IMG/VR virus record: IMGVR_UViG_3300042549_009629
Span: 1-53,926 of that record
Origin: a virus
Length of the DNA stretch: 53,926 bases
Reading direction: 5' to 3' (one strand)
Translations under genes and position numbers: made by a program
Notes under the pieces: model-generated
What the model was told of the DNA's origin: nothing
Seen by the model: only the letters and a program-made list of their open reading frames with translations
Database searches by the model: none
Part shown: piece after piece, positions 1-53,926 of the stretch
How the letters are laid out: the number at the start of each line of letters is the position of its first letter
How positions within the stretch are numbered: position 1 is the first letter of the stretch

Positions 1-1015
1 TTGTATTAGTGGATCCGGATACTCCTATTGTGTATCGGGTTGTATTATCATCATATAATCTTACGTTATAGCAATATATTGCATTTCGGGAACCTGAATT
101 GATTAATGGGCCTGAGAATACGTTGGTTGCTGTGGTTGAGGTTGATGATATTGAGTTATTAGTTGTAGTGGCTTGTAATTGGCCTATTACGTTTATGATA
201 CCAGCCGTTGTTGAATTAATACCTACCGAGGTTGAAGTACCAGCTGTTACATTTCCTGTAATATTAATGGTTCCTATAGATCCGTTATTTATACCATGGC
301 ATGTAGCTGCACTACCTCCATTAACATTTCCAGTAATATTTACTGTCCCGATAGATGTATTTGATATTCCAAATCCAGATGTTGCACCAACAGAACCTCC
401 TGTTACATTTCCTGTTACATTAATGACTCCATTTGAGTTGTTAACTACAGCGATACATGCAGTTTGATATATTCCGGATGTTATATTGCCTACTATATTG
501 ATAATACCACTTGAAGCATTTAATACGCCGTAATTTTGAAGATTTGAATTTGAAGGGCATGTAACGTTGCCTAGTATATTAATAATCCCCGTTGAACTAT
601 TTGTTATTGTCACAAAACCAACTCCTGTAATTGCAGGTTGTTGAACTTCTCCTGTAATATTAATAGTGCCGCTATTAACATTTTCTAAGGTATTTCGGGT
701 TTGTAAAAATGTTGCTATAATTGAAATAGAACCAGTATTATAATATTTTATAAATCCACTAGTTACAGTTGCCCCGGAACTGTTTATTCCGTTAGGAGTT
801 GCTGTTATATTATAATCTGAAAATATATTTAATTGACCACCTGCTACAGCACTACCCGTTGCTATATTTCTAATACTCCTTACAATAATGTTTTGATCTA
901 ATGTTACCATTTGATTATTTAAAAATACATCATCAGATGCAGTAGGTATTAAACTACCACTCCATATTGCGGAATTACTCCAACTTCCCGAATTTATGGG
1001 CCATCTATTTGGCAT
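1..1015 (-). CDS. Beta-helix tail-fibre/adhesin paralogue, C-terminus cut by window edge
   Basis: A reading frame starts at ATG 1015 and stays open to the window edge (338 codons visible). I translated most of it by hand. It begins MPNRWPINSGSWSNSAIWSGS, the same N-terminal module as the three genes upstream, followed by ...PTASDDVFLNNQMVTLDQNIIV. The body is built from short repeats of the type S-x-G-x-I-N-I-T-G-N-V, as expected for rungs of a parallel beta-helix. The likely role is a tail-fibre or receptor-binding surface protein; this is inferred from architecture and position at the end of a fibre module. It is the fourth member of a tandem paralogous array, one base downstream of the previous stop. 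The C-terminal module seen in the other copies would lie outside the window. Confidence 0.75.
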   Translation of the reverse strand, partial: MPNRWPINSGSWSNSAIWSGSLIPTASDDVFLNNQMVTLDQNIIVRSIRNIATGSAVAGGQLNIFSDYNITATPNGINSSGATVTSGFIKYYNTGSISIIATFLQTRNTLENVNSGTINITGEVQQPAITGVGFVTITNSSTGIINILGNVTCPSNSNLQNYGVLNASSGIINIVGNITSGIYQTACIAVVNNSNGVINVTGNVTGGSVGATSGFGISNTSIGTVNITGNVNGGSAATCHGINNGSIGTINITGNVTAGTSTSVGINSTTAGIINVIGQLQATTTNNSISSTSTTATNVFSGPLINSGSRNAIYCYNVRLYDDNTTRYTIGVSGSTNT

Positions 1016-1016
1016 A

Positions 1017-2471
1017 TTATTTTCCTTTAAAGGCAGCAATAGTTGCTGCTGTAGTTTGTACTGTTGCTATATTTTGTAAACGAGCTCCAATTGAATTGGA
1101 ACCGGTTAAACTTGATACTGCATAATCTAAAATGTCTTGTGGGGTCAATATAGCAGAACCTGTTATGTTATCCACGGGTACTCCGTAACGAACAGAACCT
1201 GTTGAAGGTACTACCATTGAACCAGAAAATTGGTTTGTCCCACCATATAAACTTCCGCTTCGTACATTGGTTTGGGTGGGTAAACTTGAGGTAAATGCAA
1301 CATCATAAAATGTTACATCTTTTGGAAATGTATCGGATTGTAAAGTGTATGTAGGGGTTGAGTTTGATAGGAGTTGTATACGTGGTGAAAATATTGGGTT
1401 AAATGTATTAAATCCTGCTCCCATAGTTGCTACACGTACTAAACCAGATGTTGAAGTTGAAGAAATAAATGGACCTGTAATTGAACCGGAATAAAATAAA
1501 TTACCTGTTACAATTGTTGTGCTAGCACCAGTTGTAGATATAGGAATACCAACACCCTTTTTTTCTATACTACCTAATATGGTAATAGTTCCCGTGCTAG
1601 TGTGAGAGATATTATTTCCACCTGCAGGTTGTCCTAGTATGTTTCCAATTACGACTATATCCCCAGCAGTAGCTTTAAATATAGTTGCAGGGGCACCAAC
1701 AACTCTCCCTATTAAACTTCCAGAAATAAATATGTTTGAGTTTCCGGATGAATTATTTATAGTAACAGAGGAAACGTCACCTTGATATACACTACCCGTA
1801 ATAATAAGTGTATGTGCAGCCGTTTGCATGTTAATCGGATTATTAGCGGCATTTGCTGTGAAGTTATGATGATAAACATCTCCAGTAATATTAGTTATAC
1901 CAGTAGAAGTTGTTGTAATACCATTAGCTCCATTTACACTTCCTAGGCCAGGTGCACCTTCTACATTTCCAAATATTCGTAATGTGCCTGTTGAAGAATG
2001 TTGTGTTGCCCAACCGTTGGACGCAGCATACGCAACACCTGACACGCTTCCTGAGATAGTTACATTAGAAGAGCCAGTCATAAGTAACATATTTCCAAAC
2101 CCACCAGTACTAGTAGTATGATTTCCAGGCATTCTCATACTGCTGCTTATAATAGCAGAATTTGATTGAGATATTAAAAGCAATGAAGATGATGCTTGTG
2201 GTGCATAAGGCCATATTCCTGGGAGTGAGCCTGTACCATATGCTATTACAGTAACGCCATTATTTAAAACAAAAACTCCACCACCTTGTATATTTATTGA
2301 ACCTGATCTAGCACTTGTAAGTTGTGTTACTGTAATATCAGTATCAATAGTTACTCTTAATTGGTTCGGGGAAACAACATCAGATCCAGTAGGTAAACCT
2401 AATACCCCTCCGTTATTCCATGTTGCTGTATCTGACCAATTTCCATTTATTACTGCCCAACGAAATGCCAT
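1017..2471 (-). CDS. Beta-helix tail-fibre/adhesin paralogue (484 aa)
   Basis: This is the third gene of the tandem fibre array and the most divergent at its N-terminus: it starts MAFRWAVINGNWSDTATWNN and has PTGSDVVSPNQLRVTIDTDI in place of the usual PTASDDVYANNQ. The centre (about residues 60-380) is rich in Gly, Ser, Thr and Ile with recurrent ITGSV/ITGDV/ILGSI strings, consistent with a right-handed parallel beta-helix. The C-terminal module contains QTNVRSGSLYGGTNQFSGSM, then GVPVDNITGSAILTPQDILD. No enzymatic motif is visible. It is probably a virion surface fibre or a decoration of the long fibre at the tail tip. The homology to its neighbours is seen directly; the receptor-binding role is inferred. 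Confidence 0.75.
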   Translation of the reverse strand: MAFRWAVINGNWSDTATWNNGGVLGLPTGSDVVSPNQLRVTIDTDITVTQLTSARSGSINIQGGGVFVLNNGVTVIAYGTGSLPGIWPYAPQASSSLLLISQSNSAIISSSMRMPGNHTTSTGGFGNMLLMTGSSNVTISGSVSGVAYAASNGWATQHSSTGTLRIFGNVEGAPGLGSVNGANGITTTSTGITNITGDVYHHNFTANAANNPINMQTAAHTLIITGSVYQGDVSSVTINNSSGNSNIFISGSLIGRVVGAPATIFKATAGDIVVIGNILGQPAGGNNISHTSTGTITILGSIEKKGVGIPISTTGASTTIVTGNLFYSGSITGPFISSTSTSGLVRVATMGAGFNTFNPIFSPRIQLLSNSTPTYTLQSDTFPKDVTFYDVAFTSSLPTQTNVRSGSLYGGTNQFSGSMVVPSTGSVRYGVPVDNITGSAILTPQDILDYAVSSLTGSNSIGARLQNIATVQTTAATIAAFKGK

Positions 2472-2472
2472 A

Positions 2473-3840
2473 TTATAAACTTCCTGTTAATGCAATTAAT
2501 ATTCCGTCTGATGCAACTGTTGCTGTGTTGCTTAAACGTGCTCCTAAACTATTTGAAGCAGTTAAACTGCTTGTTGATGTGTTCCACACATTTTGTGTTG
2601 TAAATGAAGCAGAACCTGTTACGTTATCTACAGGTACTCCTTTAAGTACAGAACCGGTAGGAGGTATTGCTACTGTTCCTGTGAATTGGTTTGTATCTCC
2701 AAATATGGTTCCTTGTCTTACGTTTGAGGTAGATGGAAAATTACCTGGATAATTTTGTGTGTATAGTGTTCTTTGTTCTGCATATGTTTCTGTATCAAAA
2801 GTCCAAGTTGGGGTTGAACCTGATAGTAATTGGAATATTGGGGCATATACTGCATTTCTATTATTTTTATTATAAAATGGTCCTGTTAAAAATACACTAG
2901 GAACATTATTACTAATAAATAGTCCCGGGAAATTTATTCCTGCAGATATTGGGCCTAATATACGTATAGTACCTGTAGTAAGTTTATAAAATGCAGCAGC
3001 TGTTGCGGTGTCTGCAGTTGTAACACTCCCAGAAACTGTTATTGTCATTGATGTTGCAGCATTAATGTCTTGTAAAGCCGGTGCATTAGTTCCTAATAAA
3101 CTTCCTGTTATAGTTATAGTAGAAGTACCACCATTTACTAATAATGCAGGTGCACCTGCAGATGTTAAATTTCCATTAATGTTTACAATATTGTTATTCG
3201 ATAAGAGTAGTGCAAATGAATTAACAACGCCTCCCGTTAAATTACCCGTTATATTGATAGTACCACCAGTTGTTGATTGTATAACAGCATAAGCTGTAGC
3301 TAAACCACCACCACTAATATTACCTATTATATTTAATGTTCCTCCCCGATTAAAAACTATTCCATTTGAACCATTTTGCGCATATACAAAAACATTTCCT
3401 AATACATTTAATGTTCCTGTAGAGCTGTGTATTAAGCCAGTACCATTACCACCTGCAGGTGAATTGATACTTCCGGTATAAGTTAAATTAGCAGATCCTG
3501 TTAAAATTATGGCGGTATGGTTAAATCCAACATTAGACATAACAGGGCAACTAATAGTTGCTGAGTTTGATCCTGAAATGATAATCATTCCTGTTGTTGA
3601 ATTTCCGGGTAATATTAAACTGGTTACTGTTGCTGTAATTCCATTATTAAGGTAATAGGTTCCTCCATTTGTAACACCAGTAATAGTTCCGCTTTGTAAA
3701 CTACGTACTATTATATCGGTATCAACGTAAACAGATTGATTATTAGCATATACATCATCTGAAGCCGTTGGTATCAAACTACCGCTCCATATGGCTGAGT
3801 TGCTCCAATTTCCTGATGATATGGGCCATCTATTCGGCAT
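2473..3840 (-). CDS. Beta-helix tail-fibre/adhesin paralogue (455 aa)
   Basis: The start MPNRWPISSGNWSNSAIWSGS is nearly identical to the partial copy at the window edge and to the next gene upstream. After the N-terminal module (about 50 aa) come repeated I-x-G-N-I/L rungs such as LNIIGNISGG, INITGNLTGG and VNINGNLTS, so the rung motif here is ITGNL rather than ITGSV. The C-terminal module reads TSNVRQGTIFGDTNQFTGTV, then GVPVDNVTGSASFTTQNVWN. No catalytic residues are apparent. A fibre or receptor-binding role is inferred from the array context and the adjacent repeat-rich fibre. Confidence 0.75.
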   Translation of the reverse strand: MPNRWPISSGNWSNSAIWSGSLIPTASDDVYANNQSVYVDTDIIVRSLQSGTITGVTNGGTYYLNNGITATVTSLILPGNSTTGMIIISGSNSATISCPVMSNVGFNHTAIILTGSANLTYTGSINSPAGGNGTGLIHSSTGTLNVLGNVFVYAQNGSNGIVFNRGGTLNIIGNISGGGLATAYAVIQSTTGGTINITGNLTGGVVNSFALLLSNNNIVNINGNLTSAGAPALLVNGGTSTITITGSLLGTNAPALQDINAATSMTITVSGSVTTADTATAAAFYKLTTGTIRILGPISAGINFPGLFISNNVPSVFLTGPFYNKNNRNAVYAPIFQLLSGSTPTWTFDTETYAEQRTLYTQNYPGNFPSTSNVRQGTIFGDTNQFTGTVAIPPTGSVLKGVPVDNVTGSASFTTQNVWNTSTSSLTASNSLGARLSNTATVASDGILIALTGSL

Positions 3841-3842
3841 AA

Positions 3843-5333
3843 TTATACTTTAAATGATGATATGGTAGCTCCTACTGTTTGTACAGTGGAAGCTCCGGTT
3901 AATAAATTTCCTATACTACCCGAGGTAGTTAATGTTTGTGTTGCTACATCAAACATATCTTGTGGGGTTAAAATAGCAGAACCTGTTGTATTATCTACAG
4001 CAACTCCTGTTTTTACTGTTGTTGGATCAGGCATTTCAAGTGAGCCAGTTAATCCAAAGTTATATTGTGTTCCTTTTCGTACATTTGTTTGTTGAGGTAC
4101 TCCGGGAAGTTGATTTGAAGTGTATAGTGTTTTTGATACACCTACTGTTTCTGTATCAAAACGCCATGAAGTTGAGATAGGTTCTAGCATTTGCATACGA
4201 TATGCATATACGGCATTGAATGAACCGGTATTGAAAAATGGGCCTGTGAATAGGTTTGTTGCTGTAAGTCCTGTTGATACTAAACCATTGTTATTTGATG
4301 ATGGTGTCCAACTAGCACTAATAGGCCCTCGTACTACTATAGTAACACTAGCTGCTGTTGAATATATTCCAGAATTATTTCCTCTAGAATTAACACTACC
4401 AGTAACAAATATAAAACCATTACCTGAATTAGTAATACCATAACATGCAGAACCGGCTCCTCCATCAACACTACCTGTGACTATTATATTATTGATGGAT
4501 GAATTAAGAATTCCAGGGCTATTATTTCCAGTACTTCCAGATACACTACCAGAAATGGTAATAGTAGCACCGTTTCCAGCAGTTATTCCAGCATTATTAG
4601 TACCTACAGTTCCAACACCACCTTTAACTTGTCCGTTAACATATATACTTGCAGACTGCACAGCTATGATTCCATAGCATGTACCACCGCTTCCGCCAGT
4701 TACATTACCTTGAACTGAAATAGTTGAATTTGATGCTGCATATACTCCATACCCATTTGCGCCGCCACCAGCATGAGCAATAATAGACCCAGTTACAATT
4801 AATGTAGTAGGAGTAACCATCCAAATACCAGCACCACCTAAACCTGATCGTGGGCCGGCATCAACTGATCCGCTAATTAATATAATACCAGTTGAGGTAC
4901 TTAATATACCCATACATGCTTGGCCGTTGCCAGCAGTAGTAACGCTACCTGTTATATATAAATTTGATGCGTCTGACATCGATACAGCTAAATTGTTATT
5001 ACCGTTGGCAGTTGTTATTGATCCCGTTATATAAGCAGTATTAGATCCGGAGATAGTTACTGCTGCACGTCCTGTACCTCCAACTAAATAATTTCCAGCA
5101 TTACCTCCATTAATTGTAGATTGTACTCGTATACTGTTGGTTAGAAAAAATGTCCCTCCAGATGTTACACCTGTAGTGTTAATGTTATTTAATGAATTAA
5201 CAATAATATCTTGGTCTACAGTAACTAATTGATTATTAGCATATACATCATCTGAAGCTGTAGGTATTATTGACCCACTCCAAATTGCTGCATTGCTCCA
5301 ATTACCTGATGTTATGGGCCATCTGTTCGGCAT
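3843..5333 (-). CDS. Beta-helix tail-fibre/adhesin paralogue (496 aa)
   Basis: This is the first gene of the tandem array in transcription order. Its N-terminus MPNRWPITSGNWSNAAIWSG matches the other copies. The central region has about a dozen rungs of the form I-x-V/I-x-G-S-V separated by Gly/Asn-rich turns (for example ISGSVSGSTGNN, IIVTGSVDGG). The C-terminal module has QTNVRKGTQYNFGLTGSLEM and GVAVDNTTGSAILTPQDMFD. It starts directly after the stop of the 96-aa gene upstream, so translation of the set is probably coupled. The long central repeats make it a good substrate for recombination with the sister genes. Confidence 0.75.
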   Translation of the reverse strand: MPNRWPITSGNWSNAAIWSGSIIPTASDDVYANNQLVTVDQDIIVNSLNNINTTGVTSGGTFFLTNSIRVQSTINGGNAGNYLVGGTGRAAVTISGSNTAYITGSITTANGNNNLAVSMSDASNLYITGSVTTAGNGQACMGILSTSTGIILISGSVDAGPRSGLGGAGIWMVTPTTLIVTGSIIAHAGGGANGYGVYAASNSTISVQGNVTGGSGGTCYGIIAVQSASIYVNGQVKGGVGTVGTNNAGITAGNGATITISGSVSGSTGNNSPGILNSSINNIIVTGSVDGGAGSACYGITNSGNGFIFVTGSVNSRGNNSGIYSTAASVTIVVRGPISASWTPSSNNNGLVSTGLTATNLFTGPFFNTGSFNAVYAYRMQMLEPISTSWRFDTETVGVSKTLYTSNQLPGVPQQTNVRKGTQYNFGLTGSLEMPDPTTVKTGVAVDNTTGSAILTPQDMFDVATQTLTTSGSIGNLLTGASTVQTVGATISSFKV

Positions 5334-5624
5334 TTATAGTCCTTTTTCTATTATAAACTGTTGAATCGTTGTAAGTATGTTATATGCAGCTGTTTCAGCC
5401 GGTATATCTTCGGATTCAAATACATCCAAATAAACTACAGGACGATCATGTCCTTGTAATACATCAGTAACACCTTCCTCTGTTTCACGGTACGGAGTTA
5501 ATCGCATTGCAACACTTGCTCCTACACTAGTTTCTCGAACTATAGGAGAAATTGCTAAATTCACAGTATAGTATGGGTATTCAATTCCATCTACTACAAT
5601 TGGATTTGTTGATTGTATTGGCAT
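5334..5624 (-). CDS. Small conserved phage protein of unknown function (96 aa)
   Basis: A compact, mostly soluble protein with N-terminal beta-strand character (VDGIEYPYYTVNLAISPIV) and a C-terminal amphipathic helix (PAETAAYNILTTIQQFIIEKGL). There is no signal peptide, membrane segment or recognisable catalytic motif. It lies between the repeat-rich fibre gene and the adhesin array, 4 nt from the former and directly abutting the latter. A role in fibre assembly or as a fibre-associated structural piece is plausible from position alone. Confidence 0.6.
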   Translation of the reverse strand: MPIQSTNPIVVDGIEYPYYTVNLAISPIVRETSVGASVAMRLTPYRETEEGVTDVLQGHDRPVVYLDVFESEDIPAETAAYNILTTIQQFIIEKGL

Positions 5625-5628
5625 AACT

Positions 5629-7584
5629 TTATGAATATGTGTATGAATATCTATTTGTCCAAGCTGCGCTTGAAGTTGTTTGTGTTAAAGTAGCACCTGA
5701 TGATGATATGGAAAGTCTTGAAATATCCCAAACATCTGCTGATTCTGATGAACCACTTACTGCATCTCCTAGATATAACAGGTTAATGTTTGGATCAAGT
5801 GAGGATGTATAATCGCTTCTGCGAATATAAGTTGTTCCTCCACCACCACCACCATTTAGAGCAAATGATGCTGTTAATGCATATGAAGCACTTACAGAAT
5901 TTAAAACATATGATGCTGTTTGTGCTGTTTGAACGTATGAAGCCGTTTGAGCTATTTCAATATATGAAGCTGTAATTGCATATGAACTGCTTACTGCTTG
6001 TAAAACATATGATGCACTTATAGCATTGTTTGCCCAAGATGAAGTTCCAAATAATGATCCAGTTATACCAGCTGTTACTGTTAAACTACCTGTTATAATT
6101 GTGGTTGAAGCACTTGAATATATTTGTGAATCATCTAAATGATCTCCACCGTCTGAACGAGGGATACGCCATTTAGTTAGATTTGGTTCGTCACCTAAAG
6201 ATCCAGTATTGCGAGGACCAGACAATAACATACCTCCAGTATATGTGGCTCCATCTACGTTTTCGTAAACCCAATGATTATGTAATGAATCCCATGCTAA
6301 AGATGCAGATGCCGTTGAAGAACCAGAATCGTATACTTTTAAACCACCAAAACGTTGAGCCGGTTCAAATACATTTACCGAAATAAATGAAGCAGATACT
6401 GCTAGTTGAGATGCTGTGATGTATGTAAATGAAGATGAACCATATATAGTTACACCTTGTAGTACTGTTAAGCTACCTGTAATTAAAACATCTTGATTTA
6501 ATGTTTCAACATATGATGCTGTTTGAGTATATGATGATGATATTGCGTTTAAAACATATGATGCTGTTTGAGCATTTTCTACATATGATGCTGTTATAGA
6601 ATTTTCAGCCCATGAAGCTGTACCATATAAGCTACCCGTTATACCATCATTTACAGTTAAAGATCCTGTAATTTCAACATTTCCATCTCGTGAAATTGGA
6701 TTTGAACCTGTCCATTTAGATGAAACAATCCCTGTTAAATTTGAACCATCACCATAAAATGATCCTGTAAAAGAACCAGTATTATATGAAGATGTAAATT
6801 GATCAAATGAAGATGTTAAAACAAATGTACCTGATACTGCTGTAAATACTGGGTCTGTTTCATTGTAATATGAAGCTGTTTGAGCTAATTCAACATAGCT
6901 TGCTGTTGAAGAATATGAAGCACTTTCCGCATTTAAAGCATATGAAGCTGTTAAAGGAACATTAGCAGCATATGAAGCTGTTAATGCATATGAAGCACTT
7001 TCTGCATTTAAAACATAAGATGCTGATTCAGCAGTTCCAAGTAAGCTTCCTGTAAATCCACTTATGCTAGTTACACTGCCACTAAATATAGCGGGACCGA
7101 TATTGATAAATGTTGATGAACCCGATACAATTAGTGAACCCGTAATTTCAACGTTTCCTTCACGTGTTATTGGATTAGATCCAGTCCATTTAGATGAAAC
7201 AATTCCGGTTAAATTGGAACCATCTCCATAAAACGAACCTGTAAATGAACCCGTGTTGTATGATCCACTAAATGTTTCAAAACTTCCAGAAAGTAATGAT
7301 ATACTTGAACTGTTGTTTAATATATTTACATCAAATGAAGCACTATCTAAATAATATGATGCTGTAAATTCATTAAATGAAGATGTTAATACAAGTGATC
7401 CTGTATCTTGGGTTATACCAGCTTGCCCTTGAGGTCCAATAGATGAAACAGTAACAATATTGGTAACAGGTTGGGTAACTTCAATGTTTATACCTAACTT
7501 ATCGTCCGTTATAGTAACTTTTCCATTAGCATCTTGTAAAGATACATTGTTGTTGTTTTGGTTTACATTAATTGAATTAGCCAT
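5629..7584 (-). CDS. Repeat-rich tail fibre protein with TASY repeats (651 aa)
   Basis: A long fibre-type protein. Residues 1-60 carry an Asn-rich head and a tiny collagen-like GPQGQAG. Two near-identical blocks (about 107-151 and 267-310) contain TGSFTGSFYGDGSNLTGI followed by SSKWTGSNPI and GNVEITGSL. Three arms (about 183-240, 318-360 and 506-575) are made of reiterated TASYA/SASYVLNA units, each introduced by ITGSL-x-GT or a close variant. A globular segment (about 400-490) and a Gly6 hinge (578-583) precede a C-terminal tip of about 65 aa. The FYGDGSNLTGI motif and ITGSL strands recur in tail fibres of large marine and freshwater phages. It is likely a distal fibre; the receptor is unknown. 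Internal duplication is evident. Confidence 0.8.
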   Translation of the reverse strand: MANSINVNQNNNNVSLQDANGKVTITDDKLGINIEVTQPVTNIVTVSSIGPQGQAGITQDTGSLVLTSSFNEFTASYYLDSASFDVNILNNSSSISLLSGSFETFSGSYNTGSFTGSFYGDGSNLTGIVSSKWTGSNPITREGNVEITGSLIVSGSSTFINIGPAIFSGSVTSISGFTGSLLGTAESASYVLNAESASYALTASYAANVPLTASYALNAESASYSSTASYVELAQTASYYNETDPVFTAVSGTFVLTSSFDQFTSSYNTGSFTGSFYGDGSNLTGIVSSKWTGSNPISRDGNVEITGSLTVNDGITGSLYGTASWAENSITASYVENAQTASYVLNAISSSYTQTASYVETLNQDVLITGSLTVLQGVTIYGSSSFTYITASQLAVSASFISVNVFEPAQRFGGLKVYDSGSSTASASLAWDSLHNHWVYENVDGATYTGGMLLSGPRNTGSLGDEPNLTKWRIPRSDGGDHLDDSQIYSSASTTIITGSLTVTAGITGSLFGTSSWANNAISASYVLQAVSSSYAITASYIEIAQTASYVQTAQTASYVLNSVSASYALTASFALNGGGGGGTTYIRRSDYTSSLDPNINLLYLGDAVSGSSESADVWDISRLSISSSGATLTQTTSSAAWTNRYSYTYS

Positions 7585-7986
7585 TTAGAAACTTCCTAAA
7601 GTTACATTTTTAGATAATTGTACTTGTCCTTCAAGCAATCTAGTTACTACATAACAATGTCCACTACCCGTAGCAATTTCTAAATCATATACACCTTGAG
7701 TAAAGGATAATTGTGATGATGATTCTGCGGAAATGTATACTCCTATGGTACCTGATGTAGGTGGGTTGATCGAATTAGATCCACTTAAATTTAAACCGGT
7801 TCCACATGGGTCTAGGCTAGAGGATAATGTAATGTATACTTCACTAGATCCAACACTTGGTCTAATTTGCATCCTGGCTTGATATCCTGTTAAATCAACT
7901 GGAAGGTTATCAGAATCAGTGTATGCTATTTGAAAATTAGTTGTAGCACCTTGTTCAATTACAAAAGAGTATCTTCCTGCAGCCAT
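7585..7986 (-). CDS. Conserved phage structural/adaptor-like protein (133 aa)
   Basis: The sequence GRYSFVIEQGATTNFQIAYT, then LPVDLTGYQARMQIRPSVGS, then GVYDLEIATGS...VTRLLEGQVQLSKNVT fits a widespread small beta-rich phage protein family found next to tail-fibre genes. It probably forms a beta-sandwich of the baseplate-upper/adaptor kind. No signal peptide or membrane segment is seen. The stop codon overlaps the region immediately before the fibre gene start (1-nt spacing). Its position at the head of the fibre operon, behind an intergenic ATATTTAT motif, suggests it links fibres to the baseplate. The family resemblance is recognised; the exact role is inferred. Confidence 0.65.
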   Translation of the reverse strand: MAAGRYSFVIEQGATTNFQIAYTDSDNLPVDLTGYQARMQIRPSVGSSEVYITLSSSLDPCGTGLNLSGSNSINPPTSGTIGVYISAESSSQLSFTQGVYDLEIATGSGHCYVVTRLLEGQVQLSKNVTLGSF

Positions 7987-7996
7987 TATTTTTGTT

Positions 7997-8004
7997 ATAA
8001 ATAT
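7997..8004 (-). promoter_or_regulatory. Intergenic octamer ATATTTAT upstream of adaptor-like gene
   Basis: The coding-strand octamer sits in the 20-nt gap between the PhoH stop (8007) and the start at 7986, 10 nt before the ATG. On the plus strand it reads TATAAATAT, containing the T4 late-promoter core. It is one of nine exact intergenic copies. Confidence 0.45.
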
Positions 8005-8006
8005 GG

Positions 8007-8705
8007 CTAACCTCTAAAAGTTTTGTATACTTCAAGTATTTCGTCTACGATAGGATGTCTATGATTTTTCTCTAAAGTAACCACATTAAATCCAGTTACA
8101 TCTTTCATATGTTTGCATACGACATCAAATCCAGAAGTTTTTCTGTCTTTTAAATCGATTTGAGCATTATCACCACAAAAAATCATTTTACTACCATCAC
8201 ATATACGAGTTAATAGTAACTCGGTTTGGTTGTCTGTTAAATTTTGTGCTTCATCTACTACAACTAAACAGTTAGTAAAATTTCTACCGCGCATAAATGA
8301 TACAGGTACGATTTCTATTTCGCCTTCTGCAATACATTTTTCGATTTTTTCTTTACTGTATAATCGATGCATATTTTCATATACTGGGGCTGTAAATGGT
8401 GCTAATTTTTCATTAACATCACCAGGTAAAAACCCAATATCTTGACCTGCTACTACTGTTGGTCTTGTTATAATTATTTTTTCAATTTCTTTACTAAATA
8501 AAAGATCAAGGGCAACATTAGCCGCTAATAATGACTTACCAGAACCTGCTTTACCTCGTAAAATAGTTATAGTATTGTCTAGAATTTTAGCTTTTGCTAC
8601 TTTTTGTTCTTCGTTTAATGAAATGTTAAACTTAATTGGACCTTTTGGTTTTCTTTTATCCTTGAAGATTTTTTGAGCTTCAGGAGTGCGATTGTAATCT
8701 GTCAT
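8007..8705 (-). CDS. phoH: PhoH-family P-loop ATPase
   Basis: A 232-aa ATPase of the PhoH family. The Walker A motif GKAGSGKS is at residues 51-58 and Walker B LVVVDEAQ at 147-154. The family hallmarks TRPTVVAGQDIGFLPGD (80-96) and MIFCGDNAQIDL (174-185) are also present. PhoH homologues are common in T4-like marine phages; a role in RNA metabolism or in the phosphate-starvation response has been proposed but is not settled. The gene stands alone between the terminator after the capsid gene and the fibre operon, with its own ATATTTAT octamer 16 nt upstream of the ATG. The N-terminal 25 residues are basic. Confidence 0.9.
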   Translation of the reverse strand: MTDYNRTPEAQKIFKDKRKPKGPIKFNISLNEEQKVAKAKILDNTITILRGKAGSGKSLLAANVALDLLFSKEIEKIIITRPTVVAGQDIGFLPGDVNEKLAPFTAPVYENMHRLYSKEKIEKCIAEGEIEIVPVSFMRGRNFTNCLVVVDEAQNLTDNQTELLLTRICDGSKMIFCGDNAQIDLKDRKTSGFDVVCKHMKDVTGFNVVTLEKNHRHPIVDEILEVYKTFRG

Positions 8706-8721
8706 ATAACTATATTTGTTG

Positions 8722-8729
8722 ATAAATAT
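8722..8729 (-). promoter_or_regulatory. Intergenic octamer ATATTTAT upstream of phoH
   Basis: An exact copy of the shared octamer 16 nt before the phoH ATG and downstream of the capsid-gene terminator. A new transcript is therefore expected to begin in this gap, which makes this one of the better promoter candidates. On the plus strand it reads GATAAATAT. Confidence 0.5.
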
Positions 8730-8740
8730 TATAGGAAAAC

Positions 8741-8766
8741 TAAAAAAGCCGAACTTTCGTTCGGCT
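8741..8766 (-). terminator. Rho-independent terminator after the major capsid gene
   Basis: An 8-bp perfect stem AGCCGAAC/GTTCGGCT closes a GAAA (GNRA-type) tetraloop when read on the minus strand, followed by a run of T. On the plus strand the loop would be TTTC, so orientation favours the minus strand, although the flanking T run on the other side could allow bidirectional use. It lies 25 nt beyond the gp23 stop. Confidence 0.85.
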
Positions 8767-8791
8767 CTTTATTTTTTGGTTTTTTACTCTA

Positions 8792-10501
8792 TTATAGAGA
8801 AGACAAACCTGATACGAATACACGACCATAAAATTCTGGACGAATCATTTTCTTAGCGTAACGAGTCAATAAACCTTTACGTGGAGTAAACGTTTCTGGG
8901 TCATACACCAATGGAGTCATGATTAATGGAACATATGGAGCAAATACAGCACCTGTTTCAAGGAATTGAGATCCTCTATAACCCATCAAGATAACGTTTT
9001 CAGTCATATAAGGGTTTTTATAAACAGTGTAACGGTTGTTCAAGTTACCTGATTTTTGGATACCGAATGCGTAAGACGATTTAGTTACATCACCATCAGA
9101 AGTTGAAGCAAATCCTGGGATTGATTCCAATACAGTTGCTACTGATGGAGAACATACTAAGAAATTTGCACCACCACGTAGTGTTTTTTGGTGAATCTTG
9201 TTAGACACTTTTTGGAATTTGGTACCCAAAGTTTGGAACCATTGACCTTGTGTGTTAAAGAATCCTAAATTATCATATCCTGTTTTAGCAGCGTTTAATG
9301 ACAAGTTATTTTGTGCATTCCAATATTCATCAGCAGCAGAAGCATCTTGAATCAACATATCTAAATTCTCTAAATCGATTTCTAGAGCGATATATTCAGA
9401 CATGATTGAAGTTAATTCAGCTTCAGCATCCAATGATTGGTATGCATTTAAATCTTGTGCAAACTCTGGTGTCCATTGTGCTTTCAATTTTCTTGTTTTA
9501 GCAACAATAGCTTCAGATTTCATTTTGATATCAATAGACGGGATAGCTAATGCGTCCGCAGCAGTTGATTCAGCATTTGGATAACCACCACCTAAAGGAT
9601 TAGATCCAGCACTAGATTTATCTTCAAAATCACCTCTGTTGTTATCAAGTGGTTGAATGTTGTAGAATAATGCATGAGAACCAACAGCTGTAGGAACATC
9701 AGCACTTGCTACTGCACCACCATAGATAAATGAAGCTGTTAAGTTAAGTGAAGTTGTACCAGTTACAGTTGTAAATTCAGGTAATAATTTAGCGTTAGTT
9801 GCAGGAGTTAAAGTTGAACCAGAAGCTAAGATAAATGCTCTAACACCTTTAACATCAGCATTTGATGGTAAACCAATAGATACTTTAGTATAAGATTGAG
9901 AAGATGAAACAAATTCTGCTCCGTATTTCAAATCTGACCAAGAAGCTGTTGCAACTGTAACTGTTGCTGAAGCTGTGAATTGGTTGATTGAATAAGCAAA
10001 TCTACCTGCACCATATAAACCACCAGTTGGGTCTCCACCAGCCGCTGGGTTAGTGTTACCGTACATTGAGGAAGTAGCACCATAAACATCTCCAGAAGGA
10101 CCGAAGTTACTAAATGGAGCGTTTTTACCACCTGCTTGTCCATATTGGAAATCTAGGAAAAATACAAGACCTGAAGGTAGATTCATTGGTTGTACAGACA
10201 TGAATTCTTTAGTTGATAAAGAACCAAATACTTTACGTACCAATGGAAGAGCTACACCAGCCCATTGCTCACCTTGTCCTACTGTAAAAGTAGCACCGCT
10301 ATTTCCAGTTGTGTTAGACTCAACAACTAATTGTTTTGCTTGATTTTCAAGAATCATAGCCATGTTGTTTTTATCAACTTCGCTTCCTATTCCTTCTAAT
10401 AAGCCTGTTTTAGACCATTTTGACGCCATTCTAGCCGCGTCGTTCTGCATGTTTTTCCAACCACCTGCAGCGCTTTCGAGTAATGAATTAATACTTGACA
10501 T
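8792..10501 (-). CDS. 23: Major capsid protein, T4 gp23-like
   Basis: A 569-aa protein matching the gp23 family: the N-terminal prohead peptide contains ILENQAKQLVVE, followed by GVALPLVRKVFGS and FMSVQPMNLPSGLVFFLDFQYG. The C-terminal PLVYDPETFTPRKGLLTRYA is also family-typical. T4 gp23 is cut by the gp21 protease after Glu65; here Glu61 (in VVE/SNTTGN) is the likely site, giving a mature protein of about 508 aa. The mature start SNTTGNSGATFTVGQGE recurs in the small protein at 14446-14895. The start at 10501 follows an A-rich leader without a Shine-Dalgarno. It sits 28 nt after the scaffold gene and is closed by a strong terminator, as expected for a highly expressed capsid gene. Confidence 0.95.
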   Translation of the reverse strand: MSSINSLLESAAGGWKNMQNDAARMASKWSKTGLLEGIGSEVDKNNMAMILENQAKQLVVESNTTGNSGATFTVGQGEQWAGVALPLVRKVFGSLSTKEFMSVQPMNLPSGLVFFLDFQYGQAGGKNAPFSNFGPSGDVYGATSSMYGNTNPAAGGDPTGGLYGAGRFAYSINQFTASATVTVATASWSDLKYGAEFVSSSQSYTKVSIGLPSNADVKGVRAFILASGSTLTPATNAKLLPEFTTVTGTTSLNLTASFIYGGAVASADVPTAVGSHALFYNIQPLDNNRGDFEDKSSAGSNPLGGGYPNAESTAADALAIPSIDIKMKSEAIVAKTRKLKAQWTPEFAQDLNAYQSLDAEAELTSIMSEYIALEIDLENLDMLIQDASAADEYWNAQNNLSLNAAKTGYDNLGFFNTQGQWFQTLGTKFQKVSNKIHQKTLRGGANFLVCSPSVATVLESIPGFASTSDGDVTKSSYAFGIQKSGNLNNRYTVYKNPYMTENVILMGYRGSQFLETGAVFAPYVPLIMTPLVYDPETFTPRKGLLTRYAKKMIRPEFYGRVFVSGLSSL

Positions 10502-10529
10502 TGTTTTTTGTTTTTGTTTTAAATTTTAA

Positions 10530-11765
10530 TTAAATAATACCAGCCAATTTTTGCATTCTTTTAAATACATCGTTTGACTCTACGATTGATTGTTTTTTAG
10601 TTGGAGTAATAGTTCCTTTAGAAGCTCTACCTAAGTTTTCTTTAATAGTACTTTTAGCTACTTTAATACCCTCGTTTAAAGTTTCATATACCATTTTTAC
10701 TTCACCTACGTTTTTAGCTTTGTCAAATGAACTTAATACTTTCACTTTTTGACTTTCGTTTAAGTTTTTAGCTTTGAATATTTTATTTGTGTAAAGCAAT
10801 TTAGCGTTTAACAAATTAATAGTATTCAATTCTTCTTTTAAAGTTTCGATTGCAGCATAAGCTTCTTCTAATTCTTCTTTAATGTTTTCTTCAAAAGCTT
10901 GTGGGTTTTTGAAAGCTCCACCCCCTTGGATTCTTCCTAAAAGACGTAACATTTCGTTATTGTTTAATCTTTTTGCTGTATCCGTCATGGTTTTGTCACT
11001 ATTTTGCATAGCTTGAAAGGCTTTAAGAATAGAAGTAATTTTCTCTTTATCTTCAGGATTTTTGTTTTCAAGGCTTTCCCATTCTGGGTAATTTTGGTCT
11101 AACCATTTTCTTTCGGATCCTTTAAGTAAGTTTTTAAAGAAATCACCGACTCCTTCTTCAACTTCTTCTTTTTCTTCGTACATTTCTTTTTTTTCTTCGT
11201 ACGTTTCTTCTTCTTCCATTTCTTCAATTTCTTTTAAAAGTTCTGCTAAATCTACTTCTTCGTCAGACATTTCCATTTCTTCACCTTCTTCACCTTCTTC
11301 TTCGCCTTCTTCACCTTCATGTCCTGCTTCAAGTTCACCTGAACCAACCATGTCTGCAATTACGTCTTCGATCATTTTTTTAAGGTCTTCGTCTGTCATG
11401 TCTTCTAAATCTAATGGTTCACCTTCTTCTCCGCCTTCTTTTTCTTCTTCCTCGCCTTCTTCAGCTTCGTTTAAGTTTTCATCCATTTCTTCATTTTCTA
11501 GCTCTGCTAAAAGTTCTTCCAAATCAATCTCATTCATGTCTTTATCTTCCATTTCTTCCATAGATTCTTTGTCTTCCATTTCGTACATGTCTTTGTCTTC
11601 CATTTCGTCCATCTCTTCCATTTCTTGAAGTTTCATTGATAACATAGATTTCAATTGAGGTGTGAAGGCTTCTTCTAGAGCTGCTTTTGCGTTTGCTATA
11701 GCCATTTCTTTTACAGCTTTAGCTTCAGCGATTGCTTCTTTAAGCATTTCTCTGTTTGTTGCCAT
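10530..11765 (-). CDS. 22: Prohead core scaffolding protein, T4 gp22-like
   Basis: A 411-aa protein located, as in T4, between the prohead protease and the capsid gene. Residues about 45-205 are extraordinarily acidic and Met/Glu/Asp-rich (EEMEDKDM-type repeats). A spacer follows (GVGDFFKNLLKGSERKWLDQ), then a helical C-terminal region with LNAKLLYTNKIFKAKNLNES, which fits gp22-family scaffolds. The end, SNDVFKRMQKLAGII, resembles scaffold tails that contact the shell. gp22 scaffolds are degraded by gp21; several (I/L)xE sites are present. Regulation: it follows the longest intergenic gap of the window, with two inverted repeats in the leader. The acidic repeats are longer than in T4 gp22 and may be an expanded, length-variable segment. 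Confidence 0.8.
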   Translation of the reverse strand: MATNREMLKEAIAEAKAVKEMAIANAKAALEEAFTPQLKSMLSMKLQEMEEMDEMEDKDMYEMEDKESMEEMEDKDMNEIDLEELLAELENEEMDENLNEAEEGEEEEKEGGEEGEPLDLEDMTDEDLKKMIEDVIADMVGSGELEAGHEGEEGEEEGEEGEEMEMSDEEVDLAELLKEIEEMEEEETYEEKKEMYEEKEEVEEGVGDFFKNLLKGSERKWLDQNYPEWESLENKNPEDKEKITSILKAFQAMQNSDKTMTDTAKRLNNNEMLRLLGRIQGGGAFKNPQAFEENIKEELEEAYAAIETLKEELNTINLLNAKLLYTNKIFKAKNLNESQKVKVLSSFDKAKNVGEVKMVYETLNEGIKVAKSTIKENLGRASKGTITPTKKQSIVESNDVFKRMQKLAGII

Positions 11766-11907
11766 TTTTCCTAAATTTATTTTTGTTGGGAAAATACGTT
11801 TATTAGAAACGTAATAGAATTTTATTAATTAGATACCACATAATGTATTGAGGGGTGGTATATTCGTATTATATGTATGTGTGGGGTAATGTAAAGTCGC
11901 AGAGAAC
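11766..11907 (-). promoter_or_regulatory. Leader/promoter region of the scaffold-capsid operon
   Basis: A 142-nt non-coding stretch between the terminator after the protease gene and the gp22 ATG, part of the longest gap in the window. It contains two inverted repeats: arms ATACCAC/GTGGTAT at 11833-11839 and 11855-11861, and TACGTTT/AAACGTA with a 5-nt loop at 11795-11813. Because a terminator precedes it and the most abundant virion protein follows, a strong late promoter is expected here, but the exact ATATTTAT octamer found at other gaps is absent. A TATAAT-like string is visible around 11867-11875 on the coding strand. Confidence 0.5.
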
Positions 11908-11930
11908 AAAAAAGCCCTCAAAAAGAGGGC
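11908..11930 (-). terminator. Rho-independent terminator after the prohead protease gene
   Basis: The stem GCCCTC/GAGGGC (11914-11930, 5-nt T loop on the minus strand) is followed on the minus strand by six T. It lies about 25 nt past the stop at 11955 and separates the gp17-gp21 transcript from gp22-gp23. Confidence 0.85.
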
Positions 11931-11954
11931 AATATTGTGTTATGTTATTTTATA

Positions 11955-12587
11955 TTAAAATATAGGGCAAGTACCTTTAGCACACAAAATTTCAGTCAAT
12001 AATGAATTTGTACGTGCATATGGATCTAAATATGTTGTTCTAGATTCATTTAATGAACCATTTTTCATCCATGAATCTGGGTTAGATGGGTTGGAAACTA
12101 AATCCCAAGTTAGCAATTCAAAGTCGTCTTGAACTTCCATTACTCCATCTGATTCTTTCAATGAACCCATTCCACGAGATGAAATACCAATAATTAAACC
12201 GTTATTAACTAACGCACCCGCTATACGACCAGATACTGTACCTTTTTCTCCTGGGTCTGAAAATATTTCAACCATACCTAAAATTTCATCTCCCTCCCAC
12301 CATATTTTTCTTATAGCGTGAGATGCATTTTTTAAATTGATAATCTGTGAGTCCGGATGATCCAGCTCACCACATGTTTCAGTTGTTCTCTGTTGGATTT
12401 TACGTTGGAAATTGTCGATTTCACGCTCCCATAACTCTCGTTTATAATATCTCCCGTTACCGTTTTTTATTTCAACAGTAGCCAAAATACCTTCAACAAA
12501 AACATTTCCACCGTTTCGCATTCCTTCTAAAATACGAACTGGTTTCGGAACAAATTGTCTGGTTTCTATTAAGAGTTGTTTATCCAT
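11955..12587 (-). CDS. 21: Prohead core protease, T4 gp21-like (peptidase S80)
   Basis: A 210-aa serine protease of the T4 gp21 type. The catalytic His is in GELDHP (His77) and the Ser in GISSRGMGS (Ser136 or Ser137), the expected order and spacing; the upstream strand region GNGRYYKRELWERE is also family-typical. gp21 degrades the scaffold and trims capsid and internal proteins after (I/L)-x-E during head maturation. The gene is 2 nt downstream of a 618-aa head-region protein and ends in a terminator. The same cleavage consensus is found near the N-terminus of many accessory proteins in this window, so its substrate set may be unusually wide. Confidence 0.9.
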   Translation of the reverse strand: MDKQLLIETRQFVPKPVRILEGMRNGGNVFVEGILATVEIKNGNGRYYKRELWEREIDNFQRKIQQRTTETCGELDHPDSQIINLKNASHAIRKIWWEGDEILGMVEIFSDPGEKGTVSGRIAGALVNNGLIIGISSRGMGSLKESDGVMEVQDDFELLTWDLVSNPSNPDSWMKNGSLNESRTTYLDPYARTNSLLTEILCAKGTCPIF

Positions 12588-12589
12588 TT

Positions 12590-14446
12590 TTAATATTCTT
12601 CTTCGGTATCTAATTCTTCACCTTGTCCAATATCTGAATCTTGTTTCCAGTAAAGGAAGTTTTTTATATGATTTCTCTCATCAAGTGATAAATTTGGATA
12701 ATTACCAATGATTGAATCAATGCTTTCTCCATCTCTTAATCTTTGTTCAGCATCTTTAAGATATTTAGGATCAATATCCTCTACCATATCTTCGGAATTA
12801 TCCATTTCATCAATTACTTCTTTTTTCTTTCCTTTATGCTTACCCATCATTTTATCAATTTTGGATTTTGCTTTTTCTAGTGCTTTGATATCTTTTTGAA
12901 TTTCTTTAACTTTTTTAGCATCGGTAAGGGCTTTCATATCCTCATCCTCGTCTAATTTGCTAATTTGAGATTGTTTTTTGTCAATTAAATCTTGTACTTT
13001 GTTTAATTTAGATTGTAAAATTTCGTGTTCAGCTTCTTTATTGATAGCTGCTAATTCTTTTTCAACACCTTCTTTTAAATCTTTTAAACTTTTTTCTACA
13101 GGGACAAATACACTGATATTACCTTTTGAATTAATTTTAGCACCTTTAATTTTAAATACTGGTTTTCCTCCTAATATAGCTGTTTCGATGTTAGCTCTAT
13201 CCATTAAGTGTTTTCTTAAATCTGAATTTCCAGCTTTAGGTCCAAGATTAGCATGCAATACTTTAGTTATAAAGATTTTATCTTCACCATTATCACCTGT
13301 TTTTACTATAAGATTTCCTTCTGATCTTTGGATTTTTTCAAAGTCTTTATCAAATGTTAAATATTTGTTTGATGGGTCTCTTTCTTCTCTATCTTTATTA
13401 ACTTTTTTAGGATTGATAATAGTACTCATTTGAGTAGCTTCACCTAATTCAGCATCAACCATTTCACGAATTATTTCACGTAATTTAGTTTCTTCAGGTG
13501 AATTATCTTTTTTTCTTTCAGCACGTCCTGGATATAATTGATTTAATTTAGCTTCAATTTCTTCTGGAGTGAATTTTTTGTCTGGTTTTTCAGTAAATGC
13601 TTTTTTAACATTGGATATAAAGCTATCTATTTCTTTAGATTCTTTAAATCCTATTGCTCTATCTTTAAGTTTATCTTTAAGAGCATCTCTTAATCCTTCT
13701 ACACCTTTTGTTGATAGCATAGAATTAACTACTATAGGAGTAACTCCCATACTGTGTAATTTTGATTTAAGATCTAATTCATCCATTGTATTAATGTCTG
13801 GTTCGTATGCCTCATTAATTTTAGATTCTTTTAAATCACCATATCCGGATGATTTCCATTTACCTTTAGCTTCTTTTGGCTCACCTAAACCAGGTGCTTC
13901 AGTAGTGTATCCTAAACCTTTAACTCCAAATTGACCATCTTTTGTATAGTGAATTGGATCTTTAGATAAATTTTTAATTACCATGTCTTTCAACTGTTGC
14001 ATGGTTTTATCAGCATTTTTAGGATCTTTCATTTCAGCATAATAACCCATCATGATTTGATCAAATATCAAATTATCTGGGTTTTTATCATCTTTATTGT
14101 CGAATTGTTTTTCAAGATCTTTTTCTACAGGTTTAGATACTTTTTTCTCTTCTGCTTTTACTTTCTCGTCTTCGTTTTCTTTCTTTTTTTTAGCTTCAGA
14201 TAAAAATGACTCAAATGCTAATTCATATGGTTGTTTTTTAGTCGGTTCAATATAATTAATAGGCATTACATTAATAATGTTTTCATTAATAATATTTTTT
14301 GTTTTTAATGAAGCCGCTGCTTCCTCAAATGTAGCAGCATTAGGTACATATTGTGGAAAGTCACGTTTTGCGTCTGCAAGGAAAACGCCTTTATGTCCTT
14401 TACCTTCTTTAATTAATAAATACTGATCTTGTAATGTCTTTTTCAT
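12590..14446 (-). CDS. Conserved head-region protein, Lys/Glu-rich, coiled coil (618 aa)
   Basis: The N-terminus KKTLQDQYLLIKEGKGHKGV followed by FLADAKRDFPQYVPNAATFEEAAASLKTKNII is a conserved element in large T4-like phages, with an (I/L)xE-like IKE at residues 12-14. The middle is highly charged and probably disordered. Long helical segments near 455-540 (EKELAAINKEAEHEI, LNKVQDLIDKKQSQISKL) form predicted coiled coils. A C-terminal motif DAEQRLRDGESIDSIIG precedes a helix. No enzyme motif was recognised. Its place between portal-proximal genes and the protease, with a TAATG overlap, suggests a core or internal head protein. Confidence 0.6.
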   Translation of the reverse strand: MKKTLQDQYLLIKEGKGHKGVFLADAKRDFPQYVPNAATFEEAAASLKTKNIINENIINVMPINYIEPTKKQPYELAFESFLSEAKKKKENEDEKVKAEEKKVSKPVEKDLEKQFDNKDDKNPDNLIFDQIMMGYYAEMKDPKNADKTMQQLKDMVIKNLSKDPIHYTKDGQFGVKGLGYTTEAPGLGEPKEAKGKWKSSGYGDLKESKINEAYEPDINTMDELDLKSKLHSMGVTPIVVNSMLSTKGVEGLRDALKDKLKDRAIGFKESKEIDSFISNVKKAFTEKPDKKFTPEEIEAKLNQLYPGRAERKKDNSPEETKLREIIREMVDAELGEATQMSTIINPKKVNKDREERDPSNKYLTFDKDFEKIQRSEGNLIVKTGDNGEDKIFITKVLHANLGPKAGNSDLRKHLMDRANIETAILGGKPVFKIKGAKINSKGNISVFVPVEKSLKDLKEGVEKELAAINKEAEHEILQSKLNKVQDLIDKKQSQISKLDEDEDMKALTDAKKVKEIQKDIKALEKAKSKIDKMMGKHKGKKKEVIDEMDNSEDMVEDIDPKYLKDAEQRLRDGESIDSIIGNYPNLSLDERNHIKNFLYWKQDSDIGQGEELDTEEEY

Positions 14447-14895
14447 TATTTTTCTGTTAAAAGTTGTTTTACCTCTTTAAGGTAATTTAATACCATTTCT
14501 ATTGGTTGTGTTATATCAAATGAACCTGCGTTTCCACTATATAATTCAATTGTTTCATTCTTTGCATTGGAAACTAATGGTGATATTTCATTCAATAATT
14601 TCTCAATTTCGTCTAAACCAGCTATACGTTTCTTTTGAAATTCGTTCATTTCATTTAACATCTCATCTTCCCACAATTGTTTTTTATCGTAAGATTTTGG
14701 TTTGATATTTGGAACTGGTTTAAATCCTAATTTATAGTAATAAATATTCTTAGTTCCTTTAGAATTAGTTTTAGAAGCAAATGCTGCCGGTGTAGCATAT
14801 CCTTCACCTTGACCAGCACTAAAAGAAGCGCCACCATTGCCGGTAGCGTTCATTTCTTTAATTTTAGCTCTTATTATTTCTTTAATCTTATCCAT
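14446..14895 (-). CDS. Small head-region protein with capsid-like mature N-terminus (149 aa)
   Basis: It starts MDKIKEIIRAKIKE followed by MNATGNGGASFSAGQGE. The second string aligns without gaps with SNTTGNSGATFTVGQGE, which begins directly after the predicted cleavage site of the major capsid protein. The IKE at residues 12-14 fits the gp21 consensus, so this protein would acquire a capsid-like N-terminus on maturation. Residues 60-149 are charged and helical (ELLNEISPLVSN, then MVLNYLKEVKQLLTEK). It overlaps the next gene by TAATG and the previous one by 8 nt. The function is unknown; a capsid-lining or vertex component is a reasonable guess. Confidence 0.65.
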   Translation of the reverse strand: MDKIKEIIRAKIKEMNATGNGGASFSAGQGEGYATPAAFASKTNSKGTKNIYYYKLGFKPVPNIKPKSYDKKQLWEDEMLNEMNEFQKKRIAGLDEIEKLLNEISPLVSNAKNETIELYSGNAGSFDITQPIEMVLNYLKEVKQLLTEK

Positions 14896-15745
14896 TTACA
14901 GTCTCTAATTCATTAATTAAGTCATAATACTGTAACAGGTCAACTAAATCATTATCTGTTACCTTAGCATTTTTAGATGGAGGTTGAATGATTGAAATAA
15001 TTTCGTTGATTTTTATTTTAGTAGAAGGATTTTTTGTTTTTTTATTTAAAGCAGTTAATCCGGTTTTAATTTCATTAATCTTATTAGTATAGAATTCTTT
15101 TAGACGTGGTGTATTGTCTACTGAATTGATATATTCTTTAAGAAGTAATTTTTGATTAAGGTTTAATGAATCATATTTAGTGTTAAATTTCTCCATTAAT
15201 ATCTTATGGGTAAGGAAAAGGACATCTCTGTCAGCTTTTTCTACTTCTTCCATTACCTCATCTCTCAATTTACTTTCTTTAATAGACGCTGCAGTTAAGT
15301 GCTCTAGAATAGTAACTTTGTTTGTTATGATTTGGTTTGGATTTGCTGATTGTTGAACATTAGATATTTCTAGTAATGTGTAGAATGCAGCATATACTTT
15401 GTAACTAGGTAATTTATGATTAAAAAATTCATTTACATTATAATGTTGTTGAATTTCGTTAATTAAATTATATTTTTGTCTTTTAACAACTCCTCTATTT
15501 AATGTTTTAGAAGAATCTATTAAAGTAGATACTACAATATTAGCTTTTGTTTCAGTTAATGTAGTTTTCTTTAAAAGAGTTTCATATAATTTATATTCCC
15601 TTCCTAATTCTGTTTTTACAAAATATTTTTTAAGTATATCTTTTGCGGGGGAATCTTTACCCTCTAACGTATCCGAGGTAATTTGACGAACTAAAAGTTC
15701 AAAAAGGATTCCAGTATTTTTATACTTTGAATGTTTGACTTGCAT
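14888..15745 (-). CDS. Conserved helical head-module protein of unknown function (285 aa)
   Basis: It starts MQVKHSKYKNTGILFELLVR, a highly conserved opening in T4-like marine phage relatives as far as I recall. The rest is almost entirely helical and Lys/Leu/Asn-rich, with no Cys clusters, nucleotide-binding motifs or membrane segments. It begins the sub-operon 14888-11955 that leads into the prohead protease, behind an ATATTTAT octamer 22 nt upstream of its ATG. It probably has a role in head assembly (T4 has gp67 and gp68 at the equivalent place), but the sequence is not recognisably similar to those small core proteins. Confidence 0.6.
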   Translation of the reverse strand: MQVKHSKYKNTGILFELLVRQITSDTLEGKDSPAKDILKKYFVKTELGREYKLYETLLKKTTLTETKANIVVSTLIDSSKTLNRGVVKRQKYNLINEIQQHYNVNEFFNHKLPSYKVYAAFYTLLEISNVQQSANPNQIITNKVTILEHLTAASIKESKLRDEVMEEVEKADRDVLFLTHKILMEKFNTKYDSLNLNQKLLLKEYINSVDNTPRLKEFYTNKINEIKTGLTALNKKTKNPSTKIKINEIISIIQPPSKNAKVTDNDLVDLLQYYDLINELETVNG

Positions 15746-15767
15746 TCTTTTTAGTTTGGTTTTATTG

Positions 15768-15775
15768 ATAAATAT
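15768..15775 (-). promoter_or_regulatory. Intergenic octamer ATATTTAT between portal gene and 285-aa gene
   Basis: An exact octamer 22 nt before the ATG at 15745 and 11 nt after the portal stop. Plus-strand reading is GATAAATAT. Confidence 0.45.
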
Positions 15776-15786
15776 ATAAAAAAATA

Positions 15787-17682
15787 TTACTCTCGTATTT
15801 GTGATTCATCTAATAGTGAATTTCCCTTTATATCTGCTTCAAAGATCATTTGTTTTTTATGGGTTACAATATCTTTAAACATTTTTGTATTTTTGTTTCG
15901 TTTAGTTTCCAATGCTAATGGGGATCCACCTTTGTATTGTGGTTTAGTTGAATCAGATTCATCATTATCTTTTTTAGCACCTAAGGCTCCTATTCTATCT
16001 TTACCTAAAGCATTATCTTGAGTGTTTCTATCAGTTACTTTTTCTTCTGGTCTGCCTAATACTGGTTTTTCCTCTTCATATCCTACAGGAACTTCTCCAG
16101 AATCATATCTACTTCGACCATATAGGGAAGCTAAATCATGTGGTGTACCGTATGATTTTCCAGTTTCAAGTGGGTCATTACCTTCGTTTTCGATCTGAGT
16201 TATACGGAATTTACGTTTAGCATCTTGAGCAATCAAGTCTCTATATTCATCATATTGATCTTCACTCAAATGGAATATGTTTTCATATATCCAATCAGTA
16301 GGCATTAATTTATTTTCCATCATTTGAGTAGCTAGATCTACTTTTTCTTTCATTAATGCTACTCTTTCTTGGTCATAAATGATTGATGGTGTAGTTAATG
16401 ATAGTTCAAAATTAGTCATACTCTCATCTGTAAAACCTTGAGTATATAAATGAACCAATGCTATTTTAGTTAATTCAGATATTATAATACGTTGAATTCG
16501 TTCAATAGTACGAGCAAATCTAATATCTTCAGCTGCTAATGTAGCTTTACCTGTTAAATCTTTTTCATACCCCATAAACGCTTTAGGTACTTTAAGAGCA
16601 GCAAATAATTTATCTCTTAAATACTCAACGTCTTGAATCCCATCCCATTGTAAACCGCCTAAATTATCAATTTTAGTTGCTTGATCATTACCACGAATTG
16701 GGATATAAAAATCTTCAAGTAAATTTTGCATGTTATACTTCAAATTATAATCACCTGTTTGTTGATCAATATATGGAGTACGTTTCATTTTAGATATTGT
16801 CTTTTGCATGAAATTTTCTACTTCAGCAGGAGCAATATTACCAACGTTAATGTAAAATATACGTTTTTCAGGCGCTCTAACAATACGATGAATTAACATC
16901 GCATCTTCCATCATAGTATATTGTTTAAACAATTTACGAGCTGGTTCTAAATACGATCTACCATAAGGTAAAAAGTTAGTATCTGTAAGTAAACGGAAGT
17001 GAGCCATTTCATAGTTATCAAAATAAATTGAATTAGCTTGCCCTCCAGCATTTGGTACATTATAGTATCCATAATCTGATGGTGATGAAATACCATCTGG
17101 ATCAAATCTAAAACGAATTGAATTTGGATGGTCTCTATCATATCCATCTTGTCTTTCAATGTGATATGCATTGTATGGGATTACATTATATACTCCAAAT
17201 TTTTCAGCTATTTCTAATTTTAAAAAGAAATCTCCATATTTCAACATATTGCGAATCCAAGGCCATAAATTAAATTCTATGTTCAGTACGTCGTAGAATA
17301 AATTATATAGAATTTTTTGCACGTCCTCATCTGAGCTACGTATTTGAAGCACTTCTCCCATGTCGTTACGCAATGTGCTTTCGTCAGATAAAATATCTAA
17401 AGCAGAAGCAATAATAGCATCTGTATCCATTGAATCATATTCTGAATATAAAGTAGGTCTTAAGGTTTGGTAATTAAAGCTACTTTGGTACCCATAAATT
17501 GATGTATGTGAGTTAGTATATATTCGATTAAATCTATCTACAAGTGCATTTGTTTCATATTCACCTGAGATTTGTATTTTGTTTATATCAACTACTTTTA
17601 GTTGATTTCCCCCATCATTTCGAATGATTACATCGGTTGAAAATAATCTTTTTAATCTTGAAAATAATTTAGTATCTGCCAT
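15787..17682 (-). CDS. 20: Portal vertex protein, T4 gp20-like
   Basis: A 631-aa portal. The family pattern is clear: MADTKLFSRLKRLFSTDVII at the N-terminus, EYDSMDTDAIIASALDILSD (about 99-118), WPWIRNMLKYGDFFLKLEI (about 159-177), LDRGRSYLEP-like LPYGRSYLEPARKLFKQY, RIVRAPEKRIFYINVGN, and VPKAFMGYEKDLTGKATLA in the C-terminal third. Portals form the dodecameric ring at the packaging vertex and bind the terminase. The C-terminal about 100 residues are charged and low-complexity and probably flexible. It starts 10 nt downstream of the terminase stop, giving the order gp17-gp20-gp21-gp22-gp23 without gp18/gp19 in between, unlike T4. Confidence 0.92.
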   Translation of the reverse strand: MADTKLFSRLKRLFSTDVIIRNDGGNQLKVVDINKIQISGEYETNALVDRFNRIYTNSHTSIYGYQSSFNYQTLRPTLYSEYDSMDTDAIIASALDILSDESTLRNDMGEVLQIRSSDEDVQKILYNLFYDVLNIEFNLWPWIRNMLKYGDFFLKLEIAEKFGVYNVIPYNAYHIERQDGYDRDHPNSIRFRFDPDGISSPSDYGYYNVPNAGGQANSIYFDNYEMAHFRLLTDTNFLPYGRSYLEPARKLFKQYTMMEDAMLIHRIVRAPEKRIFYINVGNIAPAEVENFMQKTISKMKRTPYIDQQTGDYNLKYNMQNLLEDFYIPIRGNDQATKIDNLGGLQWDGIQDVEYLRDKLFAALKVPKAFMGYEKDLTGKATLAAEDIRFARTIERIQRIIISELTKIALVHLYTQGFTDESMTNFELSLTTPSIIYDQERVALMKEKVDLATQMMENKLMPTDWIYENIFHLSEDQYDEYRDLIAQDAKRKFRITQIENEGNDPLETGKSYGTPHDLASLYGRSRYDSGEVPVGYEEEKPVLGRPEEKVTDRNTQDNALGKDRIGALGAKKDNDESDSTKPQYKGGSPLALETKRNKNTKMFKDIVTHKKQMIFEADIKGNSLLDESQIRE

Positions 17683-17692
17683 GTTTTGTTTA

Positions 17693-19288
17693 TTATAATA
17701 ACCAAGAAATATCTTCTTGATTATCTGCGTAAGGGTTGTTTATTTTAAAAGGGTTATTATGAGTGCCATCAGGAGATTGAGGCAAATTTGAATATCCACC
17801 TGAATATTTTGTTGTATTAGTTGACATACTGTTAAGAATGCTTTTAGTCATTTCCATTCCACTTTGTCTTAATTTAAATGCTGTGTCTCTTAAGTAACAT
17901 CCAATTGAGAATGCCATTACTAAATCATCATTGTATCCAGATTGAGCTTCTGCTCTACCATTTCTCCAAATAAATACTTTCATTTCTTCAAGTAACCTTA
18001 TTGATTGAAATGTAACTCCTTTATCTCCTATAGCTTCTTGGAATTTACCAATAGCGATAGGGCGTGTTGTTGTCGACATTGTAAATCCAGGTGTCATTCT
18101 ACTTGTATCCATATATGGATCAAAATACGAATCAACTGTCATGTTTCCACCCTTAGGTGAATAATAGAAATTTTGATAACCTCTATCTAATATTGTTTGA
18201 ATAGTAGACCATCCTATGTTAGAATTTTCAACTGCTAATAAAGCATTATTATATTCAGTTGCTATGCTTACTAGTAAATGACCATAATCTTTTGTTCCGA
18301 TTTGTCCCCTATATTCACCTACCTGGGTAAATGTTTCAATATCAAAGATATGAAACCCTGAATAATCCTTACCATCACCACGAGCAACGTCTGCTACGAT
18401 CAAATAGTTCCGAGAATAATCCGCTGGTTCCCAAATCCATAAGTTTTGGTCTACTCCCCGTTTTTCCAACGGGTCTCTTATATAAGTTTTTCCATAAAAA
18501 TCTATATCTTCAGAATAAAATACAGTATCTCCAGAAGTACTAAAGTCACAGTCACATTCCTGTGCTGCCATTCTAATACCTAAATCTTTATCTTGTAAAT
18601 CTCTCCATGTTTGATCTCGTTCAGGATGAACTTGCCAAGGTAATCTAATGGGTAAAAAACTATTTTCACTCATTTCTGCACCAACCCACATTTTATGGAA
18701 CCAGTTACCTGTACCATAAGGTGTAGATAATGCTATACAACCCCCACCCGTAGCTAGGGTTTGTTGAGCTGATGCCCAAATCTCACCTATACCATTAATA
18801 AAAGCTGCCTCATCAATTATTAGCAAAGTAACGGCTTCTGAACGACCTGCATCACTTGATGCTGAAGTGGCTTTAACTTGAGATCCATTATTTAATCTAA
18901 GGGTTAATTTACTTTCCTCAGCGGGTTTATTATTTTCTCTTAACCAAGAAGGTAAGCTATTGTACATGAACTTAACTTTAGTAACCATGTTTTTAGCGGT
19001 TTCCTGTTTAGTTGCAATACATAGCACATTTTTATCTTCATGGAATAACATCAACCATAACGAGTAACCTGCTGCTAAAGTAGAAATACCTAACTGTCTA
19101 GATTTTAATACAATTGAATAATCGTTTTGTTGAAATAAAGTTAAAACACGTTCTTGGAATGGGTAAAGGTTAAATTGAATTCTACCACGTTTTGGATGCT
19201 GGATGTAGCAATATTTTTTCATAAAATATGCAGGTGATGCTGCACATTTAATATATTCTTCTCTTATTGCTTTTCTTAAATCAGACAT
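17693..19288 (-). CDS. 17: Terminase large subunit, T4 gp17-like
   Basis: A 531-aa packaging motor with both domains intact. The ATPase has Walker A SRQLGIST (63-70), Walker B LLIIDE (155-160) and coupling motif STPYGTG (188-194). The RNase-H-like nuclease has Asp300 in LIVADVARGDGKDYSG, Glu354 in LLAVENSN and an Asp pair at 454-455 in DDLVMAF. The length is slightly shorter than T4 gp17 (610 aa). The N-terminus MSDLRKAIREEYIKCA is helical. No small terminase (gp16) was recognised nearby. The ATG at 19288 is 3 nt from the spanin-like gene upstream. Confidence 0.95.
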   Translation of the reverse strand: MSDLRKAIREEYIKCAASPAYFMKKYCYIQHPKRGRIQFNLYPFQERVLTLFQQNDYSIVLKSRQLGISTLAAGYSLWLMLFHEDKNVLCIATKQETAKNMVTKVKFMYNSLPSWLRENNKPAEESKLTLRLNNGSQVKATSASSDAGRSEAVTLLIIDEAAFINGIGEIWASAQQTLATGGGCIALSTPYGTGNWFHKMWVGAEMSENSFLPIRLPWQVHPERDQTWRDLQDKDLGIRMAAQECDCDFSTSGDTVFYSEDIDFYGKTYIRDPLEKRGVDQNLWIWEPADYSRNYLIVADVARGDGKDYSGFHIFDIETFTQVGEYRGQIGTKDYGHLLVSIATEYNNALLAVENSNIGWSTIQTILDRGYQNFYYSPKGGNMTVDSYFDPYMDTSRMTPGFTMSTTTRPIAIGKFQEAIGDKGVTFQSIRLLEEMKVFIWRNGRAEAQSGYNDDLVMAFSIGCYLRDTAFKLRQSGMEMTKSILNSMSTNTTKYSGGYSNLPQSPDGTHNNPFKINNPYADNQEDISWLL

Positions 19289-19291
19289 AAA

Positions 19292-19720
19292 TTATTTAAC
19301 TAATGCAAATGTAAGTAAGGAAATTAGGGTTCCCACGAATCCTCCACCAACCCATTTAAGGCCTGTTTTTAAATTGTTATTTTCGGTAATAAGTTTATCT
19401 TTGTCTTTTTCAAGACCCGTAACTAAAATAGATTGTTTTTCTTTTATTTCAGCATAACTTTTTACTTGATTGATGTAGTTAGTATCTTTTTTTATATAAA
19501 ATAAAATAACACTATCTTTTTCAACTATTTTTTCATTTAATTGAAATACTAGTTTTTTTGTTTTCTCCAATTCTGCTTTTGCAGAATCCCCTTTAACTAA
19601 ATCAGCTGCTATTTTTTTAGCTGTTGATTGATCAAAACAAACTTTATTTATATCGTTTTGAGAAAAAATCGTCAAGTTGAGAAGGAGTGTAATTAGCAAT
19701 ATCCCTAATTTTTTTACCAT
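19292..19720 (-). CDS. Membrane coiled-coil protein, spanin-like candidate (142 aa)
   Basis: Three parts are visible: an N-terminal signal-like hydrophobic stretch (KKLGILLITLLLNLTIFSQ, residues 3-21), a coiled-coil ectodomain (about 30-115, with LEKTKKLVFQLNEKIVEKDS) and a C-terminal transmembrane helix (GGGFVGTLISLLTFALVK, about 125-142). It overlaps the preceding gene by 77 nt in another frame. A signal peptide plus coiled coil plus C-terminal membrane anchor resembles unimolecular spanins, but the only nearby Cys (residue 28, in NKVC) is not in a convincing lipobox. A lysis role is therefore a hypothesis resting on topology and the nested arrangement. Confidence 0.5.
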   Translation of the reverse strand: MVKKLGILLITLLLNLTIFSQNDINKVCFDQSTAKKIAADLVKGDSAKAELEKTKKLVFQLNEKIVEKDSVILFYIKKDTNYINQVKSYAEIKEKQSILVTGLEKDKDKLITENNNLKTGLKWVGGGFVGTLISLLTFALVK

Positions 19721-20003
19721 AATAGTTACGTATATTTGTTATTTGTTGGTTGGTGCTATCTATTTCACAATCTAATGAATCTATTTTTGTTTGATGAAAT
19801 TCAATAGATTTATTTAATTCAACTTGTTCTTTTTTTAATCCATTTAAAACATTATTTAAACTATCAATTTGTTGTTTTTGTTTATCGTATTTAGATGAAT
19901 CGTTTTTAGTTGGTTTTAAAAATGCAAACCACAGTAAAAATAAAATAATCGCACCCATTATAAGGTGCGATATTCTAATATTTAGTATTTTGTCTTTAAC
20001 CAT
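19644..20003 (-). CDS. N-anchored coiled-coil protein, Rz/i-spanin-like candidate (119 aa)
   Basis: A single N-terminal transmembrane helix (HLIMGAIILFLLWFAFLKP, residues 13-31) is followed by a coiled coil (about 40-90: QQIDSLNNVLNGLKKEQVEL) and a short basic C-terminus. This is the topology of inner-membrane spanins (Rz). The gene overlaps the next membrane coiled-coil gene by 77 nt in a different frame, similar to the nested Rz/Rz1 organisation. The TAATG overlap with the gene upstream indicates coupling. No holin or soluble endolysin was recognised next to it; the GH19 enzyme at 49610-50476 lies in the baseplate module. Confidence 0.5.
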   Translation of the reverse strand: MVKDKILNIRISHLIMGAIILFLLWFAFLKPTKNDSSKYDKQKQQIDSLNNVLNGLKKEQVELNKSIEFHQTKIDSLDCEIDSTNQQITNIRNYYGKKIRDIANYTPSQLDDFFSKRYK

Positions 20004-20953
20004 TATTCAACTCCTCTACCAGCTGCTCTTTTTAAATCGTCCAACATTGTTTTTGGAAATTTATACTCGTCTTTAGCTTTTTTCAAATAAGCATCAACTT
20101 TAGCTTTATCGTCTTTATATTTACCAATAAATTTCAAACCTAAATTGAATTTTTCTTTTTTATCTGATGAGATATTTGATAATTGGTTTGCTGTTTTATC
20201 ACCTGCTATATCTTTAGCTGATGGACCTTCTTCATCTTCTGCATCTGAATATGACACATCATCAAATCCATCCTCTCCAGGTGTACGAGTAGCTACTTTA
20301 GGAGTATTATCTGAACCTGAACCTGCTGGTCTTCCTTTTTTACCTGTTGAAGCTGGTTTTTCTGGTTTGTTTGGGTCTGCTTTTCTACCACGTTGTCCTT
20401 TTTCTGTACCTAATACTTGTGCAGCAGCATCTTTTTCAATTGTGTTAGTTGCAATATCATCTTTAAATTTGTCACCTGCTTTTTCAGCATCTAACATTAC
20501 TACAGTTAATAAATCTTGTAGATTAATATTATGTTCTGCTTTAAGTTCTTTTTTAAGTGCAGATACATATCCTTTTAATCTTGCATTTTTACCTTCACCT
20601 GAAAATGTTGGGTTTTGTTTTAGTTTATCAATAGTAGATCGCTCAGCAGCTTTAACAGCAGATAATTCTTTACTTTTACCTTGTTTTTCTAATTGTGTTT
20701 TTAATTGAGTTATACTAGCCATTTCAGCTAATTGTTCAATTTCATCTAATTGTTCTGTTTCTTTAATATTTTGTCCAGCAGTAGTTTCAATATTTGAAAT
20801 ATTGCTGTCTTGTTTAAGATTAGTTACTGCTTTTTTCTCATCTGGGGTGTTAAAAGGCATTGTGGTAGTTTCTCCTTTTTTATTGGTTACAAGCACATTT
20901 AATGCTTCACTAATTTCTTCACGTATGATTTCAAGTAAACGAGTTTTTTTCAT
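20003..20953 (-). CDS. Charged accessory protein with capsid-targeting-like N-terminus (316 aa)
   Basis: It starts MKKTRLLEIIREEISEAL, an amphipathic helix with ISE at residues 14-16 fitting the (I/L)-x-E cleavage consensus. The rest has a helical middle (about 75-170), a basic low-complexity linker (GRKADPNKPEKPASTGKKGR), an acidic patch (SYSDAEDEEGPSA) and a C-terminal Lys-rich helical domain (about 255-316). No catalytic motif is seen. Basic/acidic low-complexity linkers are common in DNA-associated internal virion proteins. It heads the short operon that continues into the spanin-like pair and terminase. Confidence 0.55.
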   Translation of the reverse strand: MKKTRLLEIIREEISEALNVLVTNKKGETTTMPFNTPDEKKAVTNLKQDSNISNIETTAGQNIKETEQLDEIEQLAEMASITQLKTQLEKQGKSKELSAVKAAERSTIDKLKQNPTFSGEGKNARLKGYVSALKKELKAEHNINLQDLLTVVMLDAEKAGDKFKDDIATNTIEKDAAAQVLGTEKGQRGRKADPNKPEKPASTGKKGRPAGSGSDNTPKVATRTPGEDGFDDVSYSDAEDEEGPSAKDIAGDKTANQLSNISSDKKEKFNLGLKFIGKYKDDKAKVDAYLKKAKDEYKFPKTMLDDLKRAAGRGVE

Positions 20954-20970
20954 TTTGTATATTTTTATTT

Positions 20971-20978
20971 ATAAATAT
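20971..20978 (-). promoter_or_regulatory. Intergenic octamer ATATTTAT upstream of 316-aa gene
   Basis: An exact octamer 17 nt before the ATG at 20953; it overlaps the last base of the upstream stop codon. The plus strand reads TTATAAATATT, with a full TATAAATA. Confidence 0.45.
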
Positions 20979-21508
20979 TAAGGAAATAACGTCTGTTTAA
21001 CTTTTTCAATTCTTTCCTCAACAGAACCCGATAAATGAATATAGTTTTTTATTTTAGATTTATTTTGAGTTATAATTTTTTGAATTTCTCTATCAACGTC
21101 TGTTCTATAATCTGCATCTGTAGTTCGAACTCCATTATCCTCAATTTCAACTCCTTCAGGTGAAATGTAAAATATATAATCGTATTTTCTAATTAAATGT
21201 GATGCCGCTTGACATACTTCATCTCCAATATAGTATGGAATAGATTTAGCTAAACACGTAAATGCCATTACATCAATTACTGTTCGATCTGTTATTACTC
21301 TAGAATGAAGTAATTCAGAAGCACGCTCAGCTAAAAATATAAATTGACCTTCTATTGTTGAATCTGTATTTAAAGGTATACCTAAATCACGTAAATATTT
21401 TGAACGCTCTGTTGCAAAGTAAAATTCTTTAAATTCAGGTAATTCTTTTAAAGCATTAACCAATGTAGTTTTACCTACAGACATTGTTCCTGTAAATCCT
21501 ATTTTCAT
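20978..21508 (-). CDS. NadR-like P-loop nucleoside kinase / AAA-type NTPase (176 aa)
   Basis: A P-loop at residues 6-15 (GTMSVGKTTL) is followed by an early conserved stretch FATERSKYLRDLGIP. A DRTVIDVMAF segment (Walker-B/lid-type Asp-Arg) and a C-terminal DREIQKIITQNK complete the fold. The architecture matches the AAA_28/NadR ribosylnicotinamide-kinase-like group, which phosphorylates small nucleosides such as nicotinamide riboside; dNMP kinase activity is an alternative. It starts 1 nt after the FAD dehydrogenase gene. The window also encodes an NMNAT-like nucleotidyltransferase (30637-32325), so both chemical steps of NAD salvage could be present. Confidence 0.65.
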   Translation of the reverse strand: MKIGFTGTMSVGKTTLVNALKELPEFKEFYFATERSKYLRDLGIPLNTDSTIEGQFIFLAERASELLHSRVITDRTVIDVMAFTCLAKSIPYYIGDEVCQAASHLIRKYDYIFYISPEGVEIEDNGVRTTDADYRTDVDREIQKIITQNKSKIKNYIHLSGSVEERIEKVKQTLFP

Positions 21509-21509
21509 A

Positions 21510-22826
21510 TTATTTAATTAAATTTTCTGCTACATAAATTGCTTGCGCTCCTGATACTGTAATACCACGTGCACTTAAAGCATCACCCACGAAATGTACG
21601 TTAGGATAATCAATCAAACTAAGATTTTCGTAATTTACTTTAACTTCAGGTGAAAGATATTTTACCTCAGGAATATACATTCCCCAATCATCTCCTAATG
21701 TTGGGAATACTTTTTTCATATCTTGGATGAAATCCCAAACATATTTAAAATAACCTTCCATAACAGGTTCAATAGTATGAGTTAATTCACCTAAACTAAT
21801 TTGAGTTGCTGTTACATTATTACCTTCAGATGTAGTTGATGGTTTGCGAGATGGACTATAATACAAACCAGTATTGTAGGCCTGTAATTTAGAAACTACA
21901 TCACGTGACCAAGTAAATGGATCTTCAATACCATTAATTTCCATTAATATACCAAAGTTAGTCATATTGTTTCTATACGCTTCGTCTTTCTTAGCGTGAC
22001 CATTGTAACTGTGATCTCCATATGTTTCTTCTACAGCAACATAAGCAGCATTATTGTTTGTACAGAATGAACGTAATGATACTCCTTCATCATCAAATTT
22101 TCTATATAACTTAAAGTCATATGAAATATCAATTAGTTTTTGAAAGTGTTCTTGTGGTGCCTCAAATCGAACACCAATTTGTACTGATTTAGGTTCATCT
22201 GGGAGTTCATATTCGTTTGCTAATTGTTGAGCAAAATCAATTCCTGATTTACCTACGGCAAAAATAAGTTCATCGTATGAAATAATATGATCATTATATT
22301 CAGGTTTATAGTATTCATAATGAACTTCTGAGTTTTTAAAATCAATATCTTTTACTTTAGCTTCCCAATGAAATTGTACACCTTTTTCAACCAAATAATC
22401 ATACCAATTTTTAGCAATTTCAGATAAATAATCTGTGCCAACGTGCCATACAGGAAATAAACGTAAACCAAAATATGGTTTAATAAATTCAGGTTCTTCG
22501 TGTGGGTCAGAACATTGTACTTCCTCTGGATTAGGGTGGAAACGTTTAAAATTAGTAATTACCTGGTCCATTAATTCCATTGCTTTATCCTCACCCGTAT
22601 ATTTAGATAATTGACCTCCAATTGCTGTATGGTAAGTTAATTTACCGTCACTCCATCCTCCAGCACCTAGAAAACCTGTCATTACCTCCTCAGGTAAACG
22701 TTTGTATGGATCTTTACCCATATCAATTATTGTAATCAATTCTCCAGGATATCCATTATCCACTAATTTAGTTGCAGCATTTACACCTGCTACACCTGCT
22801 CCTACTATTACTATTCGTTTTTCCAT
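21510..22826 (-). CDS. FAD-dependent dehydrogenase/oxidoreductase (438 aa)
   Basis: The N-terminal Rossmann dinucleotide motif VIVGAGVAGVNAA (residues 5-17) ends strand 2 with an acidic residue (IIDMG). The loop GAGGWSDGKLTY resembles the GG-AG-SDGKL motif of uncharacterised FAD-dependent dehydrogenases (COG2509 type). A second GxxG-like segment is near 190 (ELIFAVGKSG), and the C-terminal FAD-binding strand VHFVGDALSARGITVSGAQA closes the fold. It appears full length and intact. Such an enzyme is unusual in a phage, and its substrate cannot be read from sequence. It is the first gene after a terminator, and its leader carries no octamer. Confidence 0.8.
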   Translation of the reverse strand: MEKRIVIVGAGVAGVNAATKLVDNGYPGELITIIDMGKDPYKRLPEEVMTGFLGAGGWSDGKLTYHTAIGGQLSKYTGEDKAMELMDQVITNFKRFHPNPEEVQCSDPHEEPEFIKPYFGLRLFPVWHVGTDYLSEIAKNWYDYLVEKGVQFHWEAKVKDIDFKNSEVHYEYYKPEYNDHIISYDELIFAVGKSGIDFAQQLANEYELPDEPKSVQIGVRFEAPQEHFQKLIDISYDFKLYRKFDDEGVSLRSFCTNNNAAYVAVEETYGDHSYNGHAKKDEAYRNNMTNFGILMEINGIEDPFTWSRDVVSKLQAYNTGLYYSPSRKPSTTSEGNNVTATQISLGELTHTIEPVMEGYFKYVWDFIQDMKKVFPTLGDDWGMYIPEVKYLSPEVKVNYENLSLIDYPNVHFVGDALSARGITVSGAQAIYVAENLIK

Positions 22827-22851
22827 TATTTATTTTATAAGTTTAATATAC

Positions 22852-22883
22852 AAAAAAAGAAGTGACCTCCCAAGGGAGGCCAC
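22852..22883 (-). terminator. Rho-independent terminator after the accessory operon
   Basis: On the minus strand, the stem GTGGCCTCCC/GGGAGGTCAC has one G-U wobble and is followed by a seven-T tract after TTC. On the plus strand the same position would be an A-C mismatch, so the structure is selected on the minus strand. It ends the long transcript 33-22.9 kb. Confidence 0.88.
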
Positions 22884-22908
22884 AGATCTCTATTAATTTT
22901 TTTAAGTC

Positions 22909-22927
22909 GACAGGCTATGAATCTGTC
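22909..22927 (-). other. Small stem-loop between stop codon and terminator
   Basis: The inverted repeat GACAG/CTGTC with a 9-nt loop lies 7 nt after the stop at 22934 and about 25 nt before the main terminator hairpin. Followed by CGACTTAAAAAAA on the minus strand, it may be a 3-prime-end stabiliser or a weak pre-terminator; it could also be chance. Confidence 0.3.
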
Positions 22928-22933
22928 TATATG

Positions 22934-23209
22934 TTATGCTTTTTTTACTGATCTTACACTATCACCTTTTGTAAAAAGATTATCGTCTTTTGCTATACCT
23001 TTCCAAAAGTTTTGTGGGTTGATATCTGAAGCTATATCTTTGGCTGTAAGTGTATATTTAGTTTCTTCAACACCATCTCTATCATCTACAGTATAACTAA
23101 CAGTATATTTGCCAGGTTTAAGATTTTTTAAAGGAGTACTTTTTAATTCAGATTCATTAAGAATACTTTTAATTTCTTCTTTAATAAGGTGTTTTAATCT
23201 ATCATTCAT
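22934..23209 (-). CDS. Small protein with capsid-targeting-like helix and beta domain (91 aa)
   Basis: The first 20 residues (MNDRLKHLIKEEIKSILNES) form an amphipathic helix with IKE at 9-11. It is followed by a small beta-rich segment, LKPGKYTVSYTVDDRDGVEE then TKYTLTAKDIASDI. No family was recognised. It is the last gene of the accessory operon, ATGA-coupled to the cupin-like gene and followed by the terminator. If the N-terminal peptide is removed on packaging, the mature protein would be only about 75-80 aa. Confidence 0.55.
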   Translation of the reverse strand: MNDRLKHLIKEEIKSILNESELKSTPLKNLKPGKYTVSYTVDDRDGVEETKYTLTAKDIASDINPQNFWKGIAKDDNLFTKGDSVRSVKKA

Positions 23210-23466
23210 GATTTATGTATCTTTAATTTTAATGTTCCTGTTCCTTTAATAACACGATGCCACTCATGTCTTGGGATAAATATACGTTCTTTTAGTGAGG
23301 TAGGCAAGCAATTATCTAATTGAAGTTGCCAATTTGTTTCATTTAGAATTTCAATTGTTCTATCTTCATCATCACGATGCCATAACAATTCAATTGGGTC
23401 TATATTTTCGTTAAACTCACGAATAATATATTTATCTGTAACTTCTATGTCTGTGTATGGATGCAT
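23206..23466 (-). CDS. Small cupin-like phage protein (86 aa)
   Basis: Conserved elements are ELLWHRDDEDRTIEIL, a central WQLQLDNCLP, and IFIPRHEWHRVIKGTGTLKL. The alternating beta pattern with WHRD and EWHRV histidines suggests a minimal cupin-type barrel, as in small proteins of large T4-like phages whose function is unknown. No metal site can be proven by eye. It overlaps both neighbours by 1-4 nt. Unlike its neighbours it has no N-terminal amphipathic helix. Confidence 0.5.
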   Translation of the reverse strand: MHPYTDIEVTDKYIIREFNENIDPIELLWHRDDEDRTIEILNETNWQLQLDNCLPTSLKERIFIPRHEWHRVIKGTGTLKLKIHKS

Positions 23467-24065
23467 TAAATATCAAGTAATTTTATATTACCCTCAGAAT
23501 CATAGCCAAATTGTTCTGTGTGTATATCTAGTTTTGTTTTACCCATTATAGATGATACTTTAATTAAAAAATCAATCCATTTTTTTAATAAGTCTGGGGT
23601 TGATGTTAGGGATAATAAAGTATTTAATTCTTTTTTTAAAGAAGAGGAGGGAGTGTTTAGAAATAAATGATATAGTAAGCCAATAAAGTCTAGTCCCTCT
23701 AAATTATCATTTTCCATTAAATCATCTAATAAAATTGAATATTTTCTTTTTTTTTCACTACGCCATTTTAAATTAAAGAATTCTGTTTGTAATTTTTCAA
23801 GCTCATTAATAGCTTTTTCAGTATTTAATTTTTCTAAAACAGCATATTTGTCTGTTACTTTATAAACAATTGGGAAAATATCGGGGTGTTTTTGGAAGGT
23901 TGTTATTTGGTCTTTATTAATAGATTCTCCTTCATATGGGTCAAAAGTTTTTATTACTTTATTAGAATCTTTAGAATATGGGTAAATAATATGTTCAGAT
24001 CCTTGTCCTATAGGTTCTTTACCAGATATAGAAATTTCTTTTAATATGTCTATTAATTTTATCAT
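23466..24065 (-). CDS. Minimal protein-kinase-like fold protein (199 aa)
   Basis: After an N-terminal helix MIKLIDILKEISISG (LKE at 8-10) come recognisable kinase-fold landmarks: Gly-rich loop IGQGSEHIIYPY (19-30), a VAIK-like VIKTF (Lys39), a hinge-like YAVLEKL (74-80), a catalytic-loop-like LDIHTEQFGY (Asp180, Gln185 in place of Asn) and a DFG-like LLDI (Asp198). The protein stops one residue after that Asp, so the activation segment and the rest of the C-lobe are missing. It may be an active minimal kinase, a pseudokinase or an NTP-binding protein. It is ATGA-coupled to the Cys-rich gene upstream. Confidence 0.55.
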   Translation of the reverse strand: MIKLIDILKEISISGKEPIGQGSEHIIYPYSKDSNKVIKTFDPYEGESINKDQITTFQKHPDIFPIVYKVTDKYAVLEKLNTEKAINELEKLQTEFFNLKWRSEKKRKYSILLDDLMENDNLEGLDFIGLLYHLFLNTPSSSLKKELNTLLSLTSTPDLLKKWIDFLIKVSSIMGKTKLDIHTEQFGYDSEGNIKLLDI

Positions 24066-24499
24066 TCTCCTTTACGTTCTTGCCATTCATAAGATATACT
24101 ATCTTTAACTATAGGACCACCTTTAGCCCACGTTCTACAAGTACGAGCTGAATGGCATTTGAAACTATGCATCCAACAATATCCTAATCTACCATCATTA
24201 TCTGATAATGGGCCAGGCATGCAATCTTCCATTCTTGGGGAGATATCAAACGCTGCACAATTAGCACATAATGATTGTTTAGCAGCTTCAACTGTTGTAT
24301 CCCAATGTTCTGCTAATTCATCCCAATAGTCTCCAGGTTCATCAACATTTAAAGGACCATATTTAATGTAATCTGCTTTAATAGATGAGTCTCTATTTTT
24401 AGTGTTAAGTTCTAGATTTTGGGTAGGAAGAGGGCAAGTCATAGCAGCTTCATATAATTTTCCTTCAGCTAAATATTTTCTTAAATCAAAGTTATCCAT
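24062..24499 (-). CDS. Cys-rich conserved phage protein (145 aa)
   Basis: I place the start at ATG 24499, directly after the upstream stop (24501), rather than at an alternative GTG at 24607 that would overlap it by over 100 nt. The N-terminus MDNFDLRKYLAEGKLYEAAM carries LAE at 10-12 and shares the pattern FDL-K-L-E-K with the protein at 28455-28910. The body has eight or more Cys (CANCAAFDISPRMEDC, GYCWMHSFKCHSARTCRTW), suggesting zinc binding. The set TCPLPTQN...NTKNRDSSIK and CANCAAFD recurs in large marine phages as far as I recall; the function is unknown. Confidence 0.6.
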   Translation of the reverse strand: MDNFDLRKYLAEGKLYEAAMTCPLPTQNLELNTKNRDSSIKADYIKYGPLNVDEPGDYWDELAEHWDTTVEAAKQSLCANCAAFDISPRMEDCMPGPLSDNDGRLGYCWMHSFKCHSARTCRTWAKGGPIVKDSISYEWQERKGE

Positions 24500-24500
24500 A

Positions 24501-24971
24501 TTATTTTGTTTTACCCCATTTAGTGCCTTTACCAGGTGTTTTACATTGTGCTGCTGTAGGGCGACATGAAGGATATTTAGAACGTTTTTCTCCTTCTTCT
24601 CTACCACATGCTTTATATCCTGTTATTTCACCATCTTTTCTAATAGGTGCATTACAATCAACCCATCCACCTTTTTTACCAGGTGCACCTTTACGTTTGA
24701 ACCAAGTTCGAAGAGTTTCTTTAACTTTTTCAAGAATCAATTCTTCTTTCACTTTAGCAAATCCTGATCCATAAGGAGCAGCTTTACCTGATTGTGGGTC
24801 ATCTGTTTCTTTTATGTCTTTCCAAATATCTCCTTTACGACATCTAACTACAGCACCGGATTTATAAGCCGATGGTTTATCAAATTTGCGATCAGCAATG
24901 CGTAAGCATCTGTCGCGTTTTTCTTTTTCCTCTTGTAAGACTTCTTGTATGATTTTTTTTAATCTATCCAT
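24501..24971 (-). CDS. Basic Cys-containing protein, DUF5872-like (156 aa)
   Basis: The start is set at ATG 24971 (overlapping the upstream TGA by one base) rather than the TTG six bases upstream. The N-terminal helix MDRLKKIIQEVLQEEKEKRD has IQE/LQE sites. Two modules follow: RCLRIADRKFDKPSAYKSGA with VVRCRKG, and a C-terminal basic module LRTWFKRKGAPGKKGGWVDC...YKACGREEGEKRSKYPSCRP, which matches the DUF5872-type pattern found in giant viruses and large phages. It is strongly basic, with paired Cys and likely zinc- or nucleic-acid-binding. The neighbour at 24971-25651 carries a related Cys/Arg-type C-terminal module. Confidence 0.6.
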   Translation of the reverse strand: MDRLKKIIQEVLQEEKEKRDRCLRIADRKFDKPSAYKSGAVVRCRKGDIWKDIKETDDPQSGKAAPYGSGFAKVKEELILEKVKETLRTWFKRKGAPGKKGGWVDCNAPIRKDGEITGYKACGREEGEKRSKYPSCRPTAAQCKTPGKGTKWGKTK

Positions 24972-25651
24972 CACCAAAATCCTGAAAATGAAGATTTTAA
25001 TCCAAGTAACTTAGCATAACGTGGTAATCTACATGACCAATAAGATGCTTTTGTTCTGTCTGTTTTATTTTTACAATCGTGACGTGCCGCGAATGCTCTA
25101 CGTGCTTCTGGGTTGTTTATTTTAGCTGATAGGCCTGATGTATCTCCAAAACTAACTTTTTTGATTTTTTTAGTTTTTGGATTTTTTACATAAACATAGA
25201 ATTTTTTAGATCCACCACGTTTTGGTTTTCCAATTGGAGGATTTTTCTTTTTGTCTTCTGCTTCTTCAAGTTCGTCTTCCTCTAACATAGGTAAGTCTAA
25301 AGGTACTTTTTTACCTTCATACATTCCATATTCACCTAAGCTAGTTTCAAGTAAAATTTCTTTATCATCATCGTTTACATGAATAATTTCACGTAAATAT
25401 AAGTAACGAGCTTCCGACCATAAATTAAGAAACGATTGCGAACCATATCGGAACGTGTTTTCGGTAAGTGGGAGTTGTTTATCCACGTGGTAACGCAGAT
25501 TTTCCGATAATATATCTTTTTTAACTAAACTTTCGTTTAGTACTACACCAGTGTTACCTACATTATCACAATCGTGACACCCACAATTGCATTTATCTTT
25601 TTTAGGTGGGGTAGATAGTACTTCTTTTATTAATTGTTTTAAACGTTCCAT
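24971..25651 (-). CDS. Cys-rich/basic accessory protein (226 aa)
   Basis: The N-terminal helix MERLKQLIKEVLSTPP (IKE at 8-10) is followed by a Cys cluster CNCGCHDCDN (22-31), an acidic middle (LEEDELEEAEDKKK) and a C-terminal basic domain. That domain contains KKFYVYVKNPKTKKIKKVSF, then FAARHDCKNKTDRTKASYWS and CRLPRYAKLLG. The last domain is a recurrent module in large phages and giant viruses, in my recollection of unknown function. It has its own ATATTTAT octamer only 4 nt upstream of the ATG. Pairing with the DUF5872-like gene (1-nt overlap) suggests a joint role, possibly DNA binding in the virion. Confidence 0.6.
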   Translation of the reverse strand: MERLKQLIKEVLSTPPKKDKCNCGCHDCDNVGNTGVVLNESLVKKDILSENLRYHVDKQLPLTENTFRYGSQSFLNLWSEARYLYLREIIHVNDDDKEILLETSLGEYGMYEGKKVPLDLPMLEEDELEEAEDKKKNPPIGKPKRGGSKKFYVYVKNPKTKKIKKVSFGDTSGLSAKINNPEARRAFAARHDCKNKTDRTKASYWSCRLPRYAKLLGLKSSFSGFW

Positions 25652-25655
25652 ATTA

Positions 25656-25663
25656 ATAAATAT
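25656..25663 (-). promoter_or_regulatory. Intergenic octamer ATATTTAT upstream of 226-aa gene
   Basis: An exact octamer in the 11-nt gap, 4 nt before the ATG and touching the upstream stop. A promoter this close to the start would give a leaderless mRNA, so this copy tests whether the motif acts in transcription or translation. Confidence 0.4.
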
Positions 25664-26889
25664 TATTTGTTTGTTCTAATATTTATCCTTAAAGGTAATA
25701 CTTTACCTGCAGCATTCCTAGCTACAATTTGATATACTAAAGGAACTTTTTTACCACCCTCTAATACTTCACTTTCAGTTTCAATTCGAATTTCAAGTAC
25801 TTTAGTTGAAGGACCAGGATATTTTACTTTAACTGAATCTGATTTTAAGTCACCTACCATTTTATAAGCGTCTTCTGGGGATGCTACGTGATAAATAAAT
25901 AATTTTCCTCCAGGTTTTTCTCTAACATACCAGTAACCAAATCCAAAAGATGAAGCTAATAGGTTTTTAACTTTATTTATATCTACATCATTAATAGATT
26001 CCCAACTATTTGGTGTGCCTGTTTGATTAATATAATTGTTTAATCCATCTGCTATCCTTTGTGAATCAATTTTTAAAATATCAAATATTTCTTGAAATAA
26101 TGGATTATCTCCATATTTTGATTGATCAAATATTACTTTACCTTCTTTATCAAATACAATAAATGGAATATTTCCACCATTATAAATGGCAGAACCACCA
26201 ACATTTTTAATTGATAAATAATAGGTTTGTTTTGGTGCTTCAATTACAATATCTGCAATAATATCACCTATTTTTTGAGGCCCATCAAATGAAAGTTTTC
26301 TTGAAGTATCAGAAGCACCTGCAAAATAAATATCTTTAGGTACTAATTGAGAAGGATCAATTCCTAGAGTAGTAAATATTTGTTTTACTTCATAATCTTC
26401 AATTGAATCTAAAGGAGTTCCAGCCGCAGATTGTAATTTTCCAAGTAAACCTTGTTCATATTTTTCACCTTCATTTGCTCCGCCTGCTAGAACAATTTGA
26501 ACTTGACCTTCACCTTCTAAATCAAATTCAAACATATTGTATTTTGAACTATCGTTAGGCCCTTCTTTAGGACCATATACTTTAATTTTAGGTGAGTTAA
26601 ATACACTGTTTAAGATAGCAATAAATTTATCTTTATCTATTTTATTTGGATTACCTATCCTGTATGTGTCAGCCATTTTGGTTAAACCTGCTTCTTTACC
26701 TGGTTGGGAAGATGCTATAGTATCAATAGCTTTACGTGTATTAGAGGCTTTAGTTCCCTCTCTCAAGTCAATATTATGTTTAAATAGTTCACGTTCTAAA
26801 ATCAAAATATCCTGAGTATTTTTCATGTCAGGATATCCTTTTGGGAATTTATAAGATATGCTATTTAAAAATTGTTCTAAAATATCCAT
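25663..26889 (-). CDS. Accessory protein, possible nuclease-like core (408 aa)
   Basis: A mixed alpha/beta protein. The segment GDIIADIVIEAPKQTYYLSI then KNVGG (about 212-236) has the D-x(n)-x-x-K spacing of PD-(D/E)xK-type restriction-enzyme-like cores, but one acidic position would be replaced by Ser, so this is tentative. Residues 30-75 carry a helical EGTKASNTRKAIDTIASS segment. The C-terminal third (YWYVREKPGGKLFIYHVASP) is beta-rich. The N-terminus MDILEQFLNSISYK is a hydrophobic helix without the cleavage motif. It overlaps the previous gene by one base. Otherwise unrecognised. Confidence 0.45.
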   Translation of the reverse strand: MDILEQFLNSISYKFPKGYPDMKNTQDILILERELFKHNIDLREGTKASNTRKAIDTIASSQPGKEAGLTKMADTYRIGNPNKIDKDKFIAILNSVFNSPKIKVYGPKEGPNDSSKYNMFEFDLEGEGQVQIVLAGGANEGEKYEQGLLGKLQSAAGTPLDSIEDYEVKQIFTTLGIDPSQLVPKDIYFAGASDTSRKLSFDGPQKIGDIIADIVIEAPKQTYYLSIKNVGGSAIYNGGNIPFIVFDKEGKVIFDQSKYGDNPLFQEIFDILKIDSQRIADGLNNYINQTGTPNSWESINDVDINKVKNLLASSFGFGYWYVREKPGGKLFIYHVASPEDAYKMVGDLKSDSVKVKYPGPSTKVLEIRIETESEVLEGGKKVPLVYQIVARNAAGKVLPLRINIRTNK

Positions 26890-27362
26890 TATGCTTCAGG
26901 TGTTTCTTCTGGTGGGGTTTCAGCTGGGGTTTCAGCTGGAGGTGTTTCTTCAGATGGTGGGACTCCTAAATCTTCCATTCCCGGTTCAACTGTTTCTTCT
27001 TTAGTTCCGTATCTTAATAGGTTAGCTATAGATTGTGCTGCTCTTTCTTCTTCAGGTAAATTTAATAAATAATATTTTTTACCTTCTACTTGAGCGATCC
27101 AACTACGTTTACCATATATTAAATAAAATGATTGATCATTTTTTAAATTCATTCTAAATGTAGTAGGACGTGGTGCAACCCAATCAATTGAAGCTAAAAA
27201 ACTATCATATTCTGGGGTTAATAGATCAACAAGAACAGCTTTTAATTCAGGAAATTTTGTTAGCTCATCATATTGAACAGCTTCCTCAGATGTAATCGTT
27301 TGATTAGAATACACTTGTTTGATTAAAACCCTTAATTTATGTTGAAGATCTTTAAGTGTCAT
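26889..27362 (-). CDS. Accessory protein with Pro/Glu/Thr-rich tail (157 aa)
   Basis: The N-terminal amphipathic helix MTLKDLQHKLRVLIKQVYSN resembles neighbouring N-termini but lacks a clear (I/L)-x-E. The core (40-115) is alpha/beta with FRMNLKNDQSFYLIYGKRSW then IAQVEGKKYYLLNLPEEERA. The tail is a low-complexity string of ETPPAETPAETPPEETPEA. No family was recognised. One-base overlaps link it to genes on both sides, so it is translated with the block. Confidence 0.5.
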   Translation of the reverse strand: MTLKDLQHKLRVLIKQVYSNQTITSEEAVQYDELTKFPELKAVLVDLLTPEYDSFLASIDWVAPRPTTFRMNLKNDQSFYLIYGKRSWIAQVEGKKYYLLNLPEEERAAQSIANLLRYGTKEETVEPGMEDLGVPPSEETPPAETPAETPPEETPEA

Positions 27363-28249
27363 TATTTTTGTTTAAGTTTAGCTAAAACAGCTTCTTTAAT
27401 TTTTGCTTTCATTGCAGTTGATGTAGCAATTTTACCTGCTTTTTCATCCGACATTCCTTTATCTTTTAAAGTATCGTATATTTCACCTCTTTTTTTGACT
27501 TGTTTTTTAGACATTTTTTCGTCAATAGCACCTTCTTTAGCAATATTTTTAAAAGGCATACCTTTTTCTCTAGATTTTTCAGGAGTCATTTCTTCATCAA
27601 TAACATCTTCTTCATTAGCAATACCTACCATAGCATCAATCTTTGGTTCGTCTAATTCAAACTCAAGATAATGTTTTGCACTTGAAATCATATTTCTAGC
27701 AGTAGTAAGTTTTGATTGCCACCATGCTGGGAAGTCTACTTCTTGTGGTCCTTCAAATTGATCAACCATTTTATATAATTCTATAGCATATCTAGCTATA
27801 TGGGCTAATTCTGCTTTAATCATATGTGGTTCATTATCTTGGTGACCTAAATCAAGATCTTCTGAAATTGGTTCGTCAGCAATTAGTTCTTCTCCTGTTT
27901 CAAATTCATCAATTACACCTCTTGCTTTTAAAATATCAGCTTTAGTTACTTTACCATCACCTGTTAAATCAGGAAAAGATTTTTTCTTTTCATTTAACGG
28001 ATTAGATAAAGCTGCTTGAATCATTTCTTTTAATTTTTGCTCTTGGTCCATTGGTTCTTCTGTTGTTGGTTCTTCAATATTATTGCCTGCCTTTTTTTTA
28101 ACTTGGTTTACAGCAGAGGCATAAGCTATTCGCTCTGCCTCTATACCGTATTTTTTTACCAAATTATCTCTTCGAGAATTAACGATGGCTAGAAATTTAT
28201 CGTAAATTTCCTTTGATTCATCAGATGAAAATGCCTCGTTAATATTCAT
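27362..28249 (-). CDS. Accessory protein with dockerin/EF-hand-like calcium loop (295 aa)
   Basis: Three recognisable parts: a helical N-terminus (MNINEAFSSDES, then AERIAYASAVNQVKKKAG); a single EF-hand/dockerin-type loop FPDLTGDGKVTKADILKARG (about 92-111) with the D-x-x-G-D-G-x-V-T-x-x-D ligand pattern; and a conserved helical segment MIKAELAHIARYAIELYKMV, then FPAWWQSKLTTARNMISSAK (about 143-193). The C-terminus is Lys-rich and helical (MSDEKAGKIATSTAMKAKIK). The loop and the WWQSK segment recur together in large marine phage proteins as I recall. A calcium-stabilised virion or internal protein is possible. Confidence 0.55.
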   Translation of the reverse strand: MNINEAFSSDESKEIYDKFLAIVNSRRDNLVKKYGIEAERIAYASAVNQVKKKAGNNIEEPTTEEPMDQEQKLKEMIQAALSNPLNEKKKSFPDLTGDGKVTKADILKARGVIDEFETGEELIADEPISEDLDLGHQDNEPHMIKAELAHIARYAIELYKMVDQFEGPQEVDFPAWWQSKLTTARNMISSAKHYLEFELDEPKIDAMVGIANEEDVIDEEMTPEKSREKGMPFKNIAKEGAIDEKMSKKQVKKRGEIYDTLKDKGMSDEKAGKIATSTAMKAKIKEAVLAKLKQK

Positions 28250-28251
28250 TT

Positions 28252-28425
28252 TTAAGCTGCTTTGTCTTCTGCAGTTGAAGTTTTCTTAAATTCAGCTGCT
28301 AGTTTTTTAATTGTGTTAGCTGCACTACGTGCTCTACCACGAGCCGCTTTAGAAGTTTTACCATTTTCTATTTCTAAAATAGCTACTTGTTCTTTGATCG
28401 AGTTTAAAATTTCTGTTGTGTTCAT
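28252..28425 (-). CDS. Histone H1-like (Hc1-type) small basic protein (57 aa)
   Basis: A short gene between 28249 and 28455, hand-translated: MNTTEILNSIKEQVAILEIE, then NGKTSKAARGRARSAANTIK, then KLAAEFKKTSTAEDKAA and TAA. It has an acidic/helical first half and a basic second half with the KAARGRARSAANTIKKL pattern, closely resembling the Hc1-family histone-H1-like proteins of Bacteroidota (KAAGTRARKASLELEKLL-type). The likely role is DNA binding and compaction, either of phage DNA in the capsid or of host DNA after infection. It starts 29 nt after the upstream stop and ends 2 nt before the next ATG. It supports a Bacteroidota host. Confidence 0.65.
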   Translation of the reverse strand: MNTTEILNSIKEQVAILEIENGKTSKAARGRARSAANTIKKLAAEFKKTSTAEDKAA

Positions 28426-28454
28426 AGATTTTATTTTTATATAGATTTAATTGT

Positions 28455-28910
28455 TTACTGTTCTCCTCCACCAATATATTCGCTTACGAAAAATTTAAGT
28501 GTGTTTCCTACTTGTGTTTCAAGTTTTTCATTATTCATACCTTTAGCAATTTTAAATGCACTCATTAAATGGTCCATCAATTCACCTTCAGTTCCTTCCA
28601 TATCAGCAACTACATCTTCTAAACCACCATTAGCAGGTGCTTCTTCAGCAGGAGCATCTTCAGCTGGTATTTCTTCAGTTGTATCTGTTGTTTCAGTATC
28701 AGTTGTTTCAACATCTGCTACTTCTTCGTCTTTTTTCTTTTTAGCTTCATCTAGGTCTTCATCAACATTTAATTCAGCTAATACCATTTCACGAATTTTA
28801 TCACGCATGTTACCTTCATGAATGCTAGTGTTTTTACCTATTATATCATTTAGATTCTCAAGAGCTTTGCTTTCTTTTAAGAATTTTTTTAAATCAAAAT
28901 TATCTGACAT
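28455..28910 (-). CDS. Acidic accessory protein with two targeting-like helices (151 aa)
   Basis: The N-terminus MSDNFDLKKFLKESKALENL carries LKE at 11-13 and shares FDL-K-L-E-K with the Cys-rich protein at 24062-24499. A second internal helix MRDKIREMVLAELNVDEDLD (about 36-55) looks like another copy of the same kind of element. Residues 60-112 are extremely acidic with Ala/Pro/Thr repeats (TDTETTDTTEEIPAEDAPAE). The C-terminal 40 aa form a helix (AFKIAKGMNNEKLETQVGNT). No enzymatic motif. An acidic mid-region next to a basic Hc1-like protein could reflect a partnership, but that is speculative. Confidence 0.5.
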   Translation of the reverse strand: MSDNFDLKKFLKESKALENLNDIIGKNTSIHEGNMRDKIREMVLAELNVDEDLDEAKKKKDEEVADVETTDTETTDTTEEIPAEDAPAEEAPANGGLEDVVADMEGTEGELMDHLMSAFKIAKGMNNEKLETQVGNTLKFFVSEYIGGGEQ

Positions 28911-28914
28911 TTTT

Positions 28915-29541
28915 TTATTTTTTAGTTATCGTGTATAAATATTCGGAAAGTAATGTTCCTATCACTCCTACTTTTTGTCTTATGTAAATCCATTCATCTT
29001 TTGTTAAATGATGTTTTTCTTGGAATGATATAGTTAATACACCTATTAAATGATTATCTAAACTATGTAAACCAACCATGCAAATTGATTTAGTACCAAA
29101 TTGAGTTGATAAATATTCTAACCCAAAAGTATCTTCAACACCATTTACATCATCAAGTGATAATTCATTATCTTTGTAAACTTTAGATAATACCCTTGGA
29201 AATAAAGATACTGGGATATTCTGGAATGTGGTTTGAATATTTGGAGTTTCGGGGGTGCATTTTTCGTAAAATATAGAGAATTTTTGAATAGAACGTCCTG
29301 TAGGGTAGAACATGCCTCCATTATGGAATTGGGCAATCCAAATTCGATCACATTCTAATTCTTCCATCATTTGTTCTAATTGAGTATCAATTAAAGTCGA
29401 GGTTTCAAGGGCATCACGCATTGGAGCAGATGTATCTTTATTTTCCATTTTGAGTTTAACCCAAGTTACTAAAATAGGTCCAAACACCGCTGTAATTAAG
29501 GCTACTAAAATAGTTGTTAACATCATAAAAGTTTCCATCAT
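28915..29541 (-). CDS. Membrane-anchored GAF-like domain protein (208 aa)
   Basis: An N-terminal transmembrane helix (MLTTILVALITAVFGPILVTWV, residues 7-28) is followed by a short coiled-coil linker and an alpha/beta domain of about 150 aa. Its pattern (CDRIWIAQFHNGGMFYPTGR, then SICMVGLHSLDNHLIGVLTI, then WIYIRQKVGVIGTLLSEYL) matches GAF-type sensor domains. GAF domains bind small ligands such as cyclic nucleotides; here no output domain is attached. It is ATGA-coupled to the zinc-ribbon gene. It might sense a host or defence signal at the membrane, but function cannot be read from sequence. Confidence 0.6.
   Translation of the reverse strand: MMETFMMLTTILVALITAVFGPILVTWVKLKMENKDTSAPMRDALETSTLIDTQLEQMMEELECDRIWIAQFHNGGMFYPTGRSIQKFSIFYEKCTPETPNIQTTFQNIPVSLFPRVLSKVYKDNELSLDDVNGVEDTFGLEYLSTQFGTKSICMVGLHSLDNHLIGVLTISFQEKHHLTKDEWIYIRQKVGVIGTLLSEYLYTITKK
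28935..28942 (-). promoter_or_regulatory. ATATTTAT octamer near the end of the GAF-like gene
   Basis: An exact octamer 24 nt before the ATG at 28910, but inside the last codons of the upstream gene instead of in a gap. The spacing is similar to the intergenic copies. It is weaker evidence than the nine intergenic sites because the octamer also occurs by chance in coding regions. Confidence 0.25.
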
Positions 29542-30110
29542 TTTTTAAGAGAATTTAAATAGTTTATTACTTCATCTAGGGATTCTACTGCACGTTCTTT
29601 ATTAATCCCTCCAACCCATTTTTCAACATCACCTGCTTCTGTAATAAAACTATTATTGCTCTCTAATAACTTATCTTCTATAAAACTCTTATATTCTTCA
29701 ATTTGGTTATCAATTTCTTGATTAAACATATCTTTAGTATATGACTCCCATTCACCTTTAAGTTTTAATGTAGTTTCAAATACTGTTCTACAATCTAAAC
29801 ATTCACCATAAGATTTATAGTAAAATGGATCTAATTGTTTATCCATAACTTGTTTACATTTAGGACAAAATAAAGGAACTGCTATTGATTTAAATTTATC
29901 TAATTTAGTAACATTTTCTCTAACTCCATCTCGGATAGTCCAAGTTTTTCCTTTATATTCCCAAACATCACCTTCTTTATGGTCTTCTTCTTGTTCACCT
30001 TGATATCCAACACCTAGTGTAGTTCGACTACCATGTTTACCTTTAACAAGATTGCGAAGGCGTTCAACATCTCGTTTTTGAAACTCTTTTTTTAATACTG
30101 AATCTGACAT
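29538..30110 (-). CDS. Zinc-ribbon protein of unknown function (190 aa)
   Basis: A treble-clef/zinc-ribbon pair CPKC (about 82-85) and CLDC (about 104-107) lies in the middle of the protein. Upstream is GDVWEYKGKTWTIRDGVREN, a conserved beta-hairpin-like segment; the C-terminus is helical (LLESNNSFITEAGDVEKWVG). The N-terminus is charged (SDSVLKKEFQKRDVERLRNL). A similar layout occurs in large T4-like phages as far as I recall. A nucleic-acid or late-transcription accessory role would fit a zinc ribbon. It overlaps the HAD gene upstream by TAATG. Confidence 0.5.
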   Translation of the reverse strand: MSDSVLKKEFQKRDVERLRNLVKGKHGSRTTLGVGYQGEQEEDHKEGDVWEYKGKTWTIRDGVRENVTKLDKFKSIAVPLFCPKCKQVMDKQLDPFYYKSYGECLDCRTVFETTLKLKGEWESYTKDMFNQEIDNQIEEYKSFIEDKLLESNNSFITEAGDVEKWVGGINKERAVESLDEVINYLNSLKK

Positions 30111-30634
30111 TATAATCCTAATTGTTTGAGTTGTTCAATAGTGTTAGCTGCTGAGGTGTGTAAAATTCCTATTCCACCGGCTGCATTCCAACTATCAATT
30201 GTATCTGCTCTATCGTCTATAAGTATACGGTTTTTTCCTGAAAGTTCTTGTTTGAATCGAGCAGGTTTAAAATAAATATTTTTCATTCCATCTAAACGTT
30301 GAGCCCATTCACGTTTTCCTTGTTTAGATCCTGGATCTAGTGATGGGGCTGTTAATACATATGGTTTATATTGTTTAATATAATCCCATAAGTTTTGCCC
30401 ATCAGACATCCAAGGTAAATTAACCCAATAATCATATTCGGTTAAATCTTTTTCTTTTAAACTGTTAGTTAATAATTTCCAAAATTGGTTTTTACCTTGC
30501 TCATTAGCATGCGAAGTAGACATTCCGGTTAAGTCTTCATATCCTTTGTCGAAATCAACTAATACACCATCCATATCACAAAAAATGATATATTTTGGTT
30601 TTATAGCTTCATATAAATCAAGTAAATTGGGCAT
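30110..30634 (-). CDS. HAD-superfamily phosphatase, 5'(3')-nucleotidase-like (174 aa)
   Basis: Motif I is FCDMDGVLVDF (about 18-28) with the double-Asp nucleophile; motif II LTAPS (about 93-97) supplies Thr; a Lys lies in FKPARFKQEL; motif IV is ILIDDRADT (about 137-145). The length and cap type fit 5'(3')-deoxyribonucleotidase-like enzymes that dephosphorylate (d)NMPs or nucleic-acid ends. It lies directly downstream (2 nt) of the nucleotidyltransferase-zincin fusion gene and of the P-loop kinase, which together could form a nucleotide- or end-processing set. All catalytic positions appear intact. Confidence 0.75.
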   Translation of the reverse strand: MPNLLDLYEAIKPKYIIFCDMDGVLVDFDKGYEDLTGMSTSHANEQGKNQFWKLLTNSLKEKDLTEYDYWVNLPWMSDGQNLWDYIKQYKPYVLTAPSLDPGSKQGKREWAQRLDGMKNIYFKPARFKQELSGKNRILIDDRADTIDSWNAAGGIGILHTSAANTIEQLKQLGL

Positions 30635-30636
30635 AT

Positions 30637-32325
30637 TTAAAATTTAGATAAATTTAATGCCCCTAATCTGCTTCTCCAAAGATTAAGTATTTCTTCTTTT
30701 TGTTCCGGAGTTATATCTTGAGCATTTAAATAAGTGTCTATAACATCTCTAAACGGACGTTTTTCTTTTTTAGCACGTAAATACATTCCTTGTAAATTAG
30801 CATCTACTTCTTTTTCTAATTTAAAATATTGAGCCGGAGGGAGTAAATCAGCATCTATTAATTTTCGAATTAGTTCATCATCTTCCATAGATTTACCTTT
30901 ATTTAAATTAGGACCTTCACCATGAGTTAAATGTTCTATTTCATGACGAACTACATCTTTTAAATTCATTGATATTTCTTCCCAATATTCTGGGAGTAAT
31001 TCGGGGTCAATTTCGAAACGGATTTGTAAATACCCTGTTTCAGAATCTGCTCCACCATCTACTTTAAGTCCTTTAGAATCAGGTACAAATGAAATATTTG
31101 CATCTATATCTATTTCTAAATCACTATCATTAAATGTTTGGTCAATTCTAGATGCTTCAGCAGCATTATTATAATCACTTTTCCATTTATTAAATATAGT
31201 AGAAGAAATTTGATTTGTAATTTTATCGTAACGACCTTCGTTTAATGATGGAGTATTATCATGTCCACATTTATGACAAATGTATAAATCATCTCCACCA
31301 TCTTTTATTTTCCAACTCCATCCACAATCATCACATACTATTCTATCTCCAAGTACACCTTCAGTTAATGTATCTGTCCAATTTCGAAACATCATATTAC
31401 CTTTTTCATATGCTTCTCTTTCAATTTCAGGTAGATCTCCGTCTTCGTTTGTATTTGTAGTATTGATATTTGTTAATTTATCATTACAATTTTGTTCGTG
31501 GTGGATCATTTCATGCGCAAATGAACGCATAACATCTTTTGGATGACGATCCATAGTGTAAAGTACTATAACGCGATTATTCGGGTCATAATATGCTGTT
31601 TTACCGAAAAAATCTTTTGCATTTTCACTGTCATCATCTACAAATTTAACTTTAGGTAAAGGACGAATATTCATTCCTTTTTCTAACATATATTCTGTAA
31701 GAGATTTAACTATTGGAGGAAAACTAAATTTGCTAGGTTCAGCATACATTATTTCTTCAATTGGTGTTTTGGTTAAAATACTCCAAACTTTATTTCGTTC
31801 TTCATCATTTAACTCAACGGGTAAATAACGTTGAAAATTTTCAAAATTATTATCTATTAACGCGGCTCGTGCTTTAGTACCACTAACGCCTTGATCACCG
31901 TGGATAACAATTGGTTCAAAATTATTATATTTACCCTTCATGCTATCAAATCGTTTGATATCTTTTAAATCAAACTCTCCTCTAACTCCTACTACAGGTA
32001 AATAAAAATTTTCAGGGTTATTTTTAATAATTGAATTTACATCTTGAACTGGGGAGTTACTATCTGCTATTTGGATTTCAACATTATTAGGTAAATATTT
32101 TTTATATATGTTCCATATAGCTAAACTTTCATCTTTAGTTACACCGTCTCTATCTTTATGACCTATTAAAACTATTACTTTATTTACTTCAGGTCTTTTT
32201 GCAATCTCACTTGCCAAATAAAAATGTCCTGCTGTTGGGGGTTTAAACCCACCAGGAACTAAAGCAATGCCTTGTTTTGTTTCCTCTAATAAAGGTTGAA
32301 TGAGTGATTTAACTAACGAATTCAT
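30637..32325 (-). CDS. Nucleotidyltransferase fused to two zincin-like domains and a zinc ribbon (562 aa)
   Basis: Domain order: an N-terminal helix with LLE (12-14); an NMNAT/cytidylyltransferase-type domain (about 18-190) with PGGFKPPTAGHF (24-35) and the SGTKARA signature (148-154); a zincin-like domain with HEMIHHE (271-277) and downstream Glu in EIEREAYEKG; a zinc ribbon Cys331/Cys334/Cys350/Cys353; and a second zincin-like domain with HEIEHLTHGEG (461-471) and downstream EVDANLQG. Both metal motifs look intact. A nucleotidyltransferase joined to protease-like domains in one chain is unusual. Roles could be NAD or nucleotide metabolism plus peptide cleavage, possibly delivered with the virion. 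It overlaps the kinase gene upstream by 17 nt. Confidence 0.7.
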   Translation of the reverse strand: MNSLVKSLIQPLLEETKQGIALVPGGFKPPTAGHFYLASEIAKRPEVNKVIVLIGHKDRDGVTKDESLAIWNIYKKYLPNNVEIQIADSNSPVQDVNSIIKNNPENFYLPVVGVRGEFDLKDIKRFDSMKGKYNNFEPIVIHGDQGVSGTKARAALIDNNFENFQRYLPVELNDEERNKVWSILTKTPIEEIMYAEPSKFSFPPIVKSLTEYMLEKGMNIRPLPKVKFVDDDSENAKDFFGKTAYYDPNNRVIVLYTMDRHPKDVMRSFAHEMIHHEQNCNDKLTNINTTNTNEDGDLPEIEREAYEKGNMMFRNWTDTLTEGVLGDRIVCDDCGWSWKIKDGGDDLYICHKCGHDNTPSLNEGRYDKITNQISSTIFNKWKSDYNNAAEASRIDQTFNDSDLEIDIDANISFVPDSKGLKVDGGADSETGYLQIRFEIDPELLPEYWEEISMNLKDVVRHEIEHLTHGEGPNLNKGKSMEDDELIRKLIDADLLPPAQYFKLEKEVDANLQGMYLRAKKEKRPFRDVIDTYLNAQDITPEQKEEILNLWRSRLGALNLSKF

Positions 32326-33064
32326 TTATTTTATTTTTAGCAGTATCTATAGTATCAAATTCAGGTAATTGATTAACCATAGATTCAATATCTTTATTTA
32401 ATTGTAATTTTTCAGCATCTGATTTTGCTTGTTCTTCTGGGGATTTAGGTTTACCTACAGATGTAGATGCTTGGATAAATGGTTCAAGTAAATCAGTATT
32501 AAATCCTCTATTAGCATCTTTTGGGTTATTATTTAATAATATAAAATTATTTCCAAATGCTTCTTTATATGTTTCAATGTTTTTATTTACATCTCTCCAA
32601 GTTCGTAACACAATCCCAGGCATTAAACTTCTATCACGTTGTTGATTACGTTCAAGTGAAGTTAAGGGTGAAACATAAATCATTAACATTAATGTTTCAT
32701 ACCCTAAATCTTCTAGTTGTTGTTTTTTCTTTAATACAGGTCCAGATGCAGCACCAGTTCCATCAATAACAATATTATTTTTATTTTCTATTGATTGAGC
32801 TAATTTATCTTGAGTTACTTTTCTAGCTTGAGCTTGTAATTTAGCAGATTGAGATAATTCATCCGGAGTAAAATCTTTTTGTTTTAAACCGATTCCACTA
32901 GCTTTTAACAATGCTTCATAAGTATCGTCTGAATTGATAGAGGTAAATGTGTTAGGTATAAGTTTAGAAGATATATAGGATTTTCCACTCCCTGCAGGAC
33001 CTGCTAAGAATATAGCTTTAGGACCATCTTGCATTTCTTTTAAAAGTTGAACTAAACTTATCAT
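32309..33064 (-). CDS. P-loop kinase, zeta-toxin/polynucleotide-kinase-like (251 aa)
   Basis: The N-terminal helix MISLVQLLKEMQDG (LKE at 8-10) precedes the Walker A motif AGPAGSGKSYISSKL (about 21-35). INSDDTYEALL follows the P-loop as in zeta-toxin-type kinases, and IVIDGTGAASG (Walker-B-like) and a lid with RNQQRDRSLMPG are present. Substrates in this group include UDP-sugars, polynucleotide 5-prime ends and small nucleotides; none can be chosen here. The C-terminal 70 aa are charged and helical. It is separated from the RecB-like nuclease by 11 nt and overlaps the fusion gene downstream. Confidence 0.7.
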   Translation of the reverse strand: MISLVQLLKEMQDGPKAIFLAGPAGSGKSYISSKLIPNTFTSINSDDTYEALLKASGIGLKQKDFTPDELSQSAKLQAQARKVTQDKLAQSIENKNNIVIDGTGAASGPVLKKKQQLEDLGYETLMLMIYVSPLTSLERNQQRDRSLMPGIVLRTWRDVNKNIETYKEAFGNNFILLNNNPKDANRGFNTDLLEPFIQASTSVGKPKSPEEQAKSDAEKLQLNKDIESMVNQLPEFDTIDTAKNKINEFVS

Positions 33065-33075
33065 AATTATACATA

Positions 33076-33849
33076 TTACATCTTTTTCTTAACACTCGTT
33101 TTAAATTCAGTAAATACTGGTGCTTCATTTGGGTTTTCTAAGTCAAATAAACGTTTTACTGTTTTAAATATTTCGATATTTTCTTCTTGTGTACGAGATG
33201 GTAAAATCATTTCCCACCCTTTACCTTGCATTTTGTCTTTTGAACCTTTACGCTTATTAGATTTTAACCATAAAATACCTGTTTTATCAGGTACTACACC
33301 AAAACACTCTGCATAACAATGAGCGTAAACAGCTGCTTGTAGCTCATATGTGGTTTGGATATGGTTTGATGTTTTATGATCAATAATCCAAAGTGAATTA
33401 TCAATTTTACAAACTAAATCTGTTGTACCTGCTACTTTAAGTGTATCTGAGTATAAGTGAATTTCTTGATCAATTAATTCAGGTTGATAAGTTTCCCAAA
33501 AATCAACAAAACGTAAAAACATTTGCCAAATATTTGGATCGTGTTGAGGATTTCCCCATTCATTTAAAAAGTTCATTTCTTTACCTTCTAAATATTCTTC
33601 AATCATTTCATGTACTTTAGTTCCATCTTGACCAGCTTTTTTAACAATGTAATCCGCTGAGCGACCCATGTTTTTTAACCATTCTTCAAAATGTTTTCCT
33701 TTTGGGTAAGAACTTAAAACGTGAGTAATTGATGGGTAATATTCTCCATTTCGTCTGTAGTATCTTGAATCCGGAAGAGTAATCTGTTTTGCATCATCTG
33801 AAATTTCAAGAATGCGGTTGTTAACGTGTTTGATGTTCCTTTTTTTCAT
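33076..33849 (-). CDS. PD-(D/E)xK nuclease, RecB/Cas4-like (257 aa)
   Basis: Motifs in order: YPSITHVLSSYP (about 38-49), GTKVHEMIEEYLEGK (about 76-90, motif I His), VAGTTDLVCKID (catalytic Asp), LWIIDHKTSN (Asp-x-Lys) and the downstream helix YELQAAVYAHCYAECFG with conserved Gln and Tyr. This is the complete RecB-family exonuclease set without an iron-sulphur Cys cluster. Phage members act in recombination or DNA processing. It is ATGA-coupled to the primase gene, in keeping with a replication/recombination role. Confidence 0.85.
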   Translation of the reverse strand: MKKRNIKHVNNRILEISDDAKQITLPDSRYYRRNGEYYPSITHVLSSYPKGKHFEEWLKNMGRSADYIVKKAGQDGTKVHEMIEEYLEGKEMNFLNEWGNPQHDPNIWQMFLRFVDFWETYQPELIDQEIHLYSDTLKVAGTTDLVCKIDNSLWIIDHKTSNHIQTTYELQAAVYAHCYAECFGVVPDKTGILWLKSNKRKGSKDKMQGKGWEMILPSRTQEENIEIFKTVKRLFDLENPNEAPVFTEFKTSVKKKM

Positions 33850-34775
33850 ATCAAGGATAATTTTCTCTCCATCAATTTATATTGATTTAATGGAAGAGTT
33901 GTTTGTATTAGTTTAGTAAAGTTTTCAAAACCTAACTCGCTTGGGTCTTTCCCGTTTAATTCAACTAAATAAACTTCTTTTCCAGAGTCTAATAGTTGCT
34001 CACAAAATCTAAGTGCTTGCTCTATAGCATCGTTATCTAAAGCAATATATATTTTTTGTACTTTTGATTCAACTAACCGTTTCATTAAATTAGGTTGAAT
34101 ATTTTTCCCAAATAAAGGTACAGCATTTCGTTTTATAGCTAAAGCATCAAATGGTCCTTCACACAATATTATAGGTAAATCCCAATTAACAAATAACTCA
34201 AACGGTATTATATCGCGAGACGTTTCCGGATTGCGGTATTTGGTGTATGGATCTTTTTCAAATGATCTTGCGGTAAAATAATTTAATTTACCATTACCAT
34301 CGTATGATGGTATAACTATCATATTATTATATTGACCTGAATCACAATAACCTATATTATATCTTAAAATATCTTGTTTAGTAACATCTCGTTTTTTAAG
34401 GTAAGCCCAAGCATGTCTAGTAATAATATCTCTATTGTCAGTAAATGTTTTAAATTCTTTTGGTAATTCTAATATATGTTTTGGAGAATCTCCTATATCA
34501 TCGGAGTATATATTTTTAACTAATTTACTTAGTTCATAAAAATGGTCTGTAGTTACTTGAACTTGTTTAAATAAACTTTTTATGGTTTTACCTTTTTTAC
34601 CACAAGTCCAACATGCCCAAGGATTATTTCCTTCTTTATTTTCTGTAAAGTTAACCTCTAATTTTGGTTTATGATGTTGGCAAAAAGGACAAGAATATGC
34701 TTGGTTTCCTCTTGCTGTACGTTTTCCTGTTCCTAAAACAGAATTTACCAAATTAACTAATAGTTCATTTACCAT
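33846..34775 (-). CDS. 61: DNA primase, T4 gp61-like (zinc finger plus Toprim)
   Basis: I choose ATG 34775 over the TTG at 34790. The N-terminal zinc-binding domain has CPFC (about 29-32), HH, then CWTC (about 53-56), as in CHC2-type primases. The Toprim core follows: a PSYDGNGKLNYFTARSF strand, the metal-binding LCEGPFDALAIK motif and IALDNDAIEQALRFC. About 309 aa, close to T4 gp61. It makes RNA primers for lagging-strand synthesis, normally with a gp41-type helicase, which is not in this window. It overlaps the RecB-like gene by 4 nt. Confidence 0.88.
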   Translation of the reverse strand: MVNELLVNLVNSVLGTGKRTARGNQAYSCPFCQHHKPKLEVNFTENKEGNNPWACWTCGKKGKTIKSLFKQVQVTTDHFYELSKLVKNIYSDDIGDSPKHILELPKEFKTFTDNRDIITRHAWAYLKKRDVTKQDILRYNIGYCDSGQYNNMIVIPSYDGNGKLNYFTARSFEKDPYTKYRNPETSRDIIPFELFVNWDLPIILCEGPFDALAIKRNAVPLFGKNIQPNLMKRLVESKVQKIYIALDNDAIEQALRFCEQLLDSGKEVYLVELNGKDPSELGFENFTKLIQTTLPLNQYKLMERKLSLI

Positions 34776-34792
34776 GATTGGAAGATACAATC

Positions 34793-35248
34793 TTATTCTT
34801 GGGTAACAAAGTCTCTTCTAAAAAATTTACCCAAAATATTATCGTTTATCCATTCATCTGAATTTTCTAAAACACCTAATTGAAATAAATATTTACATTC
34901 ATAGTACGTTAAAAGTTTTTTATTATTAACAGTACATAGGATTTTACGAGTAAATTCTTTTTGTTTACCTTGTTTTATTAATTCAAGTATAGGTTTAGCT
35001 GAACCATAATAGGTTTTCCAATCAGATTCTTTTTGAGTAGTAACAGTTGTTGGTTTGCGTCCTCTACCTGTTTGTTCAGCAAGTTCTTTTTTAGTTAATT
35101 TCTTTTTAACATTATGATATAATACTTTTTTACCCAAATATGATTTACCTGATGGTTCATGTATTGTGATGTAGATAAAACCGTATGTTCCTTCTGTAAA
35201 ATCTTCAAGAGAATTTATCCATCCTCCGTTGTAAAACCATTTTTCCAT
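34793..35248 (-). CDS. GIY-YIG-like nuclease (151 aa)
   Basis: A variant GIY-YIG pattern: TYGFIYITIHEPSGKSYLGKK (about 21-41), split here as YGFIYI and YLGKK; DWKTYYGSAKPILELIKQGK; FTRKILCTVNN; and the catalytic-Glu helix LLTYYECKYLFQLGVL, ending with an N-x-x-GKFFRRD motif. The basic insert NVKKKLTKKELAEQTGRGRK between the first two motifs is typical of a T4-like phage subfamily. It may be a free-standing homing-type endonuclease or a structure-specific nuclease used in replication or packaging. It lies between the baseplate genes and primase, 17 nt from the latter. Confidence 0.6.
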   Translation of the reverse strand: MEKWFYNGGWINSLEDFTEGTYGFIYITIHEPSGKSYLGKKVLYHNVKKKLTKKELAEQTGRGRKPTTVTTQKESDWKTYYGSAKPILELIKQGKQKEFTRKILCTVNNKKLLTYYECKYLFQLGVLENSDEWINDNILGKFFRRDFVTQE

Positions 35249-35253
35249 AAAAT

Positions 35254-36180
35254 TTATAAATCTAAGTTAACTAATATAGTTGTATCTGTTACGGCTGAGG
35301 TTGGTAAGGGTTGAGCTAATTTAGCTACTGCTATTAATTCATAATTATTATTATACATGCCTACTGTTGTTATATAGGGAGTAAAATAAGAACCAGTTGC
35401 AAAATCATATATTATTCCACTATTTAAACTACCCGAGATTAATGTTGGGTTTTGTGAAAAATTAAATTCATTTTGTCTTAAAGTACATTTATATTGTGAT
35501 TCATATATAGTAACTGTACTTTCAAATGAACAAGTTAAAAATGGAGTTGTAACAAAACCATTAATAAATGAACTAGAATTAAAAGATAAATTACCTTTTG
35601 TTAATATGATTATACCATGTTCATATATTACATTTCCTACTCTTCTTATACTATTTTGAGTTGGGCCTGGGGTTGTTATATTTCCTAAACCATCATCTTG
35701 TAATACTCTGCTACCTGATTTTAAATATATTGTGGTTGGTTTTAAATATTCACCAAATAAATTTGAAGGGATAGAAATTACCCCTATTATATCTCCTGAT
35801 CCTGTTGGGATGTATCTATAAGAAGGTAAAGTAGTAGATAGATAATTATAATAATTTGGAGTATAAGCTGGTCCTGTTATAGTTCCATCAGGATTAAATG
35901 AAGCTGTTCCTGCTGGGGATCCGGATGGGTCAGTTAAATAATTTGAATAGTAAAGTTCTTTAATAGAATTATAAACTAAAATTTTATCTTGGATATTGAT
36001 TTGTCCGGTTGGGTTTGATCCAGATATCCAAAGTGAAGATGTAATATTTTGTCCAATATATCTATCAATCTCTACATTAGAAGCCGTTAATTCAGAATTA
36101 CCCTTAAAAGTAAATGATTTATTTACTTCAAAAGGTGAGACTAAAACGTCAGATGTTATGAATGGTTTGAATACGCTCAT
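35254..36180 (-). CDS. Virion structural protein, paralogue of next gene (308 aa)
   Basis: The C-terminal about 75 residues (RQNEFNFSQNPTLISGS, then ITTVGMYNNNYELIAVAKL, then a VNLDL end) match those of the adjacent 334-aa protein. This module is common in baseplate-region proteins of T4-like marine phages as I recall. The N-terminal two thirds are beta-rich and Ser/Thr/Gly-rich, with SSLWISGSNPTGQINIQDK. No signal peptide. It closes the baseplate operon, 5 nt after its paralogue. Probably a baseplate-periphery or fibre-connector protein. Confidence 0.65.
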   Translation of the reverse strand: MSVFKPFITSDVLVSPFEVNKSFTFKGNSELTASNVEIDRYIGQNITSSLWISGSNPTGQINIQDKILVYNSIKELYYSNYLTDPSGSPAGTASFNPDGTITGPAYTPNYYNYLSTTLPSYRYIPTGSGDIIGVISIPSNLFGEYLKPTTIYLKSGSRVLQDDGLGNITTPGPTQNSIRRVGNVIYEHGIIILTKGNLSFNSSSFINGFVTTPFLTCSFESTVTIYESQYKCTLRQNEFNFSQNPTLISGSLNSGIIYDFATGSYFTPYITTVGMYNNNYELIAVAKLAQPLPTSAVTDTTILVNLDL

Positions 36181-36185
36181 TCATT

Positions 36186-37190
36186 TTAAAAATCTAATTT
36201 AACTCTAACTAAAGCTTCTTTTGTAAAATCTTTTAACAGTGGTCTTGACATTTTAGCAACTGCTAATAGATCATTACTATCGTTATACATTCCTATAGTA
36301 GTAACATATACTTGAGGTTGATTTATAAAATTAGCATAAATTACCTCTCCATTAGATCCAGAAATAAAACTTGGATTTTCTGAGTAGTTAAATTCACTGT
36401 TACGAGCTCTAACAAATATATAATCTGATGTGATTGTTTCTTCTGAATTTAAAGCAAATGAAGCACCTTTTGAAATAGCATTATATAATGTAGTTGTATT
36501 TAACCCATCTGAATTGTTTGATCTACTTGGGGATACATTTATTGATTGACTTAATGCTAATGGATTTAATAGGATTGTTCCTAAATCAGGGAATACTAAT
36601 CCGTATGAACCAGAATTAGCTACATATCCACTGTTTGGAAGAGAACCTGCTGTACCATTAGATCCTGAAATTAATTGGAATACTCTAGTAGTTCCTATGA
36701 ATGAATTTACTAGGTTATCTTGAGAATCATCTGTAAGATTGATAATCCCTCCTGATCCGGAAATTTGTAAATTTAAAGATCCAGGGAATAAAGATTCTTT
36801 ATATCTAGCTCTTTCTATAGAAAGGACCCAAAAATTTGATCCAGTTACTATATTTGTTCCTTTTCCAAAAACAAAATTAGCATTTTCGTCTTCTAAAATT
36901 AAAGCACGATATTGACCAAACATGGTTTTTGTTGGTGAATTTCCAGGTACAATACTATTAAACCAATCACTTCCACTTCCTAAAGCATCTGCATATACAA
37001 TATCAAATTGTGTATCTGAGAGTGAAGATGAAGAATAAATACTTAAGTAATAATTACCAGAAGAACCTGCTAATTGGACTGAGGATGTAAAAAATGAAGT
37101 TAAGGTTGGATTTCCAGTTGACCACAATGTGGATGTGATTGAATCACTACTAACTACAAAATCTTCTGGGTCGAATCTTTTAAATGCCAT
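36186..37190 (-). CDS. Virion structural protein, paralogue of next gene (334 aa)
   Basis: It starts MAFKRFDPEDFVVSSDSITS, an opening I associate with baseplate-region proteins of large T4-like phages. The C-terminal module RNSEFNYSENPSFISGSNGE, then VTTIGMYNDSNDLLAVAKM, then RVKLDF is shared with the downstream 308-aa protein. The middle is beta-rich. Coding-strand AAATATAAATA lies directly before the ATG; it contains TATAAATA in the sense orientation but is contiguous with the start codon. It is likely a structural component of the tail. Confidence 0.65.
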   Translation of the reverse strand: MAFKRFDPEDFVVSSDSITSTLWSTGNPTLTSFFTSSVQLAGSSGNYYLSIYSSSSLSDTQFDIVYADALGSGSDWFNSIVPGNSPTKTMFGQYRALILEDENANFVFGKGTNIVTGSNFWVLSIERARYKESLFPGSLNLQISGSGGIINLTDDSQDNLVNSFIGTTRVFQLISGSNGTAGSLPNSGYVANSGSYGLVFPDLGTILLNPLALSQSINVSPSRSNNSDGLNTTTLYNAISKGASFALNSEETITSDYIFVRARNSEFNYSENPSFISGSNGEVIYANFINQPQVYVTTIGMYNDSNDLLAVAKMSRPLLKDFTKEALVRVKLDF

Positions 37191-37201
37191 TATTTATATT
37201 T

Positions 37202-37867
37202 TTAAACGTTTGTTTTGTTAATTGTTACGGGAATGGTTAAACGGGCACCACTGTCTAAACCTACTACTGTTAATGTAGCTGCTAATTGAGTATTAGAACC
37301 AAATAATGTATTTACTGTTGTTGCTCTTAAATTAATTTGAGAACCAATAACAGTTTGAGAAACATTTGTTCCTAAAGTTGTTGTTGTAGGAATATTTGAA
37401 TTTGTTGCTGATGTAGTATTAATTCCAACCCCTGTAAATGTACTCATTAATCTAATATCCGAAATAGTAGCTGAATATCCACTGGTTTCGTATAATTGAG
37501 TATTACCTAAGAAGTTTAATGTTTGTGGTGTTATAGAAAGTGAAGCTCCTTGTTGTAATGTAACAGCACTGTATCCTAAATCAAGTACAGGTAATTTAGC
37601 TGTTCCACGAGGTAACGTAGCTAATTTATATTTCATTATTTGAGTTTCAATTGGAAAAGCCTCTAGTAAAGGCATGTTTTCAATTGCTTCTCCGTAAAAT
37701 GAAGAACCTGAAGGGTGGTTTGGATTATATAAAGTATAATCTATTTCATCATCTGCTAGAGCAAATTGTGTAATTCTAAAAGAACCATCGTTTTTTGCTA
37801 AAAGTTCTCTACCTTTAGTTGTTAATATCGCGTCAATTGTAACGACTTGATTGTTTAAATATCCCAT
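37202..37867 (-). CDS. Conserved T4-like phage structural protein (221 aa)
   Basis: The N-terminus GYLNNQVVTIDAILTTKGRE, then LLAKNDGSFRITQFALADDEI and DYTLYNPNHPSG is a strongly conserved signature of a structural protein family in large T4-like phages. The C-terminal half is a beta-rich Thr/Ser/Asn domain ending LTIPVTINKTNV, possibly Ig-like. No membrane segment. It is preceded by an ATATTTAT octamer (29 nt upstream), so it may start a transcript that covers the two paralogues after it. A role at the baseplate periphery is inferred from position. Confidence 0.7.
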   Translation of the reverse strand: MGYLNNQVVTIDAILTTKGRELLAKNDGSFRITQFALADDEIDYTLYNPNHPSGSSFYGEAIENMPLLEAFPIETQIMKYKLATLPRGTAKLPVLDLGYSAVTLQQGASLSITPQTLNFLGNTQLYETSGYSATISDIRLMSTFTGVGINTTSATNSNIPTTTTLGTNVSQTVIGSQINLRATTVNTLFGSNTQLAATLTVVGLDSGARLTIPVTINKTNV

Positions 37868-37896
37868 TTTTATTTTATTGTGAGTGTATTATACTA

Positions 37897-37904
37897 ATAA
37901 ATAT
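37897..37904 (-). promoter_or_regulatory. Intergenic octamer ATATTTAT upstream of 221-aa structural gene
   Basis: An exact octamer in the 39-nt gap, 29 nt before the ATG and 2 nt after the stop of the giant gene. The plus strand reads AATAAATAT. Confidence 0.5.
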
Positions 37905-37906
37905 TA

Positions 37907-40900
37907 TTAAAGCAAACCTTTCTGTGTAAGATCGGTGATATATGTGTCAACGTTTTTATTTAATTCAGGAACTACATATTCAGGAGTTATAATATATGGG
38001 CCTGTTGAATTTATAGGTGCAAATCCTTCAAATAAAATTTGTGAAGCATCATCAACATATCTTCTAATTAAAAAATGATCTAGGTTAAAAGCATTTGAAC
38101 TAGCACTAACTGGAAGGTTTCTATTAAAGTGGACTTCAATTGAACCGGAAACAGATTCAGGAAATATTCTTGAACCAGATCCTTCTTCAGGCCCATAAAT
38201 TGTACCTACTTGATATGAAAAATCTTCTCTACCCTCAAATCTAAATTCATCTCCATATTCTATAGACCACGGTAACACTATTGGATTAAATCCAGAACCT
38301 GTTATACTAGTTTGTTTAACATTAGATTTATAAAGTTCAACTAATGTATAGTTTGATGATGTTATAATGTATGGATAACTTCCAGAATTTGGGAATTGCC
38401 ATATTGAATTGACTCCGGAGGATGTTATTGGTTGTGTATATAGTGGATATTGTGAGACCCAAAGTCTTGGATTTTTAAGATTTAAATTAGAACCTTCAGC
38501 ATAAATTTCAACATAAATAGTATCTCCTACCTCTAAATCTGAGGTTGGAATTTCAATAAAATCTATTCCTTGACCATTGAAAGAAAAACCACCAGCCCCA
38601 TATAGTTGTCCCACTCCACCTTGATCAGGATAGTATACCTTATTAACTCCTCTTTGTTTTACTATTCTTCCATATGCTGGGAAGCCACTTGAACCCGGAA
38701 TATTAATTGTATATTTTGTTTGAACTGAAAGGTTTACCCCGTCTGTTATAGTATTTGCAACAACAGTATATTCATTATTAGATACTGGAGTTCCATATGT
38801 TGTTTGGGTTAAGGGTACTTTAGTCCACGATTGAGCAGGTGGTGTGAATGGTGGAGTGGAAGGACTTGAATATAAAGCGGTATAGTTTCCTACAGCACCT
38901 TGATCAGAAGGAACAATATCTTCAAAACTCATTGTTGTATTCCACTGTGCATTTGGAGCACTTCCTGATTGGGTGTATAAAATAGGCTCAATACGAGACC
39001 CTCCTCTAATTACATTTCTATATTCTATAGCGTTTCCACTACCTACAGTATTTGAATTTATTCTAAATCTTTCTCCAGATTGGAATGTGCCTTGAACATT
39101 TGCAAGTGAATTTTCTGATGTGTTAGGGATAAAAACATCTCCATTTTGGTTAATTAGATATTTAACGTGAAGAGCAGATGCATTCATTCTTTCAGGTGGC
39201 CATCCTCCAATCCAATCACAATATGCAACCATAGTTTTTAAACTTTCTGCGGTTGGTGTTTTACCAAATGTTCCTATATCGCCTTCAGTCCATTTATTTA
39301 AAAATTGAGATGTTGATTTACTACCTAAATATCTTGGGATTATATGACGATTTAAGGTATAATTTGAATCTTGAACTGCTGCTTTCTTTGCACTTCCACT
39401 AATTAAAAGATCAAAATTAACTGGTTCTGTTATACCTGCTGAATAATCTACATCTTGGTAAGTTGTACTTAAACGAGTAAGTTCAACGTTATTTAATAAA
39501 GCATTTTCATCACTATTATAAAAATTAGGTGTTGTGATATAAGGTTCAAAAATAACAGGTTCACAATTTGAAGCACTAACTGCTCTACTTTGAGTAAGTA
39601 ATAATTGAGCTGAGGTTATATTTATTGCTCCTCCAGATAGAGGTTTTTCTAATTTAATATAATATTGGTCGTTTTGGATTGGGTAAAGTGATGCAGTTAG
39701 TAATATATTAGTAGTACCAAGAGTATTATAATATTGTGATGATATTACAGTTTCAATATTATTTCTATTTTGAATTAAAGATATAGGGTAAGATGTACCA
39801 ATACCAAAAGTTCCAGATGAAGTAATTGATGCTGAGAGGGTTAATAATGTATTGGGTGTGTTTTCAAATGTTAATATTCCTGAAGAGGTATTAAAATAGG
39901 AGGTTCCGTAATGGGGTAGGTTAGTTCCAGCTAATGTAGAATTCCAATTTATAACTGTTTTTGGAGAACCATTACCAACATTATATGATGCTGTTACAGA
40001 TGATGATACAGTATAATTAAATACTTGGTTAGGCCAAAATGATGAGATATATGTTTGAGATTTATTTAAAGTGTATAAGTAATAATTTGGGTTTTCATTT
40101 AATACTGTTACATAATATGGAACATATGTTCCTAATACCGAATTATATATTACAACTTGAGTAATATCTCCTAATACAGTTGTATTATTACTTCCACTAC
40201 AATCTATTTTTGCAATTTTTAAATATTGTGTAATCCATACATTATATGGAGGAGTAGGGGGTCCAAAACCAAAAATTCTAACAGGGTAATTATAAAATAA
40301 TATTTCTCCGTTTTGAGGTGAAGTAACATTATTTAAAAAATTATCTTTAAAAGTTACATCTTCTAAAGAACTTGTAATTCCATAGTAATGAACTTGTTTA
40401 TAATATGAATCTTGAACATCTAATGGATAAGATTGATTTAATACTTGAGTTGTAACTACTAAGTTAGAACCGCTATATTCACCGTTATAAAACTCATCTT
40501 GATTATCATGTAATACAAGTACCGATCCGGAAACTGTTGGGTAAGATTCGTACCAGCTTTGAGATATGTTGCTAAGGAAGTTAAATTGATTAACCATTCC
40601 TCCGGCACCACCATCAAAATGTTCTACAGTTCCTGGTTGGTAATCATTCCATTGGGGTTTTAAAGTTCCGGAAATGTCCAAATCTTCCCATTCAACTTGT
40701 GGTTGAGGGTATTTATTTCTTTCAAGTAAATGTTGTTTAATAACAACTCCAGAAGCAAGACTTGTACGTGCAGGTACAAAATCTTTAATCATTTTAAATA
40801 ATGAATTATCGAAAAATTTAATTAAACGAATGAAATCTGTTAAATTGTAATTTTTAGTATATTTTTCAAAATATTCATTTCGTAAAGTATCTAAAGCAGG

Positions 40901-43831
40901 ATATGACTCTGCTGAGGATGATCTTAGTCTTGGATCACCTATATAATCTCCTATGTTAAAATACCCAATTTGATTTACTATATCTTCATTAATTTCATTT
41001 TGTGGAGAAAATGCTACTTCAAGATAATTAATATTTTGAGTGTAACTTTGAGATACATTTGCCATTTGAGATAATGACATGAATGGAGATAAAGTATCTC
41101 CTTCAGGTATTACATTATTTTCTAAACGAATTTTATCATTAATTATATTTCTAACTCCTGCTACTGGTTGATCTGAAAAGAAATATTCTGTGTTAGGATT
41201 AAATAAAGGTATAGTAGAGAAATAAAAATTACTATCAGAGGGAAATGAATTTGTAATAGCCCATGAACCTGTAACTTTAGGGTGAATGGAAATGGATCCA
41301 GTGTATAGTTCTCCTCCTAAAGGAGCTCTAAAAATAAGTTCATTAGGGGAACTATTTATTGAATTTCCTTCAATTGAATATGGATTCATTACATAATCCT
41401 TAAATACACTTTCACTTATAGGGATAGTGTAATATCTTAATTCTTGAAAATAACCTTCAAAATTTTTATAGTTGATTGAGTTAAATGAAACAGGTCTTCC
41501 TAAAGATGATAGGGTGCTATTTGTCCAAGAATTATCTGAGGAAGTAATAGATGATGCTGAGTAGAAACCTAAAATGGTATTGTTATCTCCACCTTCATAT
41601 ATTTTATTAGATGTTACTAATTCAAAACTACTAGTTCCTCCTCCTAAGTTATGTCTATTTATCATTACTGACCACCAGTTTCCATCAAAAAATGGTAATA
41701 AAATGCTGGCTGAAGATAATGGGGAATTGGTGAAATCAGGATATAAAGTTAAGTTAGCATATTGATAGTAAGGATCAACAATAGATCCTGAATAAGATCC
41801 ACTAGATAGTAAAGATCCTGTATAGGTTAAGGTTAAGTATGATTTGTCATCAACATACCAAATACTTTGAGAATAAGAAAAATTAGAAGGAAATCCTGAG
41901 GGTTTAAATCTAAACATTAATGAATTGGGAACATCATTTAATGAGGCCCAATCTTTATTTACTTCCCAATCAGTATATAGAAAGTTTTTATTTTTAGTAT
42001 TAAATGAATAATTGAATTCATCTTGCCAATTATCCCAATCATTTGAATTAACTTTATCTTTTCCTCCAAATTCATTAATTCTTAATACAGTATCAGGAAT
42101 ACCATATGAAGTAATAAGAGCGCGCAGACCAGGCAAAGTACCTTTTGACTTGAGTAGGTATGGGATATTGTGGTAAATGCGTTTATATAGCGATTTATTT
42201 ACATCATCTAACGGTAAATAATCATTGGATGCCGAAGTAAATACATTGATATATTCATATCCTGAAGGTGTAGGGAGTGAACCTGTAATATTTGGGAATG
42301 GGAATAAACCACCATCTGGGGTTAAACCTAGAAATGCTGTGTATAAATCTTCATTGGAAAAATTATTTTGATATAATTTAACTCCAAAATCTCTGATTGC
42401 ATCCGCTACTATGTCTTTTGAAATACCATATTCTAAACGATTATCCGCATCATATTTATTTGTTACATCTTTATAATAGATCCAAATATTATCATAATGT
42501 TGACCCACCATGTCAATAAACAATTGATAATTGTCATTGCTTGGATCATTTCTTAAATACTCTGGGATTGCAAAAAATAAATTATCTGGGTTGGATAAAT
42601 CATATTGTGAGGCCGAAAGTAAAAGACCTCCATAATATATAGAATTTTCATCTGAAGATCCTAACCAAGTTAATACTATTGGGTCTGTTGAAGAATAAAG
42701 TTGGTAAGGAGGTTCTGTTGTTGATTTGGGATAAGCAAATGAACCGCTTGAGTAATATAAATAATAATCATAACCATCAAAATTAGTTATAATATCTGTT
42801 ATTTTAGCTTCATATATAGCTTTACTACTACTAACATTATTTGGAGAATTTATTGTAGAATCTAAAACAGCAATGGAAGCAGAGTAATCTTCTAATAATT
42901 CTACTTTATAGTAAAAATTTTCTAGTCTTGTCTTTGCAGAACTAAAATGTATAAAATTAGAAAAAGAAGTATAATCTACATTTATATCAATTTCTTTTTC
43001 TTCAAGTAAACTATTTATTTGATTTCTTGAACTAGTAAGAGTTGTTAAAACTAAATCACTATACGATAATGCTAATGTTGAATTGTTTACTTGATCTTTT
43101 AAATCAAGATTAAAATTAGGACCTCCTATTTTAACAGTATCATTAAATATTATAGGTTCAATTGGAAATGCTATTTGATAACTAATAGGATCTTCAATAG
43201 TAGTAACAACCCATAATGTACTATTTAATTCAATTGTATCAGGTAATGGTTCGTATAATTTAATTAATATAGTTGGGTTATTAATATCTTGATCATCTAA
43301 TTCAATATTGTTAGCTAATATTAAATTATTTTCTCCAAAATTTAAATAAAAATCTACAAAATAATTACTTTCTTCTCTTTCTTTAATAAATGCATTAGTT
43401 TTTTCTACTAAATCTAAAAAAGGTAAATCTGTACTATCTATTCTTAATTCAGTTCTATCGGATGATATTTCAGATATGTAAAGATTTTCAAGATATGATC
43501 CTATTTTTTTATCAAAAAAGTTAAAAGAAGTAATATAAGTACCTTGAGAAAACCCATTGTTAATTAATACTTTTTCAAGATCAATGTTGATTTGAGAAAT
43601 ACTATTATTATTACCTGAGGATTGTCCGTTATTTAGTACAGTGTATTGGGAAAAATTATATTCTAATGATAAAAGAGTTTTATTAGGATCATATATAAAA
43701 AGTTCAATATAACTATCAGATGTAAATTCTTTATTGATGTTAGAAGTAGGGATTAATGTTACAACTTGAGAATTATATTCTGTGGTGGAATTTAAACCTT
43801 GACTACTTACTTGAGTAATTTCTACAGCCAT
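37907..43831 (-). CDS. Giant baseplate/tail structural protein (1974 aa)
   Basis: The largest gene of the window. It is soluble, with Ser/Thr/Asn/Tyr-rich beta structure throughout and no signal peptide or membrane helix. The N-terminal about 450 aa contain repeated beta-domain segments. A conserved core (about 450-640) includes PEYLRNDPSNDNYQLFIDMV and KRIYHNIPYLLKSKGTLPGL. A lectin/LamG-like jelly-roll (about 640-830) has WWSVMINRHNLGGGTSSFEL. The C-terminal part has YCDWIGGWPPERMNAS and several Ig-like beta segments. It lies after gp6/gp25 like T4 gp7 but shows no direct resemblance that I can confirm. Likely a wedge or peripheral baseplate protein that may also contact host glycans. Confidence 0.7.
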   Translation of the reverse strand: MAVEITQVSSQGLNSTTEYNSQVVTLIPTSNINKEFTSDSYIELFIYDPNKTLLSLEYNFSQYTVLNNGQSSGNNNSISQINIDLEKVLINNGFSQGTYITSFNFFDKKIGSYLENLYISEISSDRTELRIDSTDLPFLDLVEKTNAFIKEREESNYFVDFYLNFGENNLILANNIELDDQDINNPTILIKLYEPLPDTIELNSTLWVVTTIEDPISYQIAFPIEPIIFNDTVKIGGPNFNLDLKDQVNNSTLALSYSDLVLTTLTSSRNQINSLLEEKEIDINVDYTSFSNFIHFSSAKTRLENFYYKVELLEDYSASIAVLDSTINSPNNVSSSKAIYEAKITDIITNFDGYDYYLYYSSGSFAYPKSTTEPPYQLYSSTDPIVLTWLGSSDENSIYYGGLLLSASQYDLSNPDNLFFAIPEYLRNDPSNDNYQLFIDMVGQHYDNIWIYYKDVTNKYDADNRLEYGISKDIVADAIRDFGVKLYQNNFSNEDLYTAFLGLTPDGGLFPFPNITGSLPTPSGYEYINVFTSASNDYLPLDDVNKSLYKRIYHNIPYLLKSKGTLPGLRALITSYGIPDTVLRINEFGGKDKVNSNDWDNWQDEFNYSFNTKNKNFLYTDWEVNKDWASLNDVPNSLMFRFKPSGFPSNFSYSQSIWYVDDKSYLTLTYTGSLLSSGSYSGSIVDPYYQYANLTLYPDFTNSPLSSASILLPFFDGNWWSVMINRHNLGGGTSSFELVTSNKIYEGGDNNTILGFYSASSITSSDNSWTNSTLSSLGRPVSFNSINYKNFEGYFQELRYYTIPISESVFKDYVMNPYSIEGNSINSSPNELIFRAPLGGELYTGSISIHPKVTGSWAITNSFPSDSNFYFSTIPLFNPNTEYFFSDQPVAGVRNIINDKIRLENNVIPEGDTLSPFMSLSQMANVSQSYTQNINYLEVAFSPQNEINEDIVNQIGYFNIGDYIGDPRLRSSSAESYPALDTLRNEYFEKYTKNYNLTDFIRLIKFFDNSLFKMIKDFVPARTSLASGVVIKQHLLERNKYPQPQVEWEDLDISGTLKPQWNDYQPGTVEHFDGGAGGMVNQFNFLSNISQSWYESYPTVSGSVLVLHDNQDEFYNGEYSGSNLVVTTQVLNQSYPLDVQDSYYKQVHYYGITSSLEDVTFKDNFLNNVTSPQNGEILFYNYPVRIFGFGPPTPPYNVWITQYLKIAKIDCSGSNNTTVLGDITQVVIYNSVLGTYVPYYVTVLNENPNYYLYTLNKSQTYISSFWPNQVFNYTVSSSVTASYNVGNGSPKTVINWNSTLAGTNLPHYGTSYFNTSSGILTFENTPNTLLTLSASITSSGTFGIGTSYPISLIQNRNNIETVISSQYYNTLGTTNILLTASLYPIQNDQYYIKLEKPLSGGAINITSAQLLLTQSRAVSASNCEPVIFEPYITTPNFYNSDENALLNNVELTRLSTTYQDVDYSAGITEPVNFDLLISGSAKKAAVQDSNYTLNRHIIPRYLGSKSTSQFLNKWTEGDIGTFGKTPTAESLKTMVAYCDWIGGWPPERMNASALHVKYLINQNGDVFIPNTSENSLANVQGTFQSGERFRINSNTVGSGNAIEYRNVIRGGSRIEPILYTQSGSAPNAQWNTTMSFEDIVPSDQGAVGNYTALYSSPSTPPFTPPAQSWTKVPLTQTTYGTPVSNNEYTVVANTITDGVNLSVQTKYTINIPGSSGFPAYGRIVKQRGVNKVYYPDQGGVGQLYGAGGFSFNGQGIDFIEIPTSDLEVGDTIYVEIYAEGSNLNLKNPRLWVSQYPLYTQPITSSGVNSIWQFPNSGSYPYIITSSNYTLVELYKSNVKQTSITGSGFNPIVLPWSIEYGDEFRFEGREDFSYQVGTIYGPEEGSGSRIFPESVSGSIEVHFNRNLPVSASSNAFNLDHFLIRRYVDDASQILFEGFAPINSTGPYIITPEYVVPELNKNVDTYITDLTQKGLL

Positions 43832-44187
43832 TATATTATATTAGAGGATGAAATTTGTAAATCTATGTTTTGTTTTTGAGTATCAAGTAATTCAATTCTC
43901 AATTGAGCTATTTCATTTTGTAAAGCTATTATTTCTTCTTGGTTAGCTTCAAACCCAATATATTCACTACTTTTTTTAATTAAATATTCATGTGAATTAA
44001 ATTCTCCTTTTTCTGGGATTAGGTAAAATAAATCATTATACATATCAAAAAAATCAGTAACCGTGGGTTGGGATTCTATTTGATCTGAGATTGGTTGGAC
44101 TCCTAATTGGGTAAAAGAGGTATCTATTACTTTAGAATATGCATTTTTATCAAATACACTTTTATTAAATTGAATTTCTTCGGCCAT
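43831..44187 (-). CDS. Small baseplate-module protein with C-terminal coiled coil (118 aa)
   Basis: The N-terminal half holds FDKNAYSKVIDTSFTQLGVQ; the C-terminal half is a clear coiled coil (NQEEIIALQNEIAQLRIELL, about 80-110). It sits between the DNRLRE-like protein and the giant protein with one-base overlaps on both sides, indicating tight co-translation. It is probably an assembly partner or trimerisation element of the giant protein. No family name is assigned. Confidence 0.6.
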   Translation of the reverse strand: MAEEIQFNKSVFDKNAYSKVIDTSFTQLGVQPISDQIESQPTVTDFFDMYNDLFYLIPEKGEFNSHEYLIKKSSEYIGFEANQEEIIALQNEIAQLRIELLDTQKQNIDLQISSSNII

Positions 44188-45368
44188 TAGTTAATAACTT
44201 TAAAATAATAATCATCATCAAATATTAATGTAGAACCATCAATTATAGTTTTAATTAAAATTTTATAATATCTTTCTGGTTCTAATCCACTCATGTAAAT
44301 ATCAAAATAATTTCCTTTTGAATTAGCACTTATTTGAGTATATTGTTCATCGAAGTTAATAACAAATTCATTAGTAGCCAAGTCTTTTATGGCGTAGTAT
44401 GAAGAAGTAGGTAAATAATTTAAATTAGTAAATAATGAAGAGGTTTGATATACCCTAGCAGGATATAAAGGACTTACATTTACATAAAATCTATTTACAC
44501 TGTCTGGGTAAAATGATTCTGGATTTTCAGATAAAGATAATTTTAAATCTGGGGTGTTTACTATTGAAGATGGGGGGATTGTTATTGAGGAATAATCTCT
44601 CCATCTAAACTCTAATTGAGGGGGATAAATTGTATTGGTATCAACACTATAATATTTTAAAATAGGTTGAATATTAGGATTAGTTGAAAATTCAAATTCA
44701 TCTGTAAGTTTACAAATAAATCCGTAATTTGGAATAATAGATCCATTCCAAAGATCTACTATTGAAGTAACATCTAATTCAATATCTTTTACATCTCTTA
44801 ATCCAAAAGATATATCTGGTGAACCATTAAGTGGTAATGGTGTTGGTATATATCCAGGAATAACATATCCTACAGTTACATATGAACTAGATAAGTTATT
44901 AAAAAACCAATTTCCTCCACCAAGTTCAGAATAACCAGGGTTATATGAACCTGTAATAAGATATCCATTATATGAACCCGTAAATATCCATTGTCCTGAG
45001 CCTGAAGTAGAGGAAAATTCCCATGAGGCTCCATTTTGTTCTTGGGGTGAATCTAAATAATATCCGGTACCATTATTCCATGATTGAGCAATAGGATATA
45101 TTTCAAGTGATGTATCTGTAGAAATTCCTTGAGCAGTTGCAATAAAGTTTTTTAAATATATTTGATATAAATTTCCATTAATTTTATTAGAAATTATATC
45201 TTGAATTTCTTCATTATCAAATTGAGTTAAATATCTTGATACTGTGGGAGACCCCGCAGAATTTAAAATATTTGAAATTTCTAAAATAGAATCTAACCCA
45301 GTATTCATTAAAGGATATCCCGAATAAAGAGTAGTATCTTGAGACGGGAATATTTTATAAACAGCCAT
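44187..45368 (-). CDS. Structural protein with DNRLRE-like N-terminal domain (393 aa)
   Basis: The N-terminus AVYKIFPSQDTTLYSGYPLM, then NTGLDSILEISNI, has the pattern of DNRLRE-type beta-sandwich domains (phased Asp-Thr and N-x-G-x-D-x-L), followed by a conserved region with DVTSIVDLWNGSIIPNYGF and GFICKLTDEFEFS. The C-terminal half is beta-rich. The family is present in the baseplate region of large T4-like phages as I recall. An ATATTTAT octamer lies 15 nt upstream, so a transcript may begin here and cover the giant gene. Confidence 0.65.
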   Translation of the reverse strand: MAVYKIFPSQDTTLYSGYPLMNTGLDSILEISNILNSAGSPTVSRYLTQFDNEEIQDIISNKINGNLYQIYLKNFIATAQGISTDTSLEIYPIAQSWNNGTGYYLDSPQEQNGASWEFSSTSGSGQWIFTGSYNGYLITGSYNPGYSELGGGNWFFNNLSSSYVTVGYVIPGYIPTPLPLNGSPDISFGLRDVKDIELDVTSIVDLWNGSIIPNYGFICKLTDEFEFSTNPNIQPILKYYSVDTNTIYPPQLEFRWRDYSSITIPPSSIVNTPDLKLSLSENPESFYPDSVNRFYVNVSPLYPARVYQTSSLFTNLNYLPTSSYYAIKDLATNEFVINFDEQYTQISANSKGNYFDIYMSGLEPERYYKILIKTIIDGSTLIFDDDYYFKVIN

Positions 45369-45383
45369 TTATGTTATTTTATT

Positions 45384-45391
45384 ATAAATAT
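45384..45391 (-). promoter_or_regulatory. Intergenic octamer ATATTTAT upstream of DNRLRE-like gene
   Basis: An exact octamer 15 nt before the ATG at 45368 and 4 nt after the gp6 stop; the plus strand reads TTATAAATAT, with a full TATAAATA. Confidence 0.45.
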
Positions 45392-45395
45392 GCTA

Positions 45396-47240
45396 TTATA
45401 AAGGAACTACTTTACCTTTTATATCAATACTAGGGTATCTTATTTCAAAAATGCTAGGATCTAATGATGGATATATAACTGAATTTTGAGTAGCTGCTGT
45501 TATATCATAAGCATATTGGGAATATCCTATAGATGTTCCTGCAAGGTTTGTTATAATAATATTTTTAACAGTTTGAACTCCTTTTATTTTATCTAAAATA
45601 ATATATAAGTCTTTCATCATAATAGGTTGATTTAATTGCCAATTATCTATTTGAAAAAGGTTTTGCAATTCACTTATACAAGATATTATTACTTCACTAT
45701 TATTATATTCAGGGCGAACTATTATTTCAAAATTAATACCTATATTAATTATATAAGCATCTTTTATTTCAACATTGTCTCCAATCATTCTATATTGGGA
45801 TAAATAAGTTCGTAAATTATTTTTTAATGTATTATTAGCATAATCTAATTGACCATTTGAATTTAAAGATAAAACATATAAATTTAATGTTTCAATTGTT
45901 GAAACTTGGTTATCTGTTAGTTTAGGTTGTTCAATATATGCTTTTGTTATTGCACCATAATCAGAAGGCATACTTAAAGCTCTAATTAAATAATCATCTG
46001 CTGTAACTGAACGTTTTTGGGAAGCAACTAATGATAATGTATTTTGTCTAATTTCTTCTAAAGTATCTCCTCCTCTACCTCCAGCAGCTGGGATAGGGTT
46101 AGTAGAAGCTAATGTATTAAAAATATAATTTGCTGTAGTTGAATTAAGGGTTGGGTTATTAAAACTAGCATTAGTTGTATTTAATGAAGTTAATGTACCA
46201 GCAGCTACATTAGAATTAACTCCCCCTCCTGTTAAATATCTTACTGTTAATGTTGTGCTTGAAGGTGCTATTCCATAAGTTCCTGTATAAAGAAAATTTA
46301 CAGGAGAATATGCTTGTGTTAATTTATCTTTTTTAAATGGTAACCCTAAACCTACATTATTTGGGTTAGGAGTTATCTCTTCAGTTACATTTTCTGGTGA
46401 ACCTGCTCCAAATTGTATTTGTAAATTTTGTAGAGAAGTAAATCTAGTAGCAAATCTCCTAGCAACTTTTTTAAGTTTTAATAAATATGGAGTATCTTTA
46501 TCACTATTAGGGTCATTTATATTAGTATTTTTTATTGTATCTAAAACCATTTCTTGCCCTAAATGATCTACTTCATACCATTGATTACCATCAGAATCAA
46601 ATACATCTAATATTTTTATAATATTTGGAGAACTTAAATTAACTGAATTAAACGGGATTGGGTTAGTAAAATCAAAAGTTTGGACATTAATTATAGATGA
46701 TATAGCAGTTCTAGATTTTTTAAGTAAAAAATATTGTGGTGTATTTCCTGAGATTTGGTAAACTGAAATTTCTGTAGGGTCTTGGGAGCTAGAGATAGAA
46801 AAATCTATTCTATCTTGAATAAGGAAATTTATTCCGTTTTGAGATGATACAGATGTATTTTCTTTTAAAGTTAATGCATAATCATAATCTGGTATAACTA
46901 ATCCACTAACAGTTTTAGCTGGGAGTTGTTGGTAAAAATCTATGGTTGTTTGGGCAACCCCTGTAGTTTTTGGTTTATATCCAAACATATATGCTAAATC
47001 AAATATATTATTTGTTTGTTGGGCATATTGAATGAAATTTTCTTGAAATTGATTATCTAAATAAAAACTTAGAATATCACCAACATATGATGCTTGTTCC
47101 ATAAACATCATTCCTGGGGATGTTGGGGAAAAATCATTATAGGTGGATGGAAAATATGTTTTAGAATATTCTATCAATCGTGATCTAAATTCGGAAAAAT
47201 CCCGATTTATGTATTTTATATCTCTATTTACTGAAGCCAT
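45396..47240 (-). CDS. 6: Baseplate wedge protein, T4 gp6-like
   Basis: A 614-aa protein with the gp6/baseplate-J-like pattern: N-terminal ASVNRDIKYINRDFSEFRSR, then TYNDFSPTSPGMMFMEQASY and VGDILSFYLDNQFQENFI. A central segment AGGRGGDTLEEIRQNTLSLV, then ASQKRSVTADDYLIRALSMP is diagnostic of baseplate-J proteins, and C-terminal strands include NVEIKDAYIINIGINFEIIV. T4 gp6 forms the inner ring of the wedge with gp25 and gp53. The gene starts 3 nt after gp25, the T4-like order. Confidence 0.92.
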   Translation of the reverse strand: MASVNRDIKYINRDFSEFRSRLIEYSKTYFPSTYNDFSPTSPGMMFMEQASYVGDILSFYLDNQFQENFIQYAQQTNNIFDLAYMFGYKPKTTGVAQTTIDFYQQLPAKTVSGLVIPDYDYALTLKENTSVSSQNGINFLIQDRIDFSISSSQDPTEISVYQISGNTPQYFLLKKSRTAISSIINVQTFDFTNPIPFNSVNLSSPNIIKILDVFDSDGNQWYEVDHLGQEMVLDTIKNTNINDPNSDKDTPYLLKLKKVARRFATRFTSLQNLQIQFGAGSPENVTEEITPNPNNVGLGLPFKKDKLTQAYSPVNFLYTGTYGIAPSSTTLTVRYLTGGGVNSNVAAGTLTSLNTTNASFNNPTLNSTTANYIFNTLASTNPIPAAGGRGGDTLEEIRQNTLSLVASQKRSVTADDYLIRALSMPSDYGAITKAYIEQPKLTDNQVSTIETLNLYVLSLNSNGQLDYANNTLKNNLRTYLSQYRMIGDNVEIKDAYIINIGINFEIIVRPEYNNSEVIISCISELQNLFQIDNWQLNQPIMMKDLYIILDKIKGVQTVKNIIITNLAGTSIGYSQYAYDITAATQNSVIYPSLDPSIFEIRYPSIDIKGKVVPL

Positions 47241-47243
47241 TTA

Positions 47244-47645
47244 TTAAAAATTAAATAATATATTATTTGAAGTGTTTTGGTAAGAATATTTAAGATTAAC
47301 TGTAAGTGAATTAGATACATTTTGAGTTTCAAACACATCTAATGAAATTACATTTACTGAAGGAAAGTAGGTAGATAATTTATTATTTACATCAGTTTTT
47401 AAATTACTTAAATCTCCATCAGATATTTGTTGAAATAAAAATGATCTTAAACCACCTCCAAATGTTGGGTTTAAAGGAATCTCTCCGGGTTCAGTTAAAA
47501 AAAAATTAATAAGATTATTTTTTATAGCTTCTTGAGTAGTATAATTTGAAGTAAATACAGAAGGACCATTAAAAGGAATATTTACCCCAACAGCAATATT
47601 TGGATTTAAATTAAGGGGGTCAATATATTGAGGATTAATAGGCAT
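47244..47645 (-). CDS. 25: Baseplate wedge protein, T4 gp25-like
   Basis: A 133-aa protein with the gp25 hallmark EPGEIPLNPTFGGGLRSFLF (about 62-81, the EPR-type core) and a C-terminal beta-strand end (VNLKYSYQNTSNNILFNF). gp25 has a lysozyme-like fold without activity in contractile systems and pairs with gp6 in the wedge core. One-base overlap with the preceding gene and a 3-nt gap to gp6. Confidence 0.92.
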   Translation of the reverse strand: MPINPQYIDPLNLNPNIAVGVNIPFNGPSVFTSNYTTQEAIKNNLINFFLTEPGEIPLNPTFGGGLRSFLFQQISDGDLSNLKTDVNNKLSTYFPSVNVISLDVFETQNVSNSLTVNLKYSYQNTSNNILFNF

Positions 47646-47980
47646 TATTTACTCATTAATTTCATTATTTGGTCCATTCCTATTTCACCTTCTCCTAAAC
47701 TTCCATTTATAGGATCAACTGATTGAGGTCTAAAGGGTTGTTGAACATCATTTGATGTAAAACTTAAAGCTGTTTCACCTAAAATATCCATATATTTTGA
47801 TTTCAAATCCATTGTTGGTTGAGTAAAAGATGGTTCTGGGGTGTGAGGGGGTGGGTTGTAAGCTTCTCTAACTAATTGTTTAGGTGCTTTAATAGCTTCT
47901 AGTAAGATGTCTTTCAATTCTTCTTGAATTGCTTCTTTAACTGCTTCTTTAATAATTTTTTTAAAATCTGTGCTTTTCAT
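47645..47980 (-). CDS. Small protein with capsid-targeting-like N-terminus in the baseplate operon (111 aa)
   Basis: It starts MKSTDFKKIIKEAVKEAIQE, an amphipathic helix with IKE and IQE, followed by a second helix ELKDILLEAIKAPKQLVREA. A Pro-rich segment (NPPPHTPEPSFTQP) and C-terminal KYMDILGETALSFTSNDVQQ, then GEGEIGMDQIMKLMSK complete the protein. The last two segments are conserved in large T4-like phages as I recall. It sits next to gp25, well away from the accessory block. An octamer 6 nt upstream may make it the first gene of the gp25-gp6 transcript. Confidence 0.55.
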   Translation of the reverse strand: MKSTDFKKIIKEAVKEAIQEELKDILLEAIKAPKQLVREAYNPPPHTPEPSFTQPTMDLKSKYMDILGETALSFTSNDVQQPFRPQSVDPINGSLGEGEIGMDQIMKLMSK

Positions 47981-47986
47981 ATGTTT

Positions 47987-47994
47987 ATAAATAT
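47987..47994 (-). promoter_or_regulatory. Intergenic octamer ATATTTAT upstream of 111-aa gene
   Basis: An exact octamer in the 18-nt gap, 6 nt before the ATG; the plus strand reads TTTATAAATATA, with a full TATAAATA. Confidence 0.45.
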
Positions 47995-47998
47995 AGGG

Positions 47999-48562
47999 TT
48001 AATCGGTTTTTTCAACAGTTGTTCCTTTTATAGGTTTATTAGTGTCACCAGATACTATAGTACCTGCGGTTTTTGTAATTTCATTTTGAGGAGGGATATA
48101 TAAAGAGTACTTAGTAAATTGAACATGTTTTTGAAGTTTTTTACTAAAAAATGAAGTTAATTGTTCCGCGTGCTGTCCTTTAATTTTTCGATTTTTAGGT
48201 GGTATGATTTCATATTTTCCTTTTAAAGAAATTACTTTCAATTTTTTACCCTCTAAATCTTTGGGAAGATTAAAGGTAATAGGGTTAGAATAATTATAAT
48301 TTCCCTTTTCTTTTTTAAAGTATTGTAAAGATATATTTATACCTGTATATTTCTTATCTGAGTTAAGGAGATAAAATGATGGTGTATCTGCAGTTTGGTC
48401 GGGGTAATATAAAAATTCTAAAGAATATTCTCCATCAGGGATAGTAACATGTCTATTACTCCATTCCTCAAAAGCAATACTAGCAAACCTAACTGTTGTA
48501 TTAATTGACCATAATGATTCTGGATCAACTGTGGTGGGGTCTTTTACTATATAATCATCCAT
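47999..48562 (-). CDS. Baseplate-module protein ending in a partial carboxypeptidase-regulatory-like segment (187 aa)
   Basis: The first 160 residues are beta-rich and unrecognised (WSINTTVRFASIAFEEWSNR, then HVTIPDGEYSLEFLYYPDQ). The C-terminal end KTAGTIVSGDTNKPIKGTTV (about 164-183) repeats the segment KTTGIVVSLDTNQPVNDITI from the GH19 protein two genes upstream. This is the opening strand pair of a carboxypeptidase-regulatory-like (CNA-B-type) beta-sandwich. The remaining strands are absent, so the module is truncated here. It starts 1 nt after the 349-aa gene. Confidence 0.55.
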   Translation of the reverse strand: MDDYIVKDPTTVDPESLWSINTTVRFASIAFEEWSNRHVTIPDGEYSLEFLYYPDQTADTPSFYLLNSDKKYTGINISLQYFKKEKGNYNYSNPITFNLPKDLEGKKLKVISLKGKYEIIPPKNRKIKGQHAEQLTSFFSKKLQKHVQFTKYSLYIPPQNEITKTAGTIVSGDTNKPIKGTTVEKTD

Positions 48563-48563
48563 T

Positions 48564-49613
48564 TTAATCTGCTTTTAAATTATTCTGTTGTATATAAAAT
48601 ACAAGCTCGTCTATTAATATCTGATCAATTGAGCTAAAAGACCACTCTCCTTTAAGCATTATTACACCTTGTTTATTTTGAGCAATAGCTCTTCTACGTT
48701 TTAGTGAATTATTTGTATTTTCAGTTTCAACTATCATTTCAAACCCATTTACATTTGTTACTACTGGTATTTCTGTAGATTGTTGGATAGTTAAATTAGT
48801 TAAATCTATAGCTATTTGTTCTTGATCATCATTAGGATAACATGATTGAATAAGTAAATCTAATAAATTTAATAATTGTAATACTTGTGTTAATATTTGC
48901 CTTAATAATACTAATATAGAAAGTATTCCAACATTAATTTTTTTTAATGACGATAATCTTTTATCTAAAATATCTATAATTTTAGTAACATTTGCAGGAA
49001 CAGGGACAGGATTAGCTAATTGAAGGTTAAGAGCAATTTCTAAACCTTGAATAATACCCCCAGTAATACCTAATGTTTTAGTAGTAATATCTATTACTTT
49101 TAAAGTATTATTTAATTGTTTAACTAATTTATTTTTTTTATCAATAATATCATTTATATTACCTTGGGAAGGGCAACTAATTTTTTTCTTAAGTTCTGCT
49201 AAAATTTTATCTTTATTTTGACCAGCTAAATCGGTAGCTTTAGTAATTCCAAATCCTGCTACTAAAGTTAGTACTGTTGGAATTAATATAGTTTTTAGAT
49301 TGTTTACTTGATTAGTTAATCGTTCTTGAGCAAAATAATTAAAATCTTTTTTATCTTTAGATAATTCATCTATTTGAGCTTTAGTAAGTTGAGATGCATT
49401 TATTTTATCTTGTTCTAATCCTTTATTTAAAGGGTTTAATTTAATAACCCCTAAATCATTTTTAGCAGTACCATCTCCTTTATATGGTATTATTTCTAAT
49501 GATTCATATCCCGGGGATTTAATTAAGAGTTTATTAGGGATATTAGATCCAGTTGTTTGAATAGATGAAGTTAAATCTGTTTTAAATTCCCCTTTATTAT
49601 TTGAAGTAATCAT
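48564..49613 (-). CDS. Tail-module protein with hydrophobic helices (349 aa)
   Basis: The N-terminus (NNKGEFKTDL, then NKLLIKSPGYESLEIIPYKG) looks like the C-terminal half of a carboxypeptidase-regulatory-like domain, whose N-terminal half ends the GH19 protein just upstream (ATGA overlap). The middle has hydrophobic helical stretches (LIPTVLTLVAGFGITKATDL, VGILSILVLLRQILTQVLQL), which may insert in or cross a membrane, and a Cys pair. The C-terminus EWSFSSIDQILIDELVFYIQ is conserved-looking. It could be a hub or tape-tip protein, but I cannot name it. Confidence 0.5.
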   Translation of the reverse strand: MITSNNKGEFKTDLTSSIQTTGSNIPNKLLIKSPGYESLEIIPYKGDGTAKNDLGVIKLNPLNKGLEQDKINASQLTKAQIDELSKDKKDFNYFAQERLTNQVNNLKTILIPTVLTLVAGFGITKATDLAGQNKDKILAELKKKISCPSQGNINDIIDKKNKLVKQLNNTLKVIDITTKTLGITGGIIQGLEIALNLQLANPVPVPANVTKIIDILDKRLSSLKKINVGILSILVLLRQILTQVLQLLNLLDLLIQSCYPNDDQEQIAIDLTNLTIQQSTEIPVVTNVNGFEMIVETENTNNSLKRRRAIAQNKQGVIMLKGEWSFSSIDQILIDELVFYIQQNNLKAD

Positions 49614-50476
49614 ATGTTAAAAGGATTAATATCACCGGGTACTGAAATCCCAAATGGATTAGATTGGGTTTCAGTAAGTAATGTTGGTTGTAAAGGGGTT
49701 AATGAAGTAGGAGGAGATTCAATAACTTCAATCGTTATATCATTTACAGGTTGATTTGTATCTAAAGATACTACTATTCCTGTTGTTTTAACTATAGGAT
49801 TAGAGGGAATAATATTTTGTAAAATTTTATAGTATTCTATAGTTTTAGATGCTCTTAATCCTCCTTCTAAACGAGCTGCATTTACTCTATAAGTAACTTT
49901 ATCAATATTGTTAAATTCTACAGCTCCAGAATTAACAATTTTAAATAATCCTCTATTATAGAAATAAAATATAGCTGATGATATAATATGTTTTCCTGAG
50001 ACTTGGTCAGGATCAGTCATTATAGTCTGGTCTTGTAAAAAATCAGCAAATGCTTGATAATTAGATTTTCCGGTTAATTGGATTGCTCCTCTTCCACGAT
50101 AATTCCATCCATCACCTGAGGCTACATCACCATTTCCATTTATACCAGCATATATAAAATTAGCTTTTACTTCACCTGATTTAGGACCTAAAGTATCAGC
50201 AGTATATTTTGGGTTAGCTTTAACTTTTATTTGTCTTTCTTGTTTAAATCTTCCTGAAAATATGTTACCCATTGTCTTAGCAGACCATGTAGTTTTTTCA
50301 CTAAATGCCATAAATCCTCCAGTTTCAACATATGCTTGACCTAACACATAAGACATTTCTTTAGCATTTAAACTATAATAAAGTGCTGTAGCTTTAATAG
50401 TTTCTAAATCAAATTTTCCTGTTACAGGAGAATCTACAAATTTTTGATATTCTATAATAATGTCAGATGAAGTCAT
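49610..50476 (-). CDS. GH19-type peptidoglycan hydrolase, virion-associated (288 aa)
   Basis: A chitinase-like/GH19 endolysin domain (about 1-222): GQAYVETGGFMAFSE with the catalytic Glu51 and second Glu60, the signature NYRGRGAIQLTGKSNY (125-140), and a C-terminal helix RVNAARLEGGLRASKTIEYY. After it comes a partial carboxypeptidase-regulatory-like segment (230-252) and a Pro-rich tail. No signal peptide. It is located between the gp5-like spike and other baseplate genes, so it is likely a tail-tip lysin for crossing the cell wall; a dual role as lysis endolysin is possible because no other was seen. Confidence 0.85.
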   Translation of the reverse strand: MTSSDIIIEYQKFVDSPVTGKFDLETIKATALYYSLNAKEMSYVLGQAYVETGGFMAFSEKTTWSAKTMGNIFSGRFKQERQIKVKANPKYTADTLGPKSGEVKANFIYAGINGNGDVASGDGWNYRGRGAIQLTGKSNYQAFADFLQDQTIMTDPDQVSGKHIISSAIFYFYNRGLFKIVNSGAVEFNNIDKVTYRVNAARLEGGLRASKTIEYYKILQNIIPSNPIVKTTGIVVSLDTNQPVNDITIEVIESPPTSLTPLQPTLLTETQSNPFGISVPGDINPFNI

Positions 50477-50477
50477 A

Positions 50478-51764
50478 TTAAATTACTTTTACAAAATTGG
50501 ATTTTAAATTATTTAATTGAGCTTTAATCCTATTTAAATTGGTTTCAGCTATTGATGCTACTGGTCCTATTGTTGGGTCAGAGGATGGAATACCACTAGG
50601 CCATATTTGTATGGTTTTTAAAGCTGTAGCTAAATTGGAAATCTCAGTAGTTAAACTTTTTAAAAGTTCTACAGTATCATCTCCTTTTAAAACTGATTGG
50701 GATGCATCTTTAGAACCTAATCTAATATCATTTCCATCAATATAAACTTCCTTAGCTTCTATGTTGATACTTTTATTTGAAGATAATCCTACAGATGTTT
50801 GTCCACTTATAATAACACTATCAGATTTTGCGTTTAAAATCACTCTATCCGAATTGAGTATTATCTGGGGTTTACTAAAGGATGATGGGGATGGTGGGGG
50901 TGTTGAATATGAAACAAAATTTTCATTTGCTATACTAAATGGTAATTTTTGATAAGATGTTAAATAAATTGAAGATAAATCTGTTTTAATATTTTCAGTT
51001 ATAGGAATCCAACCATCGTTATTTGGTGTTGGGGATTGACCATTTCTAAAAATAGTAATAGGATCTCCATTTTTCCCAACCTCAGACCAATTATTTTTCT
51101 TTTCACTTTGTGATTTAGATGTACTACCTAAACGAATACTTTGACCATGTCTTCCTTCATGTATTATATCTCCCATAAAAGGCATTAAAGATCTTATATT
51201 AGTTTCTTCAATAAAATTATTTTGGCTGGGGTTGTTTGGGCTATTTAATTCTATTTCAGTTTCTCCATCTTCAACTCTTCTAACATTTCCTCCTTCTGTA
51301 GTTTGATAATCTTGTTGTTGTGAGTCTGGGAGGGTAGAATTAGTAACTAAGTTTGGGTAAGCATTATGGTGAGGATGATTCCATATTCCCATAGCATTCA
51401 TATAATAATATGATGTACTTGAAGTAATATTACCTATTCCTTGATCTGGGAGTTTTAGTAAAAGTACTATTTCATTTATTAAAGGGTAAGTTTTGGATTG
51501 AGGATCATAGGGAAGTGCAAATTCACTATTTGATCTTGTCCCTAATGAGTTTACTACTTCAAAAAATATAGCTCCTATTCCATTCCACTGTCCTACTTTA
51601 TTAAAATATGGATGATTTTCATCCAAAACAATATCTATTACCCTAGCAGAAACTATAAAATTTTGTAGATTTAGAATTTGATTATTAAAGTCAGAAGTAG
51701 CTAAAGTAGTTGATATGGTTACTCCTTGATTTGAATTAGCTATTCCGGTTTTATATAAAGCCAT
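50478..51764 (-). CDS. 5: Baseplate central spike/hub protein, T4 gp5-like without lysozyme domain
   Basis: The N-terminal region (about 30-115) carries an OB-like strand set (FIVSARVIDIVLDENHPYFN, GAIFFEVVNSLG). A conserved segment SLMPFMGDIIHEGRHGQSIR then LGST (about 192-214) is typical of gp5-family spikes. The C-terminal triple beta-helix (about 300-366) has short repeats IILNSDRVILNAKSDSVIIS and SINIEAKEVYIDGNDIRLGS, then a LKGDDTVELL cap and a coiled coil. Unlike T4 gp5 there is no lysozyme insertion; the adjacent GH19 gene (1-nt gap) probably replaces it. Its trimer forms the membrane-piercing spike. Confidence 0.85.
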   Translation of the reverse strand: MALYKTGIANSNQGVTISTTLATSDFNNQILNLQNFIVSARVIDIVLDENHPYFNKVGQWNGIGAIFFEVVNSLGTRSNSEFALPYDPQSKTYPLINEIVLLLKLPDQGIGNITSSTSYYYMNAMGIWNHPHHNAYPNLVTNSTLPDSQQQDYQTTEGGNVRRVEDGETEIELNSPNNPSQNNFIEETNIRSLMPFMGDIIHEGRHGQSIRLGSTSKSQSEKKNNWSEVGKNGDPITIFRNGQSPTPNNDGWIPITENIKTDLSSIYLTSYQKLPFSIANENFVSYSTPPPSPSSFSKPQIILNSDRVILNAKSDSVIISGQTSVGLSSNKSINIEAKEVYIDGNDIRLGSKDASQSVLKGDDTVELLKSLTTEISNLATALKTIQIWPSGIPSSDPTIGPVASIAETNLNRIKAQLNNLKSNFVKVI

Positions 51765-52102
51765 TAATCTTTAGGGTTAAATTTCTGTACTTCGGATAAT
51801 AATTGAGCTTTTTCTTCTTGGGTCATTCCAAATCCTTCTTCTTCTGATTTATTTGAAGCTAGGGCACGTTGAACGATAGTAGCCATTTTAACTAATTGTT
51901 CATCGTTTTTAATACCTAATTCCATATATTCTTTAATTAATGGAACTATTAAAGTAGCATCACCAATATCGTTAATTAAAGGTTTTAATTCACCTATTAA
52001 AGCAGATATTTGTACTTCTTTTTTCTTTTGATTATCGTAAATTTCTTTTAATAAATCGGAAAATTTTTTCTTACCAAATATATTAGATTCTAAATTACTC
52101 AT
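51764..52102 (-). CDS. Small conserved helical protein, unknown function (112 aa)
   Basis: Almost all helical: KKKFSDLLKEIYDNQKKKEV, then ISALIGELKPLINDIGDATL, then KMATIVQRALASNKSEEEGF. It starts MSNLESNIFG and overlaps the gp5-like gene by one base. An octamer lies 15 nt upstream, so it may lead the whole gp5-GH19 transcript. It contains LKE but not in an N-terminal targeting-like context (residue 18 onward). No family was recognised. Confidence 0.55.
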   Translation of the reverse strand: MSNLESNIFGKKKFSDLLKEIYDNQKKKEVQISALIGELKPLINDIGDATLIVPLIKEYMELGIKNDEQLVKMATIVQRALASNKSEEEGFGMTQEEKAQLLSEVQKFNPKD

Positions 52103-52117
52103 ATTGTTGTTTTGGGT

Positions 52118-52125
52118 ATAAATAT
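52118..52125 (-). promoter_or_regulatory. Intergenic octamer ATATTTAT at the start of the baseplate operon
   Basis: An exact octamer in the 38-nt gap between the sigma-like gene and the 112-aa gene, 15 nt before the ATG at 52102. The plus strand reads GTATAAATATG, with a full TATAAATA. Confidence 0.5.
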
Positions 52126-52140
52126 GAGAATGTATAAGGA

Positions 52141-52872
52141 TTAAAAATTTATATATCCATTCTCTAAATAAAACACATAGTGTTTTTTAAATACATCGTA
52201 AAGAACATTTGCTATTTTTGTGATTTTTGGTGTTTTAGCTTCAGGAACCATTTCATGAATATAAATGTATAAAGCTTTCTTATTGAATATATCTATTTGA
52301 TCTCTCTTTCTAAATAACTCTAAAACAGCATCTGCAATCTTAGCATCATTTTCTTTTGGGAAAAAAGTATATAGATTTGTAGTCATATATTCAGTATACT
52401 GATTTAAAAAATGAGATAGTTTATCTACTTCACCTGAGGTTTCTATAGTATAAGAATGAGTATCATCTTTTAACAATTCATCAGTAGATACTTTACTGAT
52501 TTTAGATTTGTAATTTTTATCATTATACAATATACACCAACGTTTTACAATAGTACCAAAATAAGAATATGCTTTAGCTCCATTATGTGGGTTAAATAAA
52601 TGGATCTTTGACAATAAAAATACTATTATTTCATGTTGTAAATGTTCTAAATTTTCTACTTCAGTATGGTAAAACTTAAAAGTATGAATTATATTTTGAG
52701 TCAATTTAAAAAATGCGTAATGAATTTTTTCTTCGTATATTTTACTTCGTAATACGGGATCTAAAGTATTATTATATAATACAATGGCGTTCTCAGTTTC
52801 TTGAGTAAAATAATTTTTACTTTTAGCTTTTCTTACCACTTTTTTAGTTGAATTTTCTAATATTAAATTCAT
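52141..52872 (-). CDS. 55: Late-transcription sigma factor candidate, T4 gp55-like (243 aa)
   Basis: It starts MNLILENSTKKVVRKAKSKN, then YFTQETENAIVLYNN, an opening I associate with gp55-annotated proteins of large T4-like phages. The central segment KAYSYFGTIVKRWCILYNDK then NYKSK (about 99-123) resembles sigma region 2, and the preceding helix HEIIVFLLSKIHLFNP fits the core-binding helix. T4 gp55 (185 aa) directs RNA polymerase to TATAAATA late promoters with gp33 and gp45. Region 4 is not evident, as in T4. It overlaps the membrane protein gene upstream by 29 nt. Similarity is moderate, so the call is provisional. Confidence 0.6.
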   Translation of the reverse strand: MNLILENSTKKVVRKAKSKNYFTQETENAIVLYNNTLDPVLRSKIYEEKIHYAFFKLTQNIIHTFKFYHTEVENLEHLQHEIIVFLLSKIHLFNPHNGAKAYSYFGTIVKRWCILYNDKNYKSKISKVSTDELLKDDTHSYTIETSGEVDKLSHFLNQYTEYMTTNLYTFFPKENDAKIADAVLELFRKRDQIDIFNKKALYIYIHEMVPEAKTPKITKIANVLYDVFKKHYVFYLENGYINF

Positions 52873-53131
52873 TAAGGATTTTTTGGATTTCTACTATCGA
52901 TTGGAAAATTTGTCCTACATCATCGTCTTTTTCAAACATCCCTGCACGATCTATTTCTTTTAATTTTTTATCAGAAATTTCAATTACTCGAGATAAACGA
53001 TCAAGATAAGAAAGATAACCCGAAAGAATATCCTCTGATTTTTCTTGTTTTTTCATTAGATTGAAAGTCGTGAACCCTAGGATCACGACTAAAATTGCTA
53101 ATACACAAACTGTTATTATTAAAGCTATCAT
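52844..53131 (-). CDS. Single-span membrane protein with coiled coil (95 aa)
   Basis: One N-terminal transmembrane helix (IALIITVCVLAILVVILGFT, residues 2-21), then a charged helical domain with LSYLDRLSRVIEISDKKLKE and a C-terminal IVEIQKILNEFNIRKFN. No signal-peptidase site, so it is anchored with the bulk probably in the cytoplasm. The small size and partner gene order recur in large T4-like phages as I recall, but no function is known to me. A GC-rich 8-bp hairpin is embedded in its early coding sequence. It overlaps genes on both sides (4 and 29 nt). Confidence 0.55.
   Translation of the reverse strand: MIALIITVCVLAILVVILGFTTFNLMKKQEKSEDILSGYLSYLDRLSRVIEISDKKLKEIDRAGMFEKDDDVGQIFQSIVEIQKILNEFNIRKFN
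53066..53090 (-). other. Perfect 8-bp hairpin inside a coding sequence
   Basis: The inverted repeat AGTCGTGA/TCACGACT with a 9-nt loop containing CCTAGG lies in the early codons of the 95-aa membrane gene, within the segment that encodes the end of its membrane helix. It is GC-richer than its surroundings. The minus-strand 3-prime flank has only three T, so it is not a classic terminator; it could be an mRNA-stability element or an attenuator. Confidence 0.35.
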
Positions 53132-53922
53132 AAACTATCAAATAAATTTTTCAAACCTTCACTTTTAAATGAACCTAATGCCTTTTCCTTTGTTGAGGTT
53201 TTCTTAGACATGTTTGGTTTATTCCCCAATGTAAAACTTTTCTTTCCGACATCCACGGACTTCTTACCTTCTTTTAATTTAGGTAACCATTCACGTTCGA
53301 ATTCAATACGTGCTGCCATTAAATCTGCCTGATGTAATATAAAAGGTAAAGATGTTCTTGGTTTTTGTTCTGGCATAAATGCCATGAGATATTTTTTATT
53401 TGCTTCATCATATAAACCATCATGAGTCTGGATAGCAATCATTTCATTAAATGTATAAGATATACCATGGGATTGAAGCATAAATAATCCTCTATCTGGG
53501 ACTGATGAAAATGGAACTTTAGTATTAAACATATAATCCTCTCCAAGTTTATCTTTTCTCCACTGATCAGTTTGAGGGATGTATGAATCTTCTTCTTCAC
53601 TTCCCATTTTACCTAGGTCATGATTTAATGCTGAGAATATTAATTCTTCAGATGTAAAAGTAGTCATGTCAGCTCCTTCACTTGCCCATAAGTCATACTG
53701 TTTTAAAGCACATCGAATAACGCGTAAAACATGTTCCACATATCCTCCAGGGAAAGCATTATGATATTCTTTTTTATGCGCGGCAGGCATTAACATTAAA
53801 CGTTCAGAATATTGATTATAAAATTCTAAAACTTTTTCTTTACGTGGGGATGTAATATAACCATCAATATAAGACATTAATTCTTCCCAATTGTCTTGGA
53901 TTTGTTCGGCTGTTAAATTCAT
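53128..53922 (-). CDS. HD-domain metal-dependent phosphohydrolase (264 aa)
   Basis: HD-superfamily signature: His64 in GYVEHVLRVI, the HD pair 101-102 in SALNHDLGKMG, further His in QSHGISYTFNEM and IQTHDG, and the final Asp in FILHQADLMAARIEFE. The fold is about 215 aa, followed by a Lys-rich low-complexity tail and a short C-terminal helix (FKSEGLKNLFDSL) that may be a protein-docking peptide. Such phage HD enzymes can hydrolyse (d)NTPs/(d)NMPs or cyclic nucleotides; the substrate is not determinable here. The gene is ATGA-coupled to the membrane protein. The start is at the window edge (AGTTATG). Confidence 0.8.
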   Translation of the reverse strand: MNLTAEQIQDNWEELMSYIDGYITSPRKEKVLEFYNQYSERLMLMPAAHKKEYHNAFPGGYVEHVLRVIRCALKQYDLWASEGADMTTFTSEELIFSALNHDLGKMGSEEEDSYIPQTDQWRKDKLGEDYMFNTKVPFSSVPDRGLFMLQSHGISYTFNEMIAIQTHDGLYDEANKKYLMAFMPEQKPRTSLPFILHQADLMAARIEFEREWLPKLKEGKKSVDVGKKSFTLGNKPNMSKKTSTKEKALGSFKSEGLKNLFDSL

Positions 53923-53926
53923 AACT

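Follow-up and report, generated by a model that had tools for sequence, protein, structure and literature searches.

The window analysed here is the entire record IMGVR_UViG_3300042549_009629 (positions 1–53,926), and its positions 1–5333 hold four paralogous adhesin-like open reading frames, arranged head to tail on the minus strand: g1 (3843..5333, 496 aa), g2 (2473..3840, 455 aa), g3 (1017..2471, 484 aa), and g4 (1..1015, with its ATG at 1015; 338 aa, open at the contig end). The gaps between them are 2, 1, and 1 nt. g1 is 39, 32, and 41% identical to g2, g3, and g4, respectively, with the N- and C-terminal modules conserved, and as a query against its own record it matches only at these places. 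The tandem paralogues with near-zero spacing, the conserved terminal modules, and the ITGSV- or ITGNL-type rungs described in an earlier note on this DNA are thus all seen in the reading frames and their translations.

Each adhesin would be composed of an N-terminal cap, a right-handed beta-helix shaft, and a C-terminal domain. The caps, of about 50 aa, lie at 5184..5333 (g1), 3691–3840 (g2), 2322–2471 (g3), and 866–1015 (g4), and the variable shafts at 4341..5183 (g1), 2971..3690 (g2), and 1515..2321 (g3), all on the minus strand. The putative C-terminal 'address' domains, with a boundary that we chose at 165 aa from the protein end, occupy 3843..4340 (g1), 2473..2970 (g2), and 1017..1514 (g3) on the same strand; in g4 only the start of the domain falls within the window (1..193, boundary approximate).

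In an AlphaFold2 model the g1 shaft has the regular three-strand rungs of a right-handed parallel beta-helix, with pLDDT mostly 70–96 over residues ~130–340. VIA-align places this model close to Vag8 (Z 30.5), the Sf6 tailspike (Z 24.9), and CBA120 TSP3 (Z 23.3), and Foldseek gives a best E of 0.042 against the PDB alone and 1.1e-14 (38% identity) against A0A6J5NS31 of an uncultured Caudovirales in BFVD; these lists mainly reflect the beta-helix and are uninformative on the C-terminal domain. The uncharacterised A0A6J5NS31 belongs to the adhesin family or stands close to it. The earlier description of the genes as beta-helix adhesins stands insofar as they are tandem, paralogous, modular, adhesin-like, and in a phage structural region, while the fold of the shaft is a prediction. 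g1–g4 have no Pfam or PHROG match at E ≤ 1 (g4 being partial), and a weak G8 (PF10162) similarity of the cap in one relative is below the cut-off.

Directly upstream of g1, with a spacing of 0 nt, lies a conserved 96-aa gene, s96 (5334..5624, minus strand), and further upstream on the same strand are a 651-aa SASYALTAS-repeat protein that is probably a fibre (5629..7584) and a 133-aa protein of phrog_1084 with weak matches to L-shaped tail fibre assembly proteins (7585..7986). The record carries the marks of a T4-like (gp23-type) myovirus, i.e. a gp23-type major capsid protein (PF07068, E 6.6e-73) and a T4-type portal, protease, and large terminase assigned by PHROGs. The nearest isolate by capsid is Flavobacterium phage immuto (57% identity), and none of the 16 genes tested from its structural region matches g1–g4 or s96.

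The array recurs in 20 further contigs. Exactly four genes in identical order are found in all 12 of the contigs in which every gene is intact; these 12 arrays are 10 distinct ones at the DNA level (contig L020 is 100% identical to L021, and L038 to L039). One further contig, L025, has broken frames in g2/g3, and in the remaining seven, contig ends truncate the array but the order is consistent with g1–g4. The copy-number variation that the earlier note suggested looking for is absent within this clade (12/12), and it is not the case for the close relatives that all have a single gene.

Each position in the array owns a distinct C-terminal domain of about 165 aa. The best match of this domain in other contigs is at its own position in 59/59 proteins, compared with 50/59 for the shafts and 43/59 for the 50-aa caps, which carry only a loose position signal. 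The C-terminal domains group into four clades that require the minimum number of position changes (supports 99/98, 92/88, 100/99, and 100/99 for positions 1–4), and the four genes of the window score best with the HMM of their own position: C1 for g1 (290.8 bits vs 123 for the next), C2 for g2 (274.6 vs 132.6), C3 for g3 (281.5 vs 126.6), and C4 for the partial domain of g4 (93.0 vs 32.4). The median identities between contigs are 74, 66, 67, and 76% for C1–C4, comparable to those of the tail sheath (64%) and tube (67%). The divergences of the four domains are correlated (rho 0.48–0.86, p at most 0.024 in 6/6 pairs), although the correlation leans on three divergent contigs, without which two of the six pairs keep p < 0.05. 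Such a position code, readable from sequence, would allow shafts and sockets to be sorted in metagenomes.

The shafts exhibit a different pattern, with near-saturated divergence. Their median identities between contigs are 35, 33, 36, and 44% at positions 1–4; comparisons across positions give 32% and shuffled letters 28%. Shafts also jump between positions sometimes: the position-2 protein of contig L009 and the position-3 protein of L012 are 70–90% identical over about 240 residues and then only 17–50%. Since shafts favour their own position (50/59), cross-position transfer is in the minority.

An insert of ~150 aa is present in 6/17 full-length position-3 proteins. Four of these proteins were scanned one at a time, and in each the insert has a match to phrog_17517 'tail protein' (E 1.7e-19 to 1.3e-25). 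Similar stretches occur in isolate phages, in proteins whose annotations read tail, carbohydrate-binding, or F5/8 type C; Pfam matches to F5/8 type C are below the cut-off. The g3 of the window is without this discoidin-like insert, which six relatives have.

Two phage lineages carry the cassette. In one it is placed between the capsid/PhoH genes and the neck genes; in the other it immediately precedes a coiled coil and the tail sheath. Between these lineages PhoH is 45% and the sheath 40% identical, while s96 is 84% and C1–C4 are 75, 68, 69, and 79% identical, equal to the level within a lineage. Therefore, s96 and the four genes have probably been traded between phage lineages as a block.

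Many other phages also carry s96 paired with an adhesin, typically a single one; 4/36 bounded loci of this wider family have two copies. The C-terminal domains and s96 do not diverge in step. The pair is a recurrent phage module; searches of PHROGs and Pfam gave no match to it, and those of the PDB none above chance level (the one PDB match of s96 has E 0.45). In tblastn searches of 50,697 phage records, seven queries (g1, s96, and five relatives) gave no match, and the matches of two insert-bearing proteins to isolates were confined to the region around the insert. In bacterial genome contigs scanned with the position-3 alignment, 123 pattern matches included no relative.

Taken together, these results suggest, with a probability of roughly 0.55, that the array encodes a four-socket adhesin rack on the virion of a T4-like phage, with C-terminal addresses. 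This reading is supported by the C-terminal domains fixed by position, the variable and sometimes transplanted shafts, and the pattern of exchange between lineages, and further by the receptor-type position-3 insert and a beta-helix like those of tailspikes and adhesins. Counting against it are the tblastn results, with no isolate match outside the region of the insert, the low-confidence monomer model of the C-terminal domain, the preference of shafts for their own position, the reliance of the C-terminal co-divergence on three contigs, the independent divergence of s96, and the F5/8 type C matches below the Pfam cut-off. We infer that the shaft would meet the host surface, probably its glycans, and that the C-terminal domain would be the docking end, fitting one of four fixed sites, whether on the virion or within a hetero-complex formed by the four proteins. 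C-terminal domains would stay with their position, and recombination between phage genomes would bring in new shafts, which would now and then land at another position. s96, the putative ancestral partner, might serve as an adaptor or in assembly. It is possible, and proposed only tentatively, that the four C-terminal domains co-evolved in one hetero-complex, i.e. a mirror-image branched receptor-binding complex with exchangeable N-terminal arms, which grew from the widespread s96–adhesin module and was traded whole between divergent T4-like lineages.

The C-terminal domains may, on the other hand, serve in folding or in trimerisation, as intramolecular chaperones or trimer clamps, in four ordinary and independent fibres; their position-specificity would then reflect nothing more than an old duplication, and there would be no rack. 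Intramolecular chaperones of tailspikes look similar, being conserved C-terminal modules that follow variable beta-helices. The AlphaFold2 monomer of the domain (60 alignment rows) gave no confident model (mean pLDDT 58, pTM 0.24), and its last ~20 aa are modelled as a low-confidence helix, as may be expected under this explanation. However, a generic module would be free to travel with its shaft, whereas all 59 C-termini stay in place as shafts move, and neither a peptidase S74-type domain (Pfam, E ≤ 1; g1–g3 and the partial g4) nor another Pfam or PHROG match was found; a profile of the domain has no PDB match at E ≤ 10. We consider this explanation unlikely.

Decoration of the head or tail tube, instead of the baseplate, by C-terminally anchored Hoc- or tentaclin-like fibres, whose N-terminal binding ends tether the phage to surfaces or particles, is also unlikely. 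PMC10743442 describes this polarity for T4 Hoc, with its C-terminal capsid anchor, and for tentaclins, with a proposed C-terminal virion anchor and an N-terminal variable binding domain, and the location of the cassette next to head or sheath genes, depending on the lineage, agrees with such a decoration. Hoc and tentaclins are defined in that article by a C-terminal Ig-like domain carrying a consensus motif and, for tentaclins, an N-terminal C-type lectin domain. In contrast, g1–g4 have no Pfam match to an Ig or lectin domain at E ≤ 1 and are predicted to be beta-helical, and the insert and a neighbouring gene match tail or tail-fibre-assembly families.

It is very improbable that the array is a within-genome reservoir, in which silent donors rewrite one expressed adhesin in the manner of phase variation or a diversity-generating retroelement (DGR). 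The similar 5' ends of the tandem paralogues would suit such a role. Tentaclins can be DGR targets (PMC10743442), but RVT_1 was found in 0/7 cassette records (the window and six relatives, possibly incomplete), with controls giving a signal, in agreement with the earlier note, which saw no reverse transcriptase; a DGR target is rejected on this basis. The cap DNA of different positions shows no excess similarity within contigs over that between contigs (434/2000 permutations as high), and hence no signal of intragenomic gene conversion. All four genes are intact and closely spaced in the 12 complete arrays, and near-identical contigs from different samples are identical through the cassette (e.g. 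100% over 12,577 nt and 17,263 nt). Overall, near-identical contigs are the same or almost the same, apart from the pairs L028/L046, with 94.4% identity across 6.4 kb, and L024/L025, at 99.7% and gapped. The recombination reservoir proposed earlier is thus largely refuted. Assembly duplication or chimerism, to which the position of g4 at the contig end might point, is rejected, because the array recurs with four genes in the same order in all 12 intact relatives from independent assemblies, its paralogues are only 32–41% identical to g1, and some arrays are 100% identical between different metagenomes.

The carriage of several different adhesins is best known from the Ackermannviridae and from other phages of enterobacteria, where the addresses are N-terminal. 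In literature searches, with many subscription journals outside their coverage, no listed title concerned a C-terminally coded four-gene adhesin array. In T4-like pelagi- and cyanomyophages a hypervariable fibre region lies inside the structural genes next to the neck gene gp14; the host recognition cluster is large and non-syntenic, and a fixed four-gene paralogous cassette is not described in the accessible part of that article (PMC7029224). According to PMC11414711, a single gene cluster of Ackermannviridae such as CBA120 and S117 encodes as many as four receptor-binding tailspikes, which form a branched complex and are addressed N-terminally by conserved assembly domains (XD, TD, and an anchor), with the variable part C-terminal. 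Given these and the two-copy loci of the wider family, the earlier note overstates how rare tandem fibre paralogues are. The two systems are alike in having conserved assembly parts and variable binding parts, and in that phages exchange parts or genes with one another (PMC11414711). In contrast, the position-specific domain of g1–g4 is C-terminal, no N-terminal XD (gp10-like), TD, or anchor was found with Pfam or PHROG at E ≤ 1, and g1–g4 are clear paralogues of one family outside those libraries. If real, the rack would mirror the N-terminally addressed tailspikes of the Ackermannviridae, and its four-position code of opposite polarity would give environmental T4-like phages a design of their own, the second after that one, for bearing several binding arms simultaneously.

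The four adhesin genes lie on the minus strand of the window at 3843–5333 (position 1), 2473–3840 (position 2), 1017–2471 (position 3) and 1–1015 (position 4, cut by the contig end). The order begins with s96, the gene of a conserved 96-aa protein, and the spacings from s96 through the four adhesins are 0, 2, 1 and 1 nt. None of the four proteins matches a PHROG or Pfam family at E ≤ 1, and a search of ten records (19–145 kb) with the position-1 protein gave no match beyond the cassette formed by these five genes. IMG/VR scans with the position-1 protein and with alignments of positions 1 and 3 yielded 20 further contigs of the same clade, all of which were inspected, and their genes were assigned to positions with four C-terminal HMMs. 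The tandem array of four paralogues described in the earlier note recurs in these contigs: twelve of the 20 have all four genes complete, with four and no more in each and the order 1-2-3-4 in every case. Contig ends truncate another seven, and in one (L025) the frames of genes 2 and 3 are broken. Neighbouring genes are separated by 1–3 nt at all 41 junctions measured. A scan with the position-4 alignment added six fragments consistent with the same order and one distant contig, L065. Upstream of s96 lies the gene of a low-complexity protein with SASYALTAS repeats, of 651 aa in the window (5629–7584) and 1183–1549 aa in relatives (L013, 4377–7928; L008, 5047–9696; L010, 2007–6302); the window gene has 27-nt tandem repeats at 5905–5973 and 6553–6621.

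The C-terminal end is the part that follows position most strictly. Complete C-terminal domains score 230–308 bits with their own HMM and at most 143 bits with the next best; the HMMs were trained partly on the sequences scored, and therefore the BLAST and tree tests carry more weight. Of 65 proteins, 6 are partial and were left out. When the 59 full-length ones are compared by BLAST with proteins of other contigs, the last 165 aa find their best match at the same position in 59 of 59 cases, the shafts in 50 and the first 50 aa in 43. In a maximum-likelihood tree built from the C-terminal 165 aa, the proteins fall into four position groups with the minimum possible number of changes; positions 1, 2, 3 and 4 have supports of 99/98, 92/88, 100/99 and 100/99, respectively, with the bootstrap not fully settled. 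The median pairwise identities of the C-terminal domains (C1–C4) are 74, 66, 67 and 76%, as compared with 85% for s96, 64% for the tail sheath and 67% for the tail tube, while those of the shafts are 35, 33, 36 and 44%, the baselines being 32% for shafts compared across positions and 28% after shuffling of the letters. Therefore, the C-termini diverge like core virion proteins, and three of the four shafts are barely more alike within a position than across positions.

Replacement of shafts is visible in individual pairs. The position-1 proteins of the window and of the related contig L007 are 25–42% identical by blocks from residue 41 to about 277, and 77–100% thereafter. The position-2 protein of L009 and the position-3 protein of L012, from different phages, are 70–90% identical over about 240 residues, and identity falls to 17–50% in the C-terminal part. 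Among 65 same-position pairs with C-terminal identity ≥ 80%, 25 have shafts ≤ 40% identical. An insert of about 150 aa directly behind the N-terminal cap is present in 6 of 17 full-length position-3 proteins and absent from all proteins of positions 1, 2 and 4. The 'tail protein' family phrog_17517 matches four of these six when scanned singly (E 1.7e-19 to 1.3e-25), and 4 of the 9 members of the position-3 alignment. The likeness of the insert to Pfam F5/8 type C is below that family's cut-off and only suggestive; isolate phage proteins matching around the insert of two family members, L092 and the position-3 protein of L013, carry tail, carbohydrate-binding or F5/8 type C annotations.

Across ten contigs, the pairwise divergences of C1–C4 are correlated (rho 0.48–0.86; p ≤ 0.024 in all six pairs), while none of six cap pairs and one of seven shaft–C-terminus comparisons (p 0.049) reach p 0.05. 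When three divergent contigs are removed, C1–C3 and C1–C4 alone remain below 0.05. The divergence of s96 does not correlate with that of the C-termini, and that of the sheath correlates negatively. These patterns fit C-termini that are co-inherited or have co-evolved, and do not amount to proof of contact between them. By Pearson correlation, shaft 4 tracks C4 with r 0.53 and shaft 3 with r 0.52, so position 4 has less freedom than the other three.

The window is a linear record of 53,926 bases from a phage that is T4-like by gene content. It encodes a gp23 capsid protein (PF07068, E 6.6e-73) and PhoH, and has PHROGs matches for prohead protease, portal and large terminase. Among isolates, Flavobacterium phage immuto has the most similar capsid (57% identity across 99% of the protein), so a Bacteroidota host may reasonably be inferred. 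The capsid of Microcystis phage Mel-JY01 (PP395634.1) is 47% identical over 99% to this Flavobacterium-phage-like capsid, and the host assigned to that phage may be worth verifying. Near the baseplate-like genes, a 1974-aa ORF (37907–43831) has no PHROG match at E ≤ 0.001. The segment 34793–35248, adjoined by a primase-like gene, matches both an 'NAD synthetase' PHROG (E 6e-27) and a homing-endonuclease PHROG (E 1.7e-8).

By gene order the contigs split into two lineages. In lineage A (the window, L007, L013 and L019) neck-like genes come after the cassette; in lineage B they precede it, and it is followed by a coiled coil and the sheath. Between lineages, PhoH is 45% identical (6 pairs) and the sheath 40% (12 pairs, all involving L013, where two sheath-like genes are present and paralogy may exaggerate the distance). 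In contrast, s96 (84%) and C1–C4 (75, 68, 69 and 79%) are as similar between lineages as within them. The simplest reading is that s96 and the four genes travel as one block between divergent T4-like phages; the alternative is that strong shared constraint has kept the cassettes alike. Lineage A seemingly has two successive tail-sheath-like genes (L013, 17974–19980 and 20026–21803; L061, 6054–7817 and 7863–9104) and lineage B one. Between structural genes near the cassette, L062 (1890–2546) and L065 (5409–6050) have ORFs that we take, by motif, to resemble GIY-YIG and HNH homing endonucleases.

A broader search, with 60 C-terminal domains as queries, produced 441 pattern matches and 248 relatives; 80 of the relatives were retained. 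Fifty-six loci were inspected (L084–L136, L065, L068 and L070, some on a common contig), and 55 have a family member at the cut-off used. At the 36 loci with sequence on both sides, one gene is found in 32 and two in four. A homologue of s96 occurs at 38 of the inspected loci, directly before the adhesin in the cases looked at. Two complete copies are present in each of L065 and L068, which are related contigs; in L065 the terminal part of another frame of this kind lies upstream, so at least three copies are likely there. In the wide tree, positions 1–4 cluster with L065/L068 (SH-aLRT 98), positions 2 and 3 forming one subgroup (97) and positions 1 and 4 with L065/L068 another (91). The four-gene array is thus an expansion within one clade of a widespread, usually single-adhesin module. 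In L065 (1–2707) and L068 (1–3205) the family has undergone a tandem expansion of its own; L065_116 and L068_117 are paired in the tree, so position may matter there too.

AlphaFold2 on nine position-1 rows predicts a right-handed beta-helix with good confidence mid-protein (overall pLDDT 66). On its own the model is weak in a Foldseek search of the PDB (best E 0.042); realigned, it gives Z 30.5 to Vag8, 24.9 to Sf6 tailspike and 23.3 to CBA120 TSP3. The C-terminal domain shows no resolved fold when predicted as a monomer. The shafts would read a putative ligand on the cell surface, each protein being docked by its C-terminus in its own site, presumably on the virion. A lineage that carries several arms on each particle and exchanges shafts one at a time could follow changes in host glycans while the docking site is kept.

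Where the arms would sit admits a second answer, decoration of the head or tail tube, which stays alive because tentaclins and Hoc are proposed or demonstrated phage examples of C-terminal anchoring combined with a variable N-terminus (PMC10743442). In the Ackermannviridae, four tailspikes are joined by their N-terminal domains and the C-terminal end varies (PMC11414711). In the present cassette, in contrast, the position code is C-terminal.

Follow-up and report, generated by a model that had tools for sequence, protein, structure and literature searches.

The head gene cluster described here raises the question of why a major capsid protein and a small protein encoded nearby carry closely similar residues directly after the sites at which both are predicted to be cleaved. 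The cluster lies within a 53,926-nucleotide stretch of viral DNA, which we call the window (IMG/VR record IMGVR_UViG_3300042549_009629, positions 1 to 53,926).

Two head proteins and their common segment

The major capsid protein (MCP; 8792-10501, minus strand, 569 aa) belongs to the Gp23 family, as judged by its match to PF07068 (E = 6.6e-73) and by a propeptide site located at the position of T4 Glu65. The propeptide, residues 1-61 (10319..10501, minus), ends in VVE61, and E61 aligns with Glu65 of T4 gp23, the residue that ends the T4 propeptide (PMC7136217). Residues 62-80 (SNTTGNSGATFTVGQGEQW; 10262..10318, minus) form the predicted mature N-terminus and align with T4 gp23 residues 66-91. 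In T4 those residues are the first 25 or so of the mature protein, gp23*, and are known as the N-fist (PMC7136217). The PF07068 match assigns the Gp23 fold to residues 81-569 (8792..10261 with the stop codon, minus); the AF2 model of the capsid protein (pTM 0.34) was too poor for a fold search.

The genes of the cluster run in the order terminase, portal, 285-aa protein, small protein, 618-aa protein, protease, scaffold and capsid, an order resembling T4 genes 17, 20, 67, 68, 21, 22 and 23. The portal protein (15787..17682, minus) is of the gp20 type (PF07230, E = 6.4e-69) and the prohead protease (11955..12587, minus) of the gp21 type (Peptidase_S77, E = 7.4e-26; phrog_207, E = 5.2e-50). An acidic protein in the gene-22 position (10530..11765, minus) is called scaffold-like from its position and composition, and it matched no family in Pfam or PHROGs. 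Only one Gp23-family gene was found in the relatives of the window, and no gp24 was detected in them.

The small head protein (14446-14895, minus, 149 aa) can be divided into three parts. Residues 1-14 (MDKIKEIIRAKIKE; 14854..14895, minus) are a predicted cleavable capsid-targeting helix with Glu14 at P1, residues 15-33 (MNATGNGGASFSAGQGEGY; 14797..14853, minus) are a copy of the capsid N-fist and the predicted mature N-terminus, and residues 34-149 (14449..14796, minus) contain the segments ATPxAF and YYYKLGFKPV followed by a predicted helical hairpin. This last part is a candidate cargo or tether domain. AF2 places a helix at residues 2-20 (mean pLDDT 77 over residues 1-10), predicts the copied segment to be disordered on its own and adds helices at 74-116 and 129-148; the overall fold is unreliable because the pTM is 0.28. 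No family in Pfam or PHROGs was matched, so membership of a known family was rejected, and tblastn of phage records with the small protein returned chance matches only. An Rfam search of the region gave no match. Uncultured viral contigs contain 198 relatives, and Flavobacterium phage immuto and phages related to it have a shorter version of 73-80 aa. The small proteins exist in a long form, with a GASF-GxGE-Y segment, and a short form (e.g. MSTTGAVGGY).

Both predicted cleavage sites are strongly conserved. In the small protein M1 and E14 are invariant (sets of 23 and 32 relatives) and P3 is Leu or Ile in 87 of 91 relatives, which gives the short N-terminal targeting helix ending at an L/I-X-E site that typifies the T4 internal proteins. 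E61 of the capsid protein is invariant across 31 capsid proteins, and P3 of its V-V-E site is Val in all 91 compared. The rule stated for the gp21 site is a strict L/I-X-E (PMC9026906), from which V-V-E is a small departure. The gp21-type protease of the cluster is the expected enzyme for both predicted cuts.

VVE61 directly precedes MCP residues 62-78, SNTTGNSGATFTVGQGE, and IKE14 directly precedes small-protein residues 15-31, MNATGNGGASFSAGQGE; the sequences and coordinates given for these segments in a preliminary description of this DNA proved exact, as did their placement immediately after the two predicted sites, the first of which aligns to T4 Glu65. When the comparison is extended to MCP 62-80 and small-protein 15-33, each preceded by its Glu, 11 of 19 residues are identical, ungapped and in register, and the match reaches the next aromatic residue (W80 in the capsid, Y33 in the small protein) plus the following Ala. 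Shuffled sequences gave a mean of 2.3 identities and none of 200,000 was as good (p about 5e-6), in agreement with the earlier view that the match is unlikely to be due to chance.

By the same description, a motif found widely in proteins unrelated to heads would have spoken against its reading. Queried with the capsid segment, an ungapped scan over all frames of the window ranked the small protein second, behind only the capsid (z = 8.6, with the next match at 4.6); the small protein was also the runner-up in a 166-kb relative (z 8.3-8.6 over the two scans; next at most 5.4). We also built a profile from ten small-protein peptides, without any capsid sequence, and searched 15 whole phage records with E values up to 10. 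In every one of the nine long-form records, which range from 44 to 167 kb, it matched the small protein and the capsid N-fist and nowhere else; the five short-form records gave the small protein only, and the Mel-JY01 record gave nothing. The profile and the scan together indicate that these phages do not carry the motif widely but have it in two head proteins only, and the idea of a widespread protein feature was rejected. Some related phages have the motif in neither protein. Ungapped scans of immuto and cyanophage S-BM3 found no N-fist copy, and the copy is therefore not essential to T4-like heads; for Mel-JY01, PA5oct and RM378 the segment search used the cyanophage query only.

Selection and correlated change of the two segments

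A sequence shared by two head genes could be maintained at the level of DNA or of protein. Between the two segments, third codon positions are 42% identical and positions 1-2 are 66% identical, against 27-34% in the flanks. Synonymous sites have therefore mostly diverged, and the match is held at the protein level. The pair L247 illustrates this, with 14 residues in common but only 5 codons.

One pair, L050, looks like DNA copying: its segments are 81% identical in DNA, 14 of the 16 shared residues have identical codons, and the DNA identity ends at the segment boundaries. It is conceivable from this pair that short gene conversion without any function simply keeps the two genes alike. We regard such neutral copying as unlikely, since synonymous sites are diverged in most pairs and a functionless copy would neither persist across the family nor turn up again in T4, there in another gene about 86 kb distant (see below). 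Occasional conversion combined with selection at the protein level fits the data best.

If the likeness is functional, the two segments might be expected to change together. We read 91 unique phage pairs and classed the capsid segments by whether they end in F..GxGEQW, motif classes that were set after the data had been viewed. Long small proteins occur with matching capsids in 55 pairs and short ones with non-matching capsids in 32, leaving 2 + 2 exceptions (L098, L155, L182 and L197). Because related phages are not independent, models of dependent and independent change were compared on trees. The Pagel likelihood ratio (4 df) was 29.2 on the capsid-body tree, 46.9 on the protease tree, 32.7 on that of the 285-aa protein and 25.8 on the portal tree, corresponding to p values from 3e-5 to 2e-9 over the four trees with 7-11 changes of each trait. 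Segment length is also equal in 49 of the 55 long pairs, where 31 are expected, and in L050 an insertion is common to the small-protein and capsid segments. At a finer scale, residue covariation in the window's own clade vanishes once relatedness is removed (partial Mantel r about 0) and is not significant within Straboviridae (p = 0.19). The coupling of the small protein and the capsid shows in changes of form. This co-evolution is what functional mimicry would lead one to expect, and the earlier suggestion that the small protein mimics the capsid N-arm stands in that respect; what is copied is the N-fist and not the whole N-arm.

A parallel in T4 gene 61.1

When the N-fist of T4 gp23 was used as a query against the whole T4 genome, exactly one other gene was found, 61.1, which encodes a 54-aa 'hypothetical protein' and adjoins the primase gene. 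The product gp61.1 reads MKTFKEFIKE followed by DMVAGDSGGNPENISIGTTSGAVVNKGPEQIPKKKKEESKEKEE, with predicted cleavage after Glu10, a residue that fits the gp21 protease rule. In the IPIII targeting sequence, processing is blocked by an aspartate at position 10 (PMC9026906). Its start resembles the MKTYQEFIAE of two T4 ORFs, an IPIII-like targeting sequence; we take these ORFs to be IPII and IPIII, by their size and by the published identity of the IPII and IPIII targeting sequences (PMC9026906). After Glu10, gp61.1 is identical to gp23* at 14 of 32 positions in register, and a search of the whole PDB gave T4 gp23 chains as the best matches. The T4 segment differs greatly from that of the window, yet gp61.1 matches T4's own capsid. 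This parallel gives independent backing to the reading of the cleavage sites in the window.

We found relatives of 61.1 in 1,441 phage records, and the N-fist copy is present in T4 and in the 12 other Straboviridae-type phages that we read. Four of these 13 phages, T4 included, have a short targeting sequence before the copy and nine have a domain of about 100 residues ending at the Glu site. The Merlin record annotates its 61.1 relative as 'T4 gp23-like' and several records label theirs 'major capsid protein', so the similarity had already been seen by annotators. A literature search for the function of gp61.1 or its likeness to gp23 returned annotation tables and no paper discussing either.

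The 61.1 profile phrog_2086 is absent from the window and from the records of six relatives, and neither the small protein nor its short relatives match PHROGs, the gp61.1-family profile included. What the small protein has in common with the gp61.1 family is that a Glu site is directly followed by a copy of the gp23 N-fist present in the same phage. As the profile is absent and no sequence relation extends outside the capsid-like segment, we consider this to be the same device on different bodies.

The T4 parallel bears on two further explanations. In both proteins of the window the first residue of the segment is P1', and the segment might represent a prime-side preference (P1'-P19') of the gp21-type protease. 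That T4 IPII, IPIII and gp24 have gp21 sites without such a segment, that the sole second copy in T4 is in gp61.1, and that other proteins of the window phage have similar N-terminal helices without the segment make protease recognition very unlikely. The segment is also Gly-rich and predicted to be disordered, as would be expected if both proteins had converged, or met by chance, on a generic flexible linker rich in Gly, Ser and Thr after the cleavage site. Such an origin, already disfavoured by the register, the length matching, the specificity and the co-switching of the two segments, appears very improbable given that a T4 copy of quite different sequence matches T4's own capsid.

A possible docking role and its relation to known systems

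What such a copy could do is suggested by the behaviour of the N-fist in T4. There it bridges four subunits and is disordered in the five subunits that face the portal (PMC7136217, PMC9958956), and on expansion it shifts from inside the shell to outside it (PMC7136217, PMC9958956). Before expansion the gp23* N-termini are internal and disordered (PMC9958956).

The reading that we prefer, to which we give about an even chance, is that the small protein is targeted to the head, processed by the gp21-type protease and docked by its N-fist copy; we infer the cleavage and the docking from the sequences. Residues 1-14 would act as a cleavable targeting helix bringing the small protein into the prohead. 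There the protease would process both proteins at the same stage, the capsid protein after Glu61 and the small protein after Glu14, and thereby leave the N-fist copy exposed at the new N-terminus of the latter. If the N-fist works as in T4, where it leaves the prohead interior on expansion and locks neighbouring capsomers, the copy could dock at shell N-fist sites where the resident N-fist is absent or unused, most plausibly those facing the portal or at the vertices. Portal-adjacent sites are obvious candidates because T4 leaves them without an ordered N-fist. In this way the C-terminal part of the small protein may be held on the mature head, where it would serve as plug, tether or brace. 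In T4 and its Straboviridae relatives, gp61.1 would play this part too, with a body that is not homologous.

Alternatively, both new N-termini may bind a third component inside the prohead, such as a scaffold remnant, the portal or the surface of the protease. The same correlated evolution would be expected of a shared partner, and the internal, disordered state of the gp23* N-termini before expansion (PMC9958956) and the disorder of the portal-facing N-fists in T4 (PMC7136217) suit it. We looked for alignment columns associated with motif form beyond a tree-based null, as a search for the dock. Portal and protease columns do not track motif form beyond that null, which speaks against a shared partner, and in T4 the mature segment is known to reside in the shell; we consider this alternative unlikely, though less so than those discussed above. 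Elsewhere in the search, one gap-rich column of the capsid body and one weakly aligned column of the scaffold exceeded the null, and neither is interpretable, so that the search pointed to no particular site of the capsid body as the dock.

Docking of the N-fist copy would have wider implications. Although head maturation in T4 is textbook material, gene 61.1 is without a function in the literature that we searched. If the mature end of gp61.1 is a second source of N-fist, gene 61.1 would gain a specific role and the 'major capsid protein' labels given by annotation programs would be accounted for. It would also provide a candidate filler of N-fist positions at the portal and the vertices and a natural means of tethering proteins to the shell. 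The N-fist copy also makes the prediction of cleavage sites firmer for uncultured T4-like phages, and the parallel in gene 61.1 makes the arrangement testable in a classic laboratory phage. More speculatively, two or more distant T4-like lineages, T4 included, may use a dedicated protein whose protease-made N-terminus impersonates the N-fist and plugs N-fist sites left empty by the symmetric shell, for example at the portal vertex. This device, either independently evolved or long kept, would be a general and overlooked part of maturation, a proposal that we regard as possible but rather doubtful.

Several T4 proteins share some of these properties. As in T4 IPI-IPIII and Alt, for which gp21 processing is likewise predicted, a short N-terminal helix ends in a Glu site; unlike the small protein, T4 IPII and IPIII have no N-fist copy after the site. 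Like the genes of the prohead core proteins gp67 and gp68, the small-protein gene lies between those of the portal (20) and the protease (21), but family searches and comparison of the T4 sequences by eye gave no match, and gp67 and gp68 are without an N-fist copy. The T4 vertex protein gp24 has a ten-residue propeptide, MAKINELLRE, that resembles the targeting helix of the small protein, but gp24 is a gp23 paralogue with the capsid fold and not an N-fist-plus-tail protein. The gp61.1 family (phrog_1823, phrog_2086) differs in that it has no sequence relationship to the small protein, that gene 61.1 lies beside the primase gene and not in the head cluster, and that many of its members have the N-terminal domain of about 100 residues before the site. 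Like the window's protein, gp61.1 and its relatives are small and have a predicted gp21-type Glu site, after which comes, in register, a copy of the gp23 N-fist of the phage itself.

N-terminal helices and a GQGE motif elsewhere in the window

A short basic amphipathic helix similar to that of the small head protein opens many other proteins of the window (for example MERLKQLIKEVL and MNDRLKHLIKEEI). These include the products of 20003-20953, 22934-23209, 24501-24977 and 24971-25651, and further those of 47645-47980, 23466-24065, 30637-32325 and 32309-33064, all on the minus strand; in some, enzyme-like domains lie behind the helix. The copy of the N-fist, the first residues of the mature capsid protein, is absent from these other helix-bearing window proteins. 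The tetrapeptide GQGE is also found in the C-terminal end (SDIGQGEELDTEEEY) of the 618-aa protein whose gene (12590-14446, minus strand) separates the small-protein gene from that of the protease; there it has no cleavage context.

Variation of the two genes among the compared phages

In phage record L050 the small-protein gene (1246-1698) and the capsid gene have probably undergone a recent gene conversion with each other; the putative tract, of about 60 bp, is restricted to the N-fist segment. Records L182 and L197 have an altered capsid N-fist (ATSKAVGGAGENW and TQRAVSGGGENW) while the small protein still has the GASFTPGVGAQY form; these natural exceptions are of use for testing.

The small-protein gene is rearranged in L034 (7367-8143), where the targeting helix starts a different ORF and the N-fist copy lies in another, after another Glu, and in L048, where unrelated sequence is fused to the targeting helix. 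In the capsid ORF of L006 about 27 propeptide residues, the cleavage Glu among them, are apparently missing and KTGL abuts the N-fist; this gap may be either genuine or an assembly error.

T4 gene 61.1 and its long relatives

T4 gene 61.1 (NC_000866, 18966-19130), beside the primase gene, codes for a protein with a targeting sequence like that of IPIII and with a copy of the N-fist. In several records its relatives are labelled "major capsid protein". Long relatives (L269 77-541, L272 44-541, L275 83-562 and others) carry an N-terminal domain of about 100 residues that ends in a predicted Glu site; this domain corresponds to phrog_2086, one of the families of 61.1 relatives, and in part to phrog_18642.

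What the first reader, a model, noticed from the sequence alone, without database searches (positions are those of the whole stretch)
30637..32325. One protein joins a nucleotidyltransferase, two HExxH zincin-like domains and a zinc ribbon
NMNAT-type motifs (GGFKPPTAGH, SGTKARA) precede HEMIHHE, a four-Cys ribbon and HEIEH, all with intact key residues. I know of no characterised enzyme with this order. A packaged form could modify and cleave host proteins on entry, loosely analogous to T4 Alt.
Basis: partly seen in the sequence, partly recalled or inferred. Interest (0 to 1): 0.75.

Follow-up and report, generated by a model that had tools for sequence, protein, structure and literature searches.

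The report
Phage multi-enzyme protein, probably capsid cargo
A virus of aquatic bacteria, related to phage T4, encodes one protein that joins a nucleotide-transferring enzyme to two metal-dependent peptidase-like domains; it starts with a tag like the one T4 uses to load proteins into its head, and it carries putative cutting sites between its parts, so it is probably packed into the virus particle, cut up there and injected into the host.

Summary
The ORF is real: 562 aa, - strand, 30637-32325. The fusion is not an assembly artefact: independent contigs at 55-74% identity and a cultured relative, Flavobacterium phage immuto (40% over 99%), carry the same domain series. The NTase fold and the first zincin fold are supported by structure comparison; the second zincin has an invariant HExxH...E and zincin topology, but no independent fold match. 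Catalytic residues are invariant. "NMNAT" is only a superfamily call.

It is one of more than 20 module orders in related phages; several modules also occur as single genes. Genes of this late region share N-terminal leaders ending in [LI]xE, the rule of T4's prohead protease gp21. The same motif marks module junctions: 38 of 56, against 13.0 expected; [LI]xD, [VF]xE and tail proteins show no excess. The cyanophage NTase relative T4-GC190 was found in S-SM1 virions by proteomics (PMC3037559) and begins MKKFSAFLNE|A; T4 IPIII begins MKTYQEFIAE|A.

Best reading: a T4-type "polyvalent" protein, loaded by a leader, probably cut into separate enzymes by the prohead protease, and injected. Packaging and cleavage of this protein are inferred, not shown. 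Substrates are unknown.

The parts
32284..32325 (-). N-terminal leader aa 1-14, MNSLVKSLIQPLLE|E: predicted helix with a gp21-type [LI]xE site; CTS-like
   Evidence: exact in 34 of 41 aligned rows
31765..32277 (-). NTase domain aa 17-187, CTP_transf_like/HIGH superfamily (NMNAT/PPAT fold); GGFKPPTAGH and SGTKAR
31729..31764 (-). low-confidence linker 1 (aa 188-199) with putative cut site PIEE191|I; in other phages zincin 1 is a stand-alone gene with leader ...LLNE|IYAEPSKF
31360..31728 (-). zincin 1, aa 200-322, HEMIH (31501-31515) plus glutamate helix EIEREAYEKG (31399-31428)
31237..31359 (-). linker 2 with zinc-ribbon cassette (four Cys, aa 331-353; 31267-31335), bounded by LTE322|G and LNE363|G
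30661..31230 (-). zincin-like domain 2, aa 366-555, HEIEH (30931-30945) plus glutamate helix EKEVDANLQG (30787-30816)
   Evidence: fold not matched independently
32309..33064 (-). neighbour: zeta-toxin-like P-loop kinase with leader MISLVQLLKE|M (leader in 59 of 61 homologues with complete N-terminus)
30110..30634 (-). neighbour: HAD 5'-deoxyribonucleotidase with leader MPNLLDLYE|A; fused to the polyprotein's C-terminus in L032 (ILQE|Y)
23466..24065 (-). further leader-bearing gene of the same region, MIKLIDILKE|I (kinase-like by eye, weak Pfam match)
11955..12587 (-). the phage's own prohead (head maturation) protease, candidate enzyme for the cuts
   Evidence: phrog_207, 5.2e-50
8792..10501 (-). 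T4-like major capsid protein, 57% identical to that of immuto; its propeptide also carries [LI]xE sites

Best explanation
It is a mosaic effector protein of a T4-like (immuto-like) myovirus, made with the late genes. The first 14 residues act as a capsid-targeting sequence that draws it into the prohead core. The phage's prohead protease then cuts after [LI]xE, removing the leader and, at the linkers, separating the NTase, the first zincin (with or without the ribbon) and the second zincin. The pieces are injected with the DNA. There the NTase adenylylates or cytidylylates a small molecule or a protein, and the zincins cleave or bind host proteins. Shown: the anatomy, module shuffling, the leader and junction motif statistics, and packaging of a homologous NTase in a cyanophage. 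Inferred: packaging, cleavage and injection of this protein. Guessed: the substrates.
For: Leaders: [LI]xE at residues 9-14 is 10.2% per position in the window's cargo genes and 1.2% in genes outside the head/cargo block; in immuto 13 of 24 cargo genes against 31 of 199 others, Fisher p=6.5e-5, shuffles P=0.0004. In 278 dereplicated N-termini from related contigs it is 5.9% against 1.4% background; [LI]xD is 0.8%. Junctions: [LI]xE in 38 of 56 against 13.0 (sd 3.1), none of 4000 random placements as high; [LI]xD, [VF]xE and [AGST]xE not enriched; other composite proteins, mostly tail, 20 of 110 against 21.6. This is the T4 gp21 rule L/I-X-E (PMC9026906). LTE322 and LNE363 are conserved (22/30, 16/16); low-confidence linkers 188-199 and 321-361 hold or touch the three sites. 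Modules also exist as leader-bearing genes. The phage has its own prohead protease. The NTase relative T4-GC190 was detected in S-SM1 virions (PMC3037559); that protein starts MKKFSAFLNE|A and was the only CTS-pattern hit in the genome; relatives start MKSFSQFIAE|V or MKTFLQFISE|A; T4 IPIII starts MKTYQEFIAE|A.
Against: No proteomics was found for any immuto-like phage. [LI]xE is short and also occurs inside the folded domains (211, 300, 446), so it is not sufficient. PIEE191 could be aligned in only 5 rows and is exact in 2. Junction motifs could be relics of fused leaders with no cleavage today. Five divergent NTase homologues (L044, L048, L050, L076, L078) start without any leader, and Pol-beta-first proteins (immuto, L035, L063) have no N-terminal leader. 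The cyanophage relative has the NTase but no zincins. Junctions were dereplicated but are not fully independent, and the CTS pattern for S-SM1 was written after seeing related cyanophage leaders.
Confidence: 0.55

Rival explanations
1. Packaged and injected as one intact multidomain polypeptide; the zincins act on it autoproteolytically or on host proteins, as proposed for polyvalent proteins by Iyer et al. 2017. The prohead protease removes at most the leader.
For: Polyvalent proteins typically carry zincins, for which self-processing is proposed; N4 virion RNA polymerase is packaged uncut (PMC5512222).
Against: The junction motif is specifically the prohead protease rule and is enriched only there. 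Single-zincin genes with the same kind of leader exist.
Confidence: 0.25
2. Not packaged: a cytoplasmic enzyme of infection, for example NadR-like NAD salvage or nucleotide metabolism, with fused domains for regulation. The leader is an unrelated docking peptide.
For: Phages encode NadM and NadR with HIGH NTase domains that counter NAD depletion (PMC9503650). An AAA_28 P-loop gene lies at 20978-21508.
Against: The cyanophage homologue is a virion protein. The leader type is shared by unrelated proteins of the region. No equivalog match to NadR, NadM or NMNAT.
Confidence: 0.15
3. The HExxH domains are not active peptidases but dead folds or other metalloenzymes (independent of how the protein is delivered).
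For: Pfam matches are all below cut-off. The second zincin had no independent fold match. One fold match of the first domain is an HExxH oxygenase (8s5f).
Against: HExxH and the downstream Glu are invariant in all homologues. Best structural neighbours of domain 1 include Wss1, IrrE/PprI and SPRTN, Z about 7.
Confidence: 0.2

Closest known systems
Polyvalent proteins of phages and conjugative elements (Iyer et al. 2017, PMC5512222)
   Same: Several disparate enzyme domains in one polypeptide, zincins as hub, ART and Pol-beta NTase modules among relatives, strong shuffling, near head genes
   Different: In a T4-like late block; core is a HIGH-type NTase (no cytidylyl- or adenylyltransferase in that paper's main text); gp21-type leader and junction motifs, not described there ('capsid targeting' absent)
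T4 internal proteins IPI-III and Alt
   Same: Short N-terminal targeting peptide cut by the prohead protease at L/I-x-E; diverse cargo behind a common leader; Alt also cut at its C-terminus (PMC9026906)
   Different: T4 cargo is single genes; here some cargo is fused, with the motif also between modules
Cyanophage cytidylyltransferase T4-GC190 (S-SM1, S-BM3)
   Same: Homologous NTase (phrog_395/3041), T4-type CTS, detected in virions
   Different: No zincin or ribbon; about 24% identity to the window NTase
Immutovirus gp88 ('NMN adenylyltransferase')
   Same: NTase, zincin 1, zincin 2; 40% identity over 99% of the query; same kind of neighbours
   Different: Extra N-terminal Pol-beta NTase; no ribbon; no N-terminal leader
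NadR / NadM
   Same: HIGH NTase domain, carried by phages
   Different: Fused to a P-loop kinase or Nudix there, to zincins here; no equivalog match

Membership tests
Polyvalent proteins | Disparate enzymatic domains in one polypeptide | tested here: met
   NTase + two HExxH domains; over 20 module orders in relatives
Polyvalent proteins | Encoded by a phage with portal-terminase packaging, near head genes | tested here: met
   Same-strand block with terminase, portal, protease, MCP
Polyvalent proteins | Packaged and injected | not testable with these tools
   Only by homology to T4-GC190
T4-type capsid cargo (CTS proteins) | N-terminal peptide ending in L/I-x-E | tested here: met
   LLE14; regional enrichment
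T4-type capsid cargo (CTS proteins) | Cleaved by the prohead protease inside the head | not testable with these tools
   Needs N-terminal proteomics
HIGH-superfamily NTase (CTP_transf_like) | Fold plus (H/T)xGH and S-x-T-x-x-R motifs | tested here: met
   Foldseek prob 1.0 to NMNAT/PPAT; motifs conserved; Pfam above cut-off only for relatives
NMN adenylyltransferase / NadR | Equivalog score | tested here: not met
   All NCBIfam hits far below cut-off
Zincin metallopeptidase, domain 1 | HExxH helix, Glu helix, small sheet | tested here: met
   Z 7.5 Wss1, 7.3 IrrE, 7.2 SPRTN; residues invariant. Z is below 8, but the top rows are nearly all zincin-like HExxH folds
Zincin metallopeptidase, domain 2 | HExxH helix, Glu helix, small sheet | tested here: inconclusive
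   Residues invariant in 19/19 and secondary structure fits; this part was barely tested by the fold search
T4 Alt (ADP-ribosyltransferase) | ART domain | tested here: not met
   No ART match in this protein; Tox-ART-HYD1-like modules occur in relatives L059, L063, L069, the Pfam match just below cut-off

The most novel reading that the evidence does not exclude
T4-like phages of this group package effector polyproteins whose modules are separated by prohead-protease sites, so that one capsid-loading leader delivers several enzymes and effector genes can be exchanged freely between stand-alone and fused forms: a capsid-processed effector polyprotein.
Probability: 0.45. Interest if true: 0.8.

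Novelty: new variant of a known kind. Interest (0 to 1): 0.64.

Why it matters
Leader plus cleavage site would make capsid cargo readable from sequence alone in a large group of aquatic T4-like phages and would predict dozens of injected enzymes (kinases, nucleotidases, ART-like, NTase, zincins). It gives a concrete processing rule for polyvalent proteins, for which zincin self-processing had been proposed, and suggests a reason why a 'cytidylyltransferase' is a core virion protein of cyanophages. It may also offer natural tags for loading proteins into phage heads.

Tried and rejected
T4 late-promoter octamer TATAAATA: 14 sites against 17.5 expected, uninformative. PADLOC and the plasmid collection: no match. 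The Baltic Flavobacterium phage paper (PMC7077304) does not mention immuto and gives no virion proteomics. Assembly-fusion explanation rejected. The first junction count over all composites was mixed (58/166 against 35.0); it was split afterwards into NTase/zincin polyproteins and other, mostly tail, composites, which then served as negative control. Foldseek on the C-terminal part gave nothing at E<=0.001; the VIA-align second look found zincins for domain 1 only. NMN specificity could not be supported.

Full report
WHAT IS THERE. The ORF 30637-32325 (-) is open, 562 aa, in a long same-strand block of genes. The block holds the T4-like major capsid protein, 57% identical to that of Flavobacterium phage immuto, the prohead protease (phrog_207, 5e-50), portal and large terminase. 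The window is therefore part of an immuto-like T4-type myovirus. The same protein occurs on independent contigs at 55-74% identity and in immuto at 40% identity over 99% of the query, so it is not an assembly fusion.

DOMAINS. An AlphaFold2 model on a 67-row alignment gives three folded domains (about 17-187, 200-322, 366-555) and low-confidence stretches at 188-199 and 321-361. The N-terminal domain matches NMNAT and phosphopantetheine adenylyltransferase structures and sequence profiles; no NCBIfam equivalog cut-off is reached, so the substrate is open. Domain 2 aligns with Wss1, IrrE, SPRTN, BepA, neprilysin and other HExxH folds at Z about 7. Domain 3 has the same order of helix, sheet, HExxH helix and glutamate helix, with residues invariant in 19 of 19, but was not tested alone.

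MODULARITY. Only the first 320 residues are shared by many homologues. Labelling the modules shows more than 20 orders: NTase with zincin 1; zincin 2 or an M78-type zincin in the third place; a zinc-ribbon cassette in changing positions; ART-like, Pol-beta NTase, DUF6934-like and nucleotidase modules. Zincin 1, the nucleotidase, the ART-like domain and others are also found as single genes. The window's own neighbour, the nucleotidase gene 30110-30634, is fused to the C-terminus of the polyprotein in L032.

LEADERS. Many genes of this block begin with a short peptide ending in [LI]xE: MNSLVKSLIQPLLE|E here, MISLVQLLKE|M, MPNLLDLYE|A, MIKLIDILKE|I, MERLKQLIKE|V nearby. In the window the motif at residues 9-14 is eight times as frequent in this block as in genes outside the head/cargo block; in immuto it is in 13 of 24 block genes (residues 7-20) against 31 of 199 others (p=6.5e-5). 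In 278 dereplicated N-termini of related contigs it peaks at residues 9-14 (5.9% against 1.4%), whereas [LI]xD does not (0.8%). T4's prohead protease gp21 cuts after L/I-X-E, and ten residues of IPIII suffice to load a protein into the head (PMC9026906).

JUNCTIONS. Junctions were defined by alignment of stand-alone proteins to the inside of larger ones. In the NTase/zincin family, 38 of 56 dereplicated junctions have [LI]xE close by, against 13.0 (sd 3.1) for random positions in the same proteins, none of 4000 trials as high. Other composite proteins of the same contigs, mostly tail proteins, show none of this (20 of 110 against 21.6), and neither do [VF]xE, [LI]xD or [AGST]xE. In the window protein the sites are PIEE191, LTE322 and LNE363, in or beside the predicted linkers.

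INDEPENDENT SUPPORT. The cyanophage core protein T4-GC190, a putative cytidylyltransferase, was found in purified S-SM1 virions (Sullivan et al. 2010, PMC3037559). It belongs to the same NTase families by profile (phrog_395 and phrog_3041) and its S-BM3 member hits the window protein by tblastn (2e-4). The S-SM1 protein begins MKKFSAFLNE|A and is the only hit of a CTS-like pattern in that 174-kb genome (the pattern was written with knowledge of related leaders). Relatives begin MKSFSQFIAE|V or MKTFLQFISE|A; T4 IPII and IPIII begin MKTYQEFIAE|A. Microcystis phage Mel-JY01 has an NTase protein with leader MGKLINILLSE|L a few genes upstream of its terminase.

MECHANISM. The most economical account is loading by the leader, cutting by the prohead protease, and injection. 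The steps shown are anatomy, motif statistics and packaging of a distant homologue. Packaging and cutting of this protein are inferred. The main weaknesses are leaderless homologues (L044, L048, L050, L076, L078), leaderless Pol-beta-first proteins (immuto, L035, L063), and the shortness of the motif, which also occurs inside domains.

PLACE AMONG THE KNOWN. It fits the idea of polyvalent proteins (PMC5512222), whose authors proposed processing by zincins. That main text holds no cytidylyl- or adenylyltransferase and no capsid-targeting sequence. It works like T4 internal proteins and Alt but is not Alt: this protein has no ART. I therefore call it a new variant of a known kind.

Noticed in passing
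window 20003-33064; immuto 101-119 kb; L001-L079: Many genes of the block between the primase/exonuclease and terminase genes carry recurring leaders of a few types (MIKLxDILKE, MKKSELKxLIKEE, MDNFDLKKFLxEN, MxxIIRMQKLAGIITE) on unrelated proteins.
   Followed up: partly
L088:17434-18600 (Microcystis phage Mel-JY01): 388-aa protein between prohead protease and major capsid protein with an ADP-ribosyltransferase-like C-terminus by eye (VYRAVSP...YVSTTLNP); possible Alt analogue. Pfam gives no hit.
   Followed up: partly
L088:6248-8167 and L174:7295-8269: The NTase of Mel-JY01 continues into a region with a KLDG ligase-like motif; in S-SM1 the gene next to T4-GC190 (DUF6267) has KWDGAPA. A possible recurring NTase plus ligase-like pairing.
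   Followed up: no
L040:18885-19403, L059, L063, L069: Tox-ART-HYD1-like domains, both as a stand-alone gene with leader MIKLLDILNE|S and as a module inside the polyproteins; the Pfam match is just below cut-off.
   Followed up: partly
window 34793-35248: SegE-type GIY-YIG nuclease by Pfam whose family is labelled 'NAD synthetase' in PHROGs and in immuto; the label looks wrong.
   Followed up: no
composites in L032, L057, L060, L069, L072, L073, L074, L075: A second recurrent linker peptide of the type DPFGLN[EQ][LFY]A[RK], followed by [LI]xE, lies between modules (seen).
   Followed up: no
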